DNA of 64,000 nucleotides from contig JACZJT010000052.1 in the NCBI GenBank assembly GCA_014860445.1, forward strand, positions 1 through 64,000, written 5' to 3'. A model generated the notes under the pieces. It ran no database searches. It saw only the letters and a program-made list of their open reading frames with translations, and was not told where the DNA came from. Source of the stretch: Burkholderiales bacterium (GTDB lineage Bacteria > Pseudomonadota > Gammaproteobacteria > Burkholderiales > SG8-39). Within the stretch, counting starts at the first letter, position 1. Each line of letters opens with the position of its first letter. Both the position numbers and the translations under genes were made by a program. This document shows positions 1-64,000 of the stretch, one piece after another.

Positions 1-1149
1 TGGACCTGCCCCGCCACCGCCGCCGCCCGCCCCTGCGCCTGGAGTGCCGCCAGTAACTGAACCCAAACCATTCGGCGTATAGAGCGGCCATTCGATCGAA
101 ATTCCGACGCCGCCATTCTCGCCTGGCGTGGCGTCCTCACCGTCCGTTCCCGGCGAGCCCATCGTCCACGGGTACGGGTCGCCACCGACCTCCCCGCCGG
201 ACGCATTTCCGCCGGCACCGCCGACTCCGTCCCTGCCGTTGTGCCCTTGAATCGCGCCGTTGTTGAACAGGGTGAGAATGGTCCCGTCCGGGAACGGTGT
301 CGGTCCGACAGGCGAACCACCTGTTGATAGCGCGGGCGCCGAGGTGGACGATCCCTGGGTTGCCGCCGCGTCGATGGTGACGGTCATCGCAAGCGGTTGA
401 ACGCCGTTCCACCCCGAATCCAGCGCGACCGAGCGAAACTCAAATGGGGTTTCGGTGGACGTTGAGATGGTGACGTCCAGGACGTAGACGCCGCCGCCGG
501 ACCCGTCCCCGGCATCCACTTCGAAAACAAGATTGGGCAAGGCGCCGCCGCCGCCCAGGTTCAGCCCTTCGATAAAAACCGAACCGCGCCCACGGTACGC
601 TGGTGCGTTTCCTACCCCAACCGCGGCCTCGTAGGTCGGATCCGGGAGTTGGTCGTCGGCCCCGGTGTAGACGGTCATGCGGCGCCATTTCGTTGTCGCG
701 TCACTCGCTGCCCTGCTCTCGGGCGTCGAGCCAAGTGAGTGCGTCCATATAAGCGCGCCGTTATCCCAAATCCGCGTGATGCCGTTTATCGGGTTGTCGC
801 TTAGACCGATCAAAATGTCCATGTCGTAGTTGATCGTGGACGAGGTCGATTCGGTCCCGCCGCCGCCCTTGCCGCTTCGTTGCGTTGTTTCGGTAGTCGT
901 CGCCCGCCGGTCCGTGTTCCACCAGATTTGTCCGGCGATTCCAGCGGTTCCCAGGACGAAAGGAATACATTGGCCATATTCCCCGCCGGTCACGCGCAGG
1001 TCGGCCAGTTGTTGTTGATGCTGCCCGTCGACCTTCGTCGGGCCGGCCATTGCCCCGCCGATCATCGACCCTATGGCCCACCCCATTTGCGGACCAATGC
1101 CCACCATGGTCCCGAAAGCCGCACCTGCCGCCCCTAGAATTAGTTGCAT
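1..1149 (-). CDS. Phage tail-tip (host-specificity type) protein, partial
   Basis: The gene starts at an ATG that overlaps the TAA of the upstream peptidase gene (TAATG) and runs off the left edge, so the ORF track misses it. At least 383 residues are visible. The N-terminus is a short hydrophobic Gly/Ala segment (MQLILGAAGAAFGTMVGIG), as in tail-tip proteins encoded directly after NlpC/P60 in siphophages. It is followed by a mixed alpha/beta region, and beyond about residue 300 the sequence becomes Gly/Pro-rich and low in complexity. Position at the end of the tail operon suggests the tip or fibre-attachment protein that contacts the host. The exact family (lambda J-like or gene-transfer-agent megatron-like) cannot be settled from a fragment. 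Confidence 0.7.
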   Translation of the reverse strand, partial: MQLILGAAGAAFGTMVGIGPQMGWAIGSMIGGAMAGPTKVDGQHQQQLADLRVTGGEYGQCIPFVLGTAGIAGQIWWNTDRRATTTETTQRSGKGGGGTESTSSTINYDMDILIGLSDNPINGITRIWDNGALIWTHSLGSTPESRAASDATTKWRRMTVYTGADDQLPDPTYEAAVGVGNAPAYRGRGSVFIEGLNLGGGGALPNLVFEVDAGDGSGGGVYVLDVTISTSTETPFEFRSVALDSGWNGVQPLAMTVTIDAAATQGSSTSAPALSTGGSPVGPTPFPDGTILTLFNNGAIQGHNGRDGVGGAGGNASGGEVGGDPYPWTMGSPGTDGEDATPGENGGVGISIEWPLYTPNGLGSVTGGTPGAGAGGGGGGAGP

Positions 1150-1586
1150 TATTCGATTCCTGGTAAGCGGTACGCGGCGGCGAAACGCAAAATGCGGCTG
1201 AACATTAGACGCGTTTCAATTACGCGCGGTGGGTTGGCCTGATTCGAGGCATGGATAATCGACAGGCCCCCGTTTCGGTAGTCCCCGACGATGCCCAGGT
1301 GTTGCGGTTCGGCGTCCGTGATTGTCAGTACGGCATCGCCTGGCGCCATCTGCGAACGGGGGACCGGCGTCATGTGGACCGAACACCACTCAAGCATTGC
1401 CACCCCGTTGGCGCCTGGCGTATAGGCCGGTACATCGAAACTCGCGGCCACCAGGCCAAGGTCGCGCCCCAGGCAAATCAAAACACCGGAACAATCCAGG
1501 CCGACACCAGGCAACCGGCCCATGTGATGAAACGGGGTCCCAATGAAACCGCGCGCGGTGCGCACAACGTCCGTTCTAGTTGTCAT
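1149..1586 (-). CDS. NlpC/P60 (C40) tail-associated peptidase
   Basis: A 145-residue NlpC/P60 cysteine peptidase expected to open peptidoglycan during phage DNA entry. The catalytic Cys lies in LDCSGV (about residue 32), and His residues follow in HLGIVG and IIHA. I chose ATG 1586 (MTTRTDVVRTARG) instead of the longer track ORF because it overlaps the upstream stop as ATGA and begins right at the domain. The order DUF2460-DUF2163-NlpC/P60-tail tip is the standard distal-tail arrangement in Burkholderia-type siphophages and gene transfer agents. Confidence 0.9.
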   Translation of the reverse strand: MTTRTDVVRTARGFIGTPFHHMGRLPGVGLDCSGVLICLGRDLGLVAASFDVPAYTPGANGVAMLEWCSVHMTPVPRSQMAPGDAVLTITDAEPQHLGIVGDYRNGGLSIIHASNQANPPRVIETRLMFSRILRFAAAYRLPGIE

Positions 1587-2434
1587 ACGTCCGCCGCCGC
1601 CGCTGGTTTCGTTATGTCGTTGATCCCTTTTCGATGGGGTTCCCCGACGAAATTTAGAATGTTGTCGAACTTGGTAAGGCAATCCTCGTCCACGCGTTTT
1701 CTGCATCCCGCGATCGTGGTGTACGTGTCGTCGACTGCCACCGCACTCGGCAACGGCTTAACCAGGGTGAAGGCCCCGCCGACGAAAACTTTTACCTTTG
1801 CCTGGAACCCGGTGTTCAAACCGCTTGTGAAGGTGAGCTCCCCTTCGTCAAACCAGCCATCGGCCTCGGTGCGCCCCGCGTCCTGGAAGTTGGCGCTATC
1901 GGTCGCCGCGGTCACCGTCCCCGTGTACGTGAAGGCGGTCACGTCCTTTTTGCACTTGGTATCCCCCAACCGCGCGCGGCACGTTTTACTACTCGCGGAT
2001 CCAACCGGTTGCTGGAGGTATTGGCGCAGGTCGCGCAGTTCGGCAATGATGGTGTCACGCAGAAGTTGGAATTCCCCGACAGTCCCGGCCAGCAGAATGT
2101 CTACCCCCTGGCTTAAATCCATCCAGTTATAACGGAACACCGTGAACGCCGCGTTCCGCCACACCCCGCCCATCACCTCCGCGGTGGTGAACGTGGACCC
2201 GTCATGTAAGGTCGTCAATTCCAGATTGCCCACCGCCGCGGTCGCCGCAATAACAATGTCCGTGACCAGGAGGCCGGGGTCGGCCAAATACGCCACCCCG
2301 TCTATGGTGTCGTCAATGTCGTGTGAGGTGAAACCGAATACCACGCCATCCGTTCGGACAATTTTCATGGCCGTAGCGATGGTTTGCGAACGAGTAGCAA
2401 TGTGCGCGGCCAGGTCGGTCGGTATCGTTTTCAC
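1583..2434 (-). CDS. DUF2163 phage protein (distal tail)
   Basis: A 283-residue protein of the DUF2163 / phage BR0599 family, a distal tail (hub) component located between DUF2460 and the NlpC/P60 peptidase. Recognisable features are the N-terminal VKTIPTDLAAHIATRSQTIA stretch and Cys-containing segments in the second half (SSKTCRARLGDTKCKKDV; AGCRKRVDEDC), typical of the metal-binding region of the gene-transfer-agent hub homologue. The start is GTG 2434, which overlaps the upstream TGA as GTGA. The longer track ORF begins upstream inside the previous gene. Confidence 0.88.
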   Translation of the reverse strand: MKTIPTDLAAHIATRSQTIATAMKIVRTDGVVFGFTSHDIDDTIDGVAYLADPGLLVTDIVIAATAAVGNLELTTLHDGSTFTTAEVMGGVWRNAAFTVFRYNWMDLSQGVDILLAGTVGEFQLLRDTIIAELRDLRQYLQQPVGSASSKTCRARLGDTKCKKDVTAFTYTGTVTAATDSANFQDAGRTEADGWFDEGELTFTSGLNTGFQAKVKVFVGGAFTLVKPLPSAVAVDDTYTTIAGCRKRVDEDCLTKFDNILNFVGEPHRKGINDITKPAAAADV

Positions 2435-3012
2435 AGGCGGATTTCCACGATTGGGATGGCGGACCATTCGTATAATTTATATGCCACCCATTGCGGCAGC
2501 ATCCGGTCTATGTTGAACCGGCAGGGAATGTCGAACGTGCCGGTCCACCCCGTCGGGTTCGCCCCCGAGGTGCGCGTAACAATCCCGGTCGTCGTGTCCA
2601 CGGTGTAGACCCCTGTGCCGCCGACGACAAGGCCGACCTCGACCGGCTTGGATATTTTTTTCGGGGTCATCAGGGCGCCAAACGTATAAATTTTGTGCAT
2701 CTGCCAGGTGGTGTCCGCGACAATCTCCGTAAGCGCACCCTGGGCGCCGACTGCCGTGTAGTCGCTGAAATTCTTGAACCGGAACGCCTTGTGCATACCG
2801 GCGACCCCGTGGAAAAACGCGAGAAGATCGTCCAGTTGCGCCTGGGTGCGCACCCCGTAGGAAACATCGCCCTCGCAAAGCGGGTACGTCCAGTTTTGAT
2901 TGCGCACTTCCCCGCCGCCTTGGTTGCGAGCGATGCTGGTCGAGTACGCGGGGCCGAAGTGCGCCCCGGCCGAAATGGACTCGGGGAAGCGCGGTGTTTC
3001 GATGAAGTCCAT
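2431..3012 (-). CDS. DUF2460 (TIGR02217-type) distal tail protein
   Basis: A 193-residue protein of the DUF2460 family, which forms the distal tail ring in siphophages and gene transfer agents. It shows the family N-terminus (FIETPRFPESISAGA), the central WTYPLCEGDVSYGVRTQAQ block and the HKAFRFKNFSDYTA block. The ATG directly follows the tape-measure stop (TAAATG), so translation is coupled. Length and position are normal for the family. Confidence 0.92.
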   Translation of the reverse strand: MDFIETPRFPESISAGAHFGPAYSTSIARNQGGGEVRNQNWTYPLCEGDVSYGVRTQAQLDDLLAFFHGVAGMHKAFRFKNFSDYTAVGAQGALTEIVADTTWQMHKIYTFGALMTPKKISKPVEVGLVVGGTGVYTVDTTTGIVTRTSGANPTGWTGTFDIPCRFNIDRMLPQWVAYKLYEWSAIPIVEIRL

Positions 3013-5574
3013 TTAGTTGTTCCTCGACATAGCGCGGCGCACGCCCTCGCCAGCGGCCGCCGCAATTTGGCTTTGCGAGCGCCGATCCGCCGCGCCGGTG
3101 ATGTGGAAAACATTGGTTACGGAAATGCCGCCACCGCCACCGCCGTTTGGAACGATATTGCCGGAGGAGCTCGGTATGAAAAGTTCCGGACCGCGTTCGC
3201 CAACGATGTACGGTGCGCCCTTGCTCACCGGCCCGCCGTCGGCCATGAAAAACGCGTCGGCCACGGGCGCAGCCGCCTGGGTCGAGGGTCCGAAGATATT
3301 GCCCAACAGGGAGCTAAACCCGCCCGCGTTGCTCCCCATGGCGTTGGCCATCGGCCCCAGGATGGCTTGCTTGATGGCAATGCGGGTGATGTCCGCGATA
3401 ATCGAGGTCGCCAGCGATTTGAAATCCAGCTTGCCGGTCTGGGTGAATTCAACCAGGGCGTCCTCCATGTTTTTGAAGGCGCCTGTAAATAGGTCCTGGG
3501 TTTGCTTGGCTACATCACGCGATTCGTCGTAGTAGTTGCGCAATGCCTCCGAGGCGCCGTTGGACCATTCACCCTGACTAGCGGTAATTGCCGCGGTGCG
3601 CTCCGTGTATGCGGCGATTTCCTTTGAGTATGTGTCCCTGGCGATTGCCAGATATTTGTCGTATTGGTCCGGGGTGATTTGGTTATTGCGACGATCCCGC
3701 GCCAAGGATTGTTCCTGCGCGGTTTGCTTGTCCTCGATCGCGTTTATGCCACCTTGCTGCGTTCGAAAATTTTCGCCTTTCCCGATGCCCGCGATCTCTC
3801 GTGCGTTTTGTTTTGCGATGGTGCTTAGGTAAGATGCCGCCGCCTCCTGGGCATCGAAGTACGCGCGGGCGACCTTGGTGATCGCCGCGGCGTCCTCGAT
3901 GGCATTGATGGTGAGGTTGGCTGAACTGTCCCGGCGAACCTTGGCAAGTTGCCCCTCCACCTCCAGGATGGCCCGATCGTTGTCGATCTTTTCCTTGCCG
4001 GATAATTTTTCCTGGCCAAGCCTTGTAATCTGATCCTGGAGCGCCTTTTCCTGTTCCGCGCTATTCAGGTTGAGGTATTGCAACTTTGCCGCGTAATAGT
4101 CGGCGTCGTTGACGAGCCCCGCCGCGCGCTGCGCTTGCATGATGCGCTCGGCGTTAGCATATATCCCGATGGTGAGTTCGCTGCCCTTTTTAATCTGAGC
4201 CAGGTCATAGGCCAGTTGGGCCTTGGCCTCGGCGGCGGCTGCGGCTGCCGCTGCCTTGCTGTTTTGCGCCCCCTCGAAATCCAGCTTGGGCCTGGAATTA
4301 GGCGGCGCCTTCGTGAACCCGAACCCCTCGGCATTCTTTTTTTCACGTTCGGCAATGCGCGCCTCGAGGAGCGAACCGGCGGTCGGCCGCGCCAGGGTAG
4401 CGTCTATATCGGCCTTGGCCTCTGCCAATGCCGCAGCGGCGAGCTTTAGTTCGCCTCGAAACAGGAAAGACTTGGCCGCCTCATATCCCCCGATGGACTT
4501 GCCGACCACTTGAAAGCTGCGCGTAACGCCGTCGAACATATCAATAAGGAAGGCGATCGAGCGCGCCGCGCCGTAGGCGAAGTCTTGAATATCCGTGCTG
4601 TTTTTGAGCCCTTTGGTGCCTGCGTCCACCCCGGCAATTCCCTTGACCATATCCAGGAGCGCGGCGGTGAGGTCGTTGTACGCCGGGAGCATTTCCGCAG
4701 CGATGGCCTGGGCGTAAAGCCCGATCTGCGCGTGCAGCTTTTTTTGATGGTCGGAATATTCGTCGGCCAGGCGTATCTGCTCGGAGGTAAGGATGACCTG
4801 CCGGCCACCCTCCGCGGCGAGCTCCTTGAGGAACGGGAGCATTTCTGCCCCGGACTTCCCAAACAAAGCGACAGCCACCGCCGTTTTTTGGGTTCCGTCC
4901 TGGAACCCCTCCAGCGCCTTGGCGATCGTTTCAAACTGATCGGCAGGCGCCAGGGTTTTGAATTCTGCCAGGTCGAGCCCCAAGGCCTTGATTGCGGCCC
5001 CTGCGGCCTTGGAATCGTCGTCTACCCCTGTCAGCCCCTTCGTGAGTTTGACGGAGGCCGCAGTGAGCGTTTCCATGCTGCTGCCACCCACCGCAGCGGA
5101 AACGGCCAGGGAGGCGAAGTTTTCCGCCGTGTCCCCGACTTTTTCCGCCATGTCCTGAAAGTCGCCGGCCTTTTTTACCAATTGGTCGAACGCCGCCGCG
5201 GCCCCTATTACCCCGGTGACCGCCGCGGCACCAAGCATAAGAAACCCGGCCTTGAGCTGCCCGGTCGTCTTAATCCATTCCTTTTGCCCGTCGATGGACT
5301 TCATCGCTGCGCGCGCGCCGGCGAGTTGCGCATCGGTGGCCCCGCGTAGGCCTAATCCAAGCAATTCCGCCTCCCGCGCGGACTTGCCCGTGGTTACCGA
5401 TTGGACGGCCAGCGCGCGCACGTACCGGTCGATCGACGCGCTGCTGCTTTTGGTCACGTTGGCCGTGGCTACGCCAAGGCTCCCGATCGAACGCTTGGCC
5501 TCCTCGATGCCGGCCTTGAGTTTCGTGGCATCCGCAGATACCTCGATCACGCCTCGCCCAATTACGTCGGTCAT
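3013..5574 (-). CDS. Tail tape measure protein
   Basis: An 853-residue tape-measure protein that sets tail length and is ejected during infection. It is rich in Ala, Lys and Glu with long predicted helices. Hydrophobic stretches lie near residues 110-125, and a coiled-coil-like, Ala-rich section (KAAAAAAAAEAKAQLAYDLA) lies near residue 440. The C-terminal part (FTGAFKNMEDALVEFTQTGK and following) matches the conserved C-terminal domain of lambda-H-like proteins. The ATG overlaps the stop of the tail-chaperone extension (ATGA). The modest length implies a short tail, by analogy with other siphophages. Confidence 0.95.
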   Translation of the reverse strand: MTDVIGRGVIEVSADATKLKAGIEEAKRSIGSLGVATANVTKSSSASIDRYVRALAVQSVTTGKSAREAELLGLGLRGATDAQLAGARAAMKSIDGQKEWIKTTGQLKAGFLMLGAAAVTGVIGAAAAFDQLVKKAGDFQDMAEKVGDTAENFASLAVSAAVGGSSMETLTAASVKLTKGLTGVDDDSKAAGAAIKALGLDLAEFKTLAPADQFETIAKALEGFQDGTQKTAVAVALFGKSGAEMLPFLKELAAEGGRQVILTSEQIRLADEYSDHQKKLHAQIGLYAQAIAAEMLPAYNDLTAALLDMVKGIAGVDAGTKGLKNSTDIQDFAYGAARSIAFLIDMFDGVTRSFQVVGKSIGGYEAAKSFLFRGELKLAAAALAEAKADIDATLARPTAGSLLEARIAEREKKNAEGFGFTKAPPNSRPKLDFEGAQNSKAAAAAAAAEAKAQLAYDLAQIKKGSELTIGIYANAERIMQAQRAAGLVNDADYYAAKLQYLNLNSAEQEKALQDQITRLGQEKLSGKEKIDNDRAILEVEGQLAKVRRDSSANLTINAIEDAAAITKVARAYFDAQEAAASYLSTIAKQNAREIAGIGKGENFRTQQGGINAIEDKQTAQEQSLARDRRNNQITPDQYDKYLAIARDTYSKEIAAYTERTAAITASQGEWSNGASEALRNYYDESRDVAKQTQDLFTGAFKNMEDALVEFTQTGKLDFKSLATSIIADITRIAIKQAILGPMANAMGSNAGGFSSLLGNIFGPSTQAAAPVADAFFMADGGPVSKGAPYIVGERGPELFIPSSSGNIVPNGGGGGGISVTNVFHITGAADRRSQSQIAAAAGEGVRRAMSRNN

Positions 5575-5882
5575 TTTTTCCTCATCAACGAAAGCGCGGC
5601 ATCTTCCATTACGCGTACCTGGTCGAACACTTCGCGCCTATCCCCAGGGAGAACCCCGGCCATGCGCATCACCATAGGCAGCGCCGCGTAATCCAGCCCG
5701 GTTGCGCCCACATAGCCGACCCGCCATTGCGTACTCATGGCAATGAACACGTCCACCGCCATCGCGTTGTCTGGCCAAATCTGTGTCGCATCGCCCCCTG
5801 CCTCGTCTACCGTCAATCCCCAGGACGCGGCTTCGGCCGCGCTCGGCCCGGGCGAATACAAGGCGACCGAGGCGGCTTTCAG
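5571..5882 (-). CDS. Tail chaperone -1 frameshift extension (T-like, DUF1799-like)
   Basis: This frame is read after a -1 slip at the A AAA AAC heptamer at the end of the upstream chaperone gene. The new frame starts LKAASVALYSPGPSAAEAA and runs to a TGA overlapping the tape-measure ATG, giving a G-T-like fusion of about 206 residues. The track ORF (5571-5861, a TTG start) is only part of this frame and has no good ribosome site. The sequence (WGLTVDEAGGD, FIAMSTQWR) resembles small DUF1799-type phage proteins. Tail assembly chaperones use the fused minor product to recruit the tape measure. Confidence 0.8.
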   Translation of the reverse strand: MKAASVALYSPGPSAAEAASWGLTVDEAGGDATQIWPDNAMAVDVFIAMSTQWRVGYVGATGLDYAALPMVMRMAGVLPGDRREVFDQVRVMEDAALSLMRKK

Positions 5883-6190
5883 TTTTTTAGTTTGGCCTGG
5901 ACAAGCTCGTTGATGTAGGTCCGATAGGTGGCCAGCGCCACACCGATGTAGTTCTCTAGCAACAGATCCACGTTGGCCCGGTTGTATTCATCCTCCAGAT
6001 CCCAGCCCTCCACCATTTCCATGAAGGAATCCGCGTCGTTTTTGTCCGTGCGCGATGCTATCCATGTGTCTAAGGCGGTTTTTGTGCGGTGTTTGAAAGT
6101 GAATTGCACCGGAACGGGGTCAGCGCCCGCGATGGGAATTCCCACTTCCGCCGCGAACGTGGGATTTGCTACGAGCTTGAGCTTTGCCAT
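5879..6190 (-). CDS. Tail assembly chaperone (G-like)
   Basis: A 103-residue cytoplasmic tail assembly chaperone. Visible parts are a beta-rich N-terminus (LKLVANPTFAAEVGIPIAG; PVQFTFKHRTKTAL) and an acidic helical C-terminus (MEMVEGWDLEDEYNRANV) common to phage tail chaperones. It lies between tail tube and tape measure as in lambda G, begins at an ATG overlapping the tail-tube stop (TAATG), and ends in a perfect slippery heptamer. It therefore yields both the short protein and the fused product. Confidence 0.88.
   Translation of the reverse strand: MAKLKLVANPTFAAEVGIPIAGADPVPVQFTFKHRTKTALDTWIASRTDKNDADSFMEMVEGWDLEDEYNRANVDLLLENYIGVALATYRTYINELVQAKLKN
5882..5888 (-). promoter_or_regulatory. 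Programmed -1 ribosomal frameshift site (A AAA AAC)
   Basis: On the minus strand the chaperone gene ends CTA AAA AAC TGA. The heptamer A AAA AAC is in the correct zero-frame phase for tandem -1 slippage, and the -1 frame is open for 103 further codons. This exactly parallels lambda G/GT. Confidence 0.88.
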
Positions 6191-6840
6191 TACGGCGCGC
6201 CGTAACGCACGGGCTCGGCCAGCAACGAAAGGGTGACCTCGACGGCCATGATTTCGTTGACGGTGAGCGACGGGGTTTTGTTCAGGCTGATGTAGGCGTT
6301 GTAAAGCAGCACCGCGCCCGAGGGCAGCGTGATCTTGACAGCGCGCGGCAGCCGGTCATCGTTCGCCTCGGCAGCAAGTATGTAACCGGCGAGCGTGGGA
6401 TCGTCCGCGATGCTGAAAGCCAGGCCCGCCGCGTTCTTGAACGTCGGGATGCGCTTTTTGGCGTCGGCTTCGAGCAGTTGATAATCCAGGAACTGCTGCT
6501 CCCCGCCGCTGCTGCTGCTGGACAGAATTTGCGAAAGTTGCGTCCAGGTCAAGATTTCCCGGATGGTGCCCGCCCCACTTGCCGCCGGGTAGATCGACGT
6601 CAAGGTGGTGTCAATGCCAACCAGGGGAATGTCGTCCGCGGCCGGAGTCCCCGCCTTCACGATTTTGTCCGTTAGGCGCGTCCACGCCGAGGTGACCTCC
6701 ATGAAGTCGCCGGCTGCGATCGAGTGACCGACCGCAAGGGAGGCGATGCCGGGATTGGCGTTGCTGATGCCGGTCATGGCTTTGGCTGCGCCATACGTTG
6801 CCGCAATTGCTACTGTGGAACCATTCGGAAGCGAGATCAT
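6190..6840 (-). CDS. Major tail tube protein
   Basis: A 216-residue protein at the tail-tube position, with a beta-rich sequence (DFMEVTSAWTRLTDK; TIREILTWTQLSQILSSSS; AVKITLPSGAVLLYNAYIS) as in lambda V/HK97-type tube proteins. It is preceded by a good ribosome site (GAAAGGAAAT before the ATG) and by a hairpin terminator, which suggests its own strong expression. The next gene overlaps its stop. The family assignment rests largely on gene order. Confidence 0.8.
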   Translation of the reverse strand: MISLPNGSTVAIAATYGAAKAMTGISNANPGIASLAVGHSIAAGDFMEVTSAWTRLTDKIVKAGTPAADDIPLVGIDTTLTSIYPAASGAGTIREILTWTQLSQILSSSSSGGEQQFLDYQLLEADAKKRIPTFKNAAGLAFSIADDPTLAGYILAAEANDDRLPRAVKITLPSGAVLLYNAYISLNKTPSLTVNEIMAVEVTLSLLAEPVRYGAP

Positions 6841-6864
6841 TCGGATTTCCTTTCAAGAGGGACA

Positions 6865-6890
6865 TAAAAAAAGCCGCCAACGAGGCGGCC
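6865..6890 (-). terminator. Intrinsic terminator between tail terminator and tail tube genes
   Basis: On the minus strand GCCGCC-TCGTT-GGCGGC is followed by seven T. It sits inside the tail operon, 25 bp before the tail-tube ATG, and may set the ratio of tube protein to the upstream connector genes. Confidence 0.8.
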
Positions 6891-6921
6891 TGTGCTTTGC
6901 ACAGAAAGGGCGATGAAAAGC

Positions 6922-7308
6922 TCAGGTCCAGAAACTAAAGTCCTGCATCGTTCCGCGCAGTTTCGTGTCGGCTTCGTAGACGGCAATCGGTGCGCCATCC
7001 ACCGTGGTCTGCAGCGCGGTGAGTCCGCGCAGTGCATCCTCCACCTGCTTTGCCAGGGCCGAGGCCTGGCCACGCGTGTCGGCCCATACGTTGATCTGGA
7101 TGCGGGCGTTTGCTTTGTCCGGGTAGAGCGCCACCGGTGGCGATCCGGATTGAACCAGCGCACCCTGCGCGAGAAAATTCACCGCCCTCCCGCCCACCTG
7201 CTGGTAGGTGATATAGGGGCGCGCGGTCAAATCGGGCGCAATGTCCGGGAAAACGCGGTTGGCGACGAGCGCCTTCAACGCGCCAAAAACCGCGGACTCG
7301 ACGCTCAC
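6922..7308 (-). CDS. DUF3168 tail terminator/completion protein
   Basis: A 128-residue DUF3168 protein. Family features are the N-terminus MSVESAVFGALKALVANRVFP, the RPYITYQQVGG block and the ARIQINVWADTRGQASALA strand-helix. Members cap the tail tube and join it to the head (lambda U-like). The GTG start overlaps the stop of the HK97-gp10-like gene (GTGA). The gene ends just before the intrinsic terminator. Confidence 0.9.
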   Translation of the reverse strand: MSVESAVFGALKALVANRVFPDIAPDLTARPYITYQQVGGRAVNFLAQGALVQSGSPPVALYPDKANARIQINVWADTRGQASALAKQVEDALRGLTALQTTVDGAPIAVYEADTKLRGTMQDFSFWT

Positions 7309-7751
7309 AATCGTTCCCCTTCCTTTTCGCGCAGAATCTTAGCCATGCGTTCCCGAGCGGCTTCGACGACGTGCCCGTTCATATTGACCCAGGCCGGGCG
7401 CATGAACGGGTGCGCGTTCGCCCTGCTGGTCCCGTACTCGACCATGAACCCGTAAGGACATTTTTTGTGATTCCAGGAAATATCATAGACGGCATATGCG
7501 TCGCGGCTTTTGCTTTTCGAGTAGACCTGGTAGATCGACGCTTTGAGCGTGCCCGCGGGAAAGTAGTATTTTTTGTGTGTCCCGTAGAACCAATGCCCCT
7601 TCTCGGCAACCGGCGCGTTCACGCGCGCTTCGTCGTAAAAGAGTTGCGCCATTGCCTGAGCGCCGCCCCGGATGACATATTTGTTCATGTGCTGCGCAAA
7701 GCCGTCCAGCCCTTCGTTTAACTCGCGCAAATCAGTTTTGAGGTTGAACAT
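7305..7751 (-). CDS. HK97 gp10-like minor head-tail protein
   Basis: A 148-residue member of the HK97 gp10 family. The C-terminal motif YGFMVEYGTSRANAHPFMRP is diagnostic, and the central block has KGHWFYGTHKKYYF. It acts at the head-tail junction. I took ATG 7751 (MFNLKTDLREL), since the longer track ORF extends through the head-closure gene in another frame. Only two bases separate it from the upstream gene. Confidence 0.92.
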   Translation of the reverse strand: MFNLKTDLRELNEGLDGFAQHMNKYVIRGGAQAMAQLFYDEARVNAPVAEKGHWFYGTHKKYYFPAGTLKASIYQVYSKSKSRDAYAVYDISWNHKKCPYGFMVEYGTSRANAHPFMRPAWVNMNGHVVEAARERMAKILREKEGERL

Positions 7752-7753
7752 GG

Positions 7754-8089
7754 TCACGCCTTTCGGGTGCACATCAGCACGAGCTGCTTGCGGTCTTGGC
7801 CGAGGACGGATTCGACGTTGTAGACGGTCAGCGGCACCGGCGGAGATCCGGTCCAGCCGTGAACCACGCGCATGGCCGGTACGATGCCGGGCATATAGCG
7901 GGTCGTGATTTTGGTTTGGGCCGAGGCCTGCGTCGCACCGGCGGCGACGTACTCGCGCCCGGTGATGTCCACAACGCCGGCCCATAGCGTCGCGACGTCG
8001 GTCCAGCCCGCGACCATCTCGCCGTTCGCATCCTGTGTCGTCCCGGGCGCCTGGATGGTAACGCGCTCGTTCATGCTCCCAGCCCTCAT
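7754..8089 (-). CDS. Phage head closure protein (SPP1 gp16-like)
   Basis: A 111-residue head closure protein (phage head-tail joining family). It carries the typical MRAGSMNERVTIQAPGTTQD start, WTDVATLWAGVVDITGREYV centre and a C-terminus ending in VYNVESVLGQDRKQLVLMCT. The ATG overlaps the stop of the small upstream ORF (ATGA). Length, order and sequence agree with the family. Confidence 0.93.
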   Translation of the reverse strand: MRAGSMNERVTIQAPGTTQDANGEMVAGWTDVATLWAGVVDITGREYVAAGATQASAQTKITTRYMPGIVPAMRVVHGWTGSPPVPLTVYNVESVLGQDRKQLVLMCTRKA

Positions 8090-8361
8090 GCGCTCAGCTC
8101 CAATTGGTTGCGATCCACGGCTCGGGCGTGAAGGCGCTGGCCATTGAGTTCACCGGCCAATGGCTTCAACTTGAAAGACTGGATGGCACTGCCAGGGAAG
8201 CGGTTGACCACGCGCACGCGCCCGGTTTCGTGCGCGAAGCGGATCAGTTCGATTCTCTCAAGCGTCAGGCTCGGCGCGCCGCCAATGCAGACAACCGTTT
8301 CGCCTACCCTTGCGCGCCTGATGATGCCTGTAGCGGCTAGGCAACTTTTCCAGGAGGAGGT
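8086..8361 (-). CDS. Small ORF without a canonical start, in frame after the connector gene
   Basis: Between the connector stop and the head-closure start lies an open frame of about 91 codons ending in a TGA that overlaps the next ATG. It is in the same frame as the connector gene, directly after its TGA. The sequence looks protein-like (VGETVVCIGGAPSLTLERIE; VRVVNRFPGSAIQSFKLKPL), but no ATG, GTG or TTG occurs in its first half. Expression would need stop readthrough, an ATC/ATT start, or correction of a frameshift: an ATG overlapping the connector stop opens the frame one base away. I do not recognise the family. Confidence 0.4.
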   Translation of the reverse strand, partial: TSSWKSCLAATGIIRRARVGETVVCIGGAPSLTLERIELIRFAHETGRVRVVNRFPGSAIQSFKLKPLAGELNGQRLHARAVDRNQLELSA

Positions 8362-8958
8362 TCATGCAAGTTGCAGATCCGCCCGTTCCGGCTTGATGAC
8401 CTCCTCCGCAACTTTCAGAAGTAGCTCCATCATGAATTGGTCGCGGTCATAAAGCGCCTCAGCCCACAGCAGCATCGCCTTCTTGAAACGCACCGGCACG
8501 AGGTTCACGTCCTCCGGCGGGCTCCCTGAGCGATCAACGAACCCAGCGCGGAATTCGATTCTGAGAGTGCGGGGATTCCAGGTTTCCGATCCGGCATTGA
8601 AGAACCACGGCCACTTTGAGCCCGCTTCGCGCACGGCGTAGTCGGTCAACGTCAACTCGGTTTCGACTCCCGCTGCATCGACCGACGAAACCTTGGTCAA
8701 GGCGATAACGGGCGAGCGGCGCAGCAGAATCCGTTGGACCGCACCTTCGCCAATATCGCCAACAGTGAGGCACCAGGTCTGGTCGATTAGCGCGCGGCCG
8801 GTGTAGTTCTCGACCCACTCGCGCGCGGCGACGATGAGCCCGGTGATGTCGTCGTCCTGAACCTCTACGCCCTCTTGGCAGCGCAGGTGCCGTTTCATCT
8901 CAACGAGCGTCACCGGTTCGATGTCCGGCTCCGATACGCGTTCCAGAGAATAGTTCAT
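8362..8958 (-). CDS. Head-tail connector (phiE125 gp8 / gp6-like)
   Basis: A 198-residue head-tail connector of the phiE125 gp8 / HK97 gp6 type. It has the classic N-terminus [43 protein letters not shown] spread over residues 15-60 and the beta-rich centre with [17 protein letters not shown]. It forms the ring under the portal. The ATG overlaps the collagen-like gene stop (ATGA). Confidence 0.93.
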
Positions 8959-11102
8959 TTTAGGCGCACCGGTTCGCGATCGGCGCCAAGACGCTCGGCG
9001 ACTCCGAGCTGCGTCGATTTCGCGTCCTTACCGCGTGCGCCTTCCTTAACCATGAGACGCCAAGTAACGGAGGTGCCCGGCTTGTCCGTTGTCCTTTCCT
9101 GGCAATGCCAGGCCGAACCGCCCCAGGTCACAACGTCGCCACGCTCAAATTCCCCCTCACGCCAAACACCGCGATAAATCATGACGGGCAGCGTGAACTC
9201 GCAAACCGTCTTTGTGCCGCTGGTGAGCATCGCCGCGACAGATAGGTCGCGCGGATCCTCACCCTGCGATACGACGACGGCCGCGATCCCCTCCACGATG
9301 ACGGCCCATCCGGCTTTGGCGAGACCATCGGTTATCGGATCGGTATTACGAATCGATCGGATCATACCGCCGCGATATTGCGCAAAGGTTCCGCGCGGAT
9401 AGCTCTTCGATTCGTCGATTCCGGGCAGGATGTCAAGATCAAGTGCATCGCGACCGGGGGCACCATCTTTGCCATCGCGACCGTCGCGACCGTCCTTGCC
9501 TTCGCGTCCATGCGCCCCTGGGCCGCCCTCGGCGCCACGCAGCGATTCAAGCCACTGGAACTCCGTGCCCGCGTAGCCCTTTTCAACCGCGAGTTCATAG
9601 GCGCTTTTCCCGTTGGCGCCATCGCGCCCTGAATTGCCATCCGTGCCGTCGCGACCAGCGGCGCCTGCAACACCAGCATCCCCCTTTTCGCCCGCAGGCC
9701 CTAGTTCGCCGCGCATGCCAGGCTCACCGGATGGGCCTACCTCGCCGCGCTCTCCTTGTAGCCCCTGGTCGCCCTTGATTGACTCCCCGGGAGGCCCCGG
9801 CTCGCCGCGCTCGCCATCGTTACCTGCCGGACCTTGTTCGCCGCGCTCACCAGGCACGCCAGCATCACCCTTTTCACCTGGTGGACCCTGCTCTCCGATC
9901 GGACCGCGCTCACCCGTTGCGCCAAGTTCTCCCGGTGTGCCCGGTGTGCCCGATGTACCAGGTGTTCCGGGCTCACCGCGTTCACCAGGCACGCCGACAT
10001 CGCCCTTTTGACCTGCCGGACCAGGCTCGCCGCGCTCCCCCTTTTCACCTGCCGGGCCTTGTTCGCCGTGCTCACCAGGTGGGCCAGGTTCTCCAGATAC
10101 ACCCGCTGCACCGGGTGCTCCAGGTTCGCCGCGCTCACCAGGCACGCCGGCATCGCCCTTTTCACCTGATGGACCCTGCTCTCCGATCGGACCGCGCTCA
10201 CCCGTTGCGCCAGATTCTCCCGGTGTGCCCGGTGTGCCCGATGTACCAGGTGTTCCGGGCTCGCCGACATCGCCCTTTTCACCTGGTGGACCCTGCTCTC
10301 CGATCGGACCGCGCTCACCCGCTGCACCAGGTTCTCCCGGTGTGCCCGATGTACCAGGTGTTCCGGGCTCGCCGACATCACCCTTTTCACCTGGTGGACC
10401 CTGCTCTCCGATCGGGCCGCGCTCACCCACTGCACCAGGTTCTCCCGGTGTGCCGGATGTACCAGGTGTTCCGGACTCGCCGACATCGCCCTTTTGACCT
10501 GCTGGACCAGGCTCGCCGCGCTCACCAGGTAGGCCAGCATCACCCTTTTCACCTGGTGGACCCTGCTCTCCGATCGGACCGCGCTCACCCGCTGCGCCAG
10601 GTTCTCCCGGTGTGCCCGATGTACCAGGTGTTCCGGGCTCACCGCGTTCACCAGACACGCCGACATCGCCTTTTTCACCTGGTGGACCCTGCTCTCCGAT
10701 CGAACCGCGCTCACCCTTTTCACCTGCCGGGCCTTGTTCGCCACGCGCACCAGGTTCACCCGGTGCCCCAGGTTCTCCGCATTCGCCAGGCACGCCGGCA
10801 TCGCCATTTTTACCCGGCGGACCTCGCTCTCCGATCGGACCGCGCTCACCAGGCGTGCCACTCTCACCTCGAGCGCCTTGCTCGCCAGGCAGCCCTGGAT
10901 CGCCCTTGATCGACTCGCCCGTTGGTCCGCGTTCACCCGGAGCCCCCGGCGCTCCAGGCTCGCCCTTGGGCCCTGCCGGAATGGAAACGATCTTCCGGTC
11001 AAAGTCGTCGATGCGCGAAGAAAGCGGGGATAGTGCTCGCGCAACATAACCCTTGACCGCTTCGAGCATCTGTTTTCCGAGTGCCTCCGCGTCTTTGATC
11101 AT
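8955..11102 (-). CDS. Collagen-like phage structural protein with C-terminal binding domain
   Basis: A 715-residue protein. After about 50 residues with a short helix come roughly 500 residues of Gly-X-Y triplets ([17 protein letters not shown] units, repeated many times), predicted to form a collagen triple helix. The C-terminus is globular, with a Trp-rich carbohydrate-binding-like segment ([20 protein letters not shown] and [14 protein letters not shown]). I chose ATG 11102 ([12 protein letters not shown]), preceded by GAGGAAGCC. Collagen-like repeats usually occur in tail fibres or head decorations, so its place between capsid-side genes and connectors hints at a head fibre or decoration. 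The DNA repeat should be length-variable. Confidence 0.85.
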
Positions 11103-11109
11103 GGCTTCC

Positions 11110-11925
11110 TCATGCTGCGAGTAGTAGCAAAGCGAGTGTGTTCTGATCTTCCCAAGTGACCCGCCCGACTCCTGATACGGCCGAGTTCGCAGCGCGAAGA
11201 TTCCCGCCTCCGGCAATTACGACCGGCGCTGTGCGAGGCGTCCCACGTGGCCCAGCAAAAACGTTCACCGGCGCAGCAACTGTCCCGCCGACTGCTCGCG
11301 CCTCGCCGATTCCTTCGGCGTGGCCGATCGCTTCGACGATGAGCACAAGCGCCTCGCCGTCCTCGCCGACCGCGCTCGCGCTAGTGGCGCCCGCAGCGGT
11401 ACCGACGACACCCTTGACTTCGCCTCCGGAGCCTTGCGCGGTGCCCACGCCGTCGGCTTGGCCGATCGCTTCGACGATGAGCGCAAGTGCCCCGCCATCC
11501 TCGCCTACCGCGCTCGCGCTAGACGTGCCCACGGCGGTACCGACGCCGCCCTTGACTGTACCCCCGTCGCCTTGCGCACCGCCCACGCCGTCCGCGTTGC
11601 CCACACCCAAAACGGTGTTCGCGGCGTCAACCCCGACCCCGGTCGCGCTCGAGACGCCCGTCGCAGCACCGACACCGCCCTTGACCACGCGCCCGATGCC
11701 TTGCGCACCGCCCACGCCGTCGGCGTTGCCCACGCCCGAAACGGTCTCGGCGGCGTCAGTCCCGACCCCAGTCGCGCTTGAGACGCCCGTCGCAGCACCG
11801 ACACCGCCCTTGACTGCGCCGCCGGCCGCTTGCGCCGTTGAAATGCCGTTGGTTGATCCGACGCCCGCAACGACGGTGAGCGCAACGCCCGTCGCTTGCG
11901 CTGTTGCGGTCCCTTGCGCTGCCAT
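11110..11925 (-). CDS. Gly/Ala/Val-rich repeat protein, phage-associated
   Basis: A 271-residue low-complexity protein built from four to five units of about 40 residues, each carrying a block like [16 protein letters not shown] plus a linker ([28 protein letters not shown]). The C-terminus is non-repetitive ([20 protein letters not shown]) and ends hydrophobic. It follows the stop of the tail-fibre-like gene directly and precedes the collagen-like gene by 7 bp, so the two are probably co-translated. It is likely a beta-structured virion surface protein; function is not known. Confidence 0.65.
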
Positions 11926-12360
11926 CTAATCTTCGGTGACTGTCGAATCGGTCGTTAGTCGCGGAATCACGTTCACCGCCATCGCGATATTTGGCGTCAC
12001 GGTGCCCGAATAAAGCATCTTGTTGCCAGCCCCCGTGCCAATGCTGAAGAACTTGATCGCTCCGCCGGGTGATGCGGTGCAAATCGGAAAATCGATGTTT
12101 CCGACCGGTTTGATCGTGGTCGGGTTCGTCCCGCTCACCGCAAATCCGGCGGCCGAACGCGCGACGACGACGCGCGAATAGCCGGTATAACTCGTTTCGC
12201 TTGTCGTTTGATCACCCGTTTCGCCGGGGTCGGACGTGTGCAGCGCGACCGTCAGGGTCGAGGCGGCCCCGACCGATGCATTGTCGGCAAGGTTCGCGAT
12301 CGCGACCCCTTGGAAAATCAGTTTGAGCACATCCGCTTCGAATACGTTGCTCTTGCTCAT
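11926..12360 (-). CDS. Phage structural protein, tail-fibre-like
   Basis: A 144-residue protein resembling a family common in Burkholderia-type phages and often labelled tail fibre: SNVFEADVLKLIFQGVAIAN, then ALHTSDPGETGDQTTSETSY and VARSAAGFAVSG. ATG 12360 has GGGA at good spacing, whereas the ATG at 12369 sits on the ribosome site itself. The role is inferred from memory of similar proteins and from position after the portal. A virion decoration or short-fibre protein is plausible. Confidence 0.65.
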   Translation of the reverse strand: MSKSNVFEADVLKLIFQGVAIANLADNASVGAASTLTVALHTSDPGETGDQTTSETSYTGYSRVVVARSAAGFAVSGTNPTTIKPVGNIDFPICTASPGGAIKFFSIGTGAGNKMLYSGTVTPNIAMAVNVIPRLTTDSTVTED

Positions 12361-12420
12361 GGCGGCCATTCCCTTTCAAGTGTTCACACGGTTGTTCGAT
12401 TCCTTGAGTCTCGCCCCGCA

Positions 12421-12798
12421 TCACGGCGGCGCGCCGTAGCTGAGGGCGGACACCGAGACGCTCTGGCCGGCCGAGACCACCACGCTCGCGAGCTGAATGT
12501 CGCCGCCCATGCCTGTTGCCGTCACCGAACACAGGACTTTCGCTACGCCCGCCGCGTTCCGCAGTTCCGCCCTCGCGATGGTGCCGCCGACCGCGTTGGT
12601 GTCGGAGACGATCGCGTTGGCGCTCGCAACGCCGGCCACGGACGCAGCAAAGGCGGGGTTCGCGAAGCGGAGCGTCGCAACCGTCACGCCCCCGGCCGTT
12701 TGCATGACGAGCTTGCCGGGCCGCGTGCCTTCGTTGATTTGAGCACAGACGAAATCGGCGATGCTGTTGCGTACCCGCGTGGGATGGGTGACGGGCAT
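12421..12798 (-). CDS. Conserved phage structural protein (unknown)
   Basis: A 125-residue protein (MPVTHPTRVRNSIADFV; VSDTNAVGGTIARAELRNAA; ATGMGGDIQLASVVVSAGQS). It is beta-rich, like small virion proteins usually encoded beside the fibre-like gene just downstream. I recognise the pairing but not a defined function. A 51-bp gap follows it. Confidence 0.65.
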   Translation of the reverse strand: MPVTHPTRVRNSIADFVCAQINEGTRPGKLVMQTAGGVTVATLRFANPAFAASVAGVASANAIVSDTNAVGGTIARAELRNAAGVAKVLCSVTATGMGGDIQLASVVVSAGQSVSVSALSYGAPP

Positions 12799-12807
12799 GT
12801 GATTGTC

Positions 12808-13011
12808 CTATGCGGTCCTACCGGAACCGGCGACTTTCGCTCCTGAAAGCGAAACGTCCGGCACACCCCGCTTGATCTTGCCTTGCTTGATCCATTGAGG
12901 CACGAGCGCGGCGAGCTTTGTGTCTTGAGGCCTCACCTTGTAGGACAACCCGACGAGATAGTGACTCTGGCTCTCCTCGTGAACAAAATCGTGAAGCGGT
13001 GTGAATTGCAT
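12808..13011 (-). CDS. Small phage protein, unknown
   Basis: A 67-residue basic protein (MQFTPLHDFVHEESQSHYLV; IKQGKIKRGVPDVSLSGA) between two other small phage genes, eight bases downstream of one and nine upstream of the other. Codon use and spacing fit the operon. No family is recognised. Confidence 0.6.
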   Translation of the reverse strand: MQFTPLHDFVHEESQSHYLVGLSYKVRPQDTKLAALVPQWIKQGKIKRGVPDVSLSGAKVAGSGRTA

Positions 13012-13019
13012 GATCCCTT

Positions 13020-13421
13020 CTACTTTCTTGCGCGCTGCGCACCGATGAGCTTCCCCGTCTTGTCGTAAATCGGCTTGACCGGGCGCTCAAGCGCCAAGGT
13101 AATTTCCTGCATTCCACCGGCGATTCTTTCTTGCCCTTCTGCCACGACTGCGAGCGCCGCCTTGACGACGGTCGCTGTTTCATAAACCCGAGCGACCACG
13201 CCGACCACGTTCTCGAGCACTTGCGTCACGCTCGCGCGCGTTTGCGCATCGCGCTCAAGGAGCAGCGTCGCTACGGTTTCCCGCGGCTGCGCCGTTTCCG
13301 CCGCCGCCGGCTCCGGTTTCGGCGCTAGCGGCAGTTCGTAGACGCCTTCAAGTACGATCGCGCGCACGCGCTTTCCAGGCGCGCACTCGGCGATGCACTT
13401 CACCGCCTCAGGCAGGCGCAT
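13020..13421 (-). CDS. Phage protein, unknown, helical
   Basis: A 133-residue protein with a Pro/Ala-rich linker (PLAPKPEPAAAETAQP, near residue 35), then a long predicted helix (TQVLENVVGVVARVYETATV). The basic C-terminus IYDKTGKLIGAQRARK resembles the 'vxrdexGriv' tail seen in phage head-module proteins. It overlaps the portal 3' end by 14 bp. Function is not known. Confidence 0.6.
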   Translation of the reverse strand: MRLPEAVKCIAECAPGKRVRAIVLEGVYELPLAPKPEPAAAETAQPRETVATLLLERDAQTRASVTQVLENVVGVVARVYETATVVKAALAVVAEGQERIAGGMQEITLALERPVKPIYDKTGKLIGAQRARK

Positions 13422-14817
13422 CTTCCAGCCCCTTGATGAATACCTCGGCCAGCATGGCTGCAGCTTCGGCTAGGGTCGCTTTGTCATTCGCTGCAGCGGG
13501 TACCGGCACTGGGGGCGCGTCTGGCGCCGGCGTAGGCGGCGCGGGCATGGCCGGTTCGGGCTTTGATGCCGTTCCGAACGGATCGTCCTTGGCATCGCGT
13601 TTGGCCAGTGCCGCGAGCGAGTAATTCTGCTGCTGCAGGTAGGGCGAATCCCCACCCGTAACCGGCTTGTAGTTTTCCCCGGCGCGCGCCTCATTCGGCG
13701 ACATCCACCCGCCAGCCACCGCCTTGTTCTTTGCATCGTAGCGCGCGGCTGTGTCCATCCGGATCAAGCCCCCGAGGTCAAATTCCGTGTAGTACCCCGT
13801 CGGCAAGGCCAGCCCTTCGTCAAGACACAATTCCGCCGATTCGATGAGCGCCTGCAGGCAGTCGGAGTAGTAGCCTTGATTCAGCGATTCGATGCTCGCG
13901 CTCGGCGGCGCGGCCCCGCCAAGCTTGTAGAGCGGAACATGAAAGCAGCGCGCTACGTCCTCGATCGTCCATTTCAACTGCTCAATCAGTTGCGCTTCCT
14001 GCGCGGGGATGGTCATCGCCTCGTACTTCAGACCGTCCCCGAGGACTGCGAGGCGCCCGACGTTGTTGCCGCCGAAATTATCTTCCCACGCAGCTTTGAG
14101 CCGCGCCGCGGTTTCGTCAGTGATCGTTCCCGGCGCGCTCAGCATCCCGGAGGGTCGGCTCATGTTGTCGAAGAACTTGGTGCTATTTGACTGGATGCGC
14201 TTACCCATCGTCGCCGACACCCCGCAGGCGTAGATCGGCGATACGCCGATGAGCGGGTGCCACAGGCTCACCATCGTGTCGTGAATGATCTCCGAGGCGG
14301 GCACGGTCACCTGCTCGGGCAACCCCGAGAGGGCATCCTGCGCGAGCTGGTAATAGACGCCCCCATCCTCGGCCACGAGCGGCGTCACCCTCTTTGCGTC
14401 CAGGATATAGAGCGTGGTTACGATTCCGCGTGCATCGCGCTCCTTCAACGCATAGGCATTTCCGTAGAGCAGCTTCGATACGATCCACTGCTCGATGAAC
14501 TTAATCCGGGTTTGATAGCGATTCTGCTTCCTGAGCACCGGAAGAAAGGGAGATCCGCGCGCGACTTCGGTGCAGATCCCGGCCGCGTCCTCCTCGACGA
14601 GCTTGATGCGCAACTTTGCGATGTCGCTCGCGATGATGGTGACACAGGTGAACACAGCGGAAAAGGCGAGAATGTCGCGCTGCGAGTCGATGCTGACGCT
14701 ACGCTGCCAGGCGCCGCTGAAAGACTCGCGGATCGTTCCCAGCCAGCCGCCCGCGCCGTTCACCGGGGAGAGCGTCTGCGCCTTCGCGCGCCCTAGCTCG
14801 AATCCGAGGATGCGCAT
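13408..14817 (-). CDS. Phage portal protein (HK97 family)
   Basis: A 469-residue HK97-type portal, the dodecameric ring through which DNA is packaged. Family hallmarks are FSAVFTCVTIIASDIAKLRI, WIVSKLLYGNAYALKERD, MSLWHPLIGVSPIYACGVS-like spacing (WHPLIGVSPIYA) and QEAQLIEQLKWTIEDVARCF with HVPLYKLG. The C-terminal 80 residues are Pro/Ala-rich and disordered. It begins one base after the small upstream gene stop. Confidence 0.97.
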   Translation of the reverse strand: MRILGFELGRAKAQTLSPVNGAGGWLGTIRESFSGAWQRSVSIDSQRDILAFSAVFTCVTIIASDIAKLRIKLVEEDAAGICTEVARGSPFLPVLRKQNRYQTRIKFIEQWIVSKLLYGNAYALKERDARGIVTTLYILDAKRVTPLVAEDGGVYYQLAQDALSGLPEQVTVPASEIIHDTMVSLWHPLIGVSPIYACGVSATMGKRIQSNSTKFFDNMSRPSGMLSAPGTITDETAARLKAAWEDNFGGNNVGRLAVLGDGLKYEAMTIPAQEAQLIEQLKWTIEDVARCFHVPLYKLGGAAPPSASIESLNQGYYSDCLQALIESAELCLDEGLALPTGYYTEFDLGGLIRMDTAARYDAKNKAVAGGWMSPNEARAGENYKPVTGGDSPYLQQQNYSLAALAKRDAKDDPFGTASKPEPAMPAPPTPAPDAPPVPVPAAANDKATLAEAAAMLAEVFIKGLEDAPA

Positions 14818-15072
14818 CTAGCCCGCCTTGCGCTTGTATTTGCGTTTCTGGCGCGACGCAGCCGCAACATCGCGCCGCTGGAATTGCAATGGCCTCGTCG
14901 CTGCCAGATCACGCGTGCGGTACTCGTCCTGGTCCGCGGGCCGCGCAAAATTGAGCGCGATCAGATCCTCGGCGTCTTGCCTGGTCGCGGAAAACGGGTT
15001 GCCCATATAAAGCATGCGGCCCTCGTACTTGTGGCGGGCGGTTGAAACCAGTCTGACCATCTTGTTGCTCAT
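14818..15072 (-). CDS. Small basic phage protein, unknown
   Basis: An 84-residue protein from ATG 15072, with GGAGGCGAATC as a strong ribosome site; the longer track ORF is artefactual. Sequence: MSNKMVRLVSTARHKYEGRM, then PFSATRQDAEDLIALNFARP (a small helix as in head-module proteins that bind near the capsid), and a Lys/Arg tail RQKRKYKRKAG that could contact DNA. Function unknown. Confidence 0.7.
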   Translation of the reverse strand: MSNKMVRLVSTARHKYEGRMLYMGNPFSATRQDAEDLIALNFARPADQDEYRTRDLAATRPLQFQRRDVAAASRQKRKYKRKAG

Positions 15073-15164
15073 GATTCGCCTCCGGGGTGTTTGGCTCGGG
15101 TGCTGCCTCGTCTTAGTCTTGCTCACCAGCGAAACGCCGCCGATGAGCAAAGTAAGGCGACGCG

Positions 15165-17099
15165 CTAGTAGGTCACTGCGCTCATCACCGCAACCGCATC
15201 GGCGCGGCGTTTGGCCCAGTGAATGAACCGCTCGGCGCGTAGGCCGACCATGTTGTTCTGCCACAGCGAAACCAGCGTCGTCGAAGGCGAGCTCGGCGCG
15301 CCGTCCATTTCAACGGAGGCCTCCCGCGAGACATCGAGCGCGACCTGGCCGTCATCTGCGAGGAAGATCTCGGAGGCTTCGATCAGGATGATCTGCGTCT
15401 GGCTTACCGGCGGGCTGCCGACATCGGCCGCACCGACCGAAGTGCTCGTGATCACCGGGATACCGAAGAACGTGCCGCCGGTCGGGGTGATACCCGGGAA
15501 GGCGAAGAGGTCCTGCGTGGTGCGCGTGAGCGACAGGGCGCGGGCGGTGCGCGGATGCATCACCCAAACCGGATTGCGTTGCCGCATCCCGGTGTCGTAC
15601 ATCGCGAGCATGGCCGATACGTCGGCCGCGATCTGCGCGACGCTCGTACCGGTCGATACGGTCGGCACGACCCCGTTGGTGACTGATGCCGGGCTAACGT
15701 TGGCGCTGACGGCCTTGTTCGGATCGAGGAACTGCTCGTCCGTGAATTGGGCGATTGTTTCGATCAGATCTTGCTGCACGCGGGCCTCGGCCGACGGATT
15801 GCTGAACCGTACCAGTTCCTCGGTCAGCACCACGATTCCCGCGATCTTGCTGTAAGGGAAAGTCACGGTGTCGAACGCAAGAGCGCTTACGGGTTTGGGC
15901 AAGCCCTCACCGACCCACCCGGCCGTCGAGCCGGCGGTCTGGCGCGGCATGCGGACGTTGAAGGGCACTTTGCGCAAGCCCTGGATCCTGCCGATCACGG
16001 TTTCGGGGCGCAGCAGCTCGATGAACTCGCTCGACATATTCTGCGCATAGACAAGCGGGCCTGCCCAGGTTGCATCGGTCGTCGTGCCGGCATCGACCGC
16101 AGCCTTGAGGAAGATTTCGACCTCGGGGGTGCTGTCGCGCCATTTTTCTGACATCTTCTGCGCCTGCATCAGATTGCCGCGCGAATTGGCCAGCGCGATG
16201 GCGTAGCGCGTGAACGCCAGGCCCTTCTGCGTATTGCGCACGACGCTGACGATGCCCCCGCGGGCGGCCGACGCCGCCCTCGGATCGGTGCCCGCAGCCG
16301 CCTGCAGCGGCGTGGCGCCGGCAACGATTTGCGCCTCGTGCTCTTTCAGGCGCACCAGGTGCTCATCGACCGATTTGATTTCGGCCTTGAGCGCGTCGTA
16401 CTCCTCGGTTTCGGTTTCATCCAGCGTGCGGCCTTCGTCGGCCGCTTTCGCCATGATTTCGTTCATGCGCCCGGTACTCGCTGCGCGCTTCGCCTCGAAG
16501 GAGGCGATCTGTTCTGCAATCGTTTTCATATCAGGGTTTCCTTTCGGGAGGTTGCGATGCGATCCCGAGACGCCGGGAGTGGGTGTCAAGCGCACGACCG
16601 CGCGCTGCCGATCACCTGACGCGGCGAGCAGTGCTTGGTCTGCGGACTTGATGGTGGTAATGCTTGCGTCCACGTTCGCGGGGATCGTGACGCAGGAGAG
16701 CTCAAGCCACTCCCATTTCAGGAAGTGTTCGGACCAGGTGTCCTTGATCTGCGCGGACTCAATCGGGTTGAACCCGATCGACATGCCTTTGACGAGCTTG
16801 TACTTGATCGACTGCCAGGCCGCGTCGATGCGGTCCTTGAGCGGTCCAAGCTCTGGGATTTTTGCAAACTTCGCCTGGAAGGTGATGCCCTCGGGCGTGG
16901 CTTTGGCCGCGACGACTTCGCCGACAGGCTCGCGCGAGTTATGCTGCCAGAGCAGCGGGAGCGGTAACTTGAACACTGCGCCCTCGGGCTCGACGATATC
17001 GCCCATGCGGTCAGTGCTCGGCGTGGTCGCGATGCCCTCGATGATGCGCTGTTCCTCGTCAATGCTCTTGATGCGGAAAAGGCTGTAGGCTCGTTTCAT
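15165..17099 (-). CDS. Fused prohead protease and HK97-type major capsid protein
   Basis: A 644-residue fusion. Residues 1-190 form a Caudovirus prohead (U35) protease (IEGIATTPSTDRMGDIVEPE; LLWQHNSREPVGEV with catalytic His; ELSCVTIPANVDASI with catalytic Ser/Cys region). Residues 190 onward form a delta/scaffold-like helical segment (MKTIAEQIASFEAKR) and then the HK97-fold capsid (MPRQTAGSTAGWVGEGLPKP; MHPRTARALSLTRT). ATG 17099 is chosen. An internal ATG at 16529, with AAAGGA upstream, could start a 454-residue capsid on its own. Fused protease-capsid genes are known in some phages. Confidence 0.95.
   Translation of the reverse strand: MKRAYSLFRIKSIDEEQRIIEGIATTPSTDRMGDIVEPEGAVFKLPLPLLWQHNSREPVGEVVAAKATPEGITFQAKFAKIPELGPLKDRIDAAWQSIKYKLVKGMSIGFNPIESAQIKDTWSEHFLKWEWLELSCVTIPANVDASITTIKSADQALLAASGDRQRAVVRLTPTPGVSGSHRNLPKGNPDMKTIAEQIASFEAKRAASTGRMNEIMAKAADEGRTLDETETEEYDALKAEIKSVDEHLVRLKEHEAQIVAGATPLQAAAGTDPRAASAARGGIVSVVRNTQKGLAFTRYAIALANSRGNLMQAQKMSEKWRDSTPEVEIFLKAAVDAGTTTDATWAGPLVYAQNMSSEFIELLRPETVIGRIQGLRKVPFNVRMPRQTAGSTAGWVGEGLPKPVSALAFDTVTFPYSKIAGIVVLTEELVRFSNPSAEARVQQDLIETIAQFTDEQFLDPNKAVSANVSPASVTNGVVPTVSTGTSVAQIAADVSAMLAMYDTGMRQRNPVWVMHPRTARALSLTRTTQDLFAFPGITPTGGTFFGIPVITSTSVGAADVGSPPVSQTQIILIEASEIFLADDGQVALDVSREASVEMDGAPSSPSTTLVSLWQNNMVGLRAERFIHWAKRRADAVAVMSAVTY
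16529..16545 (-). promoter_or_regulatory. Internal ribosome site and ATG for separate capsid synthesis
   Basis: Inside the fusion gene, GAAAGGAAACCCTGAT precedes ATG AAA ACG at 16529, which is the start expected for a stand-alone capsid precursor (MKTIAEQIASF). It could let capsid outnumber protease. Confidence 0.55.
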
Positions 17100-17116
17100 G
17101 TTGTGGCTCCAGAAAT

Positions 17117-17138
17117 GAAAAACCGCCCAGAAGGCGGC
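17117..17138 (-). terminator. Intrinsic terminator between terminase and capsid genes
   Basis: On the minus strand GCCGCC-TTCTG-GGCGGT is followed by TTTTC. It lies between the terminase stop and the protease-capsid ATG, so it may limit terminase readthrough into structural genes. Confidence 0.65.
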
Positions 17139-17161
17139 TCGGGTGAATCGGTGAAGCGTGG

Positions 17162-18934
17162 TCAAACGAACAGCAGTTGAAACTTCTTCTCAGGCTCCGC
17201 GAGTACGCCCATGACGCCGACCGCCATGAAGAGCGCGCACGCATCGTCGATCTTGTCAGCGCTGCGCTTTCTGTCCGGCGCCATGTTCATGTTCTCGTCG
17301 CGCCGCGGGACGACGTTCGACGCGCACCAATTGAGTACCGCATCGCCGCCGTGGCGCAGATTTCCGGCCAGGTAGAGGCGCTCGGTTTCCTGCATCGCCG
17401 GGTGGTAGGACTTCGTGCCCTGGCGAAACTCCTCAAGTATCGAGACCATTTTCCCGTCGGGCCGCTTTCGCTCGGGCAACTTCGGTTTCAGGCGATTGAT
17501 GAGATCGCGGATATTCCAAGGGTCGTACCCGATCACCTTGGGCTGGAAGCGAATGCAAAGCGCGAGAATGTCGCGCTCGACCATCGCGTAGTCGATCACG
17601 TTGCCGGGTAGCTGCGTGATCAGGCCGGCTGCGACCCATCCCGCATACGGGACGGTTCCGCGCTCGGTGCGCTGCGCAACAGCATCCACCGGCACCCACC
17701 GTCGGCCCCAGGTATAGACGATTCCATCGACGCGCCAGATCAAGCGCAGGGCCATGATGTCGGTCGTAGCCGCGCCGTCGATCCCGCCCCAACACTCCTC
17801 GCCTTCGAGAAAATTGAGGTCGACCGGCCCGTTGCAGCGTTTCCAGCGCTCGATGTTGAGCCAGGTGTTCGCCGCGGCCGCCTGCCGGTTGAGCCGTTTG
17901 ATCTTGAACTCGGCGTGCCGGCCCGGCATCTGCTTCGCGTCCATCGCGGCCTTCTTGATCTCCCGGTCCAGGATCGGATTGACGTCCATCAGCGGATTCG
18001 CCTTCTGCCACTTCGAAGCGTCGAAATCGCCGTCCGCCGCACGGTATCCTGGTTGCCCAGGCTCGCCAATCTGATCGTCGAGGGCGAAGATCAGCGGAAA
18101 GAAGTGGTCGGCTTCGAGGATGCCGCTCAGAACCTGATGCGCGTAGTGCCGCATTTCCGGCCACGGCCCCGGCGTCTCGTAGCCCTCGGTCGTGGTGTAG
18201 AGCCACAGGGCATTGAGGCGCGCGCCGGCGGCCGACTGCAGCACGTTCAAGAGGTCGTGCGTCTTGTGCGCGTGGATCTCATCGAGCGCCACATGCGACG
18301 GATTCAGCCCGTCCTGGGTTGAAGCGTGCGCGTTGATCGGCTTGAAGTTGCCGCCGACCTGCCAGTTCACGATCGCGCTCGCGAACACCTCCAGGTTGAA
18401 CGCCTCGCGCAAGTCCTGCGTTTGCTCGACCATGCGCCGCGCGATGTTGAAAATGATCCGCGCCTGGTCGCCGGTGGTCGCTGCGGTGATGACCTGCGGC
18501 CCAGGCTCCGGCTCATAGCACAGGCAATAGAGCAGGACTGCCGCAGCCAATGTGCTTTTGGCGTTCTTGCGTGCAACTGCGAACAACGCACTCGTAAAAC
18601 GCCGCGTACCATCGCACGACCGAAAACCGAACAGGTTGACCAGAAAAAAGACGTGCGCCGGGTGCAGCACAATCGTCGGCGTGTCCCACTTGCCCTCGAC
18701 GTGGGGAAGCTGCTCGATGAACTTGCAGACTTCGCGCGCGTGCGTGGGCGAGAACTTGAACGGGCCGTTCTTTTTCGCAGCGCGCTTGCGATCTTTCAGA
18801 TAGCGCGAAGCGGCGAGCCGGATCCACTTGCAATTTTTGTCGTTGTCGACATCGGCTATGGCGTCCCGCGCGTAGTCGTTCGCGACGACCAGAAAGTCAC
18901 GCTCTGCGAGGGGTTTCCTTTTTCTTGCCACCAT
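17162..18934 (-). CDS. Terminase large subunit
   Basis: A 590-residue large terminase, the packaging motor ATPase and nuclease. The Walker A-like loop ARKNAKST lies near residues 121-128 and the Walker B ALDEIHAH near 216-223. The RuvC-like nuclease begins around WGGIDGAATTDIMAL, with its last acidic site in KIDDACALFMA near the C-terminus. I take ATG 18934; the track uses a TTG one codon earlier. The 5' end overlaps the small terminase gene by 38 bp. Confidence 0.97.
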   Translation of the reverse strand: MVARKRKPLAERDFLVVANDYARDAIADVDNDKNCKWIRLAASRYLKDRKRAAKKNGPFKFSPTHAREVCKFIEQLPHVEGKWDTPTIVLHPAHVFFLVNLFGFRSCDGTRRFTSALFAVARKNAKSTLAAAVLLYCLCYEPEPGPQVITAATTGDQARIIFNIARRMVEQTQDLREAFNLEVFASAIVNWQVGGNFKPINAHASTQDGLNPSHVALDEIHAHKTHDLLNVLQSAAGARLNALWLYTTTEGYETPGPWPEMRHYAHQVLSGILEADHFFPLIFALDDQIGEPGQPGYRAADGDFDASKWQKANPLMDVNPILDREIKKAAMDAKQMPGRHAEFKIKRLNRQAAAANTWLNIERWKRCNGPVDLNFLEGEECWGGIDGAATTDIMALRLIWRVDGIVYTWGRRWVPVDAVAQRTERGTVPYAGWVAAGLITQLPGNVIDYAMVERDILALCIRFQPKVIGYDPWNIRDLINRLKPKLPERKRPDGKMVSILEEFRQGTKSYHPAMQETERLYLAGNLRHGGDAVLNWCASNVVPRRDENMNMAPDRKRSADKIDDACALFMAVGVMGVLAEPEKKFQLLFV

Positions 18935-19397
18935 CAATCAAGTCCAAAAAGCGATTCGATCTTTTCTTCGCGCCCACGGGAGCAACGCGCGCGCGCGAGG
19001 AAGGCGTCATGCCGAACTCGCTTTCAGCCTTGTGCATTTGCTCCTGCGCCTTATTCGACACCGCGAGGTACGGGTTCTGAATCGGGAACCCGGAGCCCGG
19101 CGCGATCAGCACTTCGCCCTGTTTGGCGACCATGCTCTCGGCGTTGAGATAGCGTCCGAACGCTTGGCAGTATTTGGCGAACGCGAGCAGATCGACCTCG
19201 GTGATCATTGCGTTTCGCACCAGCTTGGGAAATTCCGCCGCCCACACCGCGCGCCCCTCGCCGCTCATCCACTCGGGCGGCTGCGTCGATTCGGTCACAG
19301 GATCGGGCTGCGGCTCTGCCTCGGGTAGCGTGCGGTGTCCGGGCTTACCCGCGAGCAATTTGAGATGCGTCGGTTTGGGTTTTCGACCTGCACGCAT
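18897..19397 (-). CDS. Terminase small subunit (P27 family)
   Basis: A 166-residue P27-type small terminase that recognises the packaging site. Family features are MRAGRKPKPTHLKLLAGKPG at the start and LLAFAKYCQAFGRYLNAE with PYLAVSNKAQEQMHKAESEF in the core. It is the first gene of the late operon; about 440 bp without a clear gene precede it. An HNH gene, usual at this point in HK97-like genomes, is missing here but occurs at 37.1 kb. Confidence 0.95.
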   Translation of the reverse strand: MRAGRKPKPTHLKLLAGKPGHRTLPEAEPQPDPVTESTQPPEWMSGEGRAVWAAEFPKLVRNAMITEVDLLAFAKYCQAFGRYLNAESMVAKQGEVLIAPGSGFPIQNPYLAVSNKAQEQMHKAESEFGMTPSSRARVAPVGAKKRSNRFLDLIDGGKKKETPRRA

Positions 19398-19838
19398 GGC
19401 TGCCTAAAAATAGTTGAAAATAATGTGAGTTTTGCCCCTGAAAAGACCGATGCCCGTAAAGCTGCGTAACGCCCGCGTACGCCTTTTTTGAGCTTTCCCT
19501 TACTAACCTACCGCCCCACCAGCGAAAAAAAGATTATCAATTCAAAAGTTTAGAAGTGCCTTTTTCGCTCTACCGCTGGAGAGAACTATGCCAACTCCCT
19601 GCTGAAAACTCTGGCACGATTCTGGCCGCGTGCAAGACGTAAAATTTCATGCCACTTGCTCGCGTCGCCCTCTGGCAGGATCCTCTCCGCGCGCTCGGCG
19701 GAAAATTTCGGGTATCCGATTTCCTTGATTAATTTTTTGTTGTTCAGGCACTCCGCGTGTACGGGTACGGCATAAGTCGGCAAGGAGGTGGCATGACGGT
19801 GATATAGTCCGGTTCAATTCATTTCCAGGTGTGAATGA
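19398..19838. other. Intergenic region upstream of the packaging operon
   Basis: About 440 bp with only a doubtful small ORF. It is more AT-rich than its neighbours, with A-runs near 19525. A strong but apparently unused ribosome site, AAGGAGGTGGC, precedes a four-codon frame at 19792. The late promoter and perhaps part of the packaging site should lie here, but I could not define either. Confidence 0.4.
19586..19783 (-). CDS. Doubtful small ORF, unknown
   Basis: A 65-codon frame with a TTG start and no clear ribosome site. The sequence is plausibly protein-like (LIKEIGYPKFSAERAERILP; SKWHEILRLARGQNRARVF). It faces the small terminase gene but ends about 190 bp before it. It may be a small regulator or chance. 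Confidence 0.25.
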   Translation of the reverse strand: MPTYAVPVHAECLNNKKLIKEIGYPKFSAERAERILPEGDASKWHEILRLARGQNRARVFSRELA

Positions 19839-20687
19839 ATGAACTGGATCATTGTTCTCGGCGTCATCGTCCTTTTTCTCTATGTGCTGACTCGCAAAAC
19901 TGATGACCGCAAGCCTTCCGGCAAATCGATGGCTGGCGGCAAGTCAACAGGCCGTGGAACCAACTTCCTGCCACCGATCCCGAAGGGCTTTCAGATATTC
20001 AACGCACGGCTGTCCGTGGCCGGTATCCAACATAGGCGCGATGACGCCCGGCGCTTCGCGGACGATTCAGACCAGACGCTCGCACTTGAACGCGAACCCG
20101 AAAACACACACGATGCGAACGCCATCAAGGTGATGGGCGTAACGCGAGGCACGCGCCGCTTCATCGGGTATGTTCCGAAGGAAGTTGCCGAACAGATTGT
20201 CGGTAGTGCCCTTGCGGATGTCGTTCAGCCGCGTCTGGAACGCATCTGGCGCACCGATAACGGTTTCGTTGATGTCATCTTCCAGATCGTCGGCCCGAAG
20301 GACAAGAAGGCGCAATACATCGATTTCCGGAGCAACAAGCCCGCCGATGCTTGGCAAAAGGAATGTTTGAAGTTCTTCGGGCTGCCCGTGTCAAAAGGAC
20401 TCACAACGGGACAGGCCGCCAAGATAATTGCGGAACACCGCACAAAACTCGAAACCGAAGACAAAGCGCGACTCGACGAGTGGGACGCCTACGAGGAAAT
20501 CTGCAACGAATTCAATGATGCTGATTTCCGCGCTTCCTTCGAGTTGAAGAAGGTCAGCGACAAGGTATTGAAAGAAGCACTGGATGCGTTGAAGCGGGAA
20601 GGCGCGACGATGCGTTCGCTCGCTGCCGACATCGACACGGTCGTTGATAAGGTCATTGCCTTGAAACCCGACTTGGAGAGAAAATAG
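19839..20687 (+). CDS. Membrane-anchored HIRAN-domain protein
   Basis: A 282-residue protein. Residues 3-20 form a transmembrane anchor (WIIVLGVIVLFLYVLTRK), followed by a Gly/Ser linker. A HIRAN domain spans about residues 50-125 (FNARLSVAGIQHRRDDARRF; EREPENTHDANAIKVMG; RRFIGYVPKEVAEQI). HIRAN domains bind DNA 3' ends and occur in repair enzymes and in stand-alone prophage proteins. The C-terminal half is charged and helical with no family recognised. It is a single gene facing right, opposite to the late operon beside it, as expected of a lysogenic-conversion (moron) gene. Confidence 0.85.
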   Translation: MNWIIVLGVIVLFLYVLTRKTDDRKPSGKSMAGGKSTGRGTNFLPPIPKGFQIFNARLSVAGIQHRRDDARRFADDSDQTLALEREPENTHDANAIKVMGVTRGTRRFIGYVPKEVAEQIVGSALADVVQPRLERIWRTDNGFVDVIFQIVGPKDKKAQYIDFRSNKPADAWQKECLKFFGLPVSKGLTTGQAAKIIAEHRTKLETEDKARLDEWDAYEEICNEFNDADFRASFELKKVSDKVLKEALDALKREGATMRSLAADIDTVVDKVIALKPDLERK

Positions 20688-20689
20688 GT

Positions 20690-20711
20690 AGGGGAGTAGA
20701 TTCGCTCCCCC
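20690..20711 (+). terminator. Hairpin between convergent genes
   Basis: GGGGAG-TAGATTCG-CTCCCC begins 3 bp after the HIRAN stop. There is no T-tract, so it may be only a weak or Rho-assisted terminator. Convergent transcripts from the HIRAN and ParB-like genes meet here. Confidence 0.4.
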
Positions 20712-20821
20712 TCGTCTGTCGAACCACCTTTCGGCTAGGGCTTCTCACTCGATCAACAAGATCAACACGCCTAGAGCGGCAGCAACGAGCGCACTACAAT
20801 CGGAAACTCAAATCCTGCGAT

Positions 20822-21544
20822 TTAGTGCGTGTTCGCCGGCGCCGCTTCTGGCACGATCTTCTCCGCGTCGAGCACGCTCACCGCGAGCTCCGCGAGCAGC
20901 CGAAGTGCGACCGCGTTGTTGATGACTTTCTTTTCCTGCTTGACGCGCACGATCGCGTCGAAAAGCGCGTTGAACGTCGCAAGCTCGCCGACCAGGACCT
21001 GCGCCTTTTTGCTCGCCTCGATGCGTGCGACGAGATCGATGAACACGGCTTTTTCCTCGGGCAAAAAAGCGATCGTCAGCTCCTCGTACCTCGGCCGCGT
21101 GATGCCAAGCGCCGCGAGCTTCTCGTCGGTGCATCTGAAGGCGTCATCGGTGACGCCGCTGTAGCGTTTCCATTCCAGCGAGTTCAAGCTGGTGTAGAGC
21201 TGCGCAAGGATGTTCGGATCGTCCTTGCCGTTGATCGCGTTCTGCGACAACTGGATCGCCAGGCGCCGCTCCTCGGTGAGTTCGGTGAGAACGTCCAACA
21301 CGTCGGCCTCTTCAATCCCTGCCTTGATCGCGGCGCGCACGCGGTGATTGCCGCTCAGCACTTCGCCGCGATAGACCACCGGGACGCCCATCAGCTTCCC
21401 GTCGTGTTTGATGTTGGCGACGAGCTGGCTAAACTCCTGCGGTGTCATGTAGCGCGCGTTCTTCTCCAGCAATTTCAGGTCGTGCAGCTTGACCTTGACG
21501 ATCCGGCTTTCCACCTTGTCCAGCGTATTTTCGGAGCCATTCAT
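20822..21544 (-). CDS. ParB-like nuclease-domain protein
   Basis: A 240-residue protein from ATG 21544 (MNGSENTLDKVESRIVKVKL). The ParB/sulfiredoxin-like domain covers residues 15-100, with VPVVYRGEVLSGNHRVRAAI containing the G-x-HR nucleotide site, followed by a helical C-terminus. No DNA-binding HTH typical of partition ParB is apparent. It shares 116 bp with the upstream DNA-modification-like gene, so the two are tightly coupled. Such ParB-like proteins often accompany phage DNA-modification enzymes. Confidence 0.8.
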   Translation of the reverse strand: MNGSENTLDKVESRIVKVKLHDLKLLEKNARYMTPQEFSQLVANIKHDGKLMGVPVVYRGEVLSGNHRVRAAIKAGIEEADVLDVLTELTEERRLAIQLSQNAINGKDDPNILAQLYTSLNSLEWKRYSGVTDDAFRCTDEKLAALGITRPRYEELTIAFLPEEKAVFIDLVARIEASKKAQVLVGELATFNALFDAIVRVKQEKKVINNAVALRLLAELAVSVLDAEKIVPEAAPANTH

Positions 21545-22805
21545 TGAACACGTCCTGGATAGATTGATTGCGAATTGCCGACTGGTACTGCAGGTGATCG
21601 GCGGCGCGTTTGTCCAATTCAAAGATCCCGCGGTACTTCATGGACACGGGCTTGGTCGTGAACGCCGTGGTCACGATGTATTCGACCTTGATCAGCAGGC
21701 GGCGGTTGATCGGTTCGATCACCTCGCGGCAGCTCGCAATCATCGGGATCAGCTTCGAGATCCTGCGTTCGCGCGAGACTGAGAAATCCGAGAGCATGTA
21801 AAGCTCGCGCGTCTTATCGCCAAACCGGGTTTGCGCGAAGATGAATCCGCCGGCGAGCACACCATCGATCAGCACGATGCAATTGAACTGGCCCGTGGTG
21901 TGTTCGATGCCTTTGGCGAGATAGACGTTTTTCAGGTAGTTCATGCGCTTGCCGTCGACCTCGGCAACCGTCACCTTGCTCTTGGCCGCAATCGCGGCCG
22001 GATCGATCACTGCGTATTTGAATTGAACTTCGTTCGGTAGCCGACGCCGGTACGATGCGGCCTGGTTGCTCGAATAGGTGTAGACGGGCTTGTTCGCGCC
22101 GCGCCATTCCGTTGTCGGTGTGCGATCGGCGAGCAGCTGATCCGAAATCACGCAGTACGGAATATGCCGCTCTTCAAGCGACAGGATAAACGCCGGCAGC
22201 GAGTCCGGGTCCCAGATGCCGTATCTCGGCGCCGGCCAATCGGTGTTCTCGTTGACGAGCCGGTAGATCCGCTCGTATCCGTTTTTGTAGGTCGGAGCAA
22301 AGCACGCCATGCCGCCGCCGCGTTTCTCGGCCCGATCCGCCTGCTCGATGAAGTCGCCGGCGTAGTAGTCCTCGATCTTGATCTGCGCCACCAGCGCGGC
22401 GAGCTTCGGCAGCGCCTGATCCACGAACACCCGGAACTGCTCGCGATAGTGCCGAAAATGCACCTGGGCGTATTCGTTCTTGCTCGTGAATTTGCCCATT
22501 GCCGATGCGACCATCACGGCGGCAACGCGCCCGCGGAAGTCCATCCCGGCAATCGCAGCTTCGACGAACTCGAGTTCGCCCTTGAAGCGGATCTCGAACT
22601 CGCGCCCCATCGCCAGGGCGCCGATGCTGCAGGTCAGGAGCGACACGTCGTTCGAATAGACGCGGCAACCGGGGTGCCGCATCTTCACCGCGCGGTCGAA
22701 GCGGAAGCTGCCCGAGCAGCCGACGTACACGTCGCCCCACTCATCAAACGGCACGGTCGAAAGCACCTGACCGACGACCTCTTTTGGGACGGCGCCGATG
22801 AACAT
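21429..22805 (-). CDS. Putative phage DNA-modification protein (methyltransferase-like plus GNAT-like regions)
   Basis: A 458-residue protein I do not confidently assign. The N-terminus (DEWGDVYVGCSGSFRFDRAV; CRVYSNDVSLLTCSIG) resembles a degenerate SAM-binding beta-alpha unit followed by an acidic second strand. The middle region contains GMACFAPTYKNGYERIYRLV. The C-terminal part (NCIVLIDGVLAGGFIFAQTR; ELYMLSDFSVSRERRISKLI) reads like a GNAT acyltransferase fold, as in Mu Mom. It overlaps a ParB-like gene and faces the early operon across a shared promoter region. Anti-restriction modification of phage DNA is a reasonable inference, not shown. Confidence 0.5.
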   Translation of the reverse strand: MFIGAVPKEVVGQVLSTVPFDEWGDVYVGCSGSFRFDRAVKMRHPGCRVYSNDVSLLTCSIGALAMGREFEIRFKGELEFVEAAIAGMDFRGRVAAVMVASAMGKFTSKNEYAQVHFRHYREQFRVFVDQALPKLAALVAQIKIEDYYAGDFIEQADRAEKRGGGMACFAPTYKNGYERIYRLVNENTDWPAPRYGIWDPDSLPAFILSLEERHIPYCVISDQLLADRTPTTEWRGANKPVYTYSSNQAASYRRRLPNEVQFKYAVIDPAAIAAKSKVTVAEVDGKRMNYLKNVYLAKGIEHTTGQFNCIVLIDGVLAGGFIFAQTRFGDKTRELYMLSDFSVSRERRISKLIPMIASCREVIEPINRRLLIKVEYIVTTAFTTKPVSMKYRGIFELDKRAADHLQYQSAIRNQSIQDVFNEWLRKYAGQGGKPDRQGQAARPEIAGEERALHDTAGV

Positions 22806-22831
22806 TTTGCCCTTTACCGTTTGTCGGAAAC

Positions 22832-22884
22832 TTACGTAACTTGTTGATTATTTGCGTATATTTGCTATAATGAATCAAGGTCAA
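22832..22884. promoter_or_regulatory. Overlapping divergent promoters with TTACGTAA operator
   Basis: Rightward: TTGATT (22844-22849), 16 bp, TATAAT (22866-22871). Leftward: TTGACC (22884-22879), 18 bp, TATACG (22860-22855). A perfect palindrome TTACGTAA (22832-22839) lies just left of the rightward -35 box. The two promoters overlap and cannot fire together, forming a switch between the modification genes and the early operon. Confidence 0.6.
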
Positions 22885-22994
22885 AGAACATCTTGGCCGA
22901 CCCGGCCCGACCCGCCGCCCGAGGTTCAAAGCACCCGGACGCAAACGACCTAGAGCACCAGGCCAAGCGGGGGACACCCGGAAACACCCACCCT

Positions 22995-23023
22995 TAAAAA
23001 ATGGCGGCGCTCGACGTGCCGCC
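22995..23023 (-). terminator. Leftward intrinsic terminator in the early leader
   Basis: On the minus strand GGCGGC-ACGTCGAGC-GCCGCC is followed by ATTTTTT. It would block antisense transcripts entering the divergent promoter region. Seen from the rightward transcript it is a leader hairpin. Confidence 0.5.
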
Positions 23024-23091
23024 TATTCCCGCGTCCTTGCGTAAGCGAGGGCGTCGGAATACCCGCGCCAGCCGGTAGCTGGCAAAGCGAA

Positions 23092-23149
23092 GCCCCGGAC
23101 GGCTTAGGACCGACCGGGGCTTCTAACCAAACGAAACTTCACAGGAGTT
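23092..23149 (+). promoter_or_regulatory. Structured leader of the early operon
   Basis: A 10-bp stem GAAGCCCCGG / CCGGGGCTTC with a 15-nt loop precedes TAACCAAACGAAACTTCACAGGAG and the ArdC-like ATG. The stretch from GGCTTCT to the first codons is repeated, imperfectly, before the HTH gene at 27.4 kb. Confidence 0.55.
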
Positions 23150-23153
23150 CCAA

Positions 23154-23477
23154 ATGGCTGTCCAAAGTGTAGCTCAATCCGAAGCGCTCCAACGGGCGCG
23201 CACCAGCAGCAGCACCGCCAACTTCAGCGCGATCTTCGAGGGGTTCGAGTCCAAAGGAATCCCGGCCGCAGAAATCGAGCCGCGCGTCAACGTTCTCACC
23301 TATAACGCCTGGCTGGCCCTCGGCCGGCAAGTGCGCCGCGGTGAGCACGGCGTCAAGGTCTGCACCTTTGTCTCGATGACCAAGAAGAACGAGTCCGGCG
23401 TAGCCGAATCGATTGGTCGGCACCCGCGCGGAGTCACCGTTTTCCATGTTTCGCAAACCGACCCGGTGCAAGCATGA
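23154..23477 (+). CDS. ArdC-like ssDNA-binding domain protein
   Basis: A 107-residue protein matching the N-terminal single-strand-DNA-binding domain of ArdC/TraC-type antirestriction proteins: [20 protein letters not shown] with following KVCTFVSM. No metallopeptidase domain follows, so it is a stand-alone N-domain. First gene of the rightward early operon, with ribosome site ACAGGAGTTCC. Its end overlaps the RadC ATG (ATGA). Such proteins coat and protect incoming plasmid or phage DNA. Confidence 0.75.
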
Positions 23478-23953
23478 GCACCAAAGTGCTGAATCAGGAA
23501 ACCGGCGCCTACCTGACCGACGAAGAGGTCATCAGCATGGCCGTCGCCATCATCAATCACCGCTTCGGCCTGAAGCGCGCGTCGCTCAATTCGCCCAGCA
23601 TGGTCCGCGACTACCTGAAACTGACGCTGACCAGCAAAGAGCACGAAGTGTTTGTCTGCGTGTTCATCGATGCGCAGAACCGCGTCATAGCGGTCGAGGA
23701 GCTGTTCCGCGGGACGCTGACGCAGACCAGCGTCTACCCTCGGGAAGTCGTCAAGGCGGCGCTGCAGCACAACTGCGCGGCCGTGATCCTTGCGCACAAC
23801 CATCCTTCCGGCGTGGCCGAACCGAGCCACGCAGACCAGTGCCTCACCACCAGCCTCAAGCAGGCCCTGGCCGTCGTGGACGTCAAGGTGCTCGACCACT
23901 TCATCATCGCCGGAGACTCGGCCACGTCATTTGCAGAAAGGGGCTTGCTATGA
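23474..23953 (+). CDS. RadC-family JAB-domain protein
   Basis: A 159-residue RadC-like JAB/MPN metalloprotein lacking the N-terminal HhH region, as is usual for plasmid, phage and island copies. The metal motif is HNHPSG at residues 108-113 with Asp near 121 (SHADQC). The upstream conserved block [20 protein letters not shown] is intact. Biochemical function of the family is unsettled. It is coupled by ATGA overlaps on both sides. Confidence 0.93.
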
Positions 23954-24657
23954 GCGACGTCCGGGACAAAATCACGAAGCTCCTCGCGATGGCGAATGAC
24001 TCGCGCGGCAACGAACACGAGAACGAAATCGCCATGCGCATGGCCGAAAGGCTGATGCGCCAGCACAACATCGACGTGGCCGACCTCGAGGCCGCGACCG
24101 GCAAGCAGACCCAATACGACTGGAGCAGCGTCATTATCCCGGTCGGGGAAAAGGCCAAGGCGTGCAATTGGAACCCAATATGGATGGGCTTCCTGGGCGT
24201 CGGCGTCGGACGTTTTACCGACTGCCGCGCGTCCTGGGCCGCGCACCCGGTCTACCAGAGCTGCATGAAGTTCGAAGGCGATGCGGTCGATCTAGAATAC
24301 GCCGCCTGGCTGTTCAAGATGCTACGCGACCACGGCTATTCCGAATCAAAATCCGTCGCCGGCCGGCACCGCGAAACCTTCCGCAAGTCCTATGCAATCC
24401 GTCTGTGCGAGCGCATGACGCAGTTGCGCGCCGAACGCGACGTGGCCATGAAAGCAGCGGTCACCAAGACCGGCACCGCCCTGATGGTTGTACAGAACAA
24501 GCTGGCGCTTCGCGACAAGGAATTCGGCAAGCAGCGGACCAGGACCCAAAAGCAGAAGTTCTCCAGCGACGGCTTCCACCAGGGCCGCGCCGCAGCGGAG
24601 AAGGTCAACTTCAACCGCCCGATCGGATCAAGCAGCCAGCCGCGTCAAATTTCCTAA
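23950..24657 (+). CDS. DUF2786-domain protein
   Basis: A 235-residue protein. The N-terminal DUF2786 repeat is clear ([36 protein letters not shown]). The middle has a conserved [14 protein letters not shown] block, and the C-terminal half is basic and helical ([11 protein letters not shown]). I take ATG 23950, overlapping the RadC stop. DUF2786 proteins are common on plasmids and phages and are of unknown function. Confidence 0.88.
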
Positions 24658-24672
24658 ACAGCAACCGAACAC

Positions 24673-24693
24673 CCCAGGGGCTTCGCCCTTGGG
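24673..24693 (+). promoter_or_regulatory. Leader hairpin before the DUF932 gene
   Basis: CCCAGGGGC-TTC-GCCCTTGGG makes a 9-bp stem (one G-T pair). It is followed by AAACTGACAGGAGCTTCAAATGG, the operon's recurring ribosome-site module. No T-tract follows, so it is more likely an RNA-stability or translation element than a terminator. Confidence 0.5.
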
Positions 24694-24713
24694 CAAACTG
24701 ACAGGAGCTTCAA

Positions 24714-25679
24714 ATGGCACACGAAATTGATATGAGCAACAGCCGGCAGAACATGGCGTTCGTCGGTCAAACCCCGTGGCACGGCCTGGGCTCGAAACTC
24801 GCGCCCGGCGCCGACATCGAAACCTGGCGCGCGGCGGCCGGACTCGCGTGGAACGTAGCCGAAACCGAGACGCTGTTCAGATTCGACGGCGAAATCAGGG
24901 TGGTGCCGGACACGAAGGTTCTGCTCCGCAGCGACACGAAGGCGCCGCTCTCGGTGGTCTCCAAGTGGTACAACACCGTCCAGCCGGGCGAGGTCCTCGG
25001 GTTCTTCGACGAGCTGGTCAAGGCCGGCGGCTTCGAGCTTGAGACCGCAGGGGCGCTTCGCGGCGGCCGGCGCATTTGGGCCCTCGCCCGGGTCGGCGAA
25101 GCGGCCAAGATTGTTGACGGCGACATGGTGAAGCCCTACCTGCTGCTCGCCACCAGCTACGACGCGAGCATGGCCACCACGGCGCAGTTCACCAGCGTCC
25201 GCGTCGTCTGCAACAATACGCTCTCGGCCGCCATCGGCAACGGTGAGCAAAAGGTCAAGATCCCGCACCTGTCCAAATTCAACGCAGCCGAAGTGCGCGA
25301 CCAGCTCTCGATCGCAATCTCCGGCTGGGACGAATTCCTGATGCAGACCCGCCGCATGGCCGCCACACCGCTCGATGCCCAGGCGGCCGACGCCTACCTG
25401 CTCGACGTCTTCAAGTGCGACGTTGAGACGCTGGAAGCGCCGGAGAAGACCCGGAAGTCCAAAGCGTATAAGAGCGTCCTGGCCCTCTTCGAGGGCACCG
25501 CGGCCGGTTCAGAAATGGTCGGTCAGAGCCTCTGGGGCGCCGTCAACGCCGTCACCGAGTACGTCGACCACGAGCGCGGCAAGGCGCGTGAATCCGCGTT
25601 GGATGCTGCGTGGTTCGGCGAGGGCGCCAACCTCAAAGACCGCGCTTTCACGGTCGCCCGCGAACTGATCGCGGCGTAA
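24714..25679 (+). CDS. DUF932 phage/plasmid-like protein (TIGR03299 type)
   Basis: A 321-residue DUF932 protein. Features: AFVGQTPWHGLGSKLAPGAD, VVSKWYNTVQPGEVLGFFDE, RVVCNNTLSAAIGNGEQ and a C-terminal VTEYVDHERGKARESALDAA. The family is widespread on plasmids, ICEs and large phages, typically in the same early gene set as RadC, DUF2786 and ArdC. No activity is established. Ribosome site ACAGGAGCTTC. Confidence 0.93.
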   Translation: MAHEIDMSNSRQNMAFVGQTPWHGLGSKLAPGADIETWRAAAGLAWNVAETETLFRFDGEIRVVPDTKVLLRSDTKAPLSVVSKWYNTVQPGEVLGFFDELVKAGGFELETAGALRGGRRIWALARVGEAAKIVDGDMVKPYLLLATSYDASMATTAQFTSVRVVCNNTLSAAIGNGEQKVKIPHLSKFNAAEVRDQLSIAISGWDEFLMQTRRMAATPLDAQAADAYLLDVFKCDVETLEAPEKTRKSKAYKSVLALFEGTAAGSEMVGQSLWGAVNAVTEYVDHERGKARESALDAAWFGEGANLKDRAFTVARELIAA

Positions 25680-25688
25680 TTCAAAACT

Positions 25689-25759
25689 GGAGCGGCCCGG
25701 CGGAATCGAACCGCCGCGGTCGCCCCGGTGGAACCGGAACGACTTTCCACTTAGCCGCA
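25689..25759 (-). other. tRNA-like element, antisense and degenerate
   Basis: The minus strand of the DUF932-ligase gap folds like a tRNA. There is an acceptor stem (GCGGCTA with GGGCCGC, one mismatch, one wobble), a 4-bp D-stem, a canonical T-arm (GGCGG-TTCGATT-CCGCC) and an encoded CCA. The total is 71 nt. The anticodon arm is abnormal (10-nt loop), so no amino acid can be assigned. It could be a tRNA relic, a tRNA mimic or an old attachment site. Confidence 0.5.
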
Positions 25760-25773
25760 AAAAAGGAAACCAA

Positions 25774-26835
25774 ATGCAAAATGAAAGCGTCACCCTTTAC
25801 TACCGCGACCACGCCAGCGACAAGGTGTATCAAGCGCAAATTGCGCCCGAAGCTGATGGCTTCGCCGTGCGTTTTCAATACGGACGCAGGGGCAGCACCT
25901 TGACCGCCGGCACCAAAACCCCGGCGCCGTTGCCGTTCGAGAAGGCGAAAAAGATTTACGACGCCCTGGTCAAATCCAAGACCGCCAAGGGCTATACACC
26001 GTCCGAGGGCGGCGTTCCGTATCAGGCGTCCGTAGATGAAGCGCGCGTCACAGGGCTCGACGTTCAGGTGCTCACCCCTGTCGCTGAATCCGAAGTCACG
26101 AGCTACATTTCGAATGACGCATACGTCGCCCAGGAGAAATACGACGGCGAGCGCCGGCCGGTTGCTAATCGTCAGACCGCGATCGGCAGCAACAAGCGCG
26201 GGCTGGAAATCGCACTCCCGATTGCGCTGGCAGAAAGCGTCGCTCTTCTCTTACCCGGCACCGAGCTTGACTGCGAACAGGTCGGCGACAAGCTCTACGC
26301 CTTCGATCTGTTGCGCGATGGCGAGAACAACGTGCGCCAGTTGCCCTACATCACGCGATACGGTCTGCTCCTAGAAGCCCTGCGGCGCGTCGGCGTAAGC
26401 AACATCGAGACCGCGCCGACTGCGTTCGGCACATCGGCGAAACGCGCCCTGTTCGAGCGCCTAAAGGCTGGAAAGGAAGGCATCGTGTTCAAAAGGGGTG
26501 ATGCGCCTTACAAGCCCGGCAACGGCAAGAATCTCGATCAGGTCAAGTTCAAGTTTGTCGAATCGGCCACAGTCGAGGTCGCTACCGTTCACGCCTCCAA
26601 GCGCAGCGTGACAGTCCAGGTCTACGACGATGCCGGCAACGTGGTTACGCTCGGCTCGGTGAGCGTCGGGGTCGATAAAGACATTCCGGCGCTCGGCGAT
26701 ATCGTCGAAATCCAGTACCTATATTGCATGGCTAGCCTGATTCAGTCGGTCTACCTCGGTAAGCGCACTGATCAGAATCGCGCAAGTTGCACAGTAGCTC
26801 AACTCAAATATAAATCGGCCACGATCGCCGCGTAG
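25774..26835 (+). CDS. ATP-dependent DNA ligase with N-terminal WGR domain
   Basis: A 353-residue protein. Residues 1-75 form a WGR domain (VRFQYGRRGST in place of WGR). The nucleotidyltransferase domain carries motif I KYDGER (Lys122 as AMP acceptor), FDLL (motif III), KEGIVFK (motif IV) and QVKFKF (motif V). An OB-like domain follows (VEVATVHASKRSVTVQV). All key ligase residues appear present. WGR-ligase fusions occur on phages and plasmids and presumably seal nicks. It follows the antisense tRNA-like element. Confidence 0.88.
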   Translation: MQNESVTLYYRDHASDKVYQAQIAPEADGFAVRFQYGRRGSTLTAGTKTPAPLPFEKAKKIYDALVKSKTAKGYTPSEGGVPYQASVDEARVTGLDVQVLTPVAESEVTSYISNDAYVAQEKYDGERRPVANRQTAIGSNKRGLEIALPIALAESVALLLPGTELDCEQVGDKLYAFDLLRDGENNVRQLPYITRYGLLLEALRRVGVSNIETAPTAFGTSAKRALFERLKAGKEGIVFKRGDAPYKPGNGKNLDQVKFKFVESATVEVATVHASKRSVTVQVYDDAGNVVTLGSVSVGVDKDIPALGDIVEIQYLYCMASLIQSVYLGKRTDQNRASCTVAQLKYKSATIAA

Positions 26836-26846
26836 CAAGATGCTGC

Positions 26847-26878
26847 GGCAAGCGGGCACCCGCACTGGCCCGTTTGCC
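26847..26878 (+). promoter_or_regulatory. Leader hairpin downstream of the ligase gene
   Basis: GGCAAGCGGGC ... GCCCGTTTGCC forms an 11-bp stem with one G-T pair and a 10-nt loop. No T-run follows. It precedes a nine-codon ORF and the DUF488 gene. Confidence 0.5.
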
Positions 26879-26920
26879 GATGCACTTCGCAACCCATGAG
26901 CGCAAAACAGGAGAAGCAAA

Positions 26921-26950
26921 ATGACCACCCCGAGCCTTCTGATTCAGTAA
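26921..26950 (+). CDS. Nine-codon leader ORF (MTTPSLLIQ)
   Basis: ATG with a good ribosome site (ACAGGAGAAGCAAA), nine codons, then TAA, 42 bp before the DUF488 start. It carries the same initiation module as its neighbours. It may be a leader peptide or the remnant of a deleted gene. Confidence 0.35.
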   Translation: MTTPSLLIQ

Positions 26951-26992
26951 CACTTCAAATATGGTTTTCCAAACCTCAACAGGAGCTTGAAA

Positions 26993-27364
26993 TTGAAAAC
27001 AGCGTCTTTCTTTTCCTACTTCGGCCCCGGCCGGATCTCGATCGCGCGGTTCGCGCCGCGCAACACGCCGGCCGGTTTCAAGGTCTACAAGCCGCTGGCG
27101 CCCGGCCCCTGGTTCAACAGCGTGCCAGAAGACGTCTACCGCGAGCTCTACTTCGCCCAACTGGCGGATCTCGACGCGGCAGCGGTGGTGGGCGATCTTC
27201 TCCACCTGGCCGCCGGCGCCGAGCCGATCCTTTTGTGCTACGAGAGCGTGAAGGACATCGCGACCGGCGCCACCTACTGTCACCGCCACATGGTCGCGGA
27301 GTGGCTCAAGCGCGAACTTGGCATCGATGTGCCGGAGATCGAAGCCGGACACAACATCGCCTGA
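26993..27364 (+). CDS. DUF488-family protein
   Basis: A 123-residue DUF488 protein: SYFGPGRISIARFAPRNTPA at the N-terminus and the family signature ILLCYESVKD ... CHRHMVAEWL at the C-terminus, with paired Cys/His residues. The start is a TTG at 26993. The ribosome module ACAGGAGCTTG-AAATTG is identical in layout to the neighbours' AAATGG, showing that TTG replaces ATG. The track's TTG at 26987 lies too close to the AGGAG. Function of the family is not established. Confidence 0.85.
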   Translation: MKTASFFSYFGPGRISIARFAPRNTPAGFKVYKPLAPGPWFNSVPEDVYRELYFAQLADLDAAAVVGDLLHLAAGAEPILLCYESVKDIATGATYCHRHMVAEWLKRELGIDVPEIEAGHNIA

Positions 27365-27432
27365 AAAACGAAACCAGGGTCGGTTCCCGCCTTCCCTGGC
27401 TTCTGACCATCCGAACTGAACAGGAGCACGAA

Positions 27433-27672
27433 ATGGCTGCAGCAAGTGTAACTCACCGCACGAGCGACGTATTCGCTCAAATCATCCGGCGCAAAATGCG
27501 CAGGCAAGGCGTGACAATTCGCCAACTCGCGACCGCCATGAACCTAACCATGAAGCGAGTGCGCGAGGTCCGCGATCACGGCACGGCTCCGGCCTGGGCG
27601 AATGCTTCCGAGTATTGCTGGAAGCAGGACTGGCTTGACGGCATCAACGCGGCCAGCGCGGTGCAATCATGA
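27433..27672 (+). CDS. Small HTH-like protein
   Basis: A 79-residue basic protein from ATG 27433 with ribosome site ACAGGAGCACG. A helix-turn-helix is likely in TIRQLATAMNLTMKRVREVR. The first codons (MAAASVTH) and the leader resemble those of the ArdC-like gene (MAVQSVAQ), indicating duplication of the 5' end. It overlaps the ParB gene by ATGA and may be its autoregulator. Confidence 0.6.
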   Translation: MAAASVTHRTSDVFAQIIRRKMRRQGVTIRQLATAMNLTMKRVREVRDHGTAPAWANASEYCWKQDWLDGINAASAVQS

Positions 27673-28517
27673 AACTCCACACCGCCTCGGTCATCCCCAA
27701 CCCGGACCAGCCGCGCAAGCGCTTCAATCCCGAGGCGCTGGCCGAGCTGGCCGCGTCGATCAACGCCAACGGTTTGATCCAGCCGATCACTGTTCGCGCC
27801 TTGCCCGAGGACCGGTACATGATCGTTGCAGGCGAGCGCCGCTGGCGTGCTCACGTCCTGGCCGGGCTCGACACGATCGAAGCCAACTTGATCGAGATCA
27901 CCGATAGCGAGCGAGACATCCTCGCCATCGTCGAGAACCTGCAGCGGGCCGACATCACGCCACTTGAGGAAGGCCGGGCGTTCCAGCGCGTCCTCGACAC
28001 CGGTGTCACCGCCCAGGAGCTTGCGGATCGGATCGGACTTAAACAGCCCTGGCGCATCACCGAGCGCACCGCGCTGCTGCGGCTGAATCCGTCCTACCTA
28101 AACCTGCTCGAAAAAGGCCACCTGTCACCGTCCCAGGGAACGGAGCTGGCCCGGCTCGACCAGCATGACCAGGACACGCTGTTCGGCCTGATCCGTGACG
28201 GGCGCTGCGAGACTTACGCGAAGCTGCGCGCCGCGGCAGACGCTCTGATCGCCGCAGCCAGCCAGGGCGGCTTTTTTGAGAAACCGAAGGTAAGCGCCGC
28301 GGAAGCCAAAGCCCTGTCGGCATTCGAAGCCAAGATCGAGCAGATCGTCCGCATGGTCGCCAGTGGGTTCAAGGACAACGAAGTCGTCGCCTTGCAGAAG
28401 ATCAACCCGCACCGCGCGGGCATCGTCGCCGAACAGATCGGGCTCATCAGCAAGCACCTGAAGCAAATCGAGCGCGAGATTCAGAAAGTCGTCGCGCAAG
28501 GCGAAATCATCACCTAA
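27669..28517 (+). CDS. parB: ParB/Spo0J-family partition protein
   Basis: A 282-residue ParB with the canonical layout: PNPDQPRKRFNPEALAELAA, the CTP-binding GERRWRAHVLAG motif, ENLQRADITPLEEGRAF and an HTH (ELADRIGLKQPWRITERTAL). The C-terminal half is helical. No parA is next to it, which is unusual for a segregation cassette, so it could serve gene regulation or replication of the element. Confidence 0.93.
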   Translation: MKLHTASVIPNPDQPRKRFNPEALAELAASINANGLIQPITVRALPEDRYMIVAGERRWRAHVLAGLDTIEANLIEITDSERDILAIVENLQRADITPLEEGRAFQRVLDTGVTAQELADRIGLKQPWRITERTALLRLNPSYLNLLEKGHLSPSQGTELARLDQHDQDTLFGLIRDGRCETYAKLRAAADALIAAASQGGFFEKPKVSAAEAKALSAFEAKIEQIVRMVASGFKDNEVVALQKINPHRAGIVAEQIGLISKHLKQIEREIQKVVAQGEIIT

Positions 28518-28530
28518 CCAGGAGAAAATC

Positions 28531-29166
28531 GTGAACACCACATTCGACAAACGTCAAACCGCCACCATCCTCGCCGCCCTGCGCTACTGGCAGAGCAATG
28601 GGATTGTGGCATCGCGTCATGACCACTACACCATCGCCACCGACGACGGCACCCTGCAACCCCTTAACCGCCCGGAAATAGACGTCATGTGCGAGCAGAT
28701 CAACATGCCCGCCGCCACGCCCATCATTGTCGTCGGCTGCGAGGGCGGACTGGTGCAAGGTGCCTCGTCGAACATCGCGGGTCTGTCCATGATCGTGCTC
28801 GATTACGACACTGAGGGCGCCGACGACGACGAGATTACCGAAGTTCCACAGTCCGACACGGTGGAGCTAGAGCCGGCAATCGTTGGTTTGCACACCGTCG
28901 CGCACGATGCTCCCTGGGTTCAGCAGATTGTGACGGCTGCCGGACTCAAGGACACCGCTGGAAAGCCCCTGGAGCTGGCTGCCAGAGCAGCGCAGGAATC
29001 CGGCAACTGCCGTGCCCTACTCGAATCTATCCATGAAGAGCTTGAAGGCATGGGCTTCGGCACTGATCAATCTATCGACGGCGGCGACTGCTGCGAGTAC
29101 CTGGGCAAACTGTTCGTGGACGTCGGCGAGGCTCTGGAGCGCGACGGCGCCAAGGTGGCGACATGA
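28531..29166 (+). CDS. Plasmid/phage-type hypothetical protein
   Basis: A 211-residue acidic protein with a GTG start and the ribosome site CCAGGAGAAAATC. The N-terminus (DKRQTATILAALRYWQSNGI) and the block MIVLDYDTEGADDDEITEVP occur in mobile-element hypotheticals as I remember them. The C-terminal half is Asp/Glu-rich (DQSIDGGDCCEYLGKLFVD). Function unknown. It overlaps the next gene by ATGA. Confidence 0.7.
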   Translation: MNTTFDKRQTATILAALRYWQSNGIVASRHDHYTIATDDGTLQPLNRPEIDVMCEQINMPAATPIIVVGCEGGLVQGASSNIAGLSMIVLDYDTEGADDDEITEVPQSDTVELEPAIVGLHTVAHDAPWVQQIVTAAGLKDTAGKPLELAARAAQESGNCRALLESIHEELEGMGFGTDQSIDGGDCCEYLGKLFVDVGEALERDGAKVAT

Positions 29167-29495
29167 CCATCGAGGTATTGCGTCGCACATTCGCGGCGGC
29201 AAAGCGTCCACCTGGGAGCGAGGAACGCGCCAGACTGAACCGAGACGCGCTCACCAGTGAGTATTACACGTCGCACCGCTACATGACGCGCCAGCCACTC
29301 ACGATGGACGACGGCACACCGCACCCGACGCAGCACTGTCTCTGCCGGACGTTCAAGACAAAGGTCGAGGCTGACGCATACGCCTCAAGGCAACGGCCGC
29401 CCATCGTCAGGGCGGTCAAGATCGAGCAGGTTGATATGTTCGCCAATCAAGGCGGACTGTTCGCTCACGTCGCGCAGCCGGGCGAAGTGGAATAA
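29163..29495 (+). CDS. Hypothetical protein with duplicated C-terminal tail
   Basis: A 110-residue protein of unknown function. The C-terminal segment VKIEQVDMFANQGGLFAHVA reappears, diverged, in the ORF at 35.7 kb (VKIDQADLFNDQGSLFGNVV), so the two are paralogous tails on either side of the defence-like island. Last intact gene of the rightward set. Confidence 0.65.
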   Translation: MTIEVLRRTFAAAKRPPGSEERARLNRDALTSEYYTSHRYMTRQPLTMDDGTPHPTQHCLCRTFKTKVEADAYASRQRPPIVRAVKIEQVDMFANQGGLFAHVAQPGEVE

Positions 29496-29585
29496 ACCCT
29501 CCAGCACCCAAGATCATCCGCATCGACCGGCGCACCGCATGGTCTGATTCGGCCTATCCACGCAAACAGTCCAACGCGCAACACT
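29496..29585 (+). pseudogene. Remnant gene matching the frame at 35.86 kb
   Basis: The frame reading KIIRIDRRTAWSDSAYPRKQ and ending TAG at 29585 lacks a clear start. Its IRIDRRTA matches GRIDPRTA of the 21-codon ORF at 35.86 kb, both immediately after a paralogous tail gene. It looks like the stub of a gene interrupted by the island. Confidence 0.4.
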
Positions 29586-29601
29586 AGCTGTCAAAGCTAT
29601 G

Positions 29602-30732
29602 TCAGGCGTTAGCCGCCTCTAAGCTAATTTCCAAGTGCTGGTGACGCTCCGTTTCGGAGATCACCTTCAGGCGCTCGGCGAGGTTCCCAAGGGCCAAGAC
29701 CCATGTTTTACCGATTCCTGTGCTGTATTCAGTGGTGAAACTCTCATGGGACGGATATTCAATGTGGATATCTGGGTGTAACGCTTTGACCATGGAACAG
29801 CCAACCGCTTGAAGCTTGCTACCAGCTGGGGCCAACAGGATTCTGTGGCTGGCCGAAAGTGCCCAGTAGAGATCGAGCAACATCAAAACCGTTTCCCGGT
29901 AGTCCAGAGTCGATACAGATCGCTTCGGTAATGCAACTTCGCCAGGTCGCGCCTGTTCCACCGGGTTGTCAATCTCCCATTCCCGGCGCACTTGGTCGTG
30001 AATCCAGGCCGTTGCCTGTTCACGCCAGCTATGCACTGGTGGCCGTCCGTTGATCAAGAACAACCGCCCCGGATAAGCTGTGTTCAACAGCACCTGAGTA
30101 AGCGCGTCGTTGAAGGACATGAATACCAAGGCTGCTGTCTGGTGCCCCTGCATGGCGACGCTTGCGAGCGAATCGACGCGAACCACACCATGCACGCCAG
30201 TAAACACCTGCAGCGACGGCTGATGCACTTTGTTTGTCTCCCGAGCCCGATTGAAACTTGCTTCGGTAGGACCGTAGCTCTCGGCCTCCGCATAGAAAAT
30301 CGTCACCTCAAGCTTGAGAGTCCGAGCCACGTTTAGCACCAAAATGATCAACAGCTTAGACATCGTTGAAATATCCACTAATACTCGGCGCGCACGATGG
30401 TATGTTAGCCGTGCGCTCAGGCGCTGCTCGAAATCGCCCGGCTCAAATCGGTTGTAATTGAGAATATCCCCATCCGTGATTTGCACTCCGACCTTGTTAA
30501 TGCTCTGGCGCACATCGGCCAGTCGGTTTCTTGAGTTAGCCGGTTCATAACTCATGAGGATAGCCTTCGCTGACGTACCAGTCATGATGGCCTGCGTTAC
30601 GGCCATGGTGCGGTCTTCAAATCCCGGAGCATGCACAACAACATCACCCGCGTCGATGGCCAGCTTCGATTCTTGCCGGAGCGCGGGTAGCAGCGTTAGT
30701 AGCGCCTGATTTTCCGACTCGGTCACGGTCAC
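29602..30732 (-). CDS. Third gene of putative defence island, unknown
   Basis: A 376-residue protein I do not recognise, starting at a GTG that overlaps the kinase-ATPase stop (GTGA). The N-terminal half looks Rossmann-like (VVVHAPGFEDRTMAVTQAI; KAILMSYEPANSRNRLADVR; RVLVDISTMSKLLIILVLNV; EVTIFYAEAESYGP). The GFEDR and DISTMSK patterns recur in proteins I associate with conflict-type gene islands. The second half is helical with another strand-rich part (HRILLAPAGSKLQAVG). There is no obvious nuclease motif or membrane segment. As the last gene of the operon it may be the effector or a sensor; both are guesses. Confidence 0.65.
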   Translation of the reverse strand: MTVTESENQALLTLLPALRQESKLAIDAGDVVVHAPGFEDRTMAVTQAIMTGTSAKAILMSYEPANSRNRLADVRQSINKVGVQITDGDILNYNRFEPGDFEQRLSARLTYHRARRVLVDISTMSKLLIILVLNVARTLKLEVTIFYAEAESYGPTEASFNRARETNKVHQPSLQVFTGVHGVVRVDSLASVAMQGHQTAALVFMSFNDALTQVLLNTAYPGRLFLINGRPPVHSWREQATAWIHDQVRREWEIDNPVEQARPGEVALPKRSVSTLDYRETVLMLLDLYWALSASHRILLAPAGSKLQAVGCSMVKALHPDIHIEYPSHESFTTEYSTGIGKTWVLALGNLAERLKVISETERHQHLEISLEAANA

Positions 30733-33452
30733 TCCTCTGGGCGTTCGCCCAAATCGTCGTATAGGGGATCGCCCCGACCTGATTCTGCGCTTTCCCCAAA
30801 CATGGTCATCTGCCCGGTATCACCTCCACTACGATTCCTAGAGGCGATGAAAGTCTCTCTGAAGATGTCCGGTTCAAGCAGCAATTGGATGAATGATGAA
30901 CAGCTCAGCGATACGCTATCCCGCTTAGAGAGCGCCAGGGTGCCATAGGGAAGTAGCAACCGGCGTAAATAGAGTCGGGGCACAAATGCGCCGCGCACGC
31001 TCTTCCCTCTATTGTCACGCATAAACAGCCCATACCGGATGAGATCTCGGTAGATCTGCTCGGCCAGCCCTGAAATGCGAAACTCGTCCACGATTTCGAT
31101 CCGGAAGGCCATCCGAGGCACCTCTCTCACATGCCCGTTTTCGCGGATCGTATACGTCGGGCCATGTAGAAGTTCGCTCGCTGCGGCGACAAACGCTTCG
31201 ACAATCGCCTTGAGGTGATCACCGAAACGTCCGGAGAGTTTATAGTTCGGCCTCGTCATTTGAATGGCCGCTAACTCGTTCTGCAATTGAATCGGGTTCG
31301 TCGGCTCATTGCGAGTATGGGAATTCAGCCACTCACTGCCGCGATTCCGAAAGGCGCGATCCTGAAGAGCTTCTTCGATCGGGAACGAAAGTAACGACGC
31401 GGGATTACCCGCGTCTGCGGCCTGGTCCACGACATCGGAAATTAATTGGATCATGGTTCGTGTATCGCCGGACCAGAGATTCGAAAAAACATCATCACCA
31501 AAATAATTCACGCGCGAACGCGAACGGCCACGCCTCTGCGATGTGCCTACAATTGTGGTCTGTTCATCTGCACCCTGCTCAGACGGCATCAATCTGAGAC
31601 GCCGCGCGAACTCAGTTTTTGACAACGCCGAATGCCCCAGGAGTTGGCGCAGAGACGCGCAATCTCGCGGTATTCTTTGATCCACAGACAGTCGCCGTGA
31701 AAATACTTCGTTCAGGAACACGAGGCGCTCGTCATCGGGCAGGAAAAGGGATTCCTCGCCGAGATCTACCAACTGGAAGTCGTCACCATCCTGGAGGCTC
31801 TTGCCGCTTGAATCCAGTGGGACGAAAGTCGTCCAGGCTTCGGTGGCCACTTTGGTCAAGATCTCGGGAGAGCGTTGCAGCAGCGAGCGGTTGAGCACAC
31901 GCTGTATCGATTCCGAGACCCGAGGCGTCGAGTAGTCATCGACGAACAACAGGATCGCACGGTCGCCGATCCAGGAGCAGCAGTTCCGGGCCTGTTGCGC
32001 AAAATGAGGAAGCCATCGATGCTGGGACATCTCATGGTAGCCTTGGAAGCAGACCGCGTCGGAGCCGGTCGGGAACAACCACTTCGTTTGTTCCAAGATT
32101 GACCGGTATTTCTCAAGCCGGTCTTCGCCTAGGATCAAGGAATTATTTGTATCCGATATAAGTAGGCGCTTGACGAGTTCCAGCAACGGAGCACTTGGTT
32201 GGGTGTCATTGCGCGCTGAACGCGCTGACTCTACGGCCAAAAGGTCGGCCAGGACGCAGAGATTGGCGAAGCAAATCAATCGCGCTTCGTCGGCAGACGA
32301 TGGATTACTCGGGAAATGCGCAAACGCATCCGCGATGTCGTTGGCGTTGACGTAGAACGCGACAAATTTTGGCGGATCTGGCAGTCCTAACACTGGCCCA
32401 CACTCAACCATCAGCCGCTCGCTGAGCCGTCGGAATAGCATAGTCTTTCCACACCCTCGCGGCCCAGTTACTACGGTCGGTATATCCAGCGCCAGAATCT
32501 TAGAACGCGCCGGAACCGTCGGAACAAATAGCTTTTTCCACCAATCCCAACGTTCTCCGATCATTTCGCTTACTTGAAATTGGCCGACCCCCGGACCATC
32601 GGCCGCGTCAGCCTGGAATGAACTGCGGCTCAGAATTGCCTGCTGTATCGGCGGCGTTGCCGATTTCCCACATTGCGCTTTTTCCTTGATTTCTTTGACA
32701 AGGTGCAAGATGTCGAGCGGCCGGCAGCGTTCCGTGCCCTGGGATTCCCGCAGTAGCTTTGCGAACAACGGCTTAATCGCCTGCAATATTTGCTTGTGCG
32801 TTGCCGTCGCCATCGCGTAACCAACCCGCGCGATCATCATATTAATAATTTCGGCGAGCCCTATGTAGTCGTCCTTTGGAGACTTTTCACCGCCCGTGGC
32901 TCCGTAGCCGAAGTCAGAAACAAAGATGGGTTGTCTCCGCTGCATCGAATCATCATAGGTTTCAAGTTCTTCCGACCCGATCAGGATATTGCCAGCGTGG
33001 AGATCGCCATGTCGCGATACGCCTTTCGCCTCGCACCCATGCAAGACATGCAATATACGCTCGGTCACTGCCAGCAAAAAGCTTGTATTGATGCTCTTGA
33101 CCCGCTCTAGATAGGTAATCAGATTTTCGCCGGGGGGGATGTAGTCCCAGACCGTGTACAGACACAATTGCGTGTCACCGAGGTGCGTGATGCGTGACTC
33201 CCCGTGAGTGTGGTAATGCACTACACCCTGGACGAGATTGAGCTTCGATACCTTTTTGAGCTCGGTATCCCATCCCGACTTCAGTGCGCGGAAGACTAGC
33301 TTGACCGCAAATTCTGTATCGGGCAGATCTTTGTGGTAAGCCTTGTAGACGAAACCGATCTTGCCCTTGCCGACAAATCCACCCAGTCGGAAGTTCTCAA
33401 CTTCCTTGCCCTCCAAGTCTTCGGACCAAGACTTGTTATTTTCTTGGGGCAC
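30729..33452 (-). CDS. Ser/Thr protein kinase fused to ORC/CDC6-like P-loop ATPase
   Basis: A 907-residue protein. Residues 20-260 form a eukaryote-like kinase: Gly loop GFVGKGKIGFVYKA, Lys51 in FAVKLV, catalytic HGDLHAGN (Asp150) and DFG at 180-182. All catalytic elements are present. A P-loop NTPase follows, with Walker A GPRGCGKT at 330-337 and Walker B LLFVDD near 500-506, resembling ORC/CDC6 or STAND-type ATPases. The C-terminal 300 residues look like winged-helix and adaptor regions (AEQIYRDLIRYGLFM). It overlaps the methyltransferase gene by 17 bp. Kinase-ATPase fusions suggest a phosphorylation-controlled, DNA-linked sensor. Confidence 0.85.
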   Translation of the reverse strand: MPQENNKSWSEDLEGKEVENFRLGGFVGKGKIGFVYKAYHKDLPDTEFAVKLVFRALKSGWDTELKKVSKLNLVQGVVHYHTHGESRITHLGDTQLCLYTVWDYIPPGENLITYLERVKSINTSFLLAVTERILHVLHGCEAKGVSRHGDLHAGNILIGSEELETYDDSMQRRQPIFVSDFGYGATGGEKSPKDDYIGLAEIINMMIARVGYAMATATHKQILQAIKPLFAKLLRESQGTERCRPLDILHLVKEIKEKAQCGKSATPPIQQAILSRSSFQADAADGPGVGQFQVSEMIGERWDWWKKLFVPTVPARSKILALDIPTVVTGPRGCGKTMLFRRLSERLMVECGPVLGLPDPPKFVAFYVNANDIADAFAHFPSNPSSADEARLICFANLCVLADLLAVESARSARNDTQPSAPLLELVKRLLISDTNNSLILGEDRLEKYRSILEQTKWLFPTGSDAVCFQGYHEMSQHRWLPHFAQQARNCCSWIGDRAILLFVDDYSTPRVSESIQRVLNRSLLQRSPEILTKVATEAWTTFVPLDSSGKSLQDGDDFQLVDLGEESLFLPDDERLVFLNEVFSRRLSVDQRIPRDCASLRQLLGHSALSKTEFARRLRLMPSEQGADEQTTIVGTSQRRGRSRSRVNYFGDDVFSNLWSGDTRTMIQLISDVVDQAADAGNPASLLSFPIEEALQDRAFRNRGSEWLNSHTRNEPTNPIQLQNELAAIQMTRPNYKLSGRFGDHLKAIVEAFVAAASELLHGPTYTIRENGHVREVPRMAFRIEIVDEFRISGLAEQIYRDLIRYGLFMRDNRGKSVRGAFVPRLYLRRLLLPYGTLALSKRDSVSLSCSSFIQLLLEPDIFRETFIASRNRSGGDTGQMTMFGESAESGRGDPLYDDLGERPEE

Positions 33453-34638
33453 TTGACGATCCGTGTGCTTTAGGTTTCGTCGACGCTTTCTTGTAGATCA
33501 GCACCGTCTCCGACTTTGTGCCAGTGCACTCGCGGCGGGATCGCCGGATATTGGGAATAATGTCGCTATAGATTTGTTCGAGTCCGAACACCTGGAGGGT
33601 GGGTTCCGATTCGAAGACCTTGCGCGTGATGAAATCCGTCCGCCCAGGGCGACCGCTGCCGCGCGTAGCATCGCCGACCACAAGGATGATATAGCCGCCT
33701 GGCTTGATTCCCGATGCCAAACGCGAACATACCGACATTAATAACGCTCTATATTCCGACTCTCGATCTCGGCGCTTAAGTTCTAGGCCCTGTGGTAGCG
33801 ACCGGTCGATAAACCAGAGTCGTAGGCGATTGTCGCGAACGTAATCGAGTTCGTTCATGTACGGCGGGCTGGTTATTACAGCGCTGATCTGGCGCAGCCT
33901 AGGGAATTCACGAGCATCAACGTGTAGTACGCGACGCGACTCTGTGTAGCGGGTTACAGGGCGCTTGAACGTTCGACGTATCTTCGCCTGCATCCGCGAC
34001 AGCACGTCCCGTTCCTTATACATTTCAGGATACTGCTCGCGCGGGAACCGGCGATCTCGCAAGTACGGAACAAGGTGGCTGCTCGGGTAAGATAGGAATC
34101 CCGGACGCTGATGGTGAAGCACGCCTAGGAAACAGGCGAGAAGAAAGATGTCGCCACGTGCTACGCAGGCGTCCCGAAACGCAAGGGCGGTTCGCAGTGT
34201 TTCAGGATGAAAGAATTGTCGTACCCAAGTCGGAATTTTACGTAAGTCTTGGTCGCTATGGAGCCGCTGCGACATAACCCATGTCGCCTGTAATCGGCGG
34301 TTCGCTGCATCCAGGCTGGATGGTGGAAACAGTTTTGCCTTGGTGAGCAAGACGGCGTAAGGGTTCCAGTCTCCGGCCACTACCCGACGGCCATTGGCTG
34401 CTGCTTCGAGCACTGCAACCCCGCAACCACAGAACGGATCAACTACCAAGTCGCCAGCGTTCGTGTACTCCAGCATTAGAGATTTGGCCATCGACGTCTT
34501 CATCCGGCCAATATAGGGGGCGATTTGGTGCAGCGACAGGTCGGTGGCTTTCGTGGACGCAGCCGACCAGTTCGGCGACAAACGTAACGAATCCTTGGCT
34601 ACAGTATTGAAAATGTCAATCGTTGTAGCATCGAACAT
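33436..34638 (-). CDS. DNA methyltransferase (N4-C/N6-A type), defence-island member
   Basis: A 400-residue SAM-dependent DNA methyltransferase. Motif I DPFCGCGVAVLEA lies at residues 67-79, an acidic second-strand motif at AGDWNPYA, and the catalytic TSPPY at 256-260, followed by NELDYVRDNRLRLWF. A conserved N-terminal HQIAPYIGRMK precedes motif I, as in beta-class enzymes. The middle insertion (residues 110-230) is probably target-recognising. No cognate restriction gene adjoins it; the kinase-ATPase follows, overlapping by 17 bp. First gene of the operon. Confidence 0.9.
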   Translation of the reverse strand: MFDATTIDIFNTVAKDSLRLSPNWSAASTKATDLSLHQIAPYIGRMKTSMAKSLMLEYTNAGDLVVDPFCGCGVAVLEAAANGRRVVAGDWNPYAVLLTKAKLFPPSSLDAANRRLQATWVMSQRLHSDQDLRKIPTWVRQFFHPETLRTALAFRDACVARGDIFLLACFLGVLHHQRPGFLSYPSSHLVPYLRDRRFPREQYPEMYKERDVLSRMQAKIRRTFKRPVTRYTESRRVLHVDAREFPRLRQISAVITSPPYMNELDYVRDNRLRLWFIDRSLPQGLELKRRDRESEYRALLMSVCSRLASGIKPGGYIILVVGDATRGSGRPGRTDFITRKVFESEPTLQVFGLEQIYSDIIPNIRRSRRECTGTKSETVLIYKKASTKPKAHGSSSAPRK

Positions 34639-34672
34639 CGGCGAAACCCATTTTCCTTGATAAGCGCATCAT

Positions 34673-34698
34673 TTGCGCACTATTCTTGCGCACTATTC
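34673..34698. repeat. Tandem 13-bp repeat upstream of the methyltransferase
   Basis: Two perfect, abutting copies of TTGCGCACTATTC lie 35-60 bp upstream of the methyltransferase ATG, where an operator or promoter element of the island would be expected. The flanks contain more copies of GCGCA. Confidence 0.6.
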
Positions 34699-35122
34699 AA
34701 ATAGTATGGCGTCCCGGGCCCGCCTGAATGCGGACAACGGTACCCCGGTACCAAAAAGAGAAGTCACGTCCCTTATGCTGCAAAGATTTATTCGATTTAT
34801 CGATCAGCCATATTCGCTACAGCTGGAAAACCGGAAAATCGGGGTAAGCTCTAATATTGCCAAATCCTAAAAAAGCATACCATATTTGCAACCGTCCCTA
34901 AGACTCTGAAGTCTGCTAGCGAATGGCCGCTGTGGAGCATGTTTGTGCATTGCGATGACAGTCCGGAATGGCCGAACTTAGACCGTCACTGTGTTCGCGT
35001 TCTCGATCATCATTCATTGGCGCACCGCACAACACCGGATCAATCACGGAAATCGAAAACTTCATTTTCCAAGAGTTGACATTCATTCAGAGAATACTGT
35101 TTTTCAGTGCGGGCTGCACGTT
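34699..35122. other. Intergenic region, no supported gene
   Basis: About 420 AT-richer bases between the island promoter and repeat copy A. Short ORFs on the plus strand lack ribosome sites and recognisable sequence. The last part (FADLRDYFPATSSL frame, from about 35100) belongs to the gene-end repeat. Confidence 0.4.
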
Positions 35123-35236
35123 CGCGGATCTCCGGGACTACTTCCCCGCCACCAGCTCACTTCCCCCCGGCATCGCCACGCCAACCTGAGCACCACCATC
35201 GCGCCAGGCCGCGCCACCTGACGCCAACAGGCGCAT
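35123..35236 (+). repeat. Gene-end repeat, copy A
   Basis: Starts CGCGGATCTCCGGGACTACT and encodes the protein tail ADLRDYFPATSSLPPGIA before a stop. It is nearly identical to copy C over its first ~75 bp and related to copy B. The ParB-like fragment begins right after it. Confidence 0.75.
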
Positions 35237-35623
35237 TGCGGATCGGACTCGCAACGCGCGATCTGCAAAGGGTGGAGCTGGAAATATGGCGACTACAAGG
35301 ACCGCGAGCACATCACGAAGAACCTCGACGGGCTCGACGACAAAATGCTCATTGCCCTGCTCTTCGACCTGACGTTGATCGGCGACGTGAAGTGCCACAC
35401 CTACCACACCGGCAAAGGCGAGCGGCTGATGGCGACGGCGAAGCGCGTCAAAGTGGACGCAGCGCAGATCCGCGCGACCGTCACGCAGGCCCAAAAGATA
35501 TCCAGATTTTGCGTCGCCGCTGATTGGCAGGCTTTGGTGACCTTCGTGACTACTTCCCCGCCACTGGTTCGCCTCCCTCAGATCATCCCACCGGCCACCA
35601 GCGCGCCAGTCCGCGCCACCTGA
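35222..35623 (+). pseudogene. C-terminal fragment of a plasmid-type ParB-like protein
   Basis: The frame is open from 35222 to 35623 but has no start before an internal ATG. Its sequence (WKYGDYKDREHITKNLDGLD; LLFDLTLIGDVKCHTYHTGK; AKRVKVDAAQIRA) resembles, from memory, the C-terminal region of large plasmid/ICE ParB-like proteins. It is fused upstream to repeat copy A and runs out of frame into copy B, so it is a truncated relic. The family name is moderately uncertain; the relic status is clear. Confidence 0.5.
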
Positions 35624-35696
35624 CACCCACAGGCGCGTAACTCCACCCTTACCCCAGACCAATCGAGCTTGTGACAGCTAGCGACCGCGCTAGCGG
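35530..35696 (+). repeat. Gene-end repeat, copy B
   Basis: Encodes, in one frame, GFGDLRDYFPATGSP. It shares the RDYFPAT core with copies A and C, the GCCACCTGAC block, and with copy C the tail CTCCACCCTTACC...CCAATCG plus the beginning of the next gene. Confidence 0.7.
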
Positions 35697-35862
35697 CACA
35701 TCAAATCCTATAGGCCTCAAGGATCTCGAGTCGGCTGCGCCAACGGAGGAACCGAAACCGGCGCCTCCGGCCGGTCACCGCGTCAAGATCGACCAAGCCG
35801 ATCTGTTCAATGACCAAGGCAGCCTGTTCGGCAACGTCGTCCAACCTGGGGACCTGACGTGA
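35671..35862 (+). CDS. Hypothetical protein, paralogous tail of the 29.2-kb gene
   Basis: A 63-residue GTG-initiated ORF with a Pro-rich middle (AAPTEEPKPAPPAGH). Its C-terminus VKIDQADLFNDQGSLFGNVV matches the end of the 29.2-kb protein. It may be a shortened duplicate. It is followed by another small paralogous frame through a GTGA overlap. Confidence 0.45.
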   Translation: MTASDRASGTSNPIGLKDLESAAPTEEPKPAPPAGHRVKIDQADLFNDQGSLFGNVVQPGDLT

Positions 35863-35924
35863 ACCAACCGAAGCCAGGCCGGATCGACCCGCGCACCGCG
35901 AGGCTCGATGACCGACGGCCGTAA
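35859..35924 (+). CDS. 21-codon ORF (GRIDPRTA)
   Basis: GTG overlaps the preceding stop (GTGA), and the ORF ends at TAA 35924. The protein contains PKPGRIDPRTARLDDRRP. The related stub at 29.5 kb has IRIDRRTA in the same relative position, so the gene pair is duplicated. It may be truncated. Confidence 0.4.
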   Translation: MNQPKPGRIDPRTARLDDRRP

Positions 35925-35976
35925 TTTCATCTCGTCAGGGTCTAGGCGCTCAAGCGAAAGCGTCTTGCGCCAGGCA

Positions 35977-36008
35977 TTGGAAGTAAGGCGAATCTGCATT
36001 ACAATGCA
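35977..36008 (+). promoter_or_regulatory. Promoter and operator of the toxin-antitoxin operon
   Basis: TTGGAA, 17 bp, TACAAT forms a good sigma-70 promoter. The inverted repeat TGCATT-AC-AATGCA (35995-36008) covers the -10 box, a fitting site for antitoxin autorepression. Confidence 0.6.
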
Positions 36009-36037
36009 ATGTATCAGGAGACTACAAGGACATCGCC

Positions 36038-36289
36038 ATGACCACATTGACGGTTACCGCACGGGGACAAGTGACCTTTAGGAAAGAGGTGCTGCAACAC
36101 CTCGGCATCAGGCCAGGGGAAAAAATCGAACTAGATTTACTACCAGATGGCCGTGGCATACTCAAGGCAGCCCGGCCTACGGGAACGATTGACAGTTTCA
36201 TCGGATTGCTCGCCGGCCGGACAAAGAAAGTCGCTACCATTGAAGAAATTAACGAGGCGACCGCGCAGGGTTGGGCTGGTAAAGAATGA
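36038..36289 (+). CDS. vapB: AbrB/VapB-type antitoxin
   Basis: An 83-residue antitoxin. The N-terminal swapped-hairpin AbrB domain (TLTVTARGQVTFRKEVLQHL; GIRPGEKIELDLLPDG) binds DNA, and the C-terminal part (TIDSFIGLLAGRTKKVATIE) should wrap the toxin. It overlaps the PIN toxin by ATGA and has a promoter whose -10 box is covered by a palindrome. Confidence 0.92.
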   Translation: MTTLTVTARGQVTFRKEVLQHLGIRPGEKIELDLLPDGRGILKAARPTGTIDSFIGLLAGRTKKVATIEEINEATAQGWAGKE

Positions 36290-36681
36290 AGGTCGCTGTT
36301 GATACCAACGTTCTTGTTCGCGCTGTTGTGCGTGACGATGCCGCGCAAGCGAGCATCGCCGCCAAGGTCTTGAGCGATGCCGAAGTGATCGCGGTCGCAC
36401 TGCCATGCCTGTGTGAGTTTGTGTGGGTGCTGCGCAGGGTCTACAATTTTCAATCCTCCGACGTGGCCACCGCGATCCGCGCACTACTTGCCGCCGCAAA
36501 CGTGGAAGTGAACAGACCCGCCGTAGAGGTTGGCCTGTCGGTGCTCGAAGCAGGCGGGGATTTCGCCGATGGCATCATCGCTTATGAGGGGAACTGGCTC
36601 GGCGGGGAAACCTTCGTTTCCTTCGACAAAAAGGCGGTTGCGCTTCTCTCAGCGCAAGGTCAGTCCGCGCGTCTTTTGTGA
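36286..36681 (+). CDS. vapC: VapC-like PIN-domain toxin
   Basis: A 131-residue PIN-domain ribonuclease. The acidic residues are in AVDTNVLVRAVVRDD, CLCEFVWVL, GGDFADGIIAYEG and FVSFDKKAV. All four conserved acidic positions appear present, so the toxin should be active. It is the second gene of a coupled toxin-antitoxin pair within the recombination hotspot, where it may stabilise the region. Confidence 0.93.
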   Translation: MKVAVDTNVLVRAVVRDDAAQASIAAKVLSDAEVIAVALPCLCEFVWVLRRVYNFQSSDVATAIRALLAAANVEVNRPAVEVGLSVLEAGGDFADGIIAYEGNWLGGETFVSFDKKAVALLSAQGQSARLL

Positions 36682-36708
36682 GTAAATCAGTGAGCTTGGT
36701 TGCCATCC

Positions 36709-36868
36709 CGCGGATCTCCGGGACTACCTCCCCGCCACCAGCTCACTTCCCCCCGGCATTACCACACCAACCTGAGCACCACCAGCGTGCCACCTGACGC
36801 TCACCGGCCCCTATCTCCACCCTTACCTCAGGCCAATCGCGTTCGCGAACATTGGCGACCACGCTCGC
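36709..36868 (+). repeat. Gene-end repeat, copy C
   Basis: Begins CGCGGATCTCCGGGACTACC and encodes PADLRDYLPATSSLPPGI before a stop. It is nearly identical to copy A over ~75 bp and shares its last part with copy B. It follows the toxin gene by about 30 bp. Confidence 0.75.
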
Positions 36869-37070
36869 GTGCACAAAGTCCAGGGAAATAGCCACTTTCC
36901 AAGGCAAACTGGCTCAAACTCCCTTCCAATGCTTGTTTTACGGCTGTTGTGACTGTTTTATCATAGGGGACGGGAGGCGGCGCGACCGCGAGACACCCCC
37001 CTGCCCTATTTCGGGATTGTGAAAATCTACCTATACCCACGGTCCTAGCGGAGAAGCGGCGCGCGCTTTT
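36869..37070. other. Gene-free stretch beside the HNH gene; candidate packaging-site region
   Basis: No ORF is supported. It has G/C runs (CACCCCCCTGCCC; CACTCCCCCCCACC) and GCGCGCGC next to the HNH stop. In HK97-like phages the cohesive-end site lies between HNH and small terminase genes, so this is where it would be sought. No cos sequence can be named by eye. Confidence 0.3.
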
Positions 37071-37421
37071 TCACTCCCCCCCACCCTCCGCGATCGGAAA
37101 GCCGTCGAGGCCGATGTGACGTTTGGGTTTGACGGTCTTGGCCTGTTCCTCTTGCGTCTTGCGCGCATGGCAGTGCGTGTTGATGGCCTGCAGGTTGTTC
37201 GGGTGTTCGGTCCTCGTCTTGCTCCAGCCCAGCGATCGAGCGGTCGCCCGGCTGACGATGTGATCGACCTCAGTCGCTATCGTAGTACGCCCCTCGGCCT
37301 TGCAGTGTCTGCACTGACATAGGCGTTCGTCGCGCTCGAGCACCAGCTTGCGCACCTTGTCCCATTCAGCACCGTAGCCGCGCTTATGGCGTGACTCAGT
37401 GGGCCAGTTCGATCGACTCAT
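37071..37421 (-). CDS. Phage HNH endonuclease
   Basis: A 116-residue HNH nuclease of the phage-packaging type. It shows SRHKRGYGAEWDKVRKLVLE, two CxxC-like zinc pairs (CQCRHC and HCHARK), TEVDHIVSRA (the HNH His) and PNNLQAINTHCH. ATG 37421 is chosen, because the longer track ORF runs through a terminator. Such HNH proteins normally sit beside the small terminase and assist cos cleavage; here terminase is 17.7 kb away. Confidence 0.9.
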   Translation of the reverse strand: MSRSNWPTESRHKRGYGAEWDKVRKLVLERDERLCQCRHCKAEGRTTIATEVDHIVSRATARSLGWSKTRTEHPNNLQAINTHCHARKTQEEQAKTVKPKRHIGLDGFPIAEGGGE

Positions 37422-37517
37422 CAGCGCGCCAGCAAGAGAAAGCCGCGACAACCCAGAATCGAGCTGCGCGGCGAAGGCGCCAAGATGGCGGCAATGAAGA
37501 ATTGGGCATTGGAAATG

Positions 37518-37540
37518 CAAAAAGCCCGCTTGCGCGAGCC
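37518..37540 (-). terminator. Early intrinsic terminator downstream of the HNH promoter
   Basis: On the minus strand GCTCGC-GCAA-GCGGGC is followed by TTTTT. It lies only about 30-50 nt after the predicted transcription start, so transcripts reaching the HNH gene must pass it (attenuation), or a very short RNA is made. Confidence 0.7.
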
Positions 37541-37553
37541 TTGGTGACATTTC

Positions 37554-37603
37554 TGCAATTTAGCTGAAATTGCACTATATTCCGCATCGTTTGCGGAAGT
37601 CAA
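37554..37603 (-). promoter_or_regulatory. Promoter with two perfect palindromic operators
   Basis: Leftward TTGACT (37603-37598), 18 bp, TATAGT (37579-37574). TTCCGCA-N5-TGCGGAA (37580-37598) fills the spacer, and TGCAATTT-N5-AAATTGCA (37554-37574) begins at the -10 box and covers the start site. It should be tightly repressed by one or two dimeric repressors. Confidence 0.7.
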
Positions 37604-38043
37604 GTTTTCGTCACTCCAGATAACGTCTCAGTTTGAGTTCGAATGTCGCGTCGAGCCATGACCGGCCGCCCAAGACCAGGAAATTCGCTCCGATTTGGCG
37701 TCCGCAGTACAAACACATTGCGGCCCCTCGGGAAATTGGCGTCAGTGGCGGTTGTTCGGCCGGAGCGGACGTATGTCTTAGCGCGACAAATTGGCTGTTA
37801 TCGGCCCAACCTGCCGCTCGCGGGGTGGAAGAATTGCCCGGCTGAGAGTCCGGATCTAGCTCCATTGCCGACCTATAGAATGAACAAGCCGATGGCTCTT
37901 GATCGGCCAGCGCGGCCGTTGGCGCTGCACTAATTGGAATAGAGAACTGCCCGGACGAGCGACCGCTCTATGCAATTGCTAACCCACACTTTCGAACTAA
38001 AGGGATATTTGCAACTCGAAGAAGAAGATTCCGAGTATGTCGA
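37604..38043. other. Intergenic region between prophage-like and mer regions
   Basis: About 440 bp with overlapping ORFs on both strands, none with a ribosome site or recognised sequence. This should contain the boundary between the phage-like module and the metal island, but I could not identify an attachment site. Confidence 0.4.
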
Positions 38044-38454
38044 TCACGACGTCTCCTGCAACGAAGTTATCAAAGGGCAGGTAACCCTACCTCTGCCGGC
38101 CGCGCAACGCTCGACGAGGCCGGCCAAGGCGGATTCAATGCGTTGCAGATCCGCTACGCGTCGCCGGACATCGGCGAGCTTATGCTCTGCAATGTCTTTC
38201 GCTTGCGCGCACTGCGTACCATCCTCCAATTGCAGCAGCTGGGCGATCTCGTCGAGTGTGAATCCGATGCGCTGGGCCGCCTTAATGAAGCGTACACGGC
38301 CAACATCCGAATCAGAATAGCGGCGAATGCTGCCGTAAGGACGCTTAGGCTCGTGCAACAGACCCTTGCGCTGATAAAAACGAATGCTTTCGACACTGAC
38401 GCCTGCCCCATCTGCCAGCGTCCCTATGGTCAGGCTGTCTGACGTTGTTTCCAT
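38044..38454 (-). CDS. merR: MerR mercury-responsive regulator
   Basis: A 136-residue MerR. The winged-helix N-terminus reads [20 protein letters not shown] with QRKGLL. The three Hg-binding Cys are in place: one in [10 protein letters not shown] and a pair in [18 protein letters not shown] 38454 is chosen; the longer track ORF extends through the mer operator. It is divergent from merT across a classic mer operator-promoter, which it represses and, with Hg(II), activates by untwisting DNA. Confidence 0.95.
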
Positions 38455-38459
38455 TCCGC

Positions 38460-38490
38460 TTGACTCCGTACTTAGGTACAGAAGTAAGCT
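38460..38490 (+). promoter_or_regulatory. mer operator-promoter (PmerT)
   Basis: TTGACT, a 19-bp spacer, TAAGCT. The dyad CCGTAC-TTAG-GTACAG sits between -35 and -10 as in Tn21/Tn501 merOP. The overlong spacer is the hallmark of MerR-type activation. Confidence 0.95.
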
Positions 38491-38496
38491 TACACC

Positions 38497-38877
38497 ATGC
38501 AAACAGATGTCTCGAAGCAATACATCCCCTCGACGTCCCAGGATGGGCGCGGCGCGTTGCTTGCTGGTGGGATGTCGGCCATTCTCGCCTCGACCTGCTG
38601 CTTAGGGCCGCTGGTGTTGATCACTCTTGGTTTCTCCGGCGCGTGGATTGGAAACTTGACGGCGCTCGAACCTTATCGCCCCATTTTCATCGGTGTTGCG
38701 CTGGTCGCGCTGTTCTTTGCCGGGCGGCGTATATGGCGACCTGACACAGCCTGCGCACCGGGTGAGGTCTGCGCCGTGCCGCAGATCAAGCGCGGCTACA
38801 TACTGCTATTCGGTGTCGTATCGGCGCTGGTGCTTATCGCGTTGGCCTTTCCATACATCGCTCCGTGGTTCTACTGA
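38497..38877 (+). CDS. merT: MerT mercuric ion transporter
   Basis: A 126-residue inner-membrane protein with three membrane segments. The first contains the vicinal pair [10 protein letters not shown], and the cytoplasmic loop carries the second Cys pair ([13 protein letters not shown]). It passes Hg(II) from MerP to the cytoplasm. The N-terminus is about ten residues longer than in Tn21. First gene of the mer transcript. Confidence 0.96.
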
Positions 38878-38889
38878 AAGGAAGACGTT

Positions 38890-39174
38890 ATGAATAAGTT
38901 GCTTGCCGCAGCTGCCATGGCATTACTTGCCGCCCCCGTCTGGGCAGCCCCCAAGACCGTTACATTGTCCGTGCCGACGATGGATTGCCCGGTCTGCCCG
39001 ATCACGGTGAAGAAGGCGCTAGTCAAGGTTCCCGGGGTTAGTCACGCTAAGGTGAACTTCGACAAGCGTCTGGCCACCGTCACCTTCGACGACGCCAAGA
39101 CGACTATCGATGCCCTGACGGACGCAACCAAAAATGCAGGCTATCCGTCCACCCTTGCGGGGAATGCGAGGTGA
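38890..39174 (+). CDS. merP: MerP periplasmic mercury-binding protein
   Basis: A 94-residue protein with a signal peptide (LLAAAAMALLAAPVWAAP) and an HMA fold. The metal motif is MDCPVC instead of the usual MTCAAC, with both Cys present. It captures Hg(II) in the periplasm for MerT. Ribosome site AAAGGAAGACGTT. Its stop overlaps the next GTG (GTGA). Confidence 0.95.
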   Translation: MNKLLAAAAMALLAAPVWAAPKTVTLSVPTMDCPVCPITVKKALVKVPGVSHAKVNFDKRLATVTFDDAKTTIDALTDATKNAGYPSTLAGNAR

Positions 39175-39395
39175 GGGCCGTTGTCCTAGAGTCAACATTG
39201 ACCTGCCCTAAGTGCGGGCACGCCAAAGCGGAGACAATGCCGACCGACGCCTGCCAGTGGTTCTACGAGTGTGAGCAATGCCATGCGGCGCTAAAGCCAA
39301 AACCGGGCGACTGCTGTGTGTACTGCTCCTACGGCTCCGTCCCATGCCCGCCGATCCAGGAGCACGGCGAGCACGGGAACAGCTGTCACTGCTAG
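39171..39395 (+). CDS. GDCCVxC-domain protein of mer-type operons
   Basis: A 74-residue Cys-rich protein with a zinc-ribbon-like CPKCGHAKAE plus CEQCHA and the signature KPGDCCVYCSYGSVPCPP. Members (some are selenoproteins) accompany merT/merP in many proteobacteria; a role in Hg or thiol handling is presumed. The tail GEHGNSCHC adds potential ligands. The GTG start overlaps the merP stop. Confidence 0.88.
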   Translation: MRAVVLESTLTCPKCGHAKAETMPTDACQWFYECEQCHAALKPKPGDCCVYCSYGSVPCPPIQEHGEHGNSCHC

Positions 39396-39413
39396 TAGTG
39401 GGCGAGCCGAGCG

Positions 39414-40094
39414 ATGGCTGAAGTCGACCTCCTAAGCCTATTGGGTCTACCCATCGGACTGGGACTGATAGGATTTGTCGAGCCATGCTCGATCGGTTCC
39501 ACTCTGATTTTTATCAAAACGCTTGAAGGAAAGAGTGCGTCGAGTAAGCTGACGCAAGTCGGGATATTCATGAGCGTGCGCGCGCTATCCATGGGGGCCT
39601 TGGGCCTTTTCGCGGTTGCGGCAGGTACGGCATTCATCGGGTTTCAGAAAGCGGCGTGGATTGTTTTCGGAACGGCCTACGCTCTGATCGGAATCTTGTA
39701 CCTCACCGGCAAATCTGCATTCATCCTGCGTTCTCTCGGTCCCGGCTTGTCGCGGCTTTCGAGCGTCAACGGCGCTGCCGCGCTTGGAGCCTTGTTCGCG
39801 TTCAATATTCCTGCCTGTGCCGCACCATTTATCCTCGCATTGGTAGGAATGGCAATCGCGGGCGGCGCCGGCGGCGCTGCACTCGTCACGGGCTTTGTCT
39901 CGCTAGCAATGTTCGGTCTTGCGCTCTCGCTACCCATTATGGTGGTAACGCTATTTCCGCGCGCCCGTGCCGCTCTCGACTGGTTAGCCGGACTGTCGCG
40001 GCGCATGCCGTTTTGGAGCGGCATCGCGTTTATCGTCTTGGGTCTATGGTCGATATGGTTTGGTTTGAATGTTTCTATCGTGCCGCATTCGTGA
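39414..40094 (+). CDS. CcdA/DsbD-like membrane protein of the mer operon
   Basis: A 226-residue protein with about six membrane segments. The redox-type Cys positions are GFVEPCSIGST in the first segment and FNIPACAAPFIL in the fourth, as in CcdA/DsbD electron transporters. It probably passes reductant across the membrane or transports thiol-bound metal. It follows the GDCCVxC gene at close spacing in the mer transcript. No mercuric reductase (merA) follows. Confidence 0.85.
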   Translation: MAEVDLLSLLGLPIGLGLIGFVEPCSIGSTLIFIKTLEGKSASSKLTQVGIFMSVRALSMGALGLFAVAAGTAFIGFQKAAWIVFGTAYALIGILYLTGKSAFILRSLGPGLSRLSSVNGAAALGALFAFNIPACAAPFILALVGMAIAGGAGGAALVTGFVSLAMFGLALSLPIMVVTLFPRARAALDWLAGLSRRMPFWSGIAFIVLGLWSIWFGLNVSIVPHS

Positions 40095-40336
40095 AAGAAA
40101 GAGCGCCAGCTCAGGCCGAGAAAGCAGACCCTCGAGGTAATTGGTATCAGAGTCCCCTCAGGACCGTTGTTGCCCCTGGCAGCCGCCGCCTACTAAAACT
40201 CCAGCGAACGTCCGCTATCCCAACGAGCCAGAGGCAGTACGCGACCCTTGCACTGAGCGGTTCGTCATAATTCAATTTGTGCTTATAAGGCCTTGGGGAC
40301 CATTGTAAGACCGCCAGCTTCGGCGCTGCGTACACC

Positions 40337-41389
40337 TCAGTGGCTGTGCTCCCGGTGATGGGCATCGGGAAAGTGAGCGTGTGAGTGGTCTAGGGGCCCG
40401 TGCCAGTGAAGATGCGTGTGCTTTACGCCCAAGGCTACTGGAAAGTCATGAGCGTGCTGATGATGCTCATCGTGCGCGTGCTCGTGGCTATGCTCCATTA
40501 CCTCATGGATATGCTGATGTTCATGGCGCTCCGTCAGGTGTAGCCAGATACCAATTGCCATGAGTGCTCCGGCAACTGCAAGTCGAAGTGTCAACGGCTC
40601 TCCGGTGGCCAGCGCGAGGAGAGCCCCAAAAAACGGCGCGACCGAGAAATAAGCACCAGACCGAGCCGTTCCCAGGTGCCGCATCCCAACCACAAACAAA
40701 ACCAGACTCACCCCGTAGGCCAGAAGGCCAACCACCATCGCTGCTAAGGTGGTAGGCAAATCAGGTAGCCGGTCGCCCAGGGCGAAAGCCAGTGCGATAT
40801 TTACACTCCCGGCAGCCATACCCTTCACCGCAGCAATCCAGGTGGCATCGGTCAGCGAGACCTTACGCGTCAGGTTGTTGTCGATACCCCAGGCCAGGCA
40901 AGCCCCCAGGATGGCTAGGGCGGGCAATACTCCGACAAAATTGGCCTCTCCCGGCCAACTCAACACGATGGCACCTGCGGCAATGGCTGCCATTCCGAAC
41001 GCAATTCGGTGGTCGAAGTTCTCCTTAAAAACAACCCAGGCGAGTAACGCCGTCAGAACGCCTTCAGCGTTGAGCAGCAAGGCCGCACCGGAGGCAGGCA
41101 TGCCTGTTAGACCAAACATTAGGAGGACTGGGCCAACCACTCCGCCCGAAAGGATGGCCCCAGCCAACCAGCCAGCTTCCCCTCGAGAAAGGTGGACAGG
41201 TGCGGCACGGGTGAGCACGCGCCACAGAGTTAGACCAATACCAGAACCGAGGTAGAACAATCCTGCAAGAAGCCAAGGGCCGACATCGTGCAACAGCATT
41301 TTCGCCAGCGGTGTGCTGGCGCCAAAGAGCAGTGCTGCACCGAGGGCCGCTACGACCCCTGATCTAAACGCCGGAGTTTTACCGTTCAT
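40337..41389 (-). CDS. DMT/EamA-family transporter with His-rich C-terminal tail
   Basis: A 350-residue protein from ATG 41389. Ten membrane segments in two EamA repeats occupy residues 5-290 (AALGAALLFGASTPLAKMLL; WGIDNNLTRKVSLTD; YGVSLVLFVVGMRHLGTARS). The last 60 residues hold more than twenty His (EHQHIHEVMEHSHEHAHDEH). Such tails bind Ni, Co or Zn, so a metal-linked exporter is likely. It faces left, opposite to the mer genes, with 240 bp of apparently empty DNA between. Confidence 0.88.
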   Translation of the reverse strand: MNGKTPAFRSGVVAALGAALLFGASTPLAKMLLHDVGPWLLAGLFYLGSGIGLTLWRVLTRAAPVHLSRGEAGWLAGAILSGGVVGPVLLMFGLTGMPASGAALLLNAEGVLTALLAWVVFKENFDHRIAFGMAAIAAGAIVLSWPGEANFVGVLPALAILGACLAWGIDNNLTRKVSLTDATWIAAVKGMAAGSVNIALAFALGDRLPDLPTTLAAMVVGLLAYGVSLVLFVVGMRHLGTARSGAYFSVAPFFGALLALATGEPLTLRLAVAGALMAIGIWLHLTERHEHQHIHEVMEHSHEHAHDEHHQHAHDFPVALGVKHTHLHWHGPLDHSHAHFPDAHHREHSH

Positions 41390-41577
41390 TGATATCTGCC
41401 ATATTTGCGACAGGATAGCTGCATCGCCGTGACCCACATCGCGAAGGCAAACAGTAGAGCCAGGCCCATCGGTGGAACTTTGAGTTCTAGGGTGCTCATG
41501 TTTGATCAACTAGGAAAAGCTCTCCGCCACGCGGATTGGCTTCTCGCACGTTATCCGCGGCGCGTCTGCCTGTCGAT

Positions 41578-41931
41578 TTATCGTTTGCGTTGCCCAAGCG
41601 AGGCGCGCTGCCGCGAAAACGATTCGGGCAGGGCGAGCGGGACTTTGCCGACGGGCGCTTCATAGGCGAGGCGCCAGCTGGGGTAGCGCTCGACTAGGCG
41701 TTCTATCTCTTCAAGCGCGATCGGCAGCTTGGCGTCTTTCAGGTCCTGTAGCACGTGCGAGAAGCGCGCCTCGACGCTGTCCACAACCGCATCGTGCGGC
41801 AGGCCGCCCGCTGACGCCGCTGGCGCGGCCAGCGTGAAAGCGGCCATCGCAAAGGCCAGCACCCATCCGCTGACTGCGATTGCGTCATCGAACGCCATAT
41901 TGACTGTCTTGCCGAAACCATACTTGGTCAC
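41578..41931 (-). pseudogene. Chimeric relic: DUF302 start joined to an L,D-transpeptidase-type fragment
   Basis: A 117-codon frame. The first ~19 residues (MTKYGFGKTVNMAFDDAIA) look like the start of a DUF302 protein. The sequence then jumps to a signal-peptide-like VLAFAMAAFTLAAPAASAG and a segment (LQDLKDAKLPIALEEIERLV; YPSWRLAYE) resembling the N-terminus of YkuD-type L,D-transpeptidases, and stops before any catalytic domain. A deletion fusion is the simplest explanation. Confidence 0.45.
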
Positions 41932-42056
41932 GCTGCTTCTCCGCTCGTTTATTGTTTTTCACTTCCGTTACAACGCATGCGCTGCTCACGCCGGCCGCTG
42001 CGATAGTCTCGATTTCTCTTCAAAAATCCCTCGGGATGCTTCGGGCGGGAACTTGT

Positions 42057-44231
42057 TTATCGCCGGCGCAACAGCCGCAACCCATTGAATACCACTATCA
42101 GACTTGCTCCCATGTCGGCGAAGACCGCCATCCACAGCGTCGCTGTGCCCGCCAACGCCAGGGCGAAGAATACCGCCTTGATGCCCAGCGCCAGCGAAAT
42201 GTTTTGCCATAGCACGCGCGAGGTGGCCCGGCTGAGCGCGATGAAAGCAGGCAACTTACGCAGGTCGTCGTCCATCAGCGCCACGTCGGCGGTCTCAATG
42301 GCGGTGTCGGTGCCCGCCGCACCCATGGCGAAGCCGATAGACGCCTTGGCGAGCGCCGGAGCGTCGTTAATGCCGTCGCCGACCATTCCGACCTGGCCGT
42401 AACGCCCTAGCAGTTGGTCGATGGCCGCCAGCTTGTCCTCGGGCAGCAGATTGCCGCGCGCGTCGTCGATACGCACTTTCGCGGCGATGGCGCTGGCAGT
42501 GGTCTGGTTGTCCCCGGTCAGCATCACAGAGACGACACCGAGCGCATGCAGTTCGCGAATCGCTTCGGCGCTGTGGGCGCGTAGCGTGTCGGCAACGCCG
42601 AAAACGCACAGCGGTTCAATCTCGCTGGTCAGCACCACGGCCGTCTTGCCTGCCTGCTCCAACTGCAGCAGCAGCTTCTCCAGCGCCGGGCCGCAGATGC
42701 CCAATTCTTCCACGAGGCGGTGATTGCCAACGTAGTACAAACTCCCCTCAATGACGGCTTTCGCCCCGCGGCCGGTGAGCGACTCGAACGATGCGCCTTC
42801 AAGCAGCCGGCGCTTCGTCTCTGCCGGTTCCGCGGGCGTCTGCCATGCCGCGACGATGGCTGCCGCGACCGGATGCTCGGAATGGGCGTCCACGCTGGCG
42901 GCGAGTTGCAGCAGATCGTCCGCCGGACGACCGCCAAGCGGCACGACATCGGTCACGACCGGCTTGCCATAGGTAAGCGTACCCGTTTTGTCCAGAGCGA
43001 CGACCTTGATGAGTCTGCCATTTTCGAGGTGCACACCCCCCTTGACCAGGATGCCGCGCCGCGCGGCCGCCGCCAGCCCGCTTACCACCGTGACAGGGGT
43101 GGAGATCACCAGCGCGCAGGGGCAGGCGATCACCAGCATCACCAGCGCCTTGTAGAACCAGTCCTGGAAATCGGCGCCGAAGAAAAGCGGTGGTACCAAA
43201 GCGACAAGCACAGCGAACACCACGACCGCGGGCGTGTAGTAACGGGCGAACTGATCGACAAAGCGCTGCGTCGGCGCGCGCTGTCCCTGTGCCTCCTGCA
43301 CCGCGTGGATAATGCGTGCCAAGGTGGTGTTGCCCTTGTTGGCCGTCACCTTGAACTCGAACGCGCCGCGCTCGTTCACCGTGCCGGCGAACACCGGATC
43401 GCCCGGCGCCTTTTCCACCGGCATGCTCTCGCCGGTGATGGGCGCCTGGTTCACCGAGCTTGCGCCTGCAGTCACCACGCCATCGAGCGGGATGCGCTCG
43501 CCCGGCTTCACACGCACGGTTTGGCCGACCTCAACCTCGGCTGCCGCGAGCTCGGTCCACTCGCCGTTGTCCATCCGCACCGTCGCAATTTGTGGCGCCA
43601 TCGCCATCAGACCGCGAATCGCATTCCTGGCCCGCTCCAGCGACAGCGTCTCGATCAGTTCGGCCAGTGCGAACAGGACGATTACCACCGCCGCTTCCGG
43701 CCACTCCCCGATGGCGATCGCGCCGATCATGGCGATGCTCATCAGAAAGTTGATATTGAGTGTAAAGGCCTTGAGCGCGACCCAGCCCTTTCTGAGGGTG
43801 CCCAGACCGCCGGTGGCAATCGAGAGCAAAGCGAGCGCGATGACAACCGGCGAGTTCTCCTGTGCGCCAGTCCACGCTAGGATTTCCGCAGTAAGGGCGG
43901 CGACGCCGGAGACGCCCATCAGTACCCAGGTCCTGCGGGATACGACCGGTGGCTCAACAGCCGCTTCCGCAACCGCTTGAGCGGTGGAACAGGTCTCGCC
44001 GGAGCAGGGCTGAGATCCAATCGGCATTGCCGGCACAGCCTCCATCCCCACGTCACGCAAGGCGCCGAGAATGGGCTGTTCGTCAGCCAGCTCATGGGTA
44101 ACCGTGAGCCGGCGCTCCATCAGGTTGAACGCAAGCTCTGCCACACCCGAAACCGAGCCCAGGCGCTTGCGGATGAGCGTCTCTTCGGTCGGGCAGTCCA
44201 TGTTGCGAATGACGAATACGGATTGCTTCAC
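42057..44231 (-). CDS. cadA: Cd/Zn/Pb-exporting P1B-type ATPase (CadA/ZntA)
   Basis: A 724-residue P1B ATPase. It has an N-terminal HMA-like domain with a single MDC motif (RNMDCPTEE) and a CSGETCS linker. The CPC ion site is in VIACPCALVIS, phosphorylation at DKTGTLT, the HP motif in SEHPVAAAI, and the hinge at GDGINDAPAL. I start at GTG 44231, which has GAGGAC upstream. The track's start lies inside the -10 box of its own promoter. It exports divalent soft metals and faces cadR across a 19-bp-spacer promoter. Confidence 0.95.
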   Translation of the reverse strand: MKQSVFVIRNMDCPTEETLIRKRLGSVSGVAELAFNLMERRLTVTHELADEQPILGALRDVGMEAVPAMPIGSQPCSGETCSTAQAVAEAAVEPPVVSRRTWVLMGVSGVAALTAEILAWTGAQENSPVVIALALLSIATGGLGTLRKGWVALKAFTLNINFLMSIAMIGAIAIGEWPEAAVVIVLFALAELIETLSLERARNAIRGLMAMAPQIATVRMDNGEWTELAAAEVEVGQTVRVKPGERIPLDGVVTAGASSVNQAPITGESMPVEKAPGDPVFAGTVNERGAFEFKVTANKGNTTLARIIHAVQEAQGQRAPTQRFVDQFARYYTPAVVVFAVLVALVPPLFFGADFQDWFYKALVMLVIACPCALVISTPVTVVSGLAAAARRGILVKGGVHLENGRLIKVVALDKTGTLTYGKPVVTDVVPLGGRPADDLLQLAASVDAHSEHPVAAAIVAAWQTPAEPAETKRRLLEGASFESLTGRGAKAVIEGSLYYVGNHRLVEELGICGPALEKLLLQLEQAGKTAVVLTSEIEPLCVFGVADTLRAHSAEAIRELHALGVVSVMLTGDNQTTASAIAAKVRIDDARGNLLPEDKLAAIDQLLGRYGQVGMVGDGINDAPALAKASIGFAMGAAGTDTAIETADVALMDDDLRKLPAFIALSRATSRVLWQNISLALGIKAVFFALALAGTATLWMAVFADMGASLIVVFNGLRLLRRR

Positions 44232-44270
44232 GATTTTGTCCTCACTACAGTGATTTTCTAAGAACAGCTT

Positions 44271-44301
44271 ATTGAACACCCCGTAGCAACTCCGGGGTCA
44301 A
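44271..44301 (-). promoter_or_regulatory. CadR/ZntR-type metal-inducible promoter
   Basis: Leftward TTGACC (44301-44296), 19 bp, TTCAAT (44276-44271). The spacer holds the inverted repeat ACCCCG...CGGGGT. This is the layout of MerR-family Cd/Zn/Pb promoters and drives cadA. Confidence 0.88.
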
Positions 44302-44333
44302 GCGGATAAAATACAAGGATGAAAGGAGCCGCC

Positions 44334-44798
44334 ATGCGCATCGGAGAACTCGGCAAAGCCACCGGGGTGGACATCGAAACCATCCGCTACTATGAAAAGG
44401 CGGGGTTGCTGCCGCCGCCGGCCCGCATGCCCAATGGTTATCGCGCCTATAGACCTGTGCACCTGGAGCGGCTGGCCTTCATCCGGCACTGCCGCGCCCT
44501 CGATGTGCCACTCGCCGAAGTCAAGCGCCTGCTCGACTTTGTCGCACATCCCGAGGCGGACTGCGGTGACATCAACCAGCTGATCGACGAGCAACTCGGG
44601 CGGGTACGGGCGCGACTGAAGTCCATGCGGGCGCTGGAGAAGCAGCTTGCCGCGCTGCGTGCGCAATGCCAGGTCGGGAATTCCGCCGCCAACTGTGGCA
44701 TCCTGCACGAACTCGTAGCCGCCGCGAATGGCGAGGCCTGCGCGTGCCACGGCGCAGTCGCCAAACCAGGCTTTCGAAAAGGAAGCCTCTCCCGCTGA
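44334..44798 (+). CDS. cadR: CadR/PbrR-type MerR-family regulator
   Basis: A 154-residue MerR-family activator. The HTH and wing read IGELGKATGVDIETIRYYEK, followed by a long dimer helix. Metal-binding Cys are EADCGDI, RAQCQVGNSAANC and EACACHG; the loop between the last two is as in Cd/Pb sensors. ATG 44334 (AAAGGAGCCGCC) is preferred over ATG 44319. It is divergent from cadA, the expected target. Confidence 0.92.
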   Translation: MRIGELGKATGVDIETIRYYEKAGLLPPPARMPNGYRAYRPVHLERLAFIRHCRALDVPLAEVKRLLDFVAHPEADCGDINQLIDEQLGRVRARLKSMRALEKQLAALRAQCQVGNSAANCGILHELVAAANGEACACHGAVAKPGFRKGSLSR

Positions 44799-44976
44799 TC
44801 CAGGAGTTGGCCCAGGCTACCGAGCTGTTTGTCCCCGCCGTTGTCGCGGAGATTGTCGACCGCTACCCACCATGGATGGTCCTCGGCCTGCGCAAACCCA
44901 ACCGGCTATTGATATCGACCGCGGCCCGCTTGCCGCCGGCGAGAATCGTGATTTAGCGTTCCCGGTGAGCGGCCTT

Positions 44977-45582
44977 TCAACCGGCGCCATGACTGGAATC
45001 AAGTATGACGCGGCGCAAATCCTCCGCAGTCGCGGCGGGCGTGTCTTTCGAAGAAAAAAGAAGCCGCGCACGCCCCTCGCGGTCGAACACGAACACAGCG
45101 GAGCTGTGTGTCACCTCGTAGTTCCCTCGAGCGTCGGGCTTGCCCAGCGCATACGCCACGCGGTAGCGGCGAGCCAAGGCTTCGAGCGCTGCCGCGTCGC
45201 CCCGCAGGCCAACGAACTGCGGTCCGAATGCCTGAACATACTCATGCATGACTGCAGTCGAATCGCGCGCTGGATCGACCGTTACCACGAGAACGCGCAC
45301 ATCGTCACGGCCACCGTCGGTTGCCTGAATCGTTCGCGCAAGCCGTGCGAGCGTCGTGGGGCACACGTCCGGGCAATGGGTGAAACCAAAAAACAACAAC
45401 GCCACTTTGCCACGGTAATCCTGTGCGCTCACGCTGCGTCCACGGTCGTCGGTAAGCGTAAATGCGAGATCCGGCACGAGCGAGGAAATGTCGTGCGTTT
45501 TCCAGGACTCCCCGCTGGTGCAGCCTGAGAGTACCCCATACGCGATCATCGCTGCGCCGGTGCATTTCCAGAATCGAAGCAT
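44977..45582 (-). CDS. SCO1/SenC-type copper chaperone lipoprotein
   Basis: A 201-residue SCO protein. The signal peptide ends in the lipobox LSGC, and the thioredoxin fold carries CPDVCP for copper and a distal His in EVTHSSAVF. It inserts copper into the CuA site of cytochrome oxidase, or acts in thiol redox. ATG 45582 overlaps the CtaG stop (TAATG), so the two are one operon. The longer track ORF is an artefact. Confidence 0.92.
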   Translation of the reverse strand: MLRFWKCTGAAMIAYGVLSGCTSGESWKTHDISSLVPDLAFTLTDDRGRSVSAQDYRGKVALLFFGFTHCPDVCPTTLARLARTIQATDGGRDDVRVLVVTVDPARDSTAVMHEYVQAFGPQFVGLRGDAAALEALARRYRVAYALGKPDARGNYEVTHSSAVFVFDREGRARLLFSSKDTPAATAEDLRRVILDSSHGAG

Positions 45583-46457
45583 TACTTTCCCCCGACATAA
45601 GAAGTCGAAGGCGCGGAAGTTCGTTCCATCTTGTTCCTGTCGGAACGTGCCCAACGTCCGATCAGTATTAATGCTGCGATAACATGCATCATCGCGGCCG
45701 GAATCCAGGTGATCAGGCCACCCAGCTGCTGATCTGTCAGCGGATCGATATCCCATACCCGAGCGCATACATTGTATACGTCGTACAAGTCCCGGTCCGC
45801 GAAGGTGATGTGAGCGCCGATGAGGATTTGCGGCACCAAGGTGCCGAGCACAAGGAATATCCGAACGCCGAAACCGAGCAGCGCGCCCTCCCGCCGGGTA
45901 CGCGAATCAAGCATGAGGAACCAAAATAACAGCCCGTCGATCAGCATGCTCCAATTCATCACCCAATACAGCGGTGCGCTCAGCATCGCATTGAAGTGGA
46001 TGCGCGAGGTCAGCCAGAACCAGATGAGACCGACAAAGAGCAGCGGCGCGACGATGGCGTTCTGAAAAAGCTGGTAAGTAAAGCGCGTTACTGGCAGACG
46101 CCAGAAGCGCTCAAACACCTTCGTCCTGACTCGCGCCGGCAACCCATCCGCCAAAATGGCGTGCGGCTGGGACAATGCGATCAGGAACGGTCCGAGGTGG
46201 TGCAGGACGAGGTGCTGCAACCGGTGGATAAAGAACATATGCTGAGACAGGTAATCGAAGCGCGTTTGCATCACGAAATACACAAGCAGCAGTCCGGTGA
46301 TGAATGCGATGCGGCGACTGAGCGATGGTCGTTCCGCCATTCGCGCATGCCGCAACCCGCGCCAGTAGAGAGCGAGTGCGCCAATACACAATAGGAGCAC
46401 CGTGGGCGAGAATTCCCATGGCGCGAGAAATGCGACTGCGGTAAGCAGGCCTTCCAT
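45582..46457 (-). CDS. ctaG: caa3-type cytochrome oxidase assembly factor CtaG
   Basis: A 291-residue membrane protein with seven or so membrane segments. Conserved His-rich segments are HMFFIHRLQHLVLHHLGPFL and DPLTDQQLGGLITWIPAAMM. ATG 46457 is preferred to the TTG one codon upstream. It is coupled to the SCO gene, suggesting copper delivery to a terminal oxidase, although no oxidase subunits lie in the window. Confidence 0.9.
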   Translation of the reverse strand: MEGLLTAVAFLAPWEFSPTVLLLCIGALALYWRGLRHARMAERPSLSRRIAFITGLLLVYFVMQTRFDYLSQHMFFIHRLQHLVLHHLGPFLIALSQPHAILADGLPARVRTKVFERFWRLPVTRFTYQLFQNAIVAPLLFVGLIWFWLTSRIHFNAMLSAPLYWVMNWSMLIDGLLFWFLMLDSRTRREGALLGFGVRIFLVLGTLVPQILIGAHITFADRDLYDVYNVCARVWDIDPLTDQQLGGLITWIPAAMMHVIAALILIGRWARSDRNKMERTSAPSTSYVGGK

Positions 46458-46491
46458 CAATGCGCGCGGCGATTCCAGGGCGGGACCTCGG

Positions 46492-47142
46492 CTATGACGC
46501 CGATCCCGTGACGGGCGGAGTGCGCTTTTTCCGTCGGCTCAGGATAATCCGGTCGGCATCAATATCGAGCGTGCCGTCGGCTTGCAGCCGCCGTAGTGTG
46601 CGATACAGGGCCTCGTGGGTCAGGCCTAGCTCGGCCGCCCATGCCTTACGCGATTCGCTCAACGTAACAATTCCGTCAGCCCCTTCCGACTCGATGTAAT
46701 GAATGATCCGTTGCTCCGCACTCTTGAGACCCAATCGCTCGCATCGGGCGCGCGACTTCAGCAATTCGTGGGCGAGATGGACCAACCACGCATTGCGAAA
46801 CACCACGTCCGTGGCAAGCGCCGCGCGAAAAGCTTGAGCGGGAAAACGCAAGACCGCGCCGGGCCTGGCGACCACCGCGTCGCAGTGATACACCTTCGTA
46901 TTGAAGCTTGCTTCGGCAAAAAAGCCCCCACGCGAGCGTTGCATGACAATGTCCATCCCGTTCCGGGTGCGGCGAACCAGCCGAATTTCACCGGCAACGA
47001 CGTAGAAAATATCCCGCAACCGATCCCCGAGTCGAAACAACATCTCGCCGGTTTCGGTGTCCCGGCGCGCCGCAAGCTCTCGCAACTTGGGCGGAATGAC
47101 CGCCAAAGCCGGTTGCGATTCGATCAGCGCTTCCCAGTCCAT
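46492..47142 (-). CDS. Crp/Fnr-family transcription regulator
   Basis: A 216-residue regulator. The cyclic-nucleotide-binding-like domain spans residues 25-120 (LFRLGDRLRDIFYVVAGEIR; GGFFAEASFNTKVY) and the HTH lies near 165-190 (WAAELGLTHEALYRTLRRLQ). There is no N-terminal Cys cluster, so it is not an Fe-S FNR. It may sense redox, nitric oxide or nucleotides. A palindrome containing TGAT-N4-ATCA lies just upstream. Confidence 0.9.
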   Translation of the reverse strand: MDWEALIESQPALAVIPPKLRELAARRDTETGEMLFRLGDRLRDIFYVVAGEIRLVRRTRNGMDIVMQRSRGGFFAEASFNTKVYHCDAVVARPGAVLRFPAQAFRAALATDVVFRNAWLVHLAHELLKSRARCERLGLKSAEQRIIHYIESEGADGIVTLSESRKAWAAELGLTHEALYRTLRRLQADGTLDIDADRIILSRRKKRTPPVTGSAS

Positions 47143-47165
47143 GTCACACGGTGTGTCGACGTTGG

Positions 47166-47181
47166 TATGATCGCGATCATA
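47166..47181. promoter_or_regulatory. FNR/CRP-like palindrome TATGATCGCGATCATA
   Basis: A perfect 16-bp palindrome with the TGAT-N4-ATCA core of FNR-family sites, 24 bp upstream of the Crp/Fnr gene. Autoregulation is likely. Confidence 0.55.
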
Positions 47182-47372
47182 TCACCATGGAACTGCAAAG
47201 ACGTAATATGAATGCAACTGCGATACTGCGATTCAGGTCGTGTGCCTGGGCGTGGTGTATGAAGCGAACGGGTAGTCACGTTAATTTTAGCTGGGTAGAC
47301 CACGCGTCGTTTTGATCGAGTAGCAGCGCCACGACAAGGCGTATAAATGCGCCACTATTGGAGAAGATACCG

Positions 47373-47768
47373 ATGAAGTTGGAACAAAGTCTTACCTCGC
47401 CGTCGATGCGCTCAAGCGCATTGGCAGCCAATCCCAACGGGGGAAACGTTAAGAAGAAAAAGGGGATCATGCGGTCGGAGGGGATCACCTCATTCGGCGC
47501 GGTCTTTCTAGCCTTTCTCGCGACCCAGCATCATAACTTGCACATGCTCCTGATCGCTGTCGGGATCGGTGGTGCCGGCATGGGCTTCATGACCATGTTT
47601 CCCTTGGTTCGGCAGATCATGTTGCTCATGTCCCTGGCGATGGTCGGCCTGATGGTCTACCGGGCGCGCGACTCAAGGCGGCCGACCTCGATGCGCATTC
47701 TGAATGGCGTGTCCGTCCTTGTGACTCTCGGCCTCATGGGTTGGACCGTATCTCAGTTCGGATTATAG
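47373..47768 (+). CDS. Small membrane protein, unknown
   Basis: A 131-residue protein with three to four membrane segments (ITSFGAVFLAFLATQHHNLH; LLIAVGIGGAGMGFMTMFPL; IMLLMSLAMVGLMVYRARDS). ATG 47373 has GGAGAAG; an alternative ATG at 47469 (MRSEGITSF), also preceded by purines, starts right at the membrane domain and may be the real one. It is followed closely by a methyltransferase gene. Confidence 0.6.
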   Translation: MKLEQSLTSPSMRSSALAANPNGGNVKKKKGIMRSEGITSFGAVFLAFLATQHHNLHMLLIAVGIGGAGMGFMTMFPLVRQIMLLMSLAMVGLMVYRARDSRRPTSMRILNGVSVLVTLGLMGWTVSQFGL

Positions 47769-47780
47769 AGAGGCAATGTC

Positions 47781-48371
47781 ATGGAGGCGTCCTACCAGAA
47801 AGACCTGAGTCACCTCACATGGGATGAAGTGTTTGCCCGCCAACTCCTGCGCGCCAGCCTGGTCGAGGGCTGGATGGAAGCTTTGCATCTTCAGCTCGGC
47901 GCCTGCGTGCTGGACATCGGTGCCGGGCCAGGCTATGTGAGTCTTGTGCTTGCGGACCGAGTAGGCCCTGACGGGCTCGTCTACGCTGTGGATCGATCAG
48001 CTGACGCCCTGGCCTATCTGGCGCGCCTGCAGCACGAGCGTCGAGTTTCGCAGATCAAGCGGATTGTCGCAGACGCGACAACGCTGGATTCTGACGAGCT
48101 CCGTCCCGATTCCGCTTTGGTCGCCATGGTCCTGCATCACGCCGATGACCCTATGGGCATTCTGACCAACGTGGCCCGCCTGCTGCCAACGGGTGCGCCA
48201 GCTGTCGTCGGGGAGTTTCATCCAGAGGGCCCGTGCGAGAAAGGGCCGCCGCGGGCCGAACGGGTCTCGCCGGAACAAGTTCAGGCGTGGAGCGTAGCTG
48301 CAGGATTCGCTGTCCTTGCCTATTGCCGGCAGACGCAAGAACATTTTATGTTTACCCTTCAGCGGTGCTGA
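47781..48371 (+). CDS. Class I SAM-dependent methyltransferase
   Basis: A 196-residue methyltransferase with motif I VLDIGAGPGYVSLVLA, an acidic motif II (VYAVDRS) and a conserved VAMVLHHADDP (motif IV-like). Substrate unknown. In metal islands such small enzymes may methylate metalloids, but the Cys typical of ArsM are not seen. It follows the small membrane protein by 12 bp. Confidence 0.85.
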   Translation: MEASYQKDLSHLTWDEVFARQLLRASLVEGWMEALHLQLGACVLDIGAGPGYVSLVLADRVGPDGLVYAVDRSADALAYLARLQHERRVSQIKRIVADATTLDSDELRPDSALVAMVLHHADDPMGILTNVARLLPTGAPAVVGEFHPEGPCEKGPPRAERVSPEQVQAWSVAAGFAVLAYCRQTQEHFMFTLQRC

Positions 48372-48439
48372 TGAACGTCTACGCCTGAATGCCTGATCAC
48401 TACGATTCAAGAATTCATGGAATCGACCAGTCGATGAAC

Positions 48440-49588
48440 TCAACTCTGCCGATCGAGCAAACCGTTCACACCTTCGGACAATGCCGCCGCCGCGGCTTCG
48501 ATCTCCTCCGGCGTCGTCATCCATCCGACCGACAGCCTGACTGCGCCCACCGCCCGACTCGCGTCGCAACCCATCGCGGCCAGCACGCCGCTCACCGCGT
48601 CGGCTTCGGAGTGACACGCCGAGCCGACCGATGCGGCGACCCGGCCGTCGACGCGGGACAGCAGCTCGCGCCCGGAGATACCCGGAAAGGACACGTTCAG
48701 GGTCGTGGGCAGACGATTGGTCGAATGACCGTTGAGCATCAGACCGGGGACACCCGCCATTAGTCGCTGATGCAGTTTGTCCCGAAGCGAGCGCAGTTTT
48801 TCGGTCGCCGCCGGCAGCCGTTCGCGCGCCAGCCTTGCCGCAGCGCCCAGGCCGACCATCTGCGGCACGTTCTCCGTTCCTGGGCGCAGCCCATGCTCCT
48901 GCCCGGCGCCGAACTGGATCGGCGCGATCGGTGTTCCCGCCCGCACGTAAAGGGCACCTACTCCTTTCGGCGCATAGAACTTGTGGCCCGCCAAAGTCAG
49001 AAGATCGACGCCCAGTACATCGACGTTCAACGGAATCTTGCCAGCGGATTGAGCGGCATCGGTATGCAACAAGATGCCGCGCGTCTTCGTGATCGCCGCA
49101 ATCTCCGCTACAGGCTGGATCGTGCCCACCTCGTTGTTGGCGTGCATGATGGAGACGAGCGCCGTATTCGGCCGCAGCGCAGCGGCGACATCGGCGGGAT
49201 CGACTCGGCCATACGCGTCGACGGGGATCACGCTCAAATCCCATCCTTCGCTTTGCAAATGCAGGGCCGGCTCGATCACCGCCGGATGTTCCACTGCACT
49301 CACGACGAGATGCCTCTTATCGCCGCGTAGCGCGTGGGCGACACCAAGCAGCGCCAGATTGTTGGCTTCGGTGGCGCTGCCGGTAAACACAATCTCGTCC
49401 GCCGCGGCGCCCAAAAGATCGGCGACCGATTCGCGTGCTTCGCGAACTGCCTGCGCAGCTTTTCTGCCATTGTGATGAGACGAAGACGGATTTCCAAAGC
49501 CCTCCCTCAGGTAAGGCAGCATGGCCTCCAGCACTTCGGGCGCGACCGGCGTGGTGGCGTTGTAGTCGAGGTAAACCGGGTCGTTCAT
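48440..49588 (-). CDS. Cysteine desulfurase (IscS/NifS-like)
   Basis: A 382-residue PLP enzyme that removes sulfur from cysteine. Signature segments are YLDYNATTPVAPEVLEAMLP, HTDAAQSAGKIPL, the PLP Lys in LAGHKFYAPKG and the catalytic Cys in VGSACHSEADAV. The short loop around the Cys fits the NifS/IscS class I group. It is a single gene without IscU or IscR, so it may feed sulfur to thiolation or repair in the metal island. Confidence 0.94.
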   Translation of the reverse strand: MNDPVYLDYNATTPVAPEVLEAMLPYLREGFGNPSSSHHNGRKAAQAVREARESVADLLGAAADEIVFTGSATEANNLALLGVAHALRGDKRHLVVSAVEHPAVIEPALHLQSEGWDLSVIPVDAYGRVDPADVAAALRPNTALVSIMHANNEVGTIQPVAEIAAITKTRGILLHTDAAQSAGKIPLNVDVLGVDLLTLAGHKFYAPKGVGALYVRAGTPIAPIQFGAGQEHGLRPGTENVPQMVGLGAAARLARERLPAATEKLRSLRDKLHQRLMAGVPGLMLNGHSTNRLPTTLNVSFPGISGRELLSRVDGRVAASVGSACHSEADAVSGVLAAMGCDASRAVGAVRLSVGWMTTPEEIEAAAAALSEGVNGLLDRQS

Positions 49589-49804
49589 TGCGGCGCCTAC
49601 GCGATGCGGGCAATCAGATTATCAGGTTTTACCAAATCGATGGGGAGTCCGTTATTGCAATCTTTGAACATGCGGCGTTTCCTTAAGTTATGCTTGGTTC
49701 GTGTGGTTTTGGGCCAACAATGGTTGCGCGTTACTCCGGCAATGGAAGCGGGGATTGCGGGCCACGCTTGAATGCTGGAAGAAATTGCAGGATTGGCAAA
49801 TTAA

Positions 49805-50023
49805 ATGGACGCGCTAACCGCATTCGGACTATTTGCAGTTACGGCAATGATGGTCTGCTACGCCATGGAGCAAAAAAGCCGATGGTTTGTTCTCGGCTTC
49901 GCTATGGCTTGCGGATTGGGGTCGATCTATGGGTTTCTACAGGGTGCTTGGCCCTTCGGGGTGGTCGAAGCGGTTTGGATGGTGGTCGCTTTCCGCCGTT
50001 GGGTCATTTACAAATCAAACTGA
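49805..50023 (+). CDS. Small conserved membrane protein
   Basis: A 72-residue protein with two membrane segments (AFGLFAVTAMMVCYAMEQKS; GFAMACGLGSIYGFLQGAWP) and a C-terminal VEAVWMVVAFRRWVIY. It resembles widespread small hypothetical proteins. Function unknown. A gap of about 215 bp without a supported gene separates it from the desulfurase gene. Confidence 0.7.
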   Translation: MDALTAFGLFAVTAMMVCYAMEQKSRWFVLGFAMACGLGSIYGFLQGAWPFGVVEAVWMVVAFRRWVIYKSN

Positions 50024-50200
50024 GACACTACCTAATGATCACTGAGGAGTACATTCCAATCCAAGTATGAGTTGTAGTGGGTCAGGTTTTGATGTTTCCC
50101 CAGTGCAGGGTTATGCACGGGGCCGCAGCCCGCCCCTTTGAGGCGGGAGGCGAACGGCCCAGTATCCAAAGCCCCGGCGTTTGTGTACAATCCGCCGACC

Positions 50201-50575
50201 ATGCGCCGCGCCCAGCGATCCATCGCCCATCTCCTGGTTGCCATCCTGCTCCTGACGGTGCTGTCGCCTTCGTTCGCCTGGGAGGCGACGGCGGGCCAGT
50301 CTGCGGGCGGGCATGAGATCGTGGCGCCGGCCGGAGGTGGCGACGCGCATGAGCAAGACAGTCACGCGGGCAGTCATCACGGCGACGAAGACTCGCACCA
50401 TCATCACGACTGCGTCGGTCATGCGTTCGGCCACCTGCCTGGGTTTGTTGGCGAAGCATTCCCCTTTGCCATGCCCGACCCCGACCGCGGCGGCTTCGCC
50501 GAGTCGCCGGCGGGCTTTTCTTCTCCCTTCCCCGATCGGTTAGACCGCCCCCCGCTTGCTCCCAACCTAGCGTAA
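50201..50575 (+). CDS. czcI: CzcI-like periplasmic His-rich protein
   Basis: A 124-residue protein from ATG 50201 with a signal peptide (LLVAILLLTVLSPSFAWEA) and a His/Asp-rich segment (HEQDSHAGSHHGDEDSHHHH). The C-terminus FPDRLDRPPLAP resembles the conserved tail of CzcI-type proteins located before czcC. It probably binds metal in the periplasm or modulates czc expression. The track start at 50138 is too far upstream. Confidence 0.7.
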   Translation: MRRAQRSIAHLLVAILLLTVLSPSFAWEATAGQSAGGHEIVAPAGGGDAHEQDSHAGSHHGDEDSHHHHDCVGHAFGHLPGFVGEAFPFAMPDPDRGGFAESPAGFSSPFPDRLDRPPLAPNLA

Positions 50576-50645
50576 CACCAATCCGAATCTCGCCGGCTGC
50601 GTGGCGTTTGTGCGCCCGCCCGGCACGCTAGTAAAGGAGTCATGC

Positions 50646-52076
50646 ATGACAATGGGACACGTTCCCGCTGCGTCCGCCGCGCCTGTGCGCCGGCGGACGC
50701 ACGCGATTTTCATCATTTGTACGCTGTTCGTCCCGACCTGGCCGCAGGCGGCGTCGGCGCAGAATACATCCCCACTGCTCGTCCAACCACGCTTACGCAT
50801 CTCGCAAGCGTCGGACCTTGCCGGCCCTCATGCGCCACCGCGGCCGAAACAGGAGACCGCAACATCGGCGGTGCATGAACCCGCGGAACTGACGCTGAGT
50901 GATGCGTTGTCTTTGGCATTGCAGCGCAACCCAGAATTGGCGGCGTTCGGAAAAGAGCGCTCCGCTACGGAAGCCGCGCTCCTGCAGGCCAGCGCACTGC
51001 CCAATCCGGTGTTGGATATCGCCGGGGATAATCTGCGCAACTTGCGCAAGGCGGAAGCCGGCGACCGTACCACCACGATCCAGATCGGCCAGTTGATCGA
51101 ACTGGGTGGTAAGCGCACGGCACGGATGCGCGCGGCGGAGGCCGGCCGCGACCTCGCCAACTGGGACTACGAAGCCAAGCGCATCGAAATCCTGTCATTG
51201 GTGGCGCAACGCTTTTTCGACGTTTTGGCCGCGCAGCAGCGAAAGGGACTCGCGGACGAGGCGCTTCTGCTAGCCCGGCAGGTGAGTGATGCCGCGGCCA
51301 GGCGCGTACAGGCCGGCAAGGTATCGCCGGTCGAGGAGACCAAGGCGCGGCTTGCCCAAGCGGCCGCCGAGATCGAACTGGAGCAGGCCAGGCGGGAAGG
51401 CAATGCTCTGCGCAAGGCGCTCGGAGTCTTATGGGCCAACCCCAATCCGAGTTTCGAAAAAGCCGTCGGTGACCTGGAAACGACCACGGCATTGCCGCCC
51501 TACGAACAGCTTGCGCAGCGGGTGCGCGACAACCCGGAACTCGCGCGATGGTCGAGCGAAATTGCGCGCCGCCAGGCGAGTGTCGACTCGGAAAAGGCCA
51601 AGACTGTGCCGGACGTGACGCTCACCGCGGGCGTCACGCGCTTCAGCCAGTTCGATGACCGCGCCTATATTGTTGGCATTTCCGTGCCCTTGCCGCTATT
51701 CAACCGTAATCGGGGCGGCATCCTGGAAGCCAGCCATCGCCTCGACAAAGCAAGCGATGAGTCGCGCGTGGCGGAAGGCCGCGTGCTGACGGAACTGGCG
51801 CGGACCTATGAGCGTCTCGCGGCCATCGACCATGAAATCGGGACTCTGCGCACGACACTGCTGCCCGGCGCACAAAGCGCATTCGACGCGGCCGCCAAGG
51901 GATACCAACTTGGTAAGTTCGGCTTCCTCGACGTGCTGGATGCGCAGCGCACGCTGTTCCAGATACGCACCCAAAACTTGCGCGCGCTCGCCGACTATCA
52001 GCGCGGCGTGAGCGAAATCGAACGTCTGGTGGGCGGCCCGCTGGAAGCGTCGCTGCAAACCATGAACCGGCAATGA
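50646..52076 (+). CDS. czcC: CzcC outer-membrane channel (TolC family)
   Basis: A 476-residue outer-membrane factor from ATG 50646 (GGAG, 8-bp spacing). It has a signal-like N-terminus, then the two OEP repeats with LSLALQRNPELAAFGKERSA and VDSEKAKTVPDVTLTAGVTR. The QLGKFGFLDVLDAQRTLFQI signature near the C-terminus is typical of heavy-metal CzcC/CusC proteins. It is the outer part of the efflux complex with CzcB and CzcA. Confidence 0.93.
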   Translation: MTMGHVPAASAAPVRRRTHAIFIICTLFVPTWPQAASAQNTSPLLVQPRLRISQASDLAGPHAPPRPKQETATSAVHEPAELTLSDALSLALQRNPELAAFGKERSATEAALLQASALPNPVLDIAGDNLRNLRKAEAGDRTTTIQIGQLIELGGKRTARMRAAEAGRDLANWDYEAKRIEILSLVAQRFFDVLAAQQRKGLADEALLLARQVSDAAARRVQAGKVSPVEETKARLAQAAAEIELEQARREGNALRKALGVLWANPNPSFEKAVGDLETTTALPPYEQLAQRVRDNPELARWSSEIARRQASVDSEKAKTVPDVTLTAGVTRFSQFDDRAYIVGISVPLPLFNRNRGGILEASHRLDKASDESRVAEGRVLTELARTYERLAAIDHEIGTLRTTLLPGAQSAFDAAAKGYQLGKFGFLDVLDAQRTLFQIRTQNLRALADYQRGVSEIERLVGGPLEASLQTMNRQ

Positions 52077-52090
52077 ATAAGGAGTTCCAG

Positions 52091-53629
52091 ATGAAGAACA
52101 GAAGTATTTTTGTCACCGCTGGCATCGTGGCGATTGGGGTCGCGCTGGGGCTGCTCATCCTGATCGGAGGGAAGCCATCCATGACAACCGAAGATCATGG
52201 CGGAAAAAAAACGAAACAAGTAGAAGGTAAGAAAACCGAGAAGGGCGGCACCGAAGAGGCGGCGGCGAAAGGCGCGCACGGCGGCCGCCTGTTCTCGCAG
52301 GGCGATTTCGCGCTGGAGCTCACCATCTTCGAACAGGGCGTGCCGCCCGAGTTTCGGGTTTATGCCTTGGAGAAGGGCAAGCCCGTCGACCCGGCGGAAG
52401 TGAAGCTGCAAATCCAGCTCGAACGCCTGGGTGCGCTCCCCGAGATGGTCAGTTTCCGCAAGGAGAACGACTTCCTGCGGGGTGATCGAGTCATCGTCGA
52501 GCCGCACTCCTTCAGGGTGTCAATCAATGCGGAGCGCCAAGATCAAGCGTACCAGTGGACCTACGAGCAGTCGGAGGGGCGCGTTCGCATGGACGAGGCG
52601 ACGGCAAAAGGTGCTGGCATCGAGCTCCTCACCGCCGGTCCGGCGAAAATCCGCTCCACCCTGCAGTTGCAGGGTGAAATCCAGTTCAACCAGGACCGCC
52701 TTGCCCACGTGGTGCCTAGGCTCGCAGGGATCGTAGTCAAATCGGCAAAGAATCTCGGTGACCCGGTGAAGAAGGGCGATCTGCTCGCGGTGCTGGAAAG
52801 TCCAGCGCTCGCCGATCTCAAAAGCGAGCACCTTTCCACCCAGACACGGCTCGAGTTGGCGCGCGAGACCTTCGATCGGGAAAAGCGCCTGTGGGAGGAA
52901 AAAATCTCCGCCCGGCAGGATTACCTCGCGAGTCGCCAGGCACTTGCCGAGGCGGAGATCGCCCATCGCAACGTGGAGCAGAAACTGCTCGCGTTGGGGC
53001 TCACCCACGCGGCAGTGATGCGCCCCGATAGTGGTGGCAGTAATGGCTTGACGCGCTACGAGATCCGCGCGCCCATCAACGGCGTGGTCACGGAGAAGCA
53101 CATGGCGATCGGCGAGGCGGTGAAGGAGGACGCGAGCGTCGTCACCATCGCCGACTTGTCCACCGTGTGGGCAGAGATCACGATCTATCCCAAGGACTTG
53201 GGTAGCGTCAAACTTGGCCAGAAGGTCACAGTGCGCGCCAGCGCCTTGAACGCCGAGGCGGAAGGCCAGGTGTCCTATGTGGGATCGCTGATCGGCGAGC
53301 AGACGCGATCGGCCAAGGCGCGCGTCACCCTGCCGAATCCGGAGCGAAGCTGGCGGCCCGGCCTGTTCGTCACCGTGGACCTGGTGCAGGACGAAACCGA
53401 AGTGCCGGTGGCCGTATCCGTAGATGCGATCCAGACTTACCGCGACTCGAAAATTGTGTTCGCTCGCTTCGGTGCGTTTTTCGAAGCGCGGCCGGTGAAA
53501 CTGGGTCGCAGCGACGGAAAATGGGTCGAGGTGGTGAGCGGCCTCGCGCCGGGCACGCCCTATGCCGCGACGAATAGCTTCGTTCTGAAGGCCGACCTGG
53601 GTAAAACCGGCGCCAGCCACGACCATTGA
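52091..53629 (+). CDS. czcB: CzcB membrane-fusion protein
   Basis: A 512-residue periplasmic adaptor from ATG 52091 (AAGGAG, good spacing). An N-terminal anchor (FVTAGIVAIGVALGLLILIG) is followed by a charged Lys/Gly linker and an extra N-terminal domain (HGGRLFSQGDFALELTIFEQ) found in Zn/Co/Cd types. The hairpin and lipoyl regions (VVPRLAGIVVKSAKNLGDPV; YEIRAPINGVVTEKHMAIGE) follow. The C-terminus ends HDH. Confidence 0.94.
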   Translation: MKNRSIFVTAGIVAIGVALGLLILIGGKPSMTTEDHGGKKTKQVEGKKTEKGGTEEAAAKGAHGGRLFSQGDFALELTIFEQGVPPEFRVYALEKGKPVDPAEVKLQIQLERLGALPEMVSFRKENDFLRGDRVIVEPHSFRVSINAERQDQAYQWTYEQSEGRVRMDEATAKGAGIELLTAGPAKIRSTLQLQGEIQFNQDRLAHVVPRLAGIVVKSAKNLGDPVKKGDLLAVLESPALADLKSEHLSTQTRLELARETFDREKRLWEEKISARQDYLASRQALAEAEIAHRNVEQKLLALGLTHAAVMRPDSGGSNGLTRYEIRAPINGVVTEKHMAIGEAVKEDASVVTIADLSTVWAEITIYPKDLGSVKLGQKVTVRASALNAEAEGQVSYVGSLIGEQTRSAKARVTLPNPERSWRPGLFVTVDLVQDETEVPVAVSVDAIQTYRDSKIVFARFGAFFEARPVKLGRSDGKWVEVVSGLAPGTPYAATNSFVLKADLGKTGASHDH

Positions 53630-53639
53630 GGAGACTGAC

Positions 53640-57139
<3,500 letters not shown>

Positions 57140-57156
57140 ACCAGAGAGAGGACATC

Positions 57157-57690
57157 ATGGTGAAGTTTTCTTCCCGGGTTTTCGTTGTCCTCAGCATGCT
57201 TCTATTGTCCAGTTGCGCGACGGTTCGAGAAGCAGCGGTGAACAGCATCGAAATCACGGGGTTCGGGATACTTGGTTACTACAGCGTACGAACTGACCCT
57301 GACGAAACGTCTAGCGTTGGCGCTAAACTCGGAGCAGCAAAGGAGCTTCAGCTCTCGTCTCAGACGACCCGCATTCCGATCCGGCCGGGCCTCGCCTACG
57401 GCGTCAGGTTCGTAGTCCACGGGAGTCCCCCGGATGCCACGGTGGACATCAGAGTTATTCTGAGATCCACCAACGCATGTGTCCTGCGGGACACCGGTCA
57501 AGTTGTCTATCAAAACGACTCGGTTCTCAAGGTCCGGGTCGGTGAAACGCGTCACATCGGAGGCCGCTTTCCAGTATCAGAGGAGGAGAACCATTGCACC
57601 GGAGAGCCAAAGCCTGGAACGAATACGATCGAGCTGTACCATGGAGACAGGAAGCTTGCGGAGAAAACGTTCCAAATCATCAAGGAGTAA
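57157..57690 (+). CDS. Lipoprotein, DUF3859-like
   Basis: A 177-residue lipoprotein from ATG 57157 (AGAGAGGACATC). The signal peptide ends in LLLSSCA. The body is beta-rich (IEITGFGILGYYSVRTDPDE; GLAYGVRFVVHGSPPDATVD; DGTNTIELY-like end) and resembles DUF3859 immunoglobulin-like proteins. It follows czcA by 17 bp, so it is probably transcribed with the pump. Function unknown. Confidence 0.7.
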   Translation: MVKFSSRVFVVLSMLLLSSCATVREAAVNSIEITGFGILGYYSVRTDPDETSSVGAKLGAAKELQLSSQTTRIPIRPGLAYGVRFVVHGSPPDATVDIRVILRSTNACVLRDTGQVVYQNDSVLKVRVGETRHIGGRFPVSEEENHCTGEPKPGTNTIELYHGDRKLAEKTFQIIKE

Positions 57691-57804
57691 TTCAGGCCAC
57701 CAGATCTGTCGTTCAGATTGTTGGAGCCTGAATCTCAATAACGCGACTTTGCAAGCCCCCAATCGCTCCCGCTGCGATCGATTGGTTCTACAAGGAGTAG
57801 CACC

Positions 57805-60149
57805 GTGGCCGAAAAACTTAAACTGGACTTGTCCCTGGTCTTGCCGGATATTCCGAGCGAGCGCGATGCTTGTGTGGCGCGTTTGATCGCGCTGCTGCAG
57901 GCCGAAGGCTTGGAAAAGGTGCACGTTGTCCACGAAGACGGCAGCGCCCATCTTTGCCTGCACTATGACTAGCAGCGGTTCGGCGTAAGCCGGGTGCGTG
58001 AGCTGGCGCAAGCGGCCGGCGCCAAGATCGGGAACCGGTTTCACCACGAGAACCTGCGCATCGATGGCATGGATTGCCCCACCTGCGCCACCGTGATCGA
58101 GCATGCCTTGCAACGCATGGACGGCGTGCTGGAAGCTTCGGTGAGCTACGCTGCCGAGCGTCTGCACCTGGAATTCGACAGCGAGAAAATCGAGCGCGCA
58201 GCGATCCTCCGGCGCATCCAGGCGCTTGGCTATGCCGTGCTGGAAGAAGGCCGCGAGGCCGGATGGTTCGCCGAGCATCGCGAGCTTATTTTCAGCGGCG
58301 TTGCCGGTTTGTTCCTGCTGGCCGGCTGGCTCGTGGGTCTCGCCGGCGCACCGCGCGGCCTGTCGCTCGGCCTTTTGCTGAGCTCCTACGCGGCGGGCGG
58401 TTTTTATACCCTGCGCGATGCGTGGCAGAGTTTGCGCAGCCGCCGCTTCGACATCGACACCCTGATGATCGTCGCGGCGGCCGGGGCGGCGGCGCTCGGC
58501 GCCTGGGAGGAAGGCGCGCTGCTGCTGTTCCTGTTCAGCCTGGGACATGCCTTGGAACACATGGCCATGGACCGCGCGCGCAAGGCCATCGAGGCGCTGG
58601 CGGAGCTGGCGCCCAAGACTGCCATCGTGCAGCGGGATGGCGTGGAAATCGAGGTGCGGGTGGAGGAATTGCAGCGCGGCGACCGAGTGATCGTGAAGCC
58701 CGGCCAGCGCATCCCGGCGGATGGTCAGGTGGCGTCCGGCGACTCGGCGGTGGACCAGTCGCCGGTCACCGGCGAATCCATGCCGGTGGACAAGCAGCCT
58801 GGCGACAAGGTATTCGCCGCTACGGTCAACGGCGAAGGCGCGCTGGTCGTCGAGGTGACGAGGCTCGCGCGGGAGAGCACCCTGGCGCGCATGGTGGAAA
58901 TGGTGGCCGAGGCGCAGACGCAAAAATCGCCCACGCAGAGGTTCACTGACCGTTTTGAACGGATCTTTGTCCCGGCCGTGCTGGTAGGAGTTGGGTTGCT
59001 CATCGCGCTTCCGCCGCTGTTTGGATTTCCCTTTGCCGAATCTTTTTACCGCGCCATGGCGGTGCTGGTGGCGGCCTCCCCCTGCGCGCTGGCCATCGCC
59101 ACCCCGTCGGCAGTGCTGTCCGGCATCGCGCGCGCCGCGCGCGGCGGCGTGCTGATCAAGGGCGGGGCACACCTGGAAAATCTGGGCGTGCTCACCGCCA
59201 TTGCCTTCGACAAGACCGGCACCTTGACCGTCGGCAAGCCCGCAGTGACCGATGTCGTCGCCTTCAGCGGAAACGAGGAACGTCTGCTGACCGTTACCGC
59301 CGCAGTGGAAAGCCGCAGCGCGCATCCCCTGGCGCAGGCGGTCGTGGCCGAGGCGAAGCGGCGCGGTTTGACCTGGAGCGAGGCCGGAGAAGTCGAAGCC
59401 GTGACCGGCAAAGGGCTGCGCGCCGAATTCGGCGGGCAAAAGACGGCCATCGGCAACGCCAGGCTGTTTGAAGGCGAAGTCATTCCGGAAGTGGTTCTGC
59501 AGCAGGCAACACGCCTGGAGGCGGAAGGCAAGACCACCATGCTGATCCAGGCCGACGGACAGTTCCTGGGCGTCCTGGGCATGGCCGACACCCCGCGCGA
59601 AGGCGTGAGACAGGTTCTCGAACGACTACGCAGTATCGGCATCCGCAAGACCATCATGCTCACCGGGGACAACGAACGCGTGGGCGCGCCATCGCTGACG
59701 CGGTTGGCCTGGACCAAGTAAATGCGGGACTGTTACCGGAAGACAAGGTCAAGGCCATGGAAGAACTCGCGCAACGCCACGGCATGGTGGCCATGGTCGG
59801 CGATGGGGTCAACGACGCGCCGGCCATGGCGCGCGCCACGGTCGGGATCGCCATGGGCGGCGCCGGCACCGACGTGGCGCTGGAAACAGCGGACGTAGCG
59901 CTGATGGCCGACGATCTCTCCAAGCTGCCCTTTGCCGTGGGGCTAAGCCGTGCATCGAGAGACATCATTCGCCAGAACCTGTGGGTGTCGCTGGGCGTGG
60001 TGGCATTGCTGATTCCTGCCACCTTGTTTGGCTGGGCCGGCATCGGCCTCGCGGTGCTGATCCACGAGGGGTCCACGATTGTCGTGGTGCTCAATGCGCT
60101 GCGATTGCTGAATTATCGTGGAACGGCAGAAGACGATGGGGCTGCCTAA
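57805..60149 (+). pseudogene. Second Cd/Zn P1B-type ATPase gene, broken by TAG and a frameshift
   Basis: From GTG 57805 (AAGGAG upstream) the frame encodes a typical N-terminal domain (LSLVLPDIPSERDACVARLI) up to a TAG at codon 56 (57970-57972). The same frame then continues as a full P1B ATPase (IDGMDCPTCATVI; SPCALAI; DKTGTLT; TGDNER) until a one-base loss near 59680-59692. After this the C-terminal part (GDGVNDAPAMARATVGIAM) continues in another frame to 60149. The ion site reads SPC instead of CPC. Two lesions point to a pseudogene unless the assembly is wrong. Reinitiation at GTG 57994 could still give a truncated product. Confidence 0.85.
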
Positions 60150-60252
60150 GAAACCCGCGCTTCGACCTGCCGGTGACTCCGTCCGAACGCTTCCGCAAGG
60201 CAATGTTTAAATGCTACGCGCGTCCCCTGGAATGCTATATGATTTTCGTCAT

Positions 60253-61404
60253 ATGAAATTCAAGACCACGCATCCACAAAACCGGTTTGATCTACCCGAG
60301 TGGGCCGGAGCCTTCGGCGATCTGGGTACGTTGATTCCTTTCGTAGCCGCCTACATATCCATTCTGAAGATGGATGCCAATGGCATGCTGGTCGCCTTTG
60401 GTTTGGCCCTGATCGTCGTCGGATCGATCTACCGGACACCTTTTCCGGTACAGCCAATGAAGGCCATCGGCGCGGCGGCAATCACCCAGGCCACGCTCGC
60501 GGCGGGTTTGGGTTCGGCCGCGGTGGTCGGTGCAGCGCTGGCGACCGGACTCATGTGGCTGTTGCTCGCACTTACTGGCCTCGCCGGGCGACTGGCCACC
60601 TGGGTTCCGCGCCCGGCGCTGATGGGCGTCGTGATGGGCCTGGGCTTTTCCTTCATGCTCGAAGGAATCCGCATGATGTCGACCAGTCCGTGGATTGGAG
60701 GCCTGCTGCTCGCCTTGACGCTAGTATTGCTCGGCCGCCCGCGTGTGCCGGCAATGCTCGTGCTGCTGGCCATAGGAATGGCAATGGCGCTAATGAATGA
60801 CCCCGACCTGATGCACGAGCTGGGTGCTCTCAAACCTGAATTCCGGATTCCGACGCTTGGCTGGGGAAGCTTGTCCATGAGCGATCTCTGGACCGGGTTC
60901 ATCCTGCTCGCGCTTCCGCAGCTTCCGTTGACCTTCGGAAATGCCTATCTCTCGATCACCGAGGAAAATAATCGGCTTTTCCCGGACCGACCGGTGACAG
61001 AGCAATCCGTCGCCATTTCCACCGGATTGATGAACTTTGGATCGAGTCTGCTCGGCGGGATTCCGATGTGCCACGGCGCGGGAGGCATGGCAGGCCACGT
61101 CCAGTTCGGGGCGCGCACGGGCGGTTCGTCTGTCATTCTCGGCAGCATACTGCTCGCAGCTGGGCTGTTTCTATCATCGTCGATCAGCACCGTTTTCAAG
61201 ATATTCCCCATGAGCGTCCTCGGTGTCATCCTGTTCATGGCCGGCTTGCAGCTCGCCCTGGGAAGCCGCGACACCGGTGCGGAAAAGACCGACCGCTTCG
61301 TGGTCCTCGCGACGGCGGCCATTGCAATCGGGAATGTCGGCGTGGCCGTTCTGTTCGGCATTCTGGTGCACCAGGCGTCCCGGCGTGGATGGCTGCGCAT
61401 CTGA
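60253..61404 (+). CDS. MOT1-type molybdate/sulfate transporter
   Basis: A 383-residue transporter with ten or more membrane segments. MOT1/SulP-like signatures are EWAGAFGDLGTLIPFVAAYI, TPFPVQPMKAIGAAAITQAT, LPQLPLTFGNAYLSITEENN and GGIPMCHGAGGMAGHVQFGA. ATG 60253 gives the usual family N-terminus; no clear ribosome site precedes it. It imports molybdate, or sulfate. Confidence 0.93.
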   Translation: MKFKTTHPQNRFDLPEWAGAFGDLGTLIPFVAAYISILKMDANGMLVAFGLALIVVGSIYRTPFPVQPMKAIGAAAITQATLAAGLGSAAVVGAALATGLMWLLLALTGLAGRLATWVPRPALMGVVMGLGFSFMLEGIRMMSTSPWIGGLLLALTLVLLGRPRVPAMLVLLAIGMAMALMNDPDLMHELGALKPEFRIPTLGWGSLSMSDLWTGFILLALPQLPLTFGNAYLSITEENNRLFPDRPVTEQSVAISTGLMNFGSSLLGGIPMCHGAGGMAGHVQFGARTGGSSVILGSILLAAGLFLSSSISTVFKIFPMSVLGVILFMAGLQLALGSRDTGAEKTDRFVVLATAAIAIGNVGVAVLFGILVHQASRRGWLRI

Positions 61405-61621
61405 GCGATAGATAGTGGGCGGCGCTGTCGAGTACGCTGGACCGTGCGTTACACTCCGCTGCCCGAGGCCGCGCCAATGCTTGACGGGCCGAAACAGACG
61501 CATCGCTGCCGAATCACTAACCCATCTACTGCTCTTGATCTTATCCACCTGAACCCCGCGTTAAATTGCCCCCGGCAACGCCGGTCAGACTCGGCTCATT
61601 CGTTTACGGACAACGCGACGC

Positions 61622-62266
61622 CTAGGGCGAGCGTACGCCTACTCGCGGTCCAAACTCAGGCTGGGCTTGCCCGGAGTACGTATAGCTGAAGGGACGAAGA
61701 CCCTCTGCATACTCTGTTTTCAGTCCCGCGAGATCAAAGCCCGCAGTGCGGATGAGTTGATCCATTTTTCGGTTCAGGTTGCATCCTCCGGTCAGCTTGC
61801 TCCATAGCGGGTTGAGCCGCTGCTGCCAATCTTGCACACTGATTTCAGGGGTGAGACCGTGTTCGACAAACAGCAGCGTTCCGCCGGACTTGATCACCCT
61901 CCTAACCTCTTTCAATGCCTTCGCCGGGTCAGCAACGGAGCACAGAGTCCATGTCATTACAACGGTATCGACCGAACTGTCGTTCAGGGGGATTTCTTCG
62001 CTTGCATGCGCAATGAAATCGATGGGAAAAGCGATGGCACGCGCTTTTTTGCCGGCCATCGCCAACAATTCTTCTGAGGGATCGAGTCCATAGAGGTGCT
62101 CGACGCCGGTGCCATAGAAGGGCAGGTTGAGGCCTGAGCCGACGCCGATTTCAAGCACGGTGCCGCGTGCTTTCGGCACAATGAGAGAACGGTAGCGCGT
62201 CGCCGCCCTATTTCGCATCGCGACATCAACCAGCCGCGGCAAGATCCATTTCTGGTAAAAGCTCAT
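61622..62266 (-). CDS. Class I SAM-dependent methyltransferase
   Basis: A 214-residue methyltransferase with motif I VLEIGVGSGLNLPFY, motif II YGLDPSEEL and VVMTWTLCSVADPAKALKEV (UbiE/TMT1-like) plus LLFVEHGL. A C-terminal GGCNLNRKMDQLIRTAGF follows, as in phospholipid or thiol methyltransferases. It has a membrane-proximal N-terminal helix. It lies after, and on the same strand as, the outer-membrane protein gene. Confidence 0.9.
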   Translation of the reverse strand: MSFYQKWILPRLVDVAMRNRAATRYRSLIVPKARGTVLEIGVGSGLNLPFYGTGVEHLYGLDPSEELLAMAGKKARAIAFPIDFIAHASEEIPLNDSSVDTVVMTWTLCSVADPAKALKEVRRVIKSGGTLLFVEHGLTPEISVQDWQQRLNPLWSKLTGGCNLNRKMDQLIRTAGFDLAGLKTEYAEGLRPFSYTYSGQAQPEFGPRVGVRSP

Positions 62267-62269
62267 ATC

Positions 62270-63493
62270 TCAAAAATTAAAACGAACCTGTAGATACACG
62301 TTGTCGTCGTGCGAGAGTTGCCCGAACTGGCCCCAGGGCTTGCCGCCAAAGACGTTGGCGCCGATCGCTCCCCACACCTTGTCGGTGAAGCTGTAGCGCA
62401 GCTCCGGGTTCACGAATCGGTCGCCGTTGCTGGCGTTGTACGAGGCATACGCGGAAAGCCGCAGGGTCTGATGCCGGAAGAACTGCGTCAGCCGCGCCGT
62501 GACGGTATGGTTCCAGCGCTTTTCCACCGGGAAGCCTGCGGGCAGCGCCGCGAGATAGGCCCCATAGTCCTGCATGATTTCGGCGTAATACTGGAACGCG
62601 AGGGAAAGGTCCTCGGCCGGTTGAATCTGGTAGCCTGCCAGCAGTCGGGTCTGGGAGTTGGGCACGGTAAAGTCGCTGCCCGACCGGTCCTGACGCGAGT
62701 CATAGTAGGCGGCCTCCAGGCTCAGCACACCGTCGCCGGCCCGGCCGGAGACGCTGGCGCCATAGACCGAGAGCTGCGGGTAGAAATAGCTGATCTTGGT
62801 CGGCGCCGTCATGCTGTCCGGCCGCATCGATGGCGTGCGCTGGAAGCCGCGATACAGGTAGAGCGCCGCGTCGTAGCCGGCGACATCGCGGTAAATGCGC
62901 AGGCCGACATCGCCCTGGCCTGGCTTGATCGTCTCGCGATTCATGACCGCCGGCATCGGGTCGTAGAGATGAAAGCGGTTCGCATCCGGTATGCGGCTCT
63001 CTCGGAAACCCGGCGACAGCACCAGTTCGAAGTTGGCGAACTCGGGATAGGCGCCCAGCTTCACTGCATCCACGCCGCGCTTGAGATATTCCAACGGTCG
63101 CCCGGCGAAGAGCGCCTCGTGGTCCTTGGGAAAGACATCGTTGACGAATACCAGGTCGCCCAGTCCCCAGGTGATGACCTGCCGGCCGATCCGCATATCC
63201 CAATTGCCGGCGGTGTAATCGACGTAGCCCTCGCGCAGTTCGGATTGGTCCTGACGGCCGAGGTGATCATAGGAAAAGTCGCCCTTGGCCAGCAGCCGCC
63301 ACGCGCCGCCGCTAGCGTCTAGCTTGAGCTGGGCGCGCTCTTCCAACCACTTGTAATGGCGCCCGTCCGGGTTCGCCGCTACGGTGTTTGCGGCCGTGTT
63401 CTGCTGCAGGAAACCCGAAAGCGCGACCTCTGCGCGCGCCGCCGGGGGCGCCAGCAGAAGGACGAAGCAAAGTGCAGCGAGGCGTGACATCAT
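62270..63493 (-). CDS. Outer-membrane beta-barrel protein (DUF1302-like)
   Basis: A 407-residue protein from ATG 63493, which overlaps the upstream stop. It has a signal peptide (LAALCFVLLLAPPAARA) and a barrel of alternating strands ending in YLQVRFNF with a C-terminal Phe, the usual assembly signal. The segment DMRIGRQVITWGLGDLVFVN is typical of DUF1302 or alginate-export-type proteins. It is coupled to the LolA-like gene, a pairing seen with RND lipid-transport exporters. Confidence 0.8.
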   Translation of the reverse strand: MMSRLAALCFVLLLAPPAARAEVALSGFLQQNTAANTVAANPDGRHYKWLEERAQLKLDASGGAWRLLAKGDFSYDHLGRQDQSELREGYVDYTAGNWDMRIGRQVITWGLGDLVFVNDVFPKDHEALFAGRPLEYLKRGVDAVKLGAYPEFANFELVLSPGFRESRIPDANRFHLYDPMPAVMNRETIKPGQGDVGLRIYRDVAGYDAALYLYRGFQRTPSMRPDSMTAPTKISYFYPQLSVYGASVSGRAGDGVLSLEAAYYDSRQDRSGSDFTVPNSQTRLLAGYQIQPAEDLSLAFQYYAEIMQDYGAYLAALPAGFPVEKRWNHTVTARLTQFFRHQTLRLSAYASYNASNGDRFVNPELRYSFTDKVWGAIGANVFGGKPWGQFGQLSHDDNVYLQVRFNF

Positions 63494-64000
63494 TCGACCC
63501 ACTTGCGCAACGGTTGCCGCAGGAATCTCTCCGAAAACAGGCTGTCCTCAATACCGAGGTTGTAGCCGGTGTTGAGGTAAGCGACCTCGGTGCGGTGGCC
63601 CGTCTGCAAGTTCTTCATGCTGCGCTTCACCACCGTGGGAATGCCCTGAACGTCCGCCACCTCGTCGGCCGTGAATACCTTGTAGGGGGCTCCCTTCTTG
63701 TCGAACTGCTCCTCCTTCAGCGGCAGGAAAGTCGACGTGTCCACCCAGGTCAGCTTGTAGCCAAAATCGGCGTCGGTGCCTTTGGGCGTGCTCTTCACCA
63801 CGTAGCAGTCGCGATTACCGACTTTTCCCTCGCGCTCAATCACGTGGTTGTCGTCCTCGAGGTCGCGGCCGGAGACATCCTCATAGGTAAAGTCCGAGCC
63901 GACGAAGCTGGAGCGCTTGTCCTGCGCGGCGATGCGCTTGACCATGTTGATGGCCGGGATGAACAGCCAGCGATCGTCGTCCTTGGCCGGGTACTTGTAG
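63490..64000 (-). CDS. LolA-like outer-membrane lipoprotein-sorting protein, partial
   Basis: The 5' end lies beyond the right edge; at least 169 residues are visible (YKYPAKDDDRWLFIPAINM before the track's start at 63945). Family features are DFTYEDVSGRDLEDDNHVIE, RDCYVVKSTPKGTDADFGYK and WVDTSTFLPLKEEQFDKKG. Such proteins carry lipid-like cargo between membranes. It ends in a TGA overlapping the barrel-protein ATG codons, so they form one operon. Confidence 0.88.
   Translation of the reverse strand, partial: YKYPAKDDDRWLFIPAINMVKRIAAQDKRSSFVGSDFTYEDVSGRDLEDDNHVIEREGKVGNRDCYVVKSTPKGTDADFGYKLTWVDTSTFLPLKEEQFDKKGAPYKVFTADEVADVQGIPTVVKRSMKNLQTGHRTEVAYLNTGYNLGIEDSLFSERFLRQPLRKWVE

Follow-up and report, generated by a model that had tools for sequence, protein, structure and literature searches.

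An overlapping gene pair within a prophage

The stretch of DNA analyzed here (64,000 nucleotides from a Burkholderiales bacterium, hereafter the window) carries two overlapping minus-strand genes within a prophage whose tail, portal, capsid, and terminase genes lie at about 1-19.4 kb. The features on which the analysis rests are the following.

17162-18937, minus strand: terminase large subunit, a packaging gene downstream of the pair
18897-19397, minus strand: terminase small subunit, a packaging gene downstream of the pair
20822..21544, minus strand: ParB-like protein, 240 aa from ATG 21544, with an N-terminal ParB/Srx fold (box GNHR) and a helical C-terminal part (PHROG, Foldseek)
21429..21544, minus strand: 116-bp double-coding overlap of the enzyme and ParB-like genes (codon-position variation)
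21553..21556, minus strand: AGGA, resembling a ribosome-binding site, 8 nt before the ParB-like ATG (sequence)
21429..22805, minus strand: two-domain enzyme, 458 aa, ATG start, phrog_7858 (ORF, Pfam, PHROG, AlphaFold2, Foldseek)
21525..21983, minus strand: GNAT-phage-like domain (PF22559), residues 275-427 (Pfam, E 5e-44; Foldseek to GNATs and Mu Mom)
22044..22802, minus strand: DAM-like-phage1 domain (PF22555), residues 2-254 (Pfam, E 5e-44)
22290..22301, minus strand: motif IV, residues 169-172, FAPT (DPPY in Dam); P171 invariant in 106/106 (alignment)
22704..22724, minus strand: SAM-binding motif I, residues 28-34, VGCSGSF; C30, G32, and F34 near-invariant (alignment)
26987..27364, plus strand: DUF488-N3a-type protein, 125 aa, motif LLCYES...CHRHMVAEWL (PF22751, 28.0 bits versus a cutoff of 27)

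An earlier note on this DNA had described a 458-residue protein whose gene overlaps a ParB-like gene by 116 bp, and these coordinates are exactly confirmed when the latter gene begins at ATG 21544. A start at TTG 21622, where the frame is also open (266 aa), is less likely given the AGGA sequence and its 8-nt spacing from the ATG. Compared across the window and six relatives, the enzyme frame shows 25-40% variation at its third codon position upstream of the overlap and only 3-18% within it, where the most variable position is the third one of the ParB frame. Both frames are thus genuinely coding across the overlap, the ParB one being under stronger constraint; a chance overlap was rejected because it is contradicted by this pattern.

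For the ParB-like protein, PHROG matches include phrog_7405 (E 6e-63) and families of ParB type, phrog_620 among them (E 2e-16), but its score for Pfam ParB_N is under the cutoff. Its structure model (pLDDT 78.9) matches the N-terminal domain of Myxococcus ParB, Noc, KorB, and sulfiredoxin in Foldseek; the N-terminal fold and the P-motif-box arginine are common to all these proteins of the ParB-CTPase fold, and G65, H67, and R68 are invariant in the GNHR box (box II). Unlike the partition ParB of ParABS systems, the protein is an orphan: HTH_ParB was not detected by Pfam, and a ParA partner was not seen among the scanned neighbors. The NTP specificity of this fold is not reliably predictable from sequence (PMC12704722). 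The prophage also encodes a second, canonical ParB (ParB_N plus HTH_ParB), whose gene comes shortly after that for the DUF488 protein (27669-28517, plus strand).

Two folds in one enzyme

Both domains of the enzyme score above their curated Pfam cutoffs (150.9 bits for PF22555 and 150.5 bits for PF22559, versus 27), and they co-occur in all full-length members scanned with Pfam. The enzyme belongs to phrog_7858, a PHROG family without assigned function. It shares its domain order with the uncharacterized PF22555, PF22559, and phrog_7858 families and matches them over its full length, but motif IV reads FAPT in its clade.

The AlphaFold2 model, based on an alignment with 46 relatives, has a mean pLDDT of 84.8, mostly above 85 across residues 10-240 of the DAM-like half, and predicts disorder for the tail encoded by the overlap region (residues 435-458). 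Among PDB structures, Foldseek matched the methyltransferase half best to AviRa, an rRNA methyltransferase (E 1.5e-4), followed by E. coli Dam (E 1.7e-3), and the GNAT half best to Naa60, an N-terminal protein acetyltransferase (E 1.1e-4), along with PseH and phage Mu Mom (8bv8, E 4.5e-4). The TM-scores are low, partly because every match spans a single domain, and thus support a fold class rather than close kinship. Alignment of the enzyme domains with Dam or Mom profiles by hhalign indicated no relation (probability about 1%; 0.9% for Mom), and a sequence search of solved structures returned zero matches for the enzyme or the DUF488 protein. Any relation to Dam and Mom appears weak, and structural only at the level of these models. 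The CoA loop of the GNAT domain (RxxGxG/A) is degenerate, reading RRISKL in the window enzyme, and the usual GNAT tyrosine is a methionine in the Faecalibacterium-phage clade.

The earlier note had tentatively assigned a SAM-type N-terminal half and a GNAT-like, Mom-like C-terminal half, and had proposed AlphaFold and Foldseek analysis of both proteins. That analysis recovered SAM-type and GNAT folds in the enzyme and a ParB fold in its partner, in agreement with the two Pfam assignments and the conserved SAM motifs; the likeness to Mom was borne out, weakly, at the level of structure.

Linkage with ParB-like and DUF488 genes

Relatives of the enzyme occur in phages of Actinomycetota, Bacillota, and Pseudomonadota. 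They are carried by cultivated phages of Gordonia (e.g. Clawz), Mycobacterium (Jeon), Faecalibacterium (FP_Brigit), and Microbacterium, by plasmid-borne phages or prophages of Salmonella, Peribacillus, and Streptomyces, and by many uncultivated viral contigs; the nearest genome relative is in a Betaproteobacteria MAG (86% identical).

We quantified gene linkage in about 127 non-identical relatives, from which exact-sequence duplicates had been removed but which are redundant by clade, so that the counts are not independent. A ParB-like gene is adjacent to the enzyme gene in 126 of the 127 loci with enough room, the sole exception being L037, and the two frames overlap in 121. Pairwise distances of the two proteins are strongly correlated (r 0.96), also among pairs more than 50% different (r 0.82). 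Two atypical loci were observed: in L088 (8001-8525) an apparent in-frame deletion has joined the N-terminal ~100 residues of the enzyme with the C-terminal portion of its ParB-like neighbor, and in the Proteobacteria MAG locus L091 (860-2958) the enzyme gene is shortened to a 111-residue frame, with homology up to residue 171. In L091 a ParB-like gene was not found downstream, and a 482-aa ORF starts ~200 bases past the end of the homology.

Of the 98 loci whose flanks extend at least 3 kb upstream and 1 kb downstream, 91 have a DUF488-type gene near the pair, 80 of them close upstream. This gene is retained in the clades with DPP, NPP, and aromatic versions of motif IV, and in two loci (L168 and L233) despite a different gene order or strand; a Peribacillus record (L173) independently annotates DUF488. 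The window protein passes the curated PF22751 cutoff, but its gene lies 4 kb from the pair on the other strand. A search of 50,697 phage records with the DUF488 protein gave 11 matches; five of these records carry the enzyme/ParB pair, which itself occurs in about 16. Distances of the DUF488 and enzyme proteins are uncorrelated among distant pairs (r 0.12). The view of the locus as a pair in the earlier note therefore stands as far as the ParB-like gene is concerned but was incomplete, having missed the DUF488 gene as a third constant partner. A DUF488-like gene is also present in the records of the Prevotella megaphages Lak-A1, Lak-A2, and Lak-C1.

Terminase genes are often found next to the cassette, on its downstream side, but not always: Jeon has no terminase gene within 8 kb on either side of the pair. 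This context bears on two alternatives. The enzyme may have a protein or RNA target, AviRa being an rRNA enzyme; for example, it could modify a host or virion protein, with the ParB-like and DUF488 proteins serving packaging or DNA-end roles near the terminase. The best structural matches (AviRa and Naa60) and the frequent terminase adjacency fit this explanation, as does the precedent of GNATs with which phages modify the RNA polymerase of their host (PMC7824862). Nevertheless, the near-absolute pairing with a protein of DNA-binding-type fold, the likeness to Mom, and the context in Jeon all argue against it, and we regard it as unlikely. According to the second alternative, the three proteins process terminase-cut DNA ends rather than modify bases genome-wide. 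Besides the terminase genes that often follow the cassette, it has on its side the 2023 paper on the rhodanese-phosphatase superfamily by Burroughs and Aravind, which reportedly predicted DNA-end processing for DUF488-clade enzymes. Since the cassette is not always beside a terminase, end processing appears very improbable.

Conserved SAM motifs and a switch in motif IV

SAM motifs I (CxGxF) and II ((N/S)DV) are kept throughout the family, as in amino-methyltransferases, and C30, G32, F34, and D53 are each conserved in at least 102 of 106 members. Known DNA amino-methyltransferases also carry (D/N/S)PP(Y/F/W) in motif IV, a pattern from which the FAPT of the window enzyme departs. Of the 106 aligned members, 67 have F at residue 169, 31 have N, 4 have Y, and 2 have D, and F or Y occupies the D/N/S position in 46 of 73 representatives, including the window. 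On a tree of these 73 sequences, constructed with the motif IV columns left out and with the root not known, the aromatic residue requires two changes in all, one of them being the main switch. The 46 aromatic sequences together with one SPPT sequence form a single supported clade (98 SH-aLRT), and the outer clades keep DPP or NPP types (DPPV, DPPY, and NPPT). The enzyme has the class I SAM fold and the motif I and II positions in common with Dam/D12-class adenine-N6 methyltransferases (E. coli Dam, 4rtp; T4 Dam), but the window clade has an aromatic residue in place of the motif IV D/N, and the D12 family of Pfam gave no match.

In one relative (L066), the enzyme is interrupted by an intein (TIGR01445, above cutoff) exactly after the FPPTY of motif IV. 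Inteins tend to insert at active sites, so that this position supports a working site. The intein, at 7872-10061 of that locus, includes a LAGLIDADG-like stretch, GWLAGMFDGEGSL. In part of the NPPT clade, and only there, a phage-borne SAM synthetase gene lies ~1.6-3.5 kb upstream of the enzyme gene (L011, L073, L077, L078, L083, L084, and others).

We infer that the aromatic motif IV reflects altered chemistry rather than decay, although it could instead mean that methyl transfer was lost. Two further explanations can be weighed here. The enzyme could be a conventional methyltransferase of DNA amino groups (adenine N6 or cytosine N4) that has an accessory GNAT domain, tolerates the odd motif IV, and yields simply a methylated base. 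The outer-clade motifs, the conservation of motifs I and II, and the presence of Dam among the Foldseek matches speak for this. This is rather unlikely, given the F/Y replacement in the majority of representatives, the constant association of the two domains, and, in the carrier L168, a separate true D12 Dam only 2 kb away (5406-6290). It is still less probable that the methyltransferase half is a dead scaffold sensing DNA or SAM, with the GNAT half alone modifying DNA in the manner of Mom. An aromatic residue at the catalytic position and the Mom-like GNAT half would be consistent with such a scaffold, but the conservation of C30, G32, F34, and D53, the association with a SAM synthetase gene in one clade, and the intein in motif IV are not.

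A candidate DNA hypermodification cassette

With moderate confidence, we propose that the three proteins constitute a phage nucleic-acid hypermodification cassette, whose most likely substrate is the DNA of the phage itself, late in infection. The domains, the model-level folds, the gene linkage, and the motif change are established. The nearly constant co-travel of the enzyme, ParB-like, and DUF488 genes across very different phages suggests a widespread, putative system that would chemically decorate phage DNA. The earlier note had likewise inferred that the pair alters phage DNA to evade restriction; such alteration is the most probable reading, though its support is indirect. Weighing against the cassette are the aromatic motif IV, the degenerate CoA loop and replaced tyrosine of the GNAT domain, the missing profile-level link to Dam and Mom, and, for the DUF488 protein, the lack of distance correlation and the remote position of its gene in the window.

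We put forward the following model for the DNA substrate, the transferred group, the acyl donor, the role of the DUF488 protein, and protection from restriction. The ParB-like protein would bind DNA, probably with NTP, and bring the enzyme there, as its fold, its GNHR box, and the overlapping genes suggest. The Dam-like domain, judging from its conserved motifs I and II, would bind SAM and move a SAM-derived group onto a base; because the motif IV D/N is aromatic in the window clade, the product there is probably not plain N6-methyladenine. The fused GNAT would acylate either the SAM-derived group or an amine of the base, in the way suggested for Mom, and candidate roles for the DUF488 protein are processing of the donor, of an intermediate, or of DNA ends. 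The modified DNA would then be packaged and would resist host nucleases.

Phage Mu Mom (8bv8) resembles the C-terminal half of the enzyme in its GNAT-type fold and in the proposed role in phage DNA modification, but it is much shorter, with a single such domain, and lacks sequence-level similarity to the window enzyme. Its product is N6-carbamoylmethyl-adenine, and it has been proposed to act on adenine N6. Mom is not known to have ParB or DUF488 partners.

A possible lead to the adduct came from the closest viral structure model, annotated as 'amidoligase enzyme', which aligned over 444 columns and both domains in a structural match (E 1.8e-25). This agrees with phrog_2443, likewise 'amidoligase enzyme' (e.g. 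A0A8S5SJK3 of Siphoviridae sp. ct4Uy2), a longer protein whose C-terminal part corresponds to the window GNAT. In other phages the enzyme thus appears to be joined to an amidoligase, hinting at a bulky adduct, and the structural link would point to a carboxylate-bearing one in some phages. No amidoligase was found near the window, and a search of viral contigs, phages, and phylum genomes for an amidoligase-fused member did not retrieve one; among enzyme ORFs with long N-termini, some appeared to be falsely extended and others contained an intein. We offer only tentatively a more specific version of the cassette, in which the Dam-like lineage that switched to an aromatic motif IV adds a new SAM-derived adduct (e.g. 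of aminocarboxypropyl type) to a DNA base, the GNAT acylates it, the amidoligase amidates it in the fusions, the ParB-like protein is the loader, and the DUF488 protein is an essential accessory, amounting to an undescribed DNA modification widespread among phages of three bacterial phyla.

The 2023 rhodanese-phosphatase superfamily paper reportedly places DUF488-clade enzymes in viral nucleic-acid-modifying systems, and it probably predicted such systems. Its citation appears in PMC12419801. Among the papers accessible to our search, none joined DUF488, phage, and DNA modification. The domains, including DUF488-N3a, are already curated in Pfam and the novelty is modest: we add the aromatic motif IV, its intein, and the quantified three-gene linkage, which may have been published earlier. 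If the cassette modifies DNA, it represents a conserved, portable path to a base modification that is probably unknown so far, and the cultivated Gordonia, Mycobacterium, Microbacterium, and Faecalibacterium phages make virion DNA directly analyzable. Moreover, the motif IV change inside one family provides a clean test of an amino-methyltransferase turned into something else.

Other genes in and beside the prophage

Between the terminase genes and the ParB-like gene lies a gene for a HIRAN-domain protein, oriented opposite to both (19839-20687, plus strand). The prophage also carries a RadC-like JAB-domain gene (23474-23953, plus strand), and a JAB-domain gene is likewise found beside DUF488 in the Peribacillus locus; its early region encodes a 353-aa protein with WGR and ATP-dependent DNA ligase domains (25774-26835, plus strand). 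Beside the prophage, a three-gene block on the minus strand (29602-34638) looks like a defense system, comprising a CARF6-like protein (29602-30732), a protein with Ser/Thr kinase and ORC/CDC6-like AAA domains (30729-33452; PADLOC CARF_STK_AAA, E 3e-22), and a DNA methyltransferase (33436-34638).

What the first reader, a model, noticed from the sequence alone, without database searches (positions are those of the whole stretch)
29602..34638. Unrecognised three-gene defence-like operon: DNA methyltransferase, kinase-ATPase, unknown protein
Seen: three minus-strand genes overlapping by 17 and 4 bp, so translated together. Gene 1 has DPFCGCG and TSPPY (a DNA methyltransferase). Gene 2 has an intact Ser/Thr kinase (VGKG, VAIK-like Lys, HGDLHAGN, DFG) fused to a P-loop ATPase (GPRGCGKT, LLFVDD). 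Gene 3 has no known domain but Rossmann-like strands. No restriction endonuclease, helicase or phosphatase is present. Known: methylation plus kinase occurs in Pgl/BREX type 2, but that also needs PglZ and PglY, absent here. Inference: an anti-phage system in which modification status is sensed and signalled by phosphorylation.
Basis: partly seen in the sequence, partly recalled or inferred. Interest (0 to 1): 0.85.

Follow-up and report, generated by a model that had tools for sequence, protein, structure and literature searches.

The report
DNA methylase, kinase-ATPase, CARF-sensor operon
A rare three-gene cassette, here inside a bacterial prophage, pairs an enzyme that tags DNA with a protein kinase-motor and a sensor protein related to CRISPR signal sensors; it is probably an uncatalogued kind of immune system that tells tagged from untagged DNA and responds by phosphorylation, though no activity has been tested.

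Summary
Three overlapping minus-strand genes encode an N6/N4-type DNA methyltransferase, a Ser/Thr kinase fused to an ORC/CDC6-like AAA ATPase, and a third protein. The third protein is not domainless: it matches CARF6 (CRISPR-associated Rossmann fold) models over its whole length and carries the CARF signature [DN]x[ST]xxx[RK]. The same triple, in the same order, occurs on an IMG/VR phage contig (77% identity), in two Bradyrhizobium genomes (59-62%; in one, a frameshift splits the kinase-ATPase) and in a distant gammaproteobacterium (42/26/27%). Between window and phage contig all three genes show dN/dS of about 0.1. Kinase, P-loop and Walker B residues are invariant across seven homologues. 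Genes 2+3 are a split form of a small zinc ribbon-kinase-ATPase-CARF family noted in 2014; two fused relatives also lie beside DNA methyltransferases. PADLOC has models for the parts, not the triple. It is not BREX/Pgl, MADS, type II R-M, or accessory to a type III CRISPR or SMODS-type CBASS found in this genome. The window copy lies in a prophage accessory site that a sibling genome lacks. Best reading: a methylation-guarded, CARF-gated kinase defence. Mechanism and phage protection are untested, and phage counter-defence remains a rival.

The parts
33436..34638 (-). Gene 1: DNA methyltransferase, N6-adenine/N4-cytosine type. Motif I DPFCGCG (residues 67-73), then TSPPY (256-260) after about 180 residues, i.e. 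an alpha-like order with the target-recognition stretch between them. SPPY leans to N4-cytosine (own knowledge).
   Evidence: PF01555 1.4e-10, PADLOC MTase_II 1.4e-23; D67, F69, G71, G73 and T256-P259 invariant in nine homologues
30729..33452 (-). Gene 2: Ser/Thr-type protein kinase (about residues 15-230) fused to an ORC/CDC6-like AAA+ ATPase (about 290-620) and a conserved C-terminal region
   Evidence: PF24389 9e-25; Pkinase 1.8e-6; CARF_STK_AAA model PDLC01925 3e-22; profile match to fused relatives E 4.9e-22
32907..33302 (-). Kinase active site: VAIK-type Lys K51, catalytic loop HGDLHAGN (148-155), DFG (180-182)
   Evidence: K51, H148, D150, N155, D180, G182 invariant in all seven homologues incl. 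20%-identical ones
32442..32468 (-). ATPase P-loop TGPRGCGKT (329-337) with an arginine inside the P-loop, the hallmark named by Makarova et al. 2014
   Evidence: T329, G330, R332, G333, G335, K336, T337 invariant in all seven homologues; hallmark text
31935..31940 (-). Walker B acidic pair D505-D506 (LLFVDDYS)
   Evidence: invariant in all seven homologues
29602..30732 (-). Gene 3: CARF6-type protein, apparently the detached C-terminal part of the fused kinase-ATPase-CARF proteins
   Evidence: PDLC01917 2.1e-14 over residues 28-352, PDLC01925 1.1e-6; profile-profile with fused C-termini E 1.3e-5 over 287 columns, probability 81%
30355..30375 (-). CARF signature DISTMSK (residues 120-126) = [DN]x[ST]xxx[RK], directly after the fourth predicted strand (116-120)
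   Evidence: signature kept in all eight gene-3/CARF sequences; strand order from a low-confidence model; signature defined in PMC4012209
29815..29829 (-). Second conserved motif PAGSK (302-306), TGSK in fused relatives; possibly the equivalent loop of a second CARF repeat (suggestive only)
   Evidence: G304, K306, V310 invariant in eight sequences; halves align in register but not significantly, probability 0.5%
24714..29495 (+). Flanking prophage early genes (DUF932, ligase-like, ParB, two small genes)
   Evidence: capsid, portal and terminase at 13.4-19.4 kb
29415..35854 (.). Insertion site: two related ends of a small phage gene (29415-29472 and 35716-35854) bracket the operon. In sibling genome G980 the flanks are 230 bp apart (empty-site-like).
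   Evidence: operon G+C 0.53-0.56 against about 0.58-0.63 around

Best explanation
A mobile, restriction-modification-like immune cassette with a signalling output in place of a restriction nuclease. Gene 1 methylates a specific sequence and so marks self DNA (enzyme motifs shown; specificity inferred). The ORC/CDC6-like ATPase of gene 2 oligomerises on or scans DNA, and unmethylated or otherwise foreign DNA licenses it (inferred from homology to the ORC/Cdc6-clade ATPases of BREX). Gene 3 is a CARF-type sensor or regulatory subunit that docks on gene 2, as its fused counterparts do covalently, and gates it through a nucleotide-like ligand (CARF family and signature shown; ligand and docking inferred). 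When both conditions are met the kinase phosphorylates host or phage proteins and stops infection or growth (active-site conservation shown; target and outcome inferred).
For: The same order MTase, kinase-ATPase, CARF occurs in five loci from four divergent sources: window, IMG/VR contig, two Bradyrhizobium, G1519. Identities are near-uniform within the close pairs (77/77/77; 62/60/60) and dN/dS is 0.10-0.12 for each gene, so all three are kept. Kinase, P-loop and Walker B residues are invariant across seven homologues down to about 20% identity. Gene 3 is CARF6 by profile, signature and homology to the C-terminus of fused kinase-ATPase-CARF proteins. DNA methyltransferases flank the module in 7 of 8 loci read, including fused forms beside C5 methylases with NaeI (Loktanella) or a possible HNH protein (G569). 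The gene-1 family is elsewhere followed by other defence-type modules: ParA+SIR2 and HerA+NurA. The Bradyrhizobium plasmid neighbourhood holds Mrr, Fic and ubiquitin-like conjugation genes. BrxC and BrxD are ORC/Cdc6-clade ATPases (PMC12839542).
Against: No function has been tested. G1086 has the split kinase-ATPase and CARF pair with no methyltransferase within about 7 kb, so methylation is not essential to the core module. No Cas10 or SMODS nucleotidyltransferase was found in the host genome, so the CARF ligand is unknown and may not be a cyclic oligonucleotide. The kinase sits just below Pfam's cut-off. Structure predictions were low confidence (mean pLDDT 41.9 and 31.9). Only five loci of the triple are known, two of them close relatives.
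Confidence: 0.5

Rival explanations
1. CARF-gated kinase core with an accessory methylase: infection produces a nucleotide ligand (for example RNA ends with 2',3'-cyclic phosphate or a modified nucleotide), the CARF protein binds it and releases the kinase, and the methyltransferase only protects or regulates the cassette and is not read by the ATPase.
For: CARF proteins are ligand sensors (PMC4012209); G1086 keeps the pair without a methylase; fused relatives neighbour a different (C5) methylase, so the methylase type is exchangeable.
Against: The methylase is the first gene, overlapping or nearly abutting gene 2, in all five triples, and is under purifying selection.
Confidence: 0.22
2. Phage counter-defence cassette: the prophage carries it to methylate its own DNA against host restriction and to disarm host immune proteins by phosphorylation.
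For: The window copy lies in a prophage accessory site and the nearest relative is on a phage contig with terminase and portal genes. T7 and JSS1 kinases are broad anti-defence factors (PMC12904381).
Against: Other copies are on a plasmid or in bacterial genomes and the fused relatives sit beside restriction-modification genes. A CARF sensor and an ORC-like ATPase are not expected in a counter-defence kinase.
Confidence: 0.12
3. Addiction or toxin-antitoxin-like stabiliser: the kinase-ATPase is a toxin held silent by methylation or by the CARF protein, keeping the prophage or plasmid in the host.
For: Carriage on mobile elements (prophage, plasmid); a VapBC-like pair lies next to the operon.
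Against: Three large genes with ATPase and CARF domains are unlike known addiction modules; it also occurs in a genome with no plasmid context shown.
Confidence: 0.08
4. Ordinary orphan methylase next to an unrelated stress-signalling kinase pair.
For: The methylase family is promiscuous in its neighbours.
Against: Fixed order and near-uniform divergence in the loci found.
Confidence: 0.05

Closest known systems
Zinc ribbon-Ser/Thr kinase-AAA (Arg in P-loop)-CARF-wHTH family (Makarova et al. 2014, PMC4012209; PADLOC model PDLC01925 CARF6--CARF_STK_AAA)
   Same: Kinase plus ORC/CDC6-like ATPase with arginine in the P-loop plus CARF; profile E 4.9e-22 along the kinase and ATPase
   Different: Here CARF is a separate gene, the zinc ribbon is missing and an N6/N4 methyltransferase is the first gene; fused relatives neighbour C5 methylases instead
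BREX type 2 / Pgl
   Same: Methylation plus kinase (PglW) plus ORC/Cdc6-clade ATPases (PMC12839542)
   Different: No PglZ found in the genome; no helicase in the operon; kinase fused to an active ATPase; CARF protein present
MADS (methylation-associated defence system)
   Same: MTase and kinase weakly similar to mad2 and mad6 (6e-9, 2e-8)
   Different: NCBIfam MADS6 model 21 bits against a cut-off of 460; three genes, not a system of five or more subunits; CARF and ORC-like parts match other families better
Type III CRISPR and CBASS CARF/SAVED effectors
   Same: CARF-type sensor coupled to an enzyme
   Different: No Cas10 or SMODS cyclase found in the genome; the enzyme is a kinase, not a nuclease
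PD-T4-6 and phage anti-defence kinases
   Same: Small Ser/Thr kinase domain in phage-bacterium conflict (PD-T4-6 models 3e-8)
   Different: Fused to an ATPase and operonic with a methylase and CARF

Membership tests
CARF superfamily (CARF6), gene 3 | [DN]x[ST]xxx[RK] signature after strand 4 | tested here: met
   DISTMSK 120-126 here and the motif in all eight homologues; signature as in PMC4012209
CARF superfamily (CARF6), gene 3 | Profile match to CARF6 family models over most of the protein | tested here: met
   PDLC01917 2.1e-14, residues 28-352 of 376; homologues alike. Pfam HFX_2341_N is below its cut-off.
CARF superfamily (CARF6), gene 3 | Six-stranded Rossmann-like fold | tested here: inconclusive
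   Alternating strands and helices over 30-146 fit it, but mean pLDDT is 41.9 and the Foldseek hits are generic
CARF superfamily (CARF6), gene 3 | Binds a nucleotide or cyclic oligonucleotide ligand | not testable with these tools
   Needs binding assays; no Cas10 or SMODS found in the genome
ZnR-STK-AAA-CARF family (Makarova 2014) | Protein kinase joined to AAA ATPase with arginine in the P-loop | tested here: met
   HGDLHAGN, DFG, GPRGCGKT invariant set
ZnR-STK-AAA-CARF family (Makarova 2014) | N-terminal zinc ribbon | tested here: not met
   No C..C pair pattern in the first 60 residues; present in G569, Loktanella and G1086
ZnR-STK-AAA-CARF family (Makarova 2014) | CARF and wHTH fused C-terminally in one chain | tested here: not met
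   CARF encoded by a separate overlapping gene; no wHTH recognised by Pfam
BREX / Pgl | PglZ | tested here: not met
   No PF08665 match in G000 or five other genomes/records with relatives; control genomes ring
MADS | MAD6 kinase equivalog | tested here: not met
   NF047741 21.4 bits, cut-off 460
MADS | Full set of MADS genes in one locus | tested here: not met
   Only three genes; PADLOC gives mad2 and mad6 as weak hits and mad8 at 0.006
Type II restriction-modification | Cognate restriction endonuclease in the operon | tested here: not met
   No nuclease family in the three proteins
Type III CRISPR accessory | Cas10 in the genome | tested here: not met
   No PF22335 match; controls ring
CBASS accessory | CD-NTase in the genome | tested here: inconclusive
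   No PF18144 SMODS match; other CD-NTase families not searched
N6/N4 DNA methyltransferase, gene 1 | SAM-binding motif I and catalytic (S/N/D)PP(Y/F) | tested here: met
   DPFCGCG and TSPPY; PF01555 41.9 bits

The most novel reading that the evidence does not exclude
A distinct class of immune system in which self/non-self DNA methylation, read by an ORC-like ATPase, and a CARF nucleotide sensor jointly control a protein kinase: CARF signalling outside CRISPR and CBASS with phosphorylation rather than nucleic-acid cleavage as output, spread by phages and plasmids.
Probability: 0.33. Interest if true: 0.85.

Novelty: new variant of a known kind. Interest (0 to 1): 0.62.

Why it matters
CARF sensors are known mainly as receivers of CRISPR or CBASS second messengers that switch on nucleases. 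Here a CARF protein is tied to a protein kinase-ATPase and a DNA methylase in a conserved, mobile three-gene unit, in a genome where no Cas10 or SMODS-type cyclase was found. That makes two open questions directly testable: what CARF6 proteins sense, and how methylation-based systems without a known nuclease (such as BREX and MADS) turn lack of methylation into protection. At about 5 kb it is small enough to move whole into a laboratory strain.

Tried and rejected
DNA-level search of plasmids: no match. Phages: no match with prophage DNA or by tblastn with the G1519 kinase-ATPase. Scanning 300 genomes of the order and 348 of another order with the close-relative query added nothing. The single genome-contig scan found only Bradyrhizobium Oc8. 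AlphaFold models of genes 2 and 3 were too poor to use because the alignments were shallow, and the Foldseek hits to eIF2B and dehydrogenases are generic Rossmann matches, not evidence. The profile of gene 3 finds no solved structure. The internal CARF repeat of gene 3 was not significant (probability 0.5%). Considered and rejected: Pgl/BREX (no PglZ), MADS (model far below cut-off), plain type II R-M (no nuclease), CRISPR accessory (no Cas10). The apparent kinase/ATPase gene split in B. quebecense is a frameshift, because the intact frame exists in Oc8. Makarova et al. 2020, the CARF classification paper, is not held, so it could not be checked whether that paper already notes methylase neighbours.

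Full report
WHAT IS THERE. One search confirms three minus-strand ORFs in the order MTase (33436-34638), kinase-ATPase (30729-33452), gene 3 (29602-30732), overlapping by 17 and 4 bp. A second GTG for gene 3, 6 nt downstream and preceded by AGAGGAG, is an equally good start. Gene 1 is an N6/N4 DNA methyltransferase (PF01555, 41.9 bits; PADLOC MTase_II 1.4e-23) with motif I (DPFCGCG) before TSPPY and about 180 residues between them. Gene 2 has a kinase domain (28.0 bits, just under Pfam's 31.7) and an ORC-CDC6-like AAA domain (PF24389, 87.8 bits, cut-off 27). Gene 3 escapes Pfam, but PADLOC's CARF6 models match it over residues 28-352 (2.1e-14), and the fused CARF_STK_AAA model matches both gene 2 (3.4e-22) and gene 3 (1.1e-6).

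GENE 3 IS A CARF PROTEIN. Makarova et al. 2014 (PMC4012209) give the CARF signature as [DN]x[ST]xxx[RK] just after core strand 4. Gene 3 has DISTMSK at 120-126. All eight homologues keep the signature (DISTMSK, DVSGMSR, DITALSR, DVTGLAK, DISGLAK). A low-confidence model places it right after the fourth strand, 116-120. Profile-profile comparison with the C-termini of two fused kinase-ATPase-CARF proteins gives E 1.3e-5 over 287 columns, probability 81%, with GFEDR, DIS/DVT and GSK motifs in register. The distant G1519 homologue also touches Csa3_N, an established CARF domain, at E 0.016, below its cut-off. The fold itself is not shown: mean pLDDT is 41.9 and the Foldseek hits are generic.

THE MODULE IS KNOWN IN PART. 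[quoted passage not shown] The window's P-loop is GPRGCGKT. Gene 2 aligns to the fused proteins along kinase and ATPase (E 4.9e-22). The window form differs: CARF is a separate gene, there is no zinc ribbon, and a methyltransferase leads the operon.

RECURRENCE. The same triple in the same order is on the Bradyrhizobium quebecense plasmid (59-62% identity, kinase-ATPase split by a frameshift), in Bradyrhizobium sp. Oc8 (intact), on IMGVR_UViG_3300003366_000008 (77%) and in G1519 of the same class (42/26/27%). G1519 keeps tight spacing (1-nt gap and 26-nt overlap). The phage contig has an 8-nt overlap and a 2-nt gap. G1086 has the kinase-ATPase and CARF pair with a small membrane-like protein and no methyltransferase. 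Fused forms in Loktanella and G569 lie beside C5 DNA methylases; Loktanella also has a NaeI-family endonuclease and G569 a protein with HNH-like residues that Pfam does not recognise. The module is rare: 1 of 300 genomes of the order held the close form (the window's own), and 2 of 385 and 2 of 369 genomes of two classes held any form at E below 1e-14.

SELECTION. Window against phage contig: amino-acid identity 76/77/77% with dN/dS 0.12/0.10/0.11, so all three genes are maintained. Across seven kinase-ATPases down to about 20% identity the invariant residues include K51, H148, D150, N155, D180, G182, the P-loop T329-T337 set including R332, and D505-D506. Both activities are therefore probably real. 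The kinase-ATPase tree groups G1519 with the three triples (100/99). In the methylase tree the Salmonella homologue of a different context (MTase-ParA-SIR2) falls unresolved beside G1519, so strict co-descent of the methylase at the deepest level is not proven.

CONTEXT. The window is a prophage: terminase, capsid-protease, portal and tape measure at 3.0-19.4 kb and early genes at 24.7-29.5 kb. The operon has G+C 0.53-0.56 against about 0.58-0.63 around it. It sits between two related ends of a small phage gene (29415-29472 and 35716-35854). In sibling genome G980 the flanking sequences lie 230 bp apart on one short contig, consistent with an empty accessory site; only the first 579 bp of that contig match, so this is suggestive. 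The IMG/VR contig carries terminase, portal and replication genes about 15-25 kb from the triple, but an SLH-like cellular gene lies near its far end, so the triple may sit near a prophage edge. The B. quebecense neighbourhood has Mrr, Fic and ubiquitin-like conjugation genes. The methylase family partners with other modules elsewhere: ParA+SIR2, HerA(+NurA). This fits a portable self-marking subunit.

MECHANISM. Shown: enzymes with intact motifs, a CARF-family third subunit, a conserved unit under purifying selection. Inferred: the methylase marks self; the ORC-like ATPase, of the clade of BrxC/BrxD (PMC12839542), assembles on foreign or unmethylated DNA; the CARF subunit adds ligand control; the kinase delivers the response. 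No Cas10 or SMODS cyclase was found in the genome (99.5% complete), so the ligand need not be a CRISPR or CBASS messenger; other CD-NTase families were not searched. Rivals are a CARF-gated kinase with an accessory methylase, phage counter-defence (phage kinases disarm host defences, PMC12904381), and addiction.

NOVELTY. Not catalogued as a system in PADLOC 2.0.0, not matched by NCBIfam equivalogs, and not found in the searched open literature. The kinase-ATPase-CARF part was noticed in 2014. The 2020 CARF classification could not be read. I file it as a new variant of a known kind: a split kinase-ATPase-CARF module operonic with a DNA methyltransferase.

Noticed in passing
window 35123-35206 and 36709-36792: 84-nt direct repeats (93% identical) flank a VapBC-like pair (36038-36681, PIN domain) next to the operon; a partial third copy at 35539-35577. 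They may mark a small mobile accessory unit.
   Followed up: partly
window 21429-22805: The same prophage carries a fused phage DNA adenine methylase-like and GNAT-like protein (PF22555 + PF22559), a second methylase unrelated to the operon.
   Followed up: no
window 8955-11216: Collagen-repeat tail-fibre-like protein with long periodic DNA repeats in the prophage.
   Followed up: no
window 38044-61404: MerR regulator, heavy-metal P-type ATPases, AcrB-type efflux pump and molybdate transporter directly beside the prophage: a metal-resistance region.
   Followed up: no
L017 7920-10979 (Salmonella record CP148763.1): A 37%-identical methylase heads another three-gene set with ParA-family ATPase and SIR2_2 protein, possibly another uncatalogued methylase-led defence cassette. 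The 500 kb 'plasmid' carries chromosomal-type genes and may be mislabelled.
   Followed up: partly
L020 5947-12420 (Deferribacter megaplasmid): A 24%-identical methylase is followed by a DUF87 (HerA-like) gene and NurA with IS200/TnpB insertions between: a methylase-HerA-NurA set.
   Followed up: no
L003 12660-12726: In B. quebecense a frameshift splits kinase from ATPase; both halves stay open and the second starts with a 4-bp overlap, so it could be decay, sequencing error or a working fission.
   Followed up: partly
L043 7104-11301 (G1086): Split kinase-ATPase and CARF pair followed by a 182-aa membrane-like protein and no methylase; an alternative effector set-up.
   Followed up: partly
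L044 11806-13536 (G1519): Upstream of the distant triple, same strand: a 576-aa fusion of a SAM methyltransferase and an HNH nuclease.
   Followed up: partly
L034 2571-4188 (IMG/VR contig): Upstream of the phage-borne triple: a predicted endonuclease-like protein (HsdR-N type by eye) and a K+ channel-like protein.
   Followed up: no
L032 3130-14967 (G569): The fused kinase-ATPase-CARF gene is flanked by two C5 methylases and a Response_reg_2 / HEF_HK signalling pair.
   Followed up: partly
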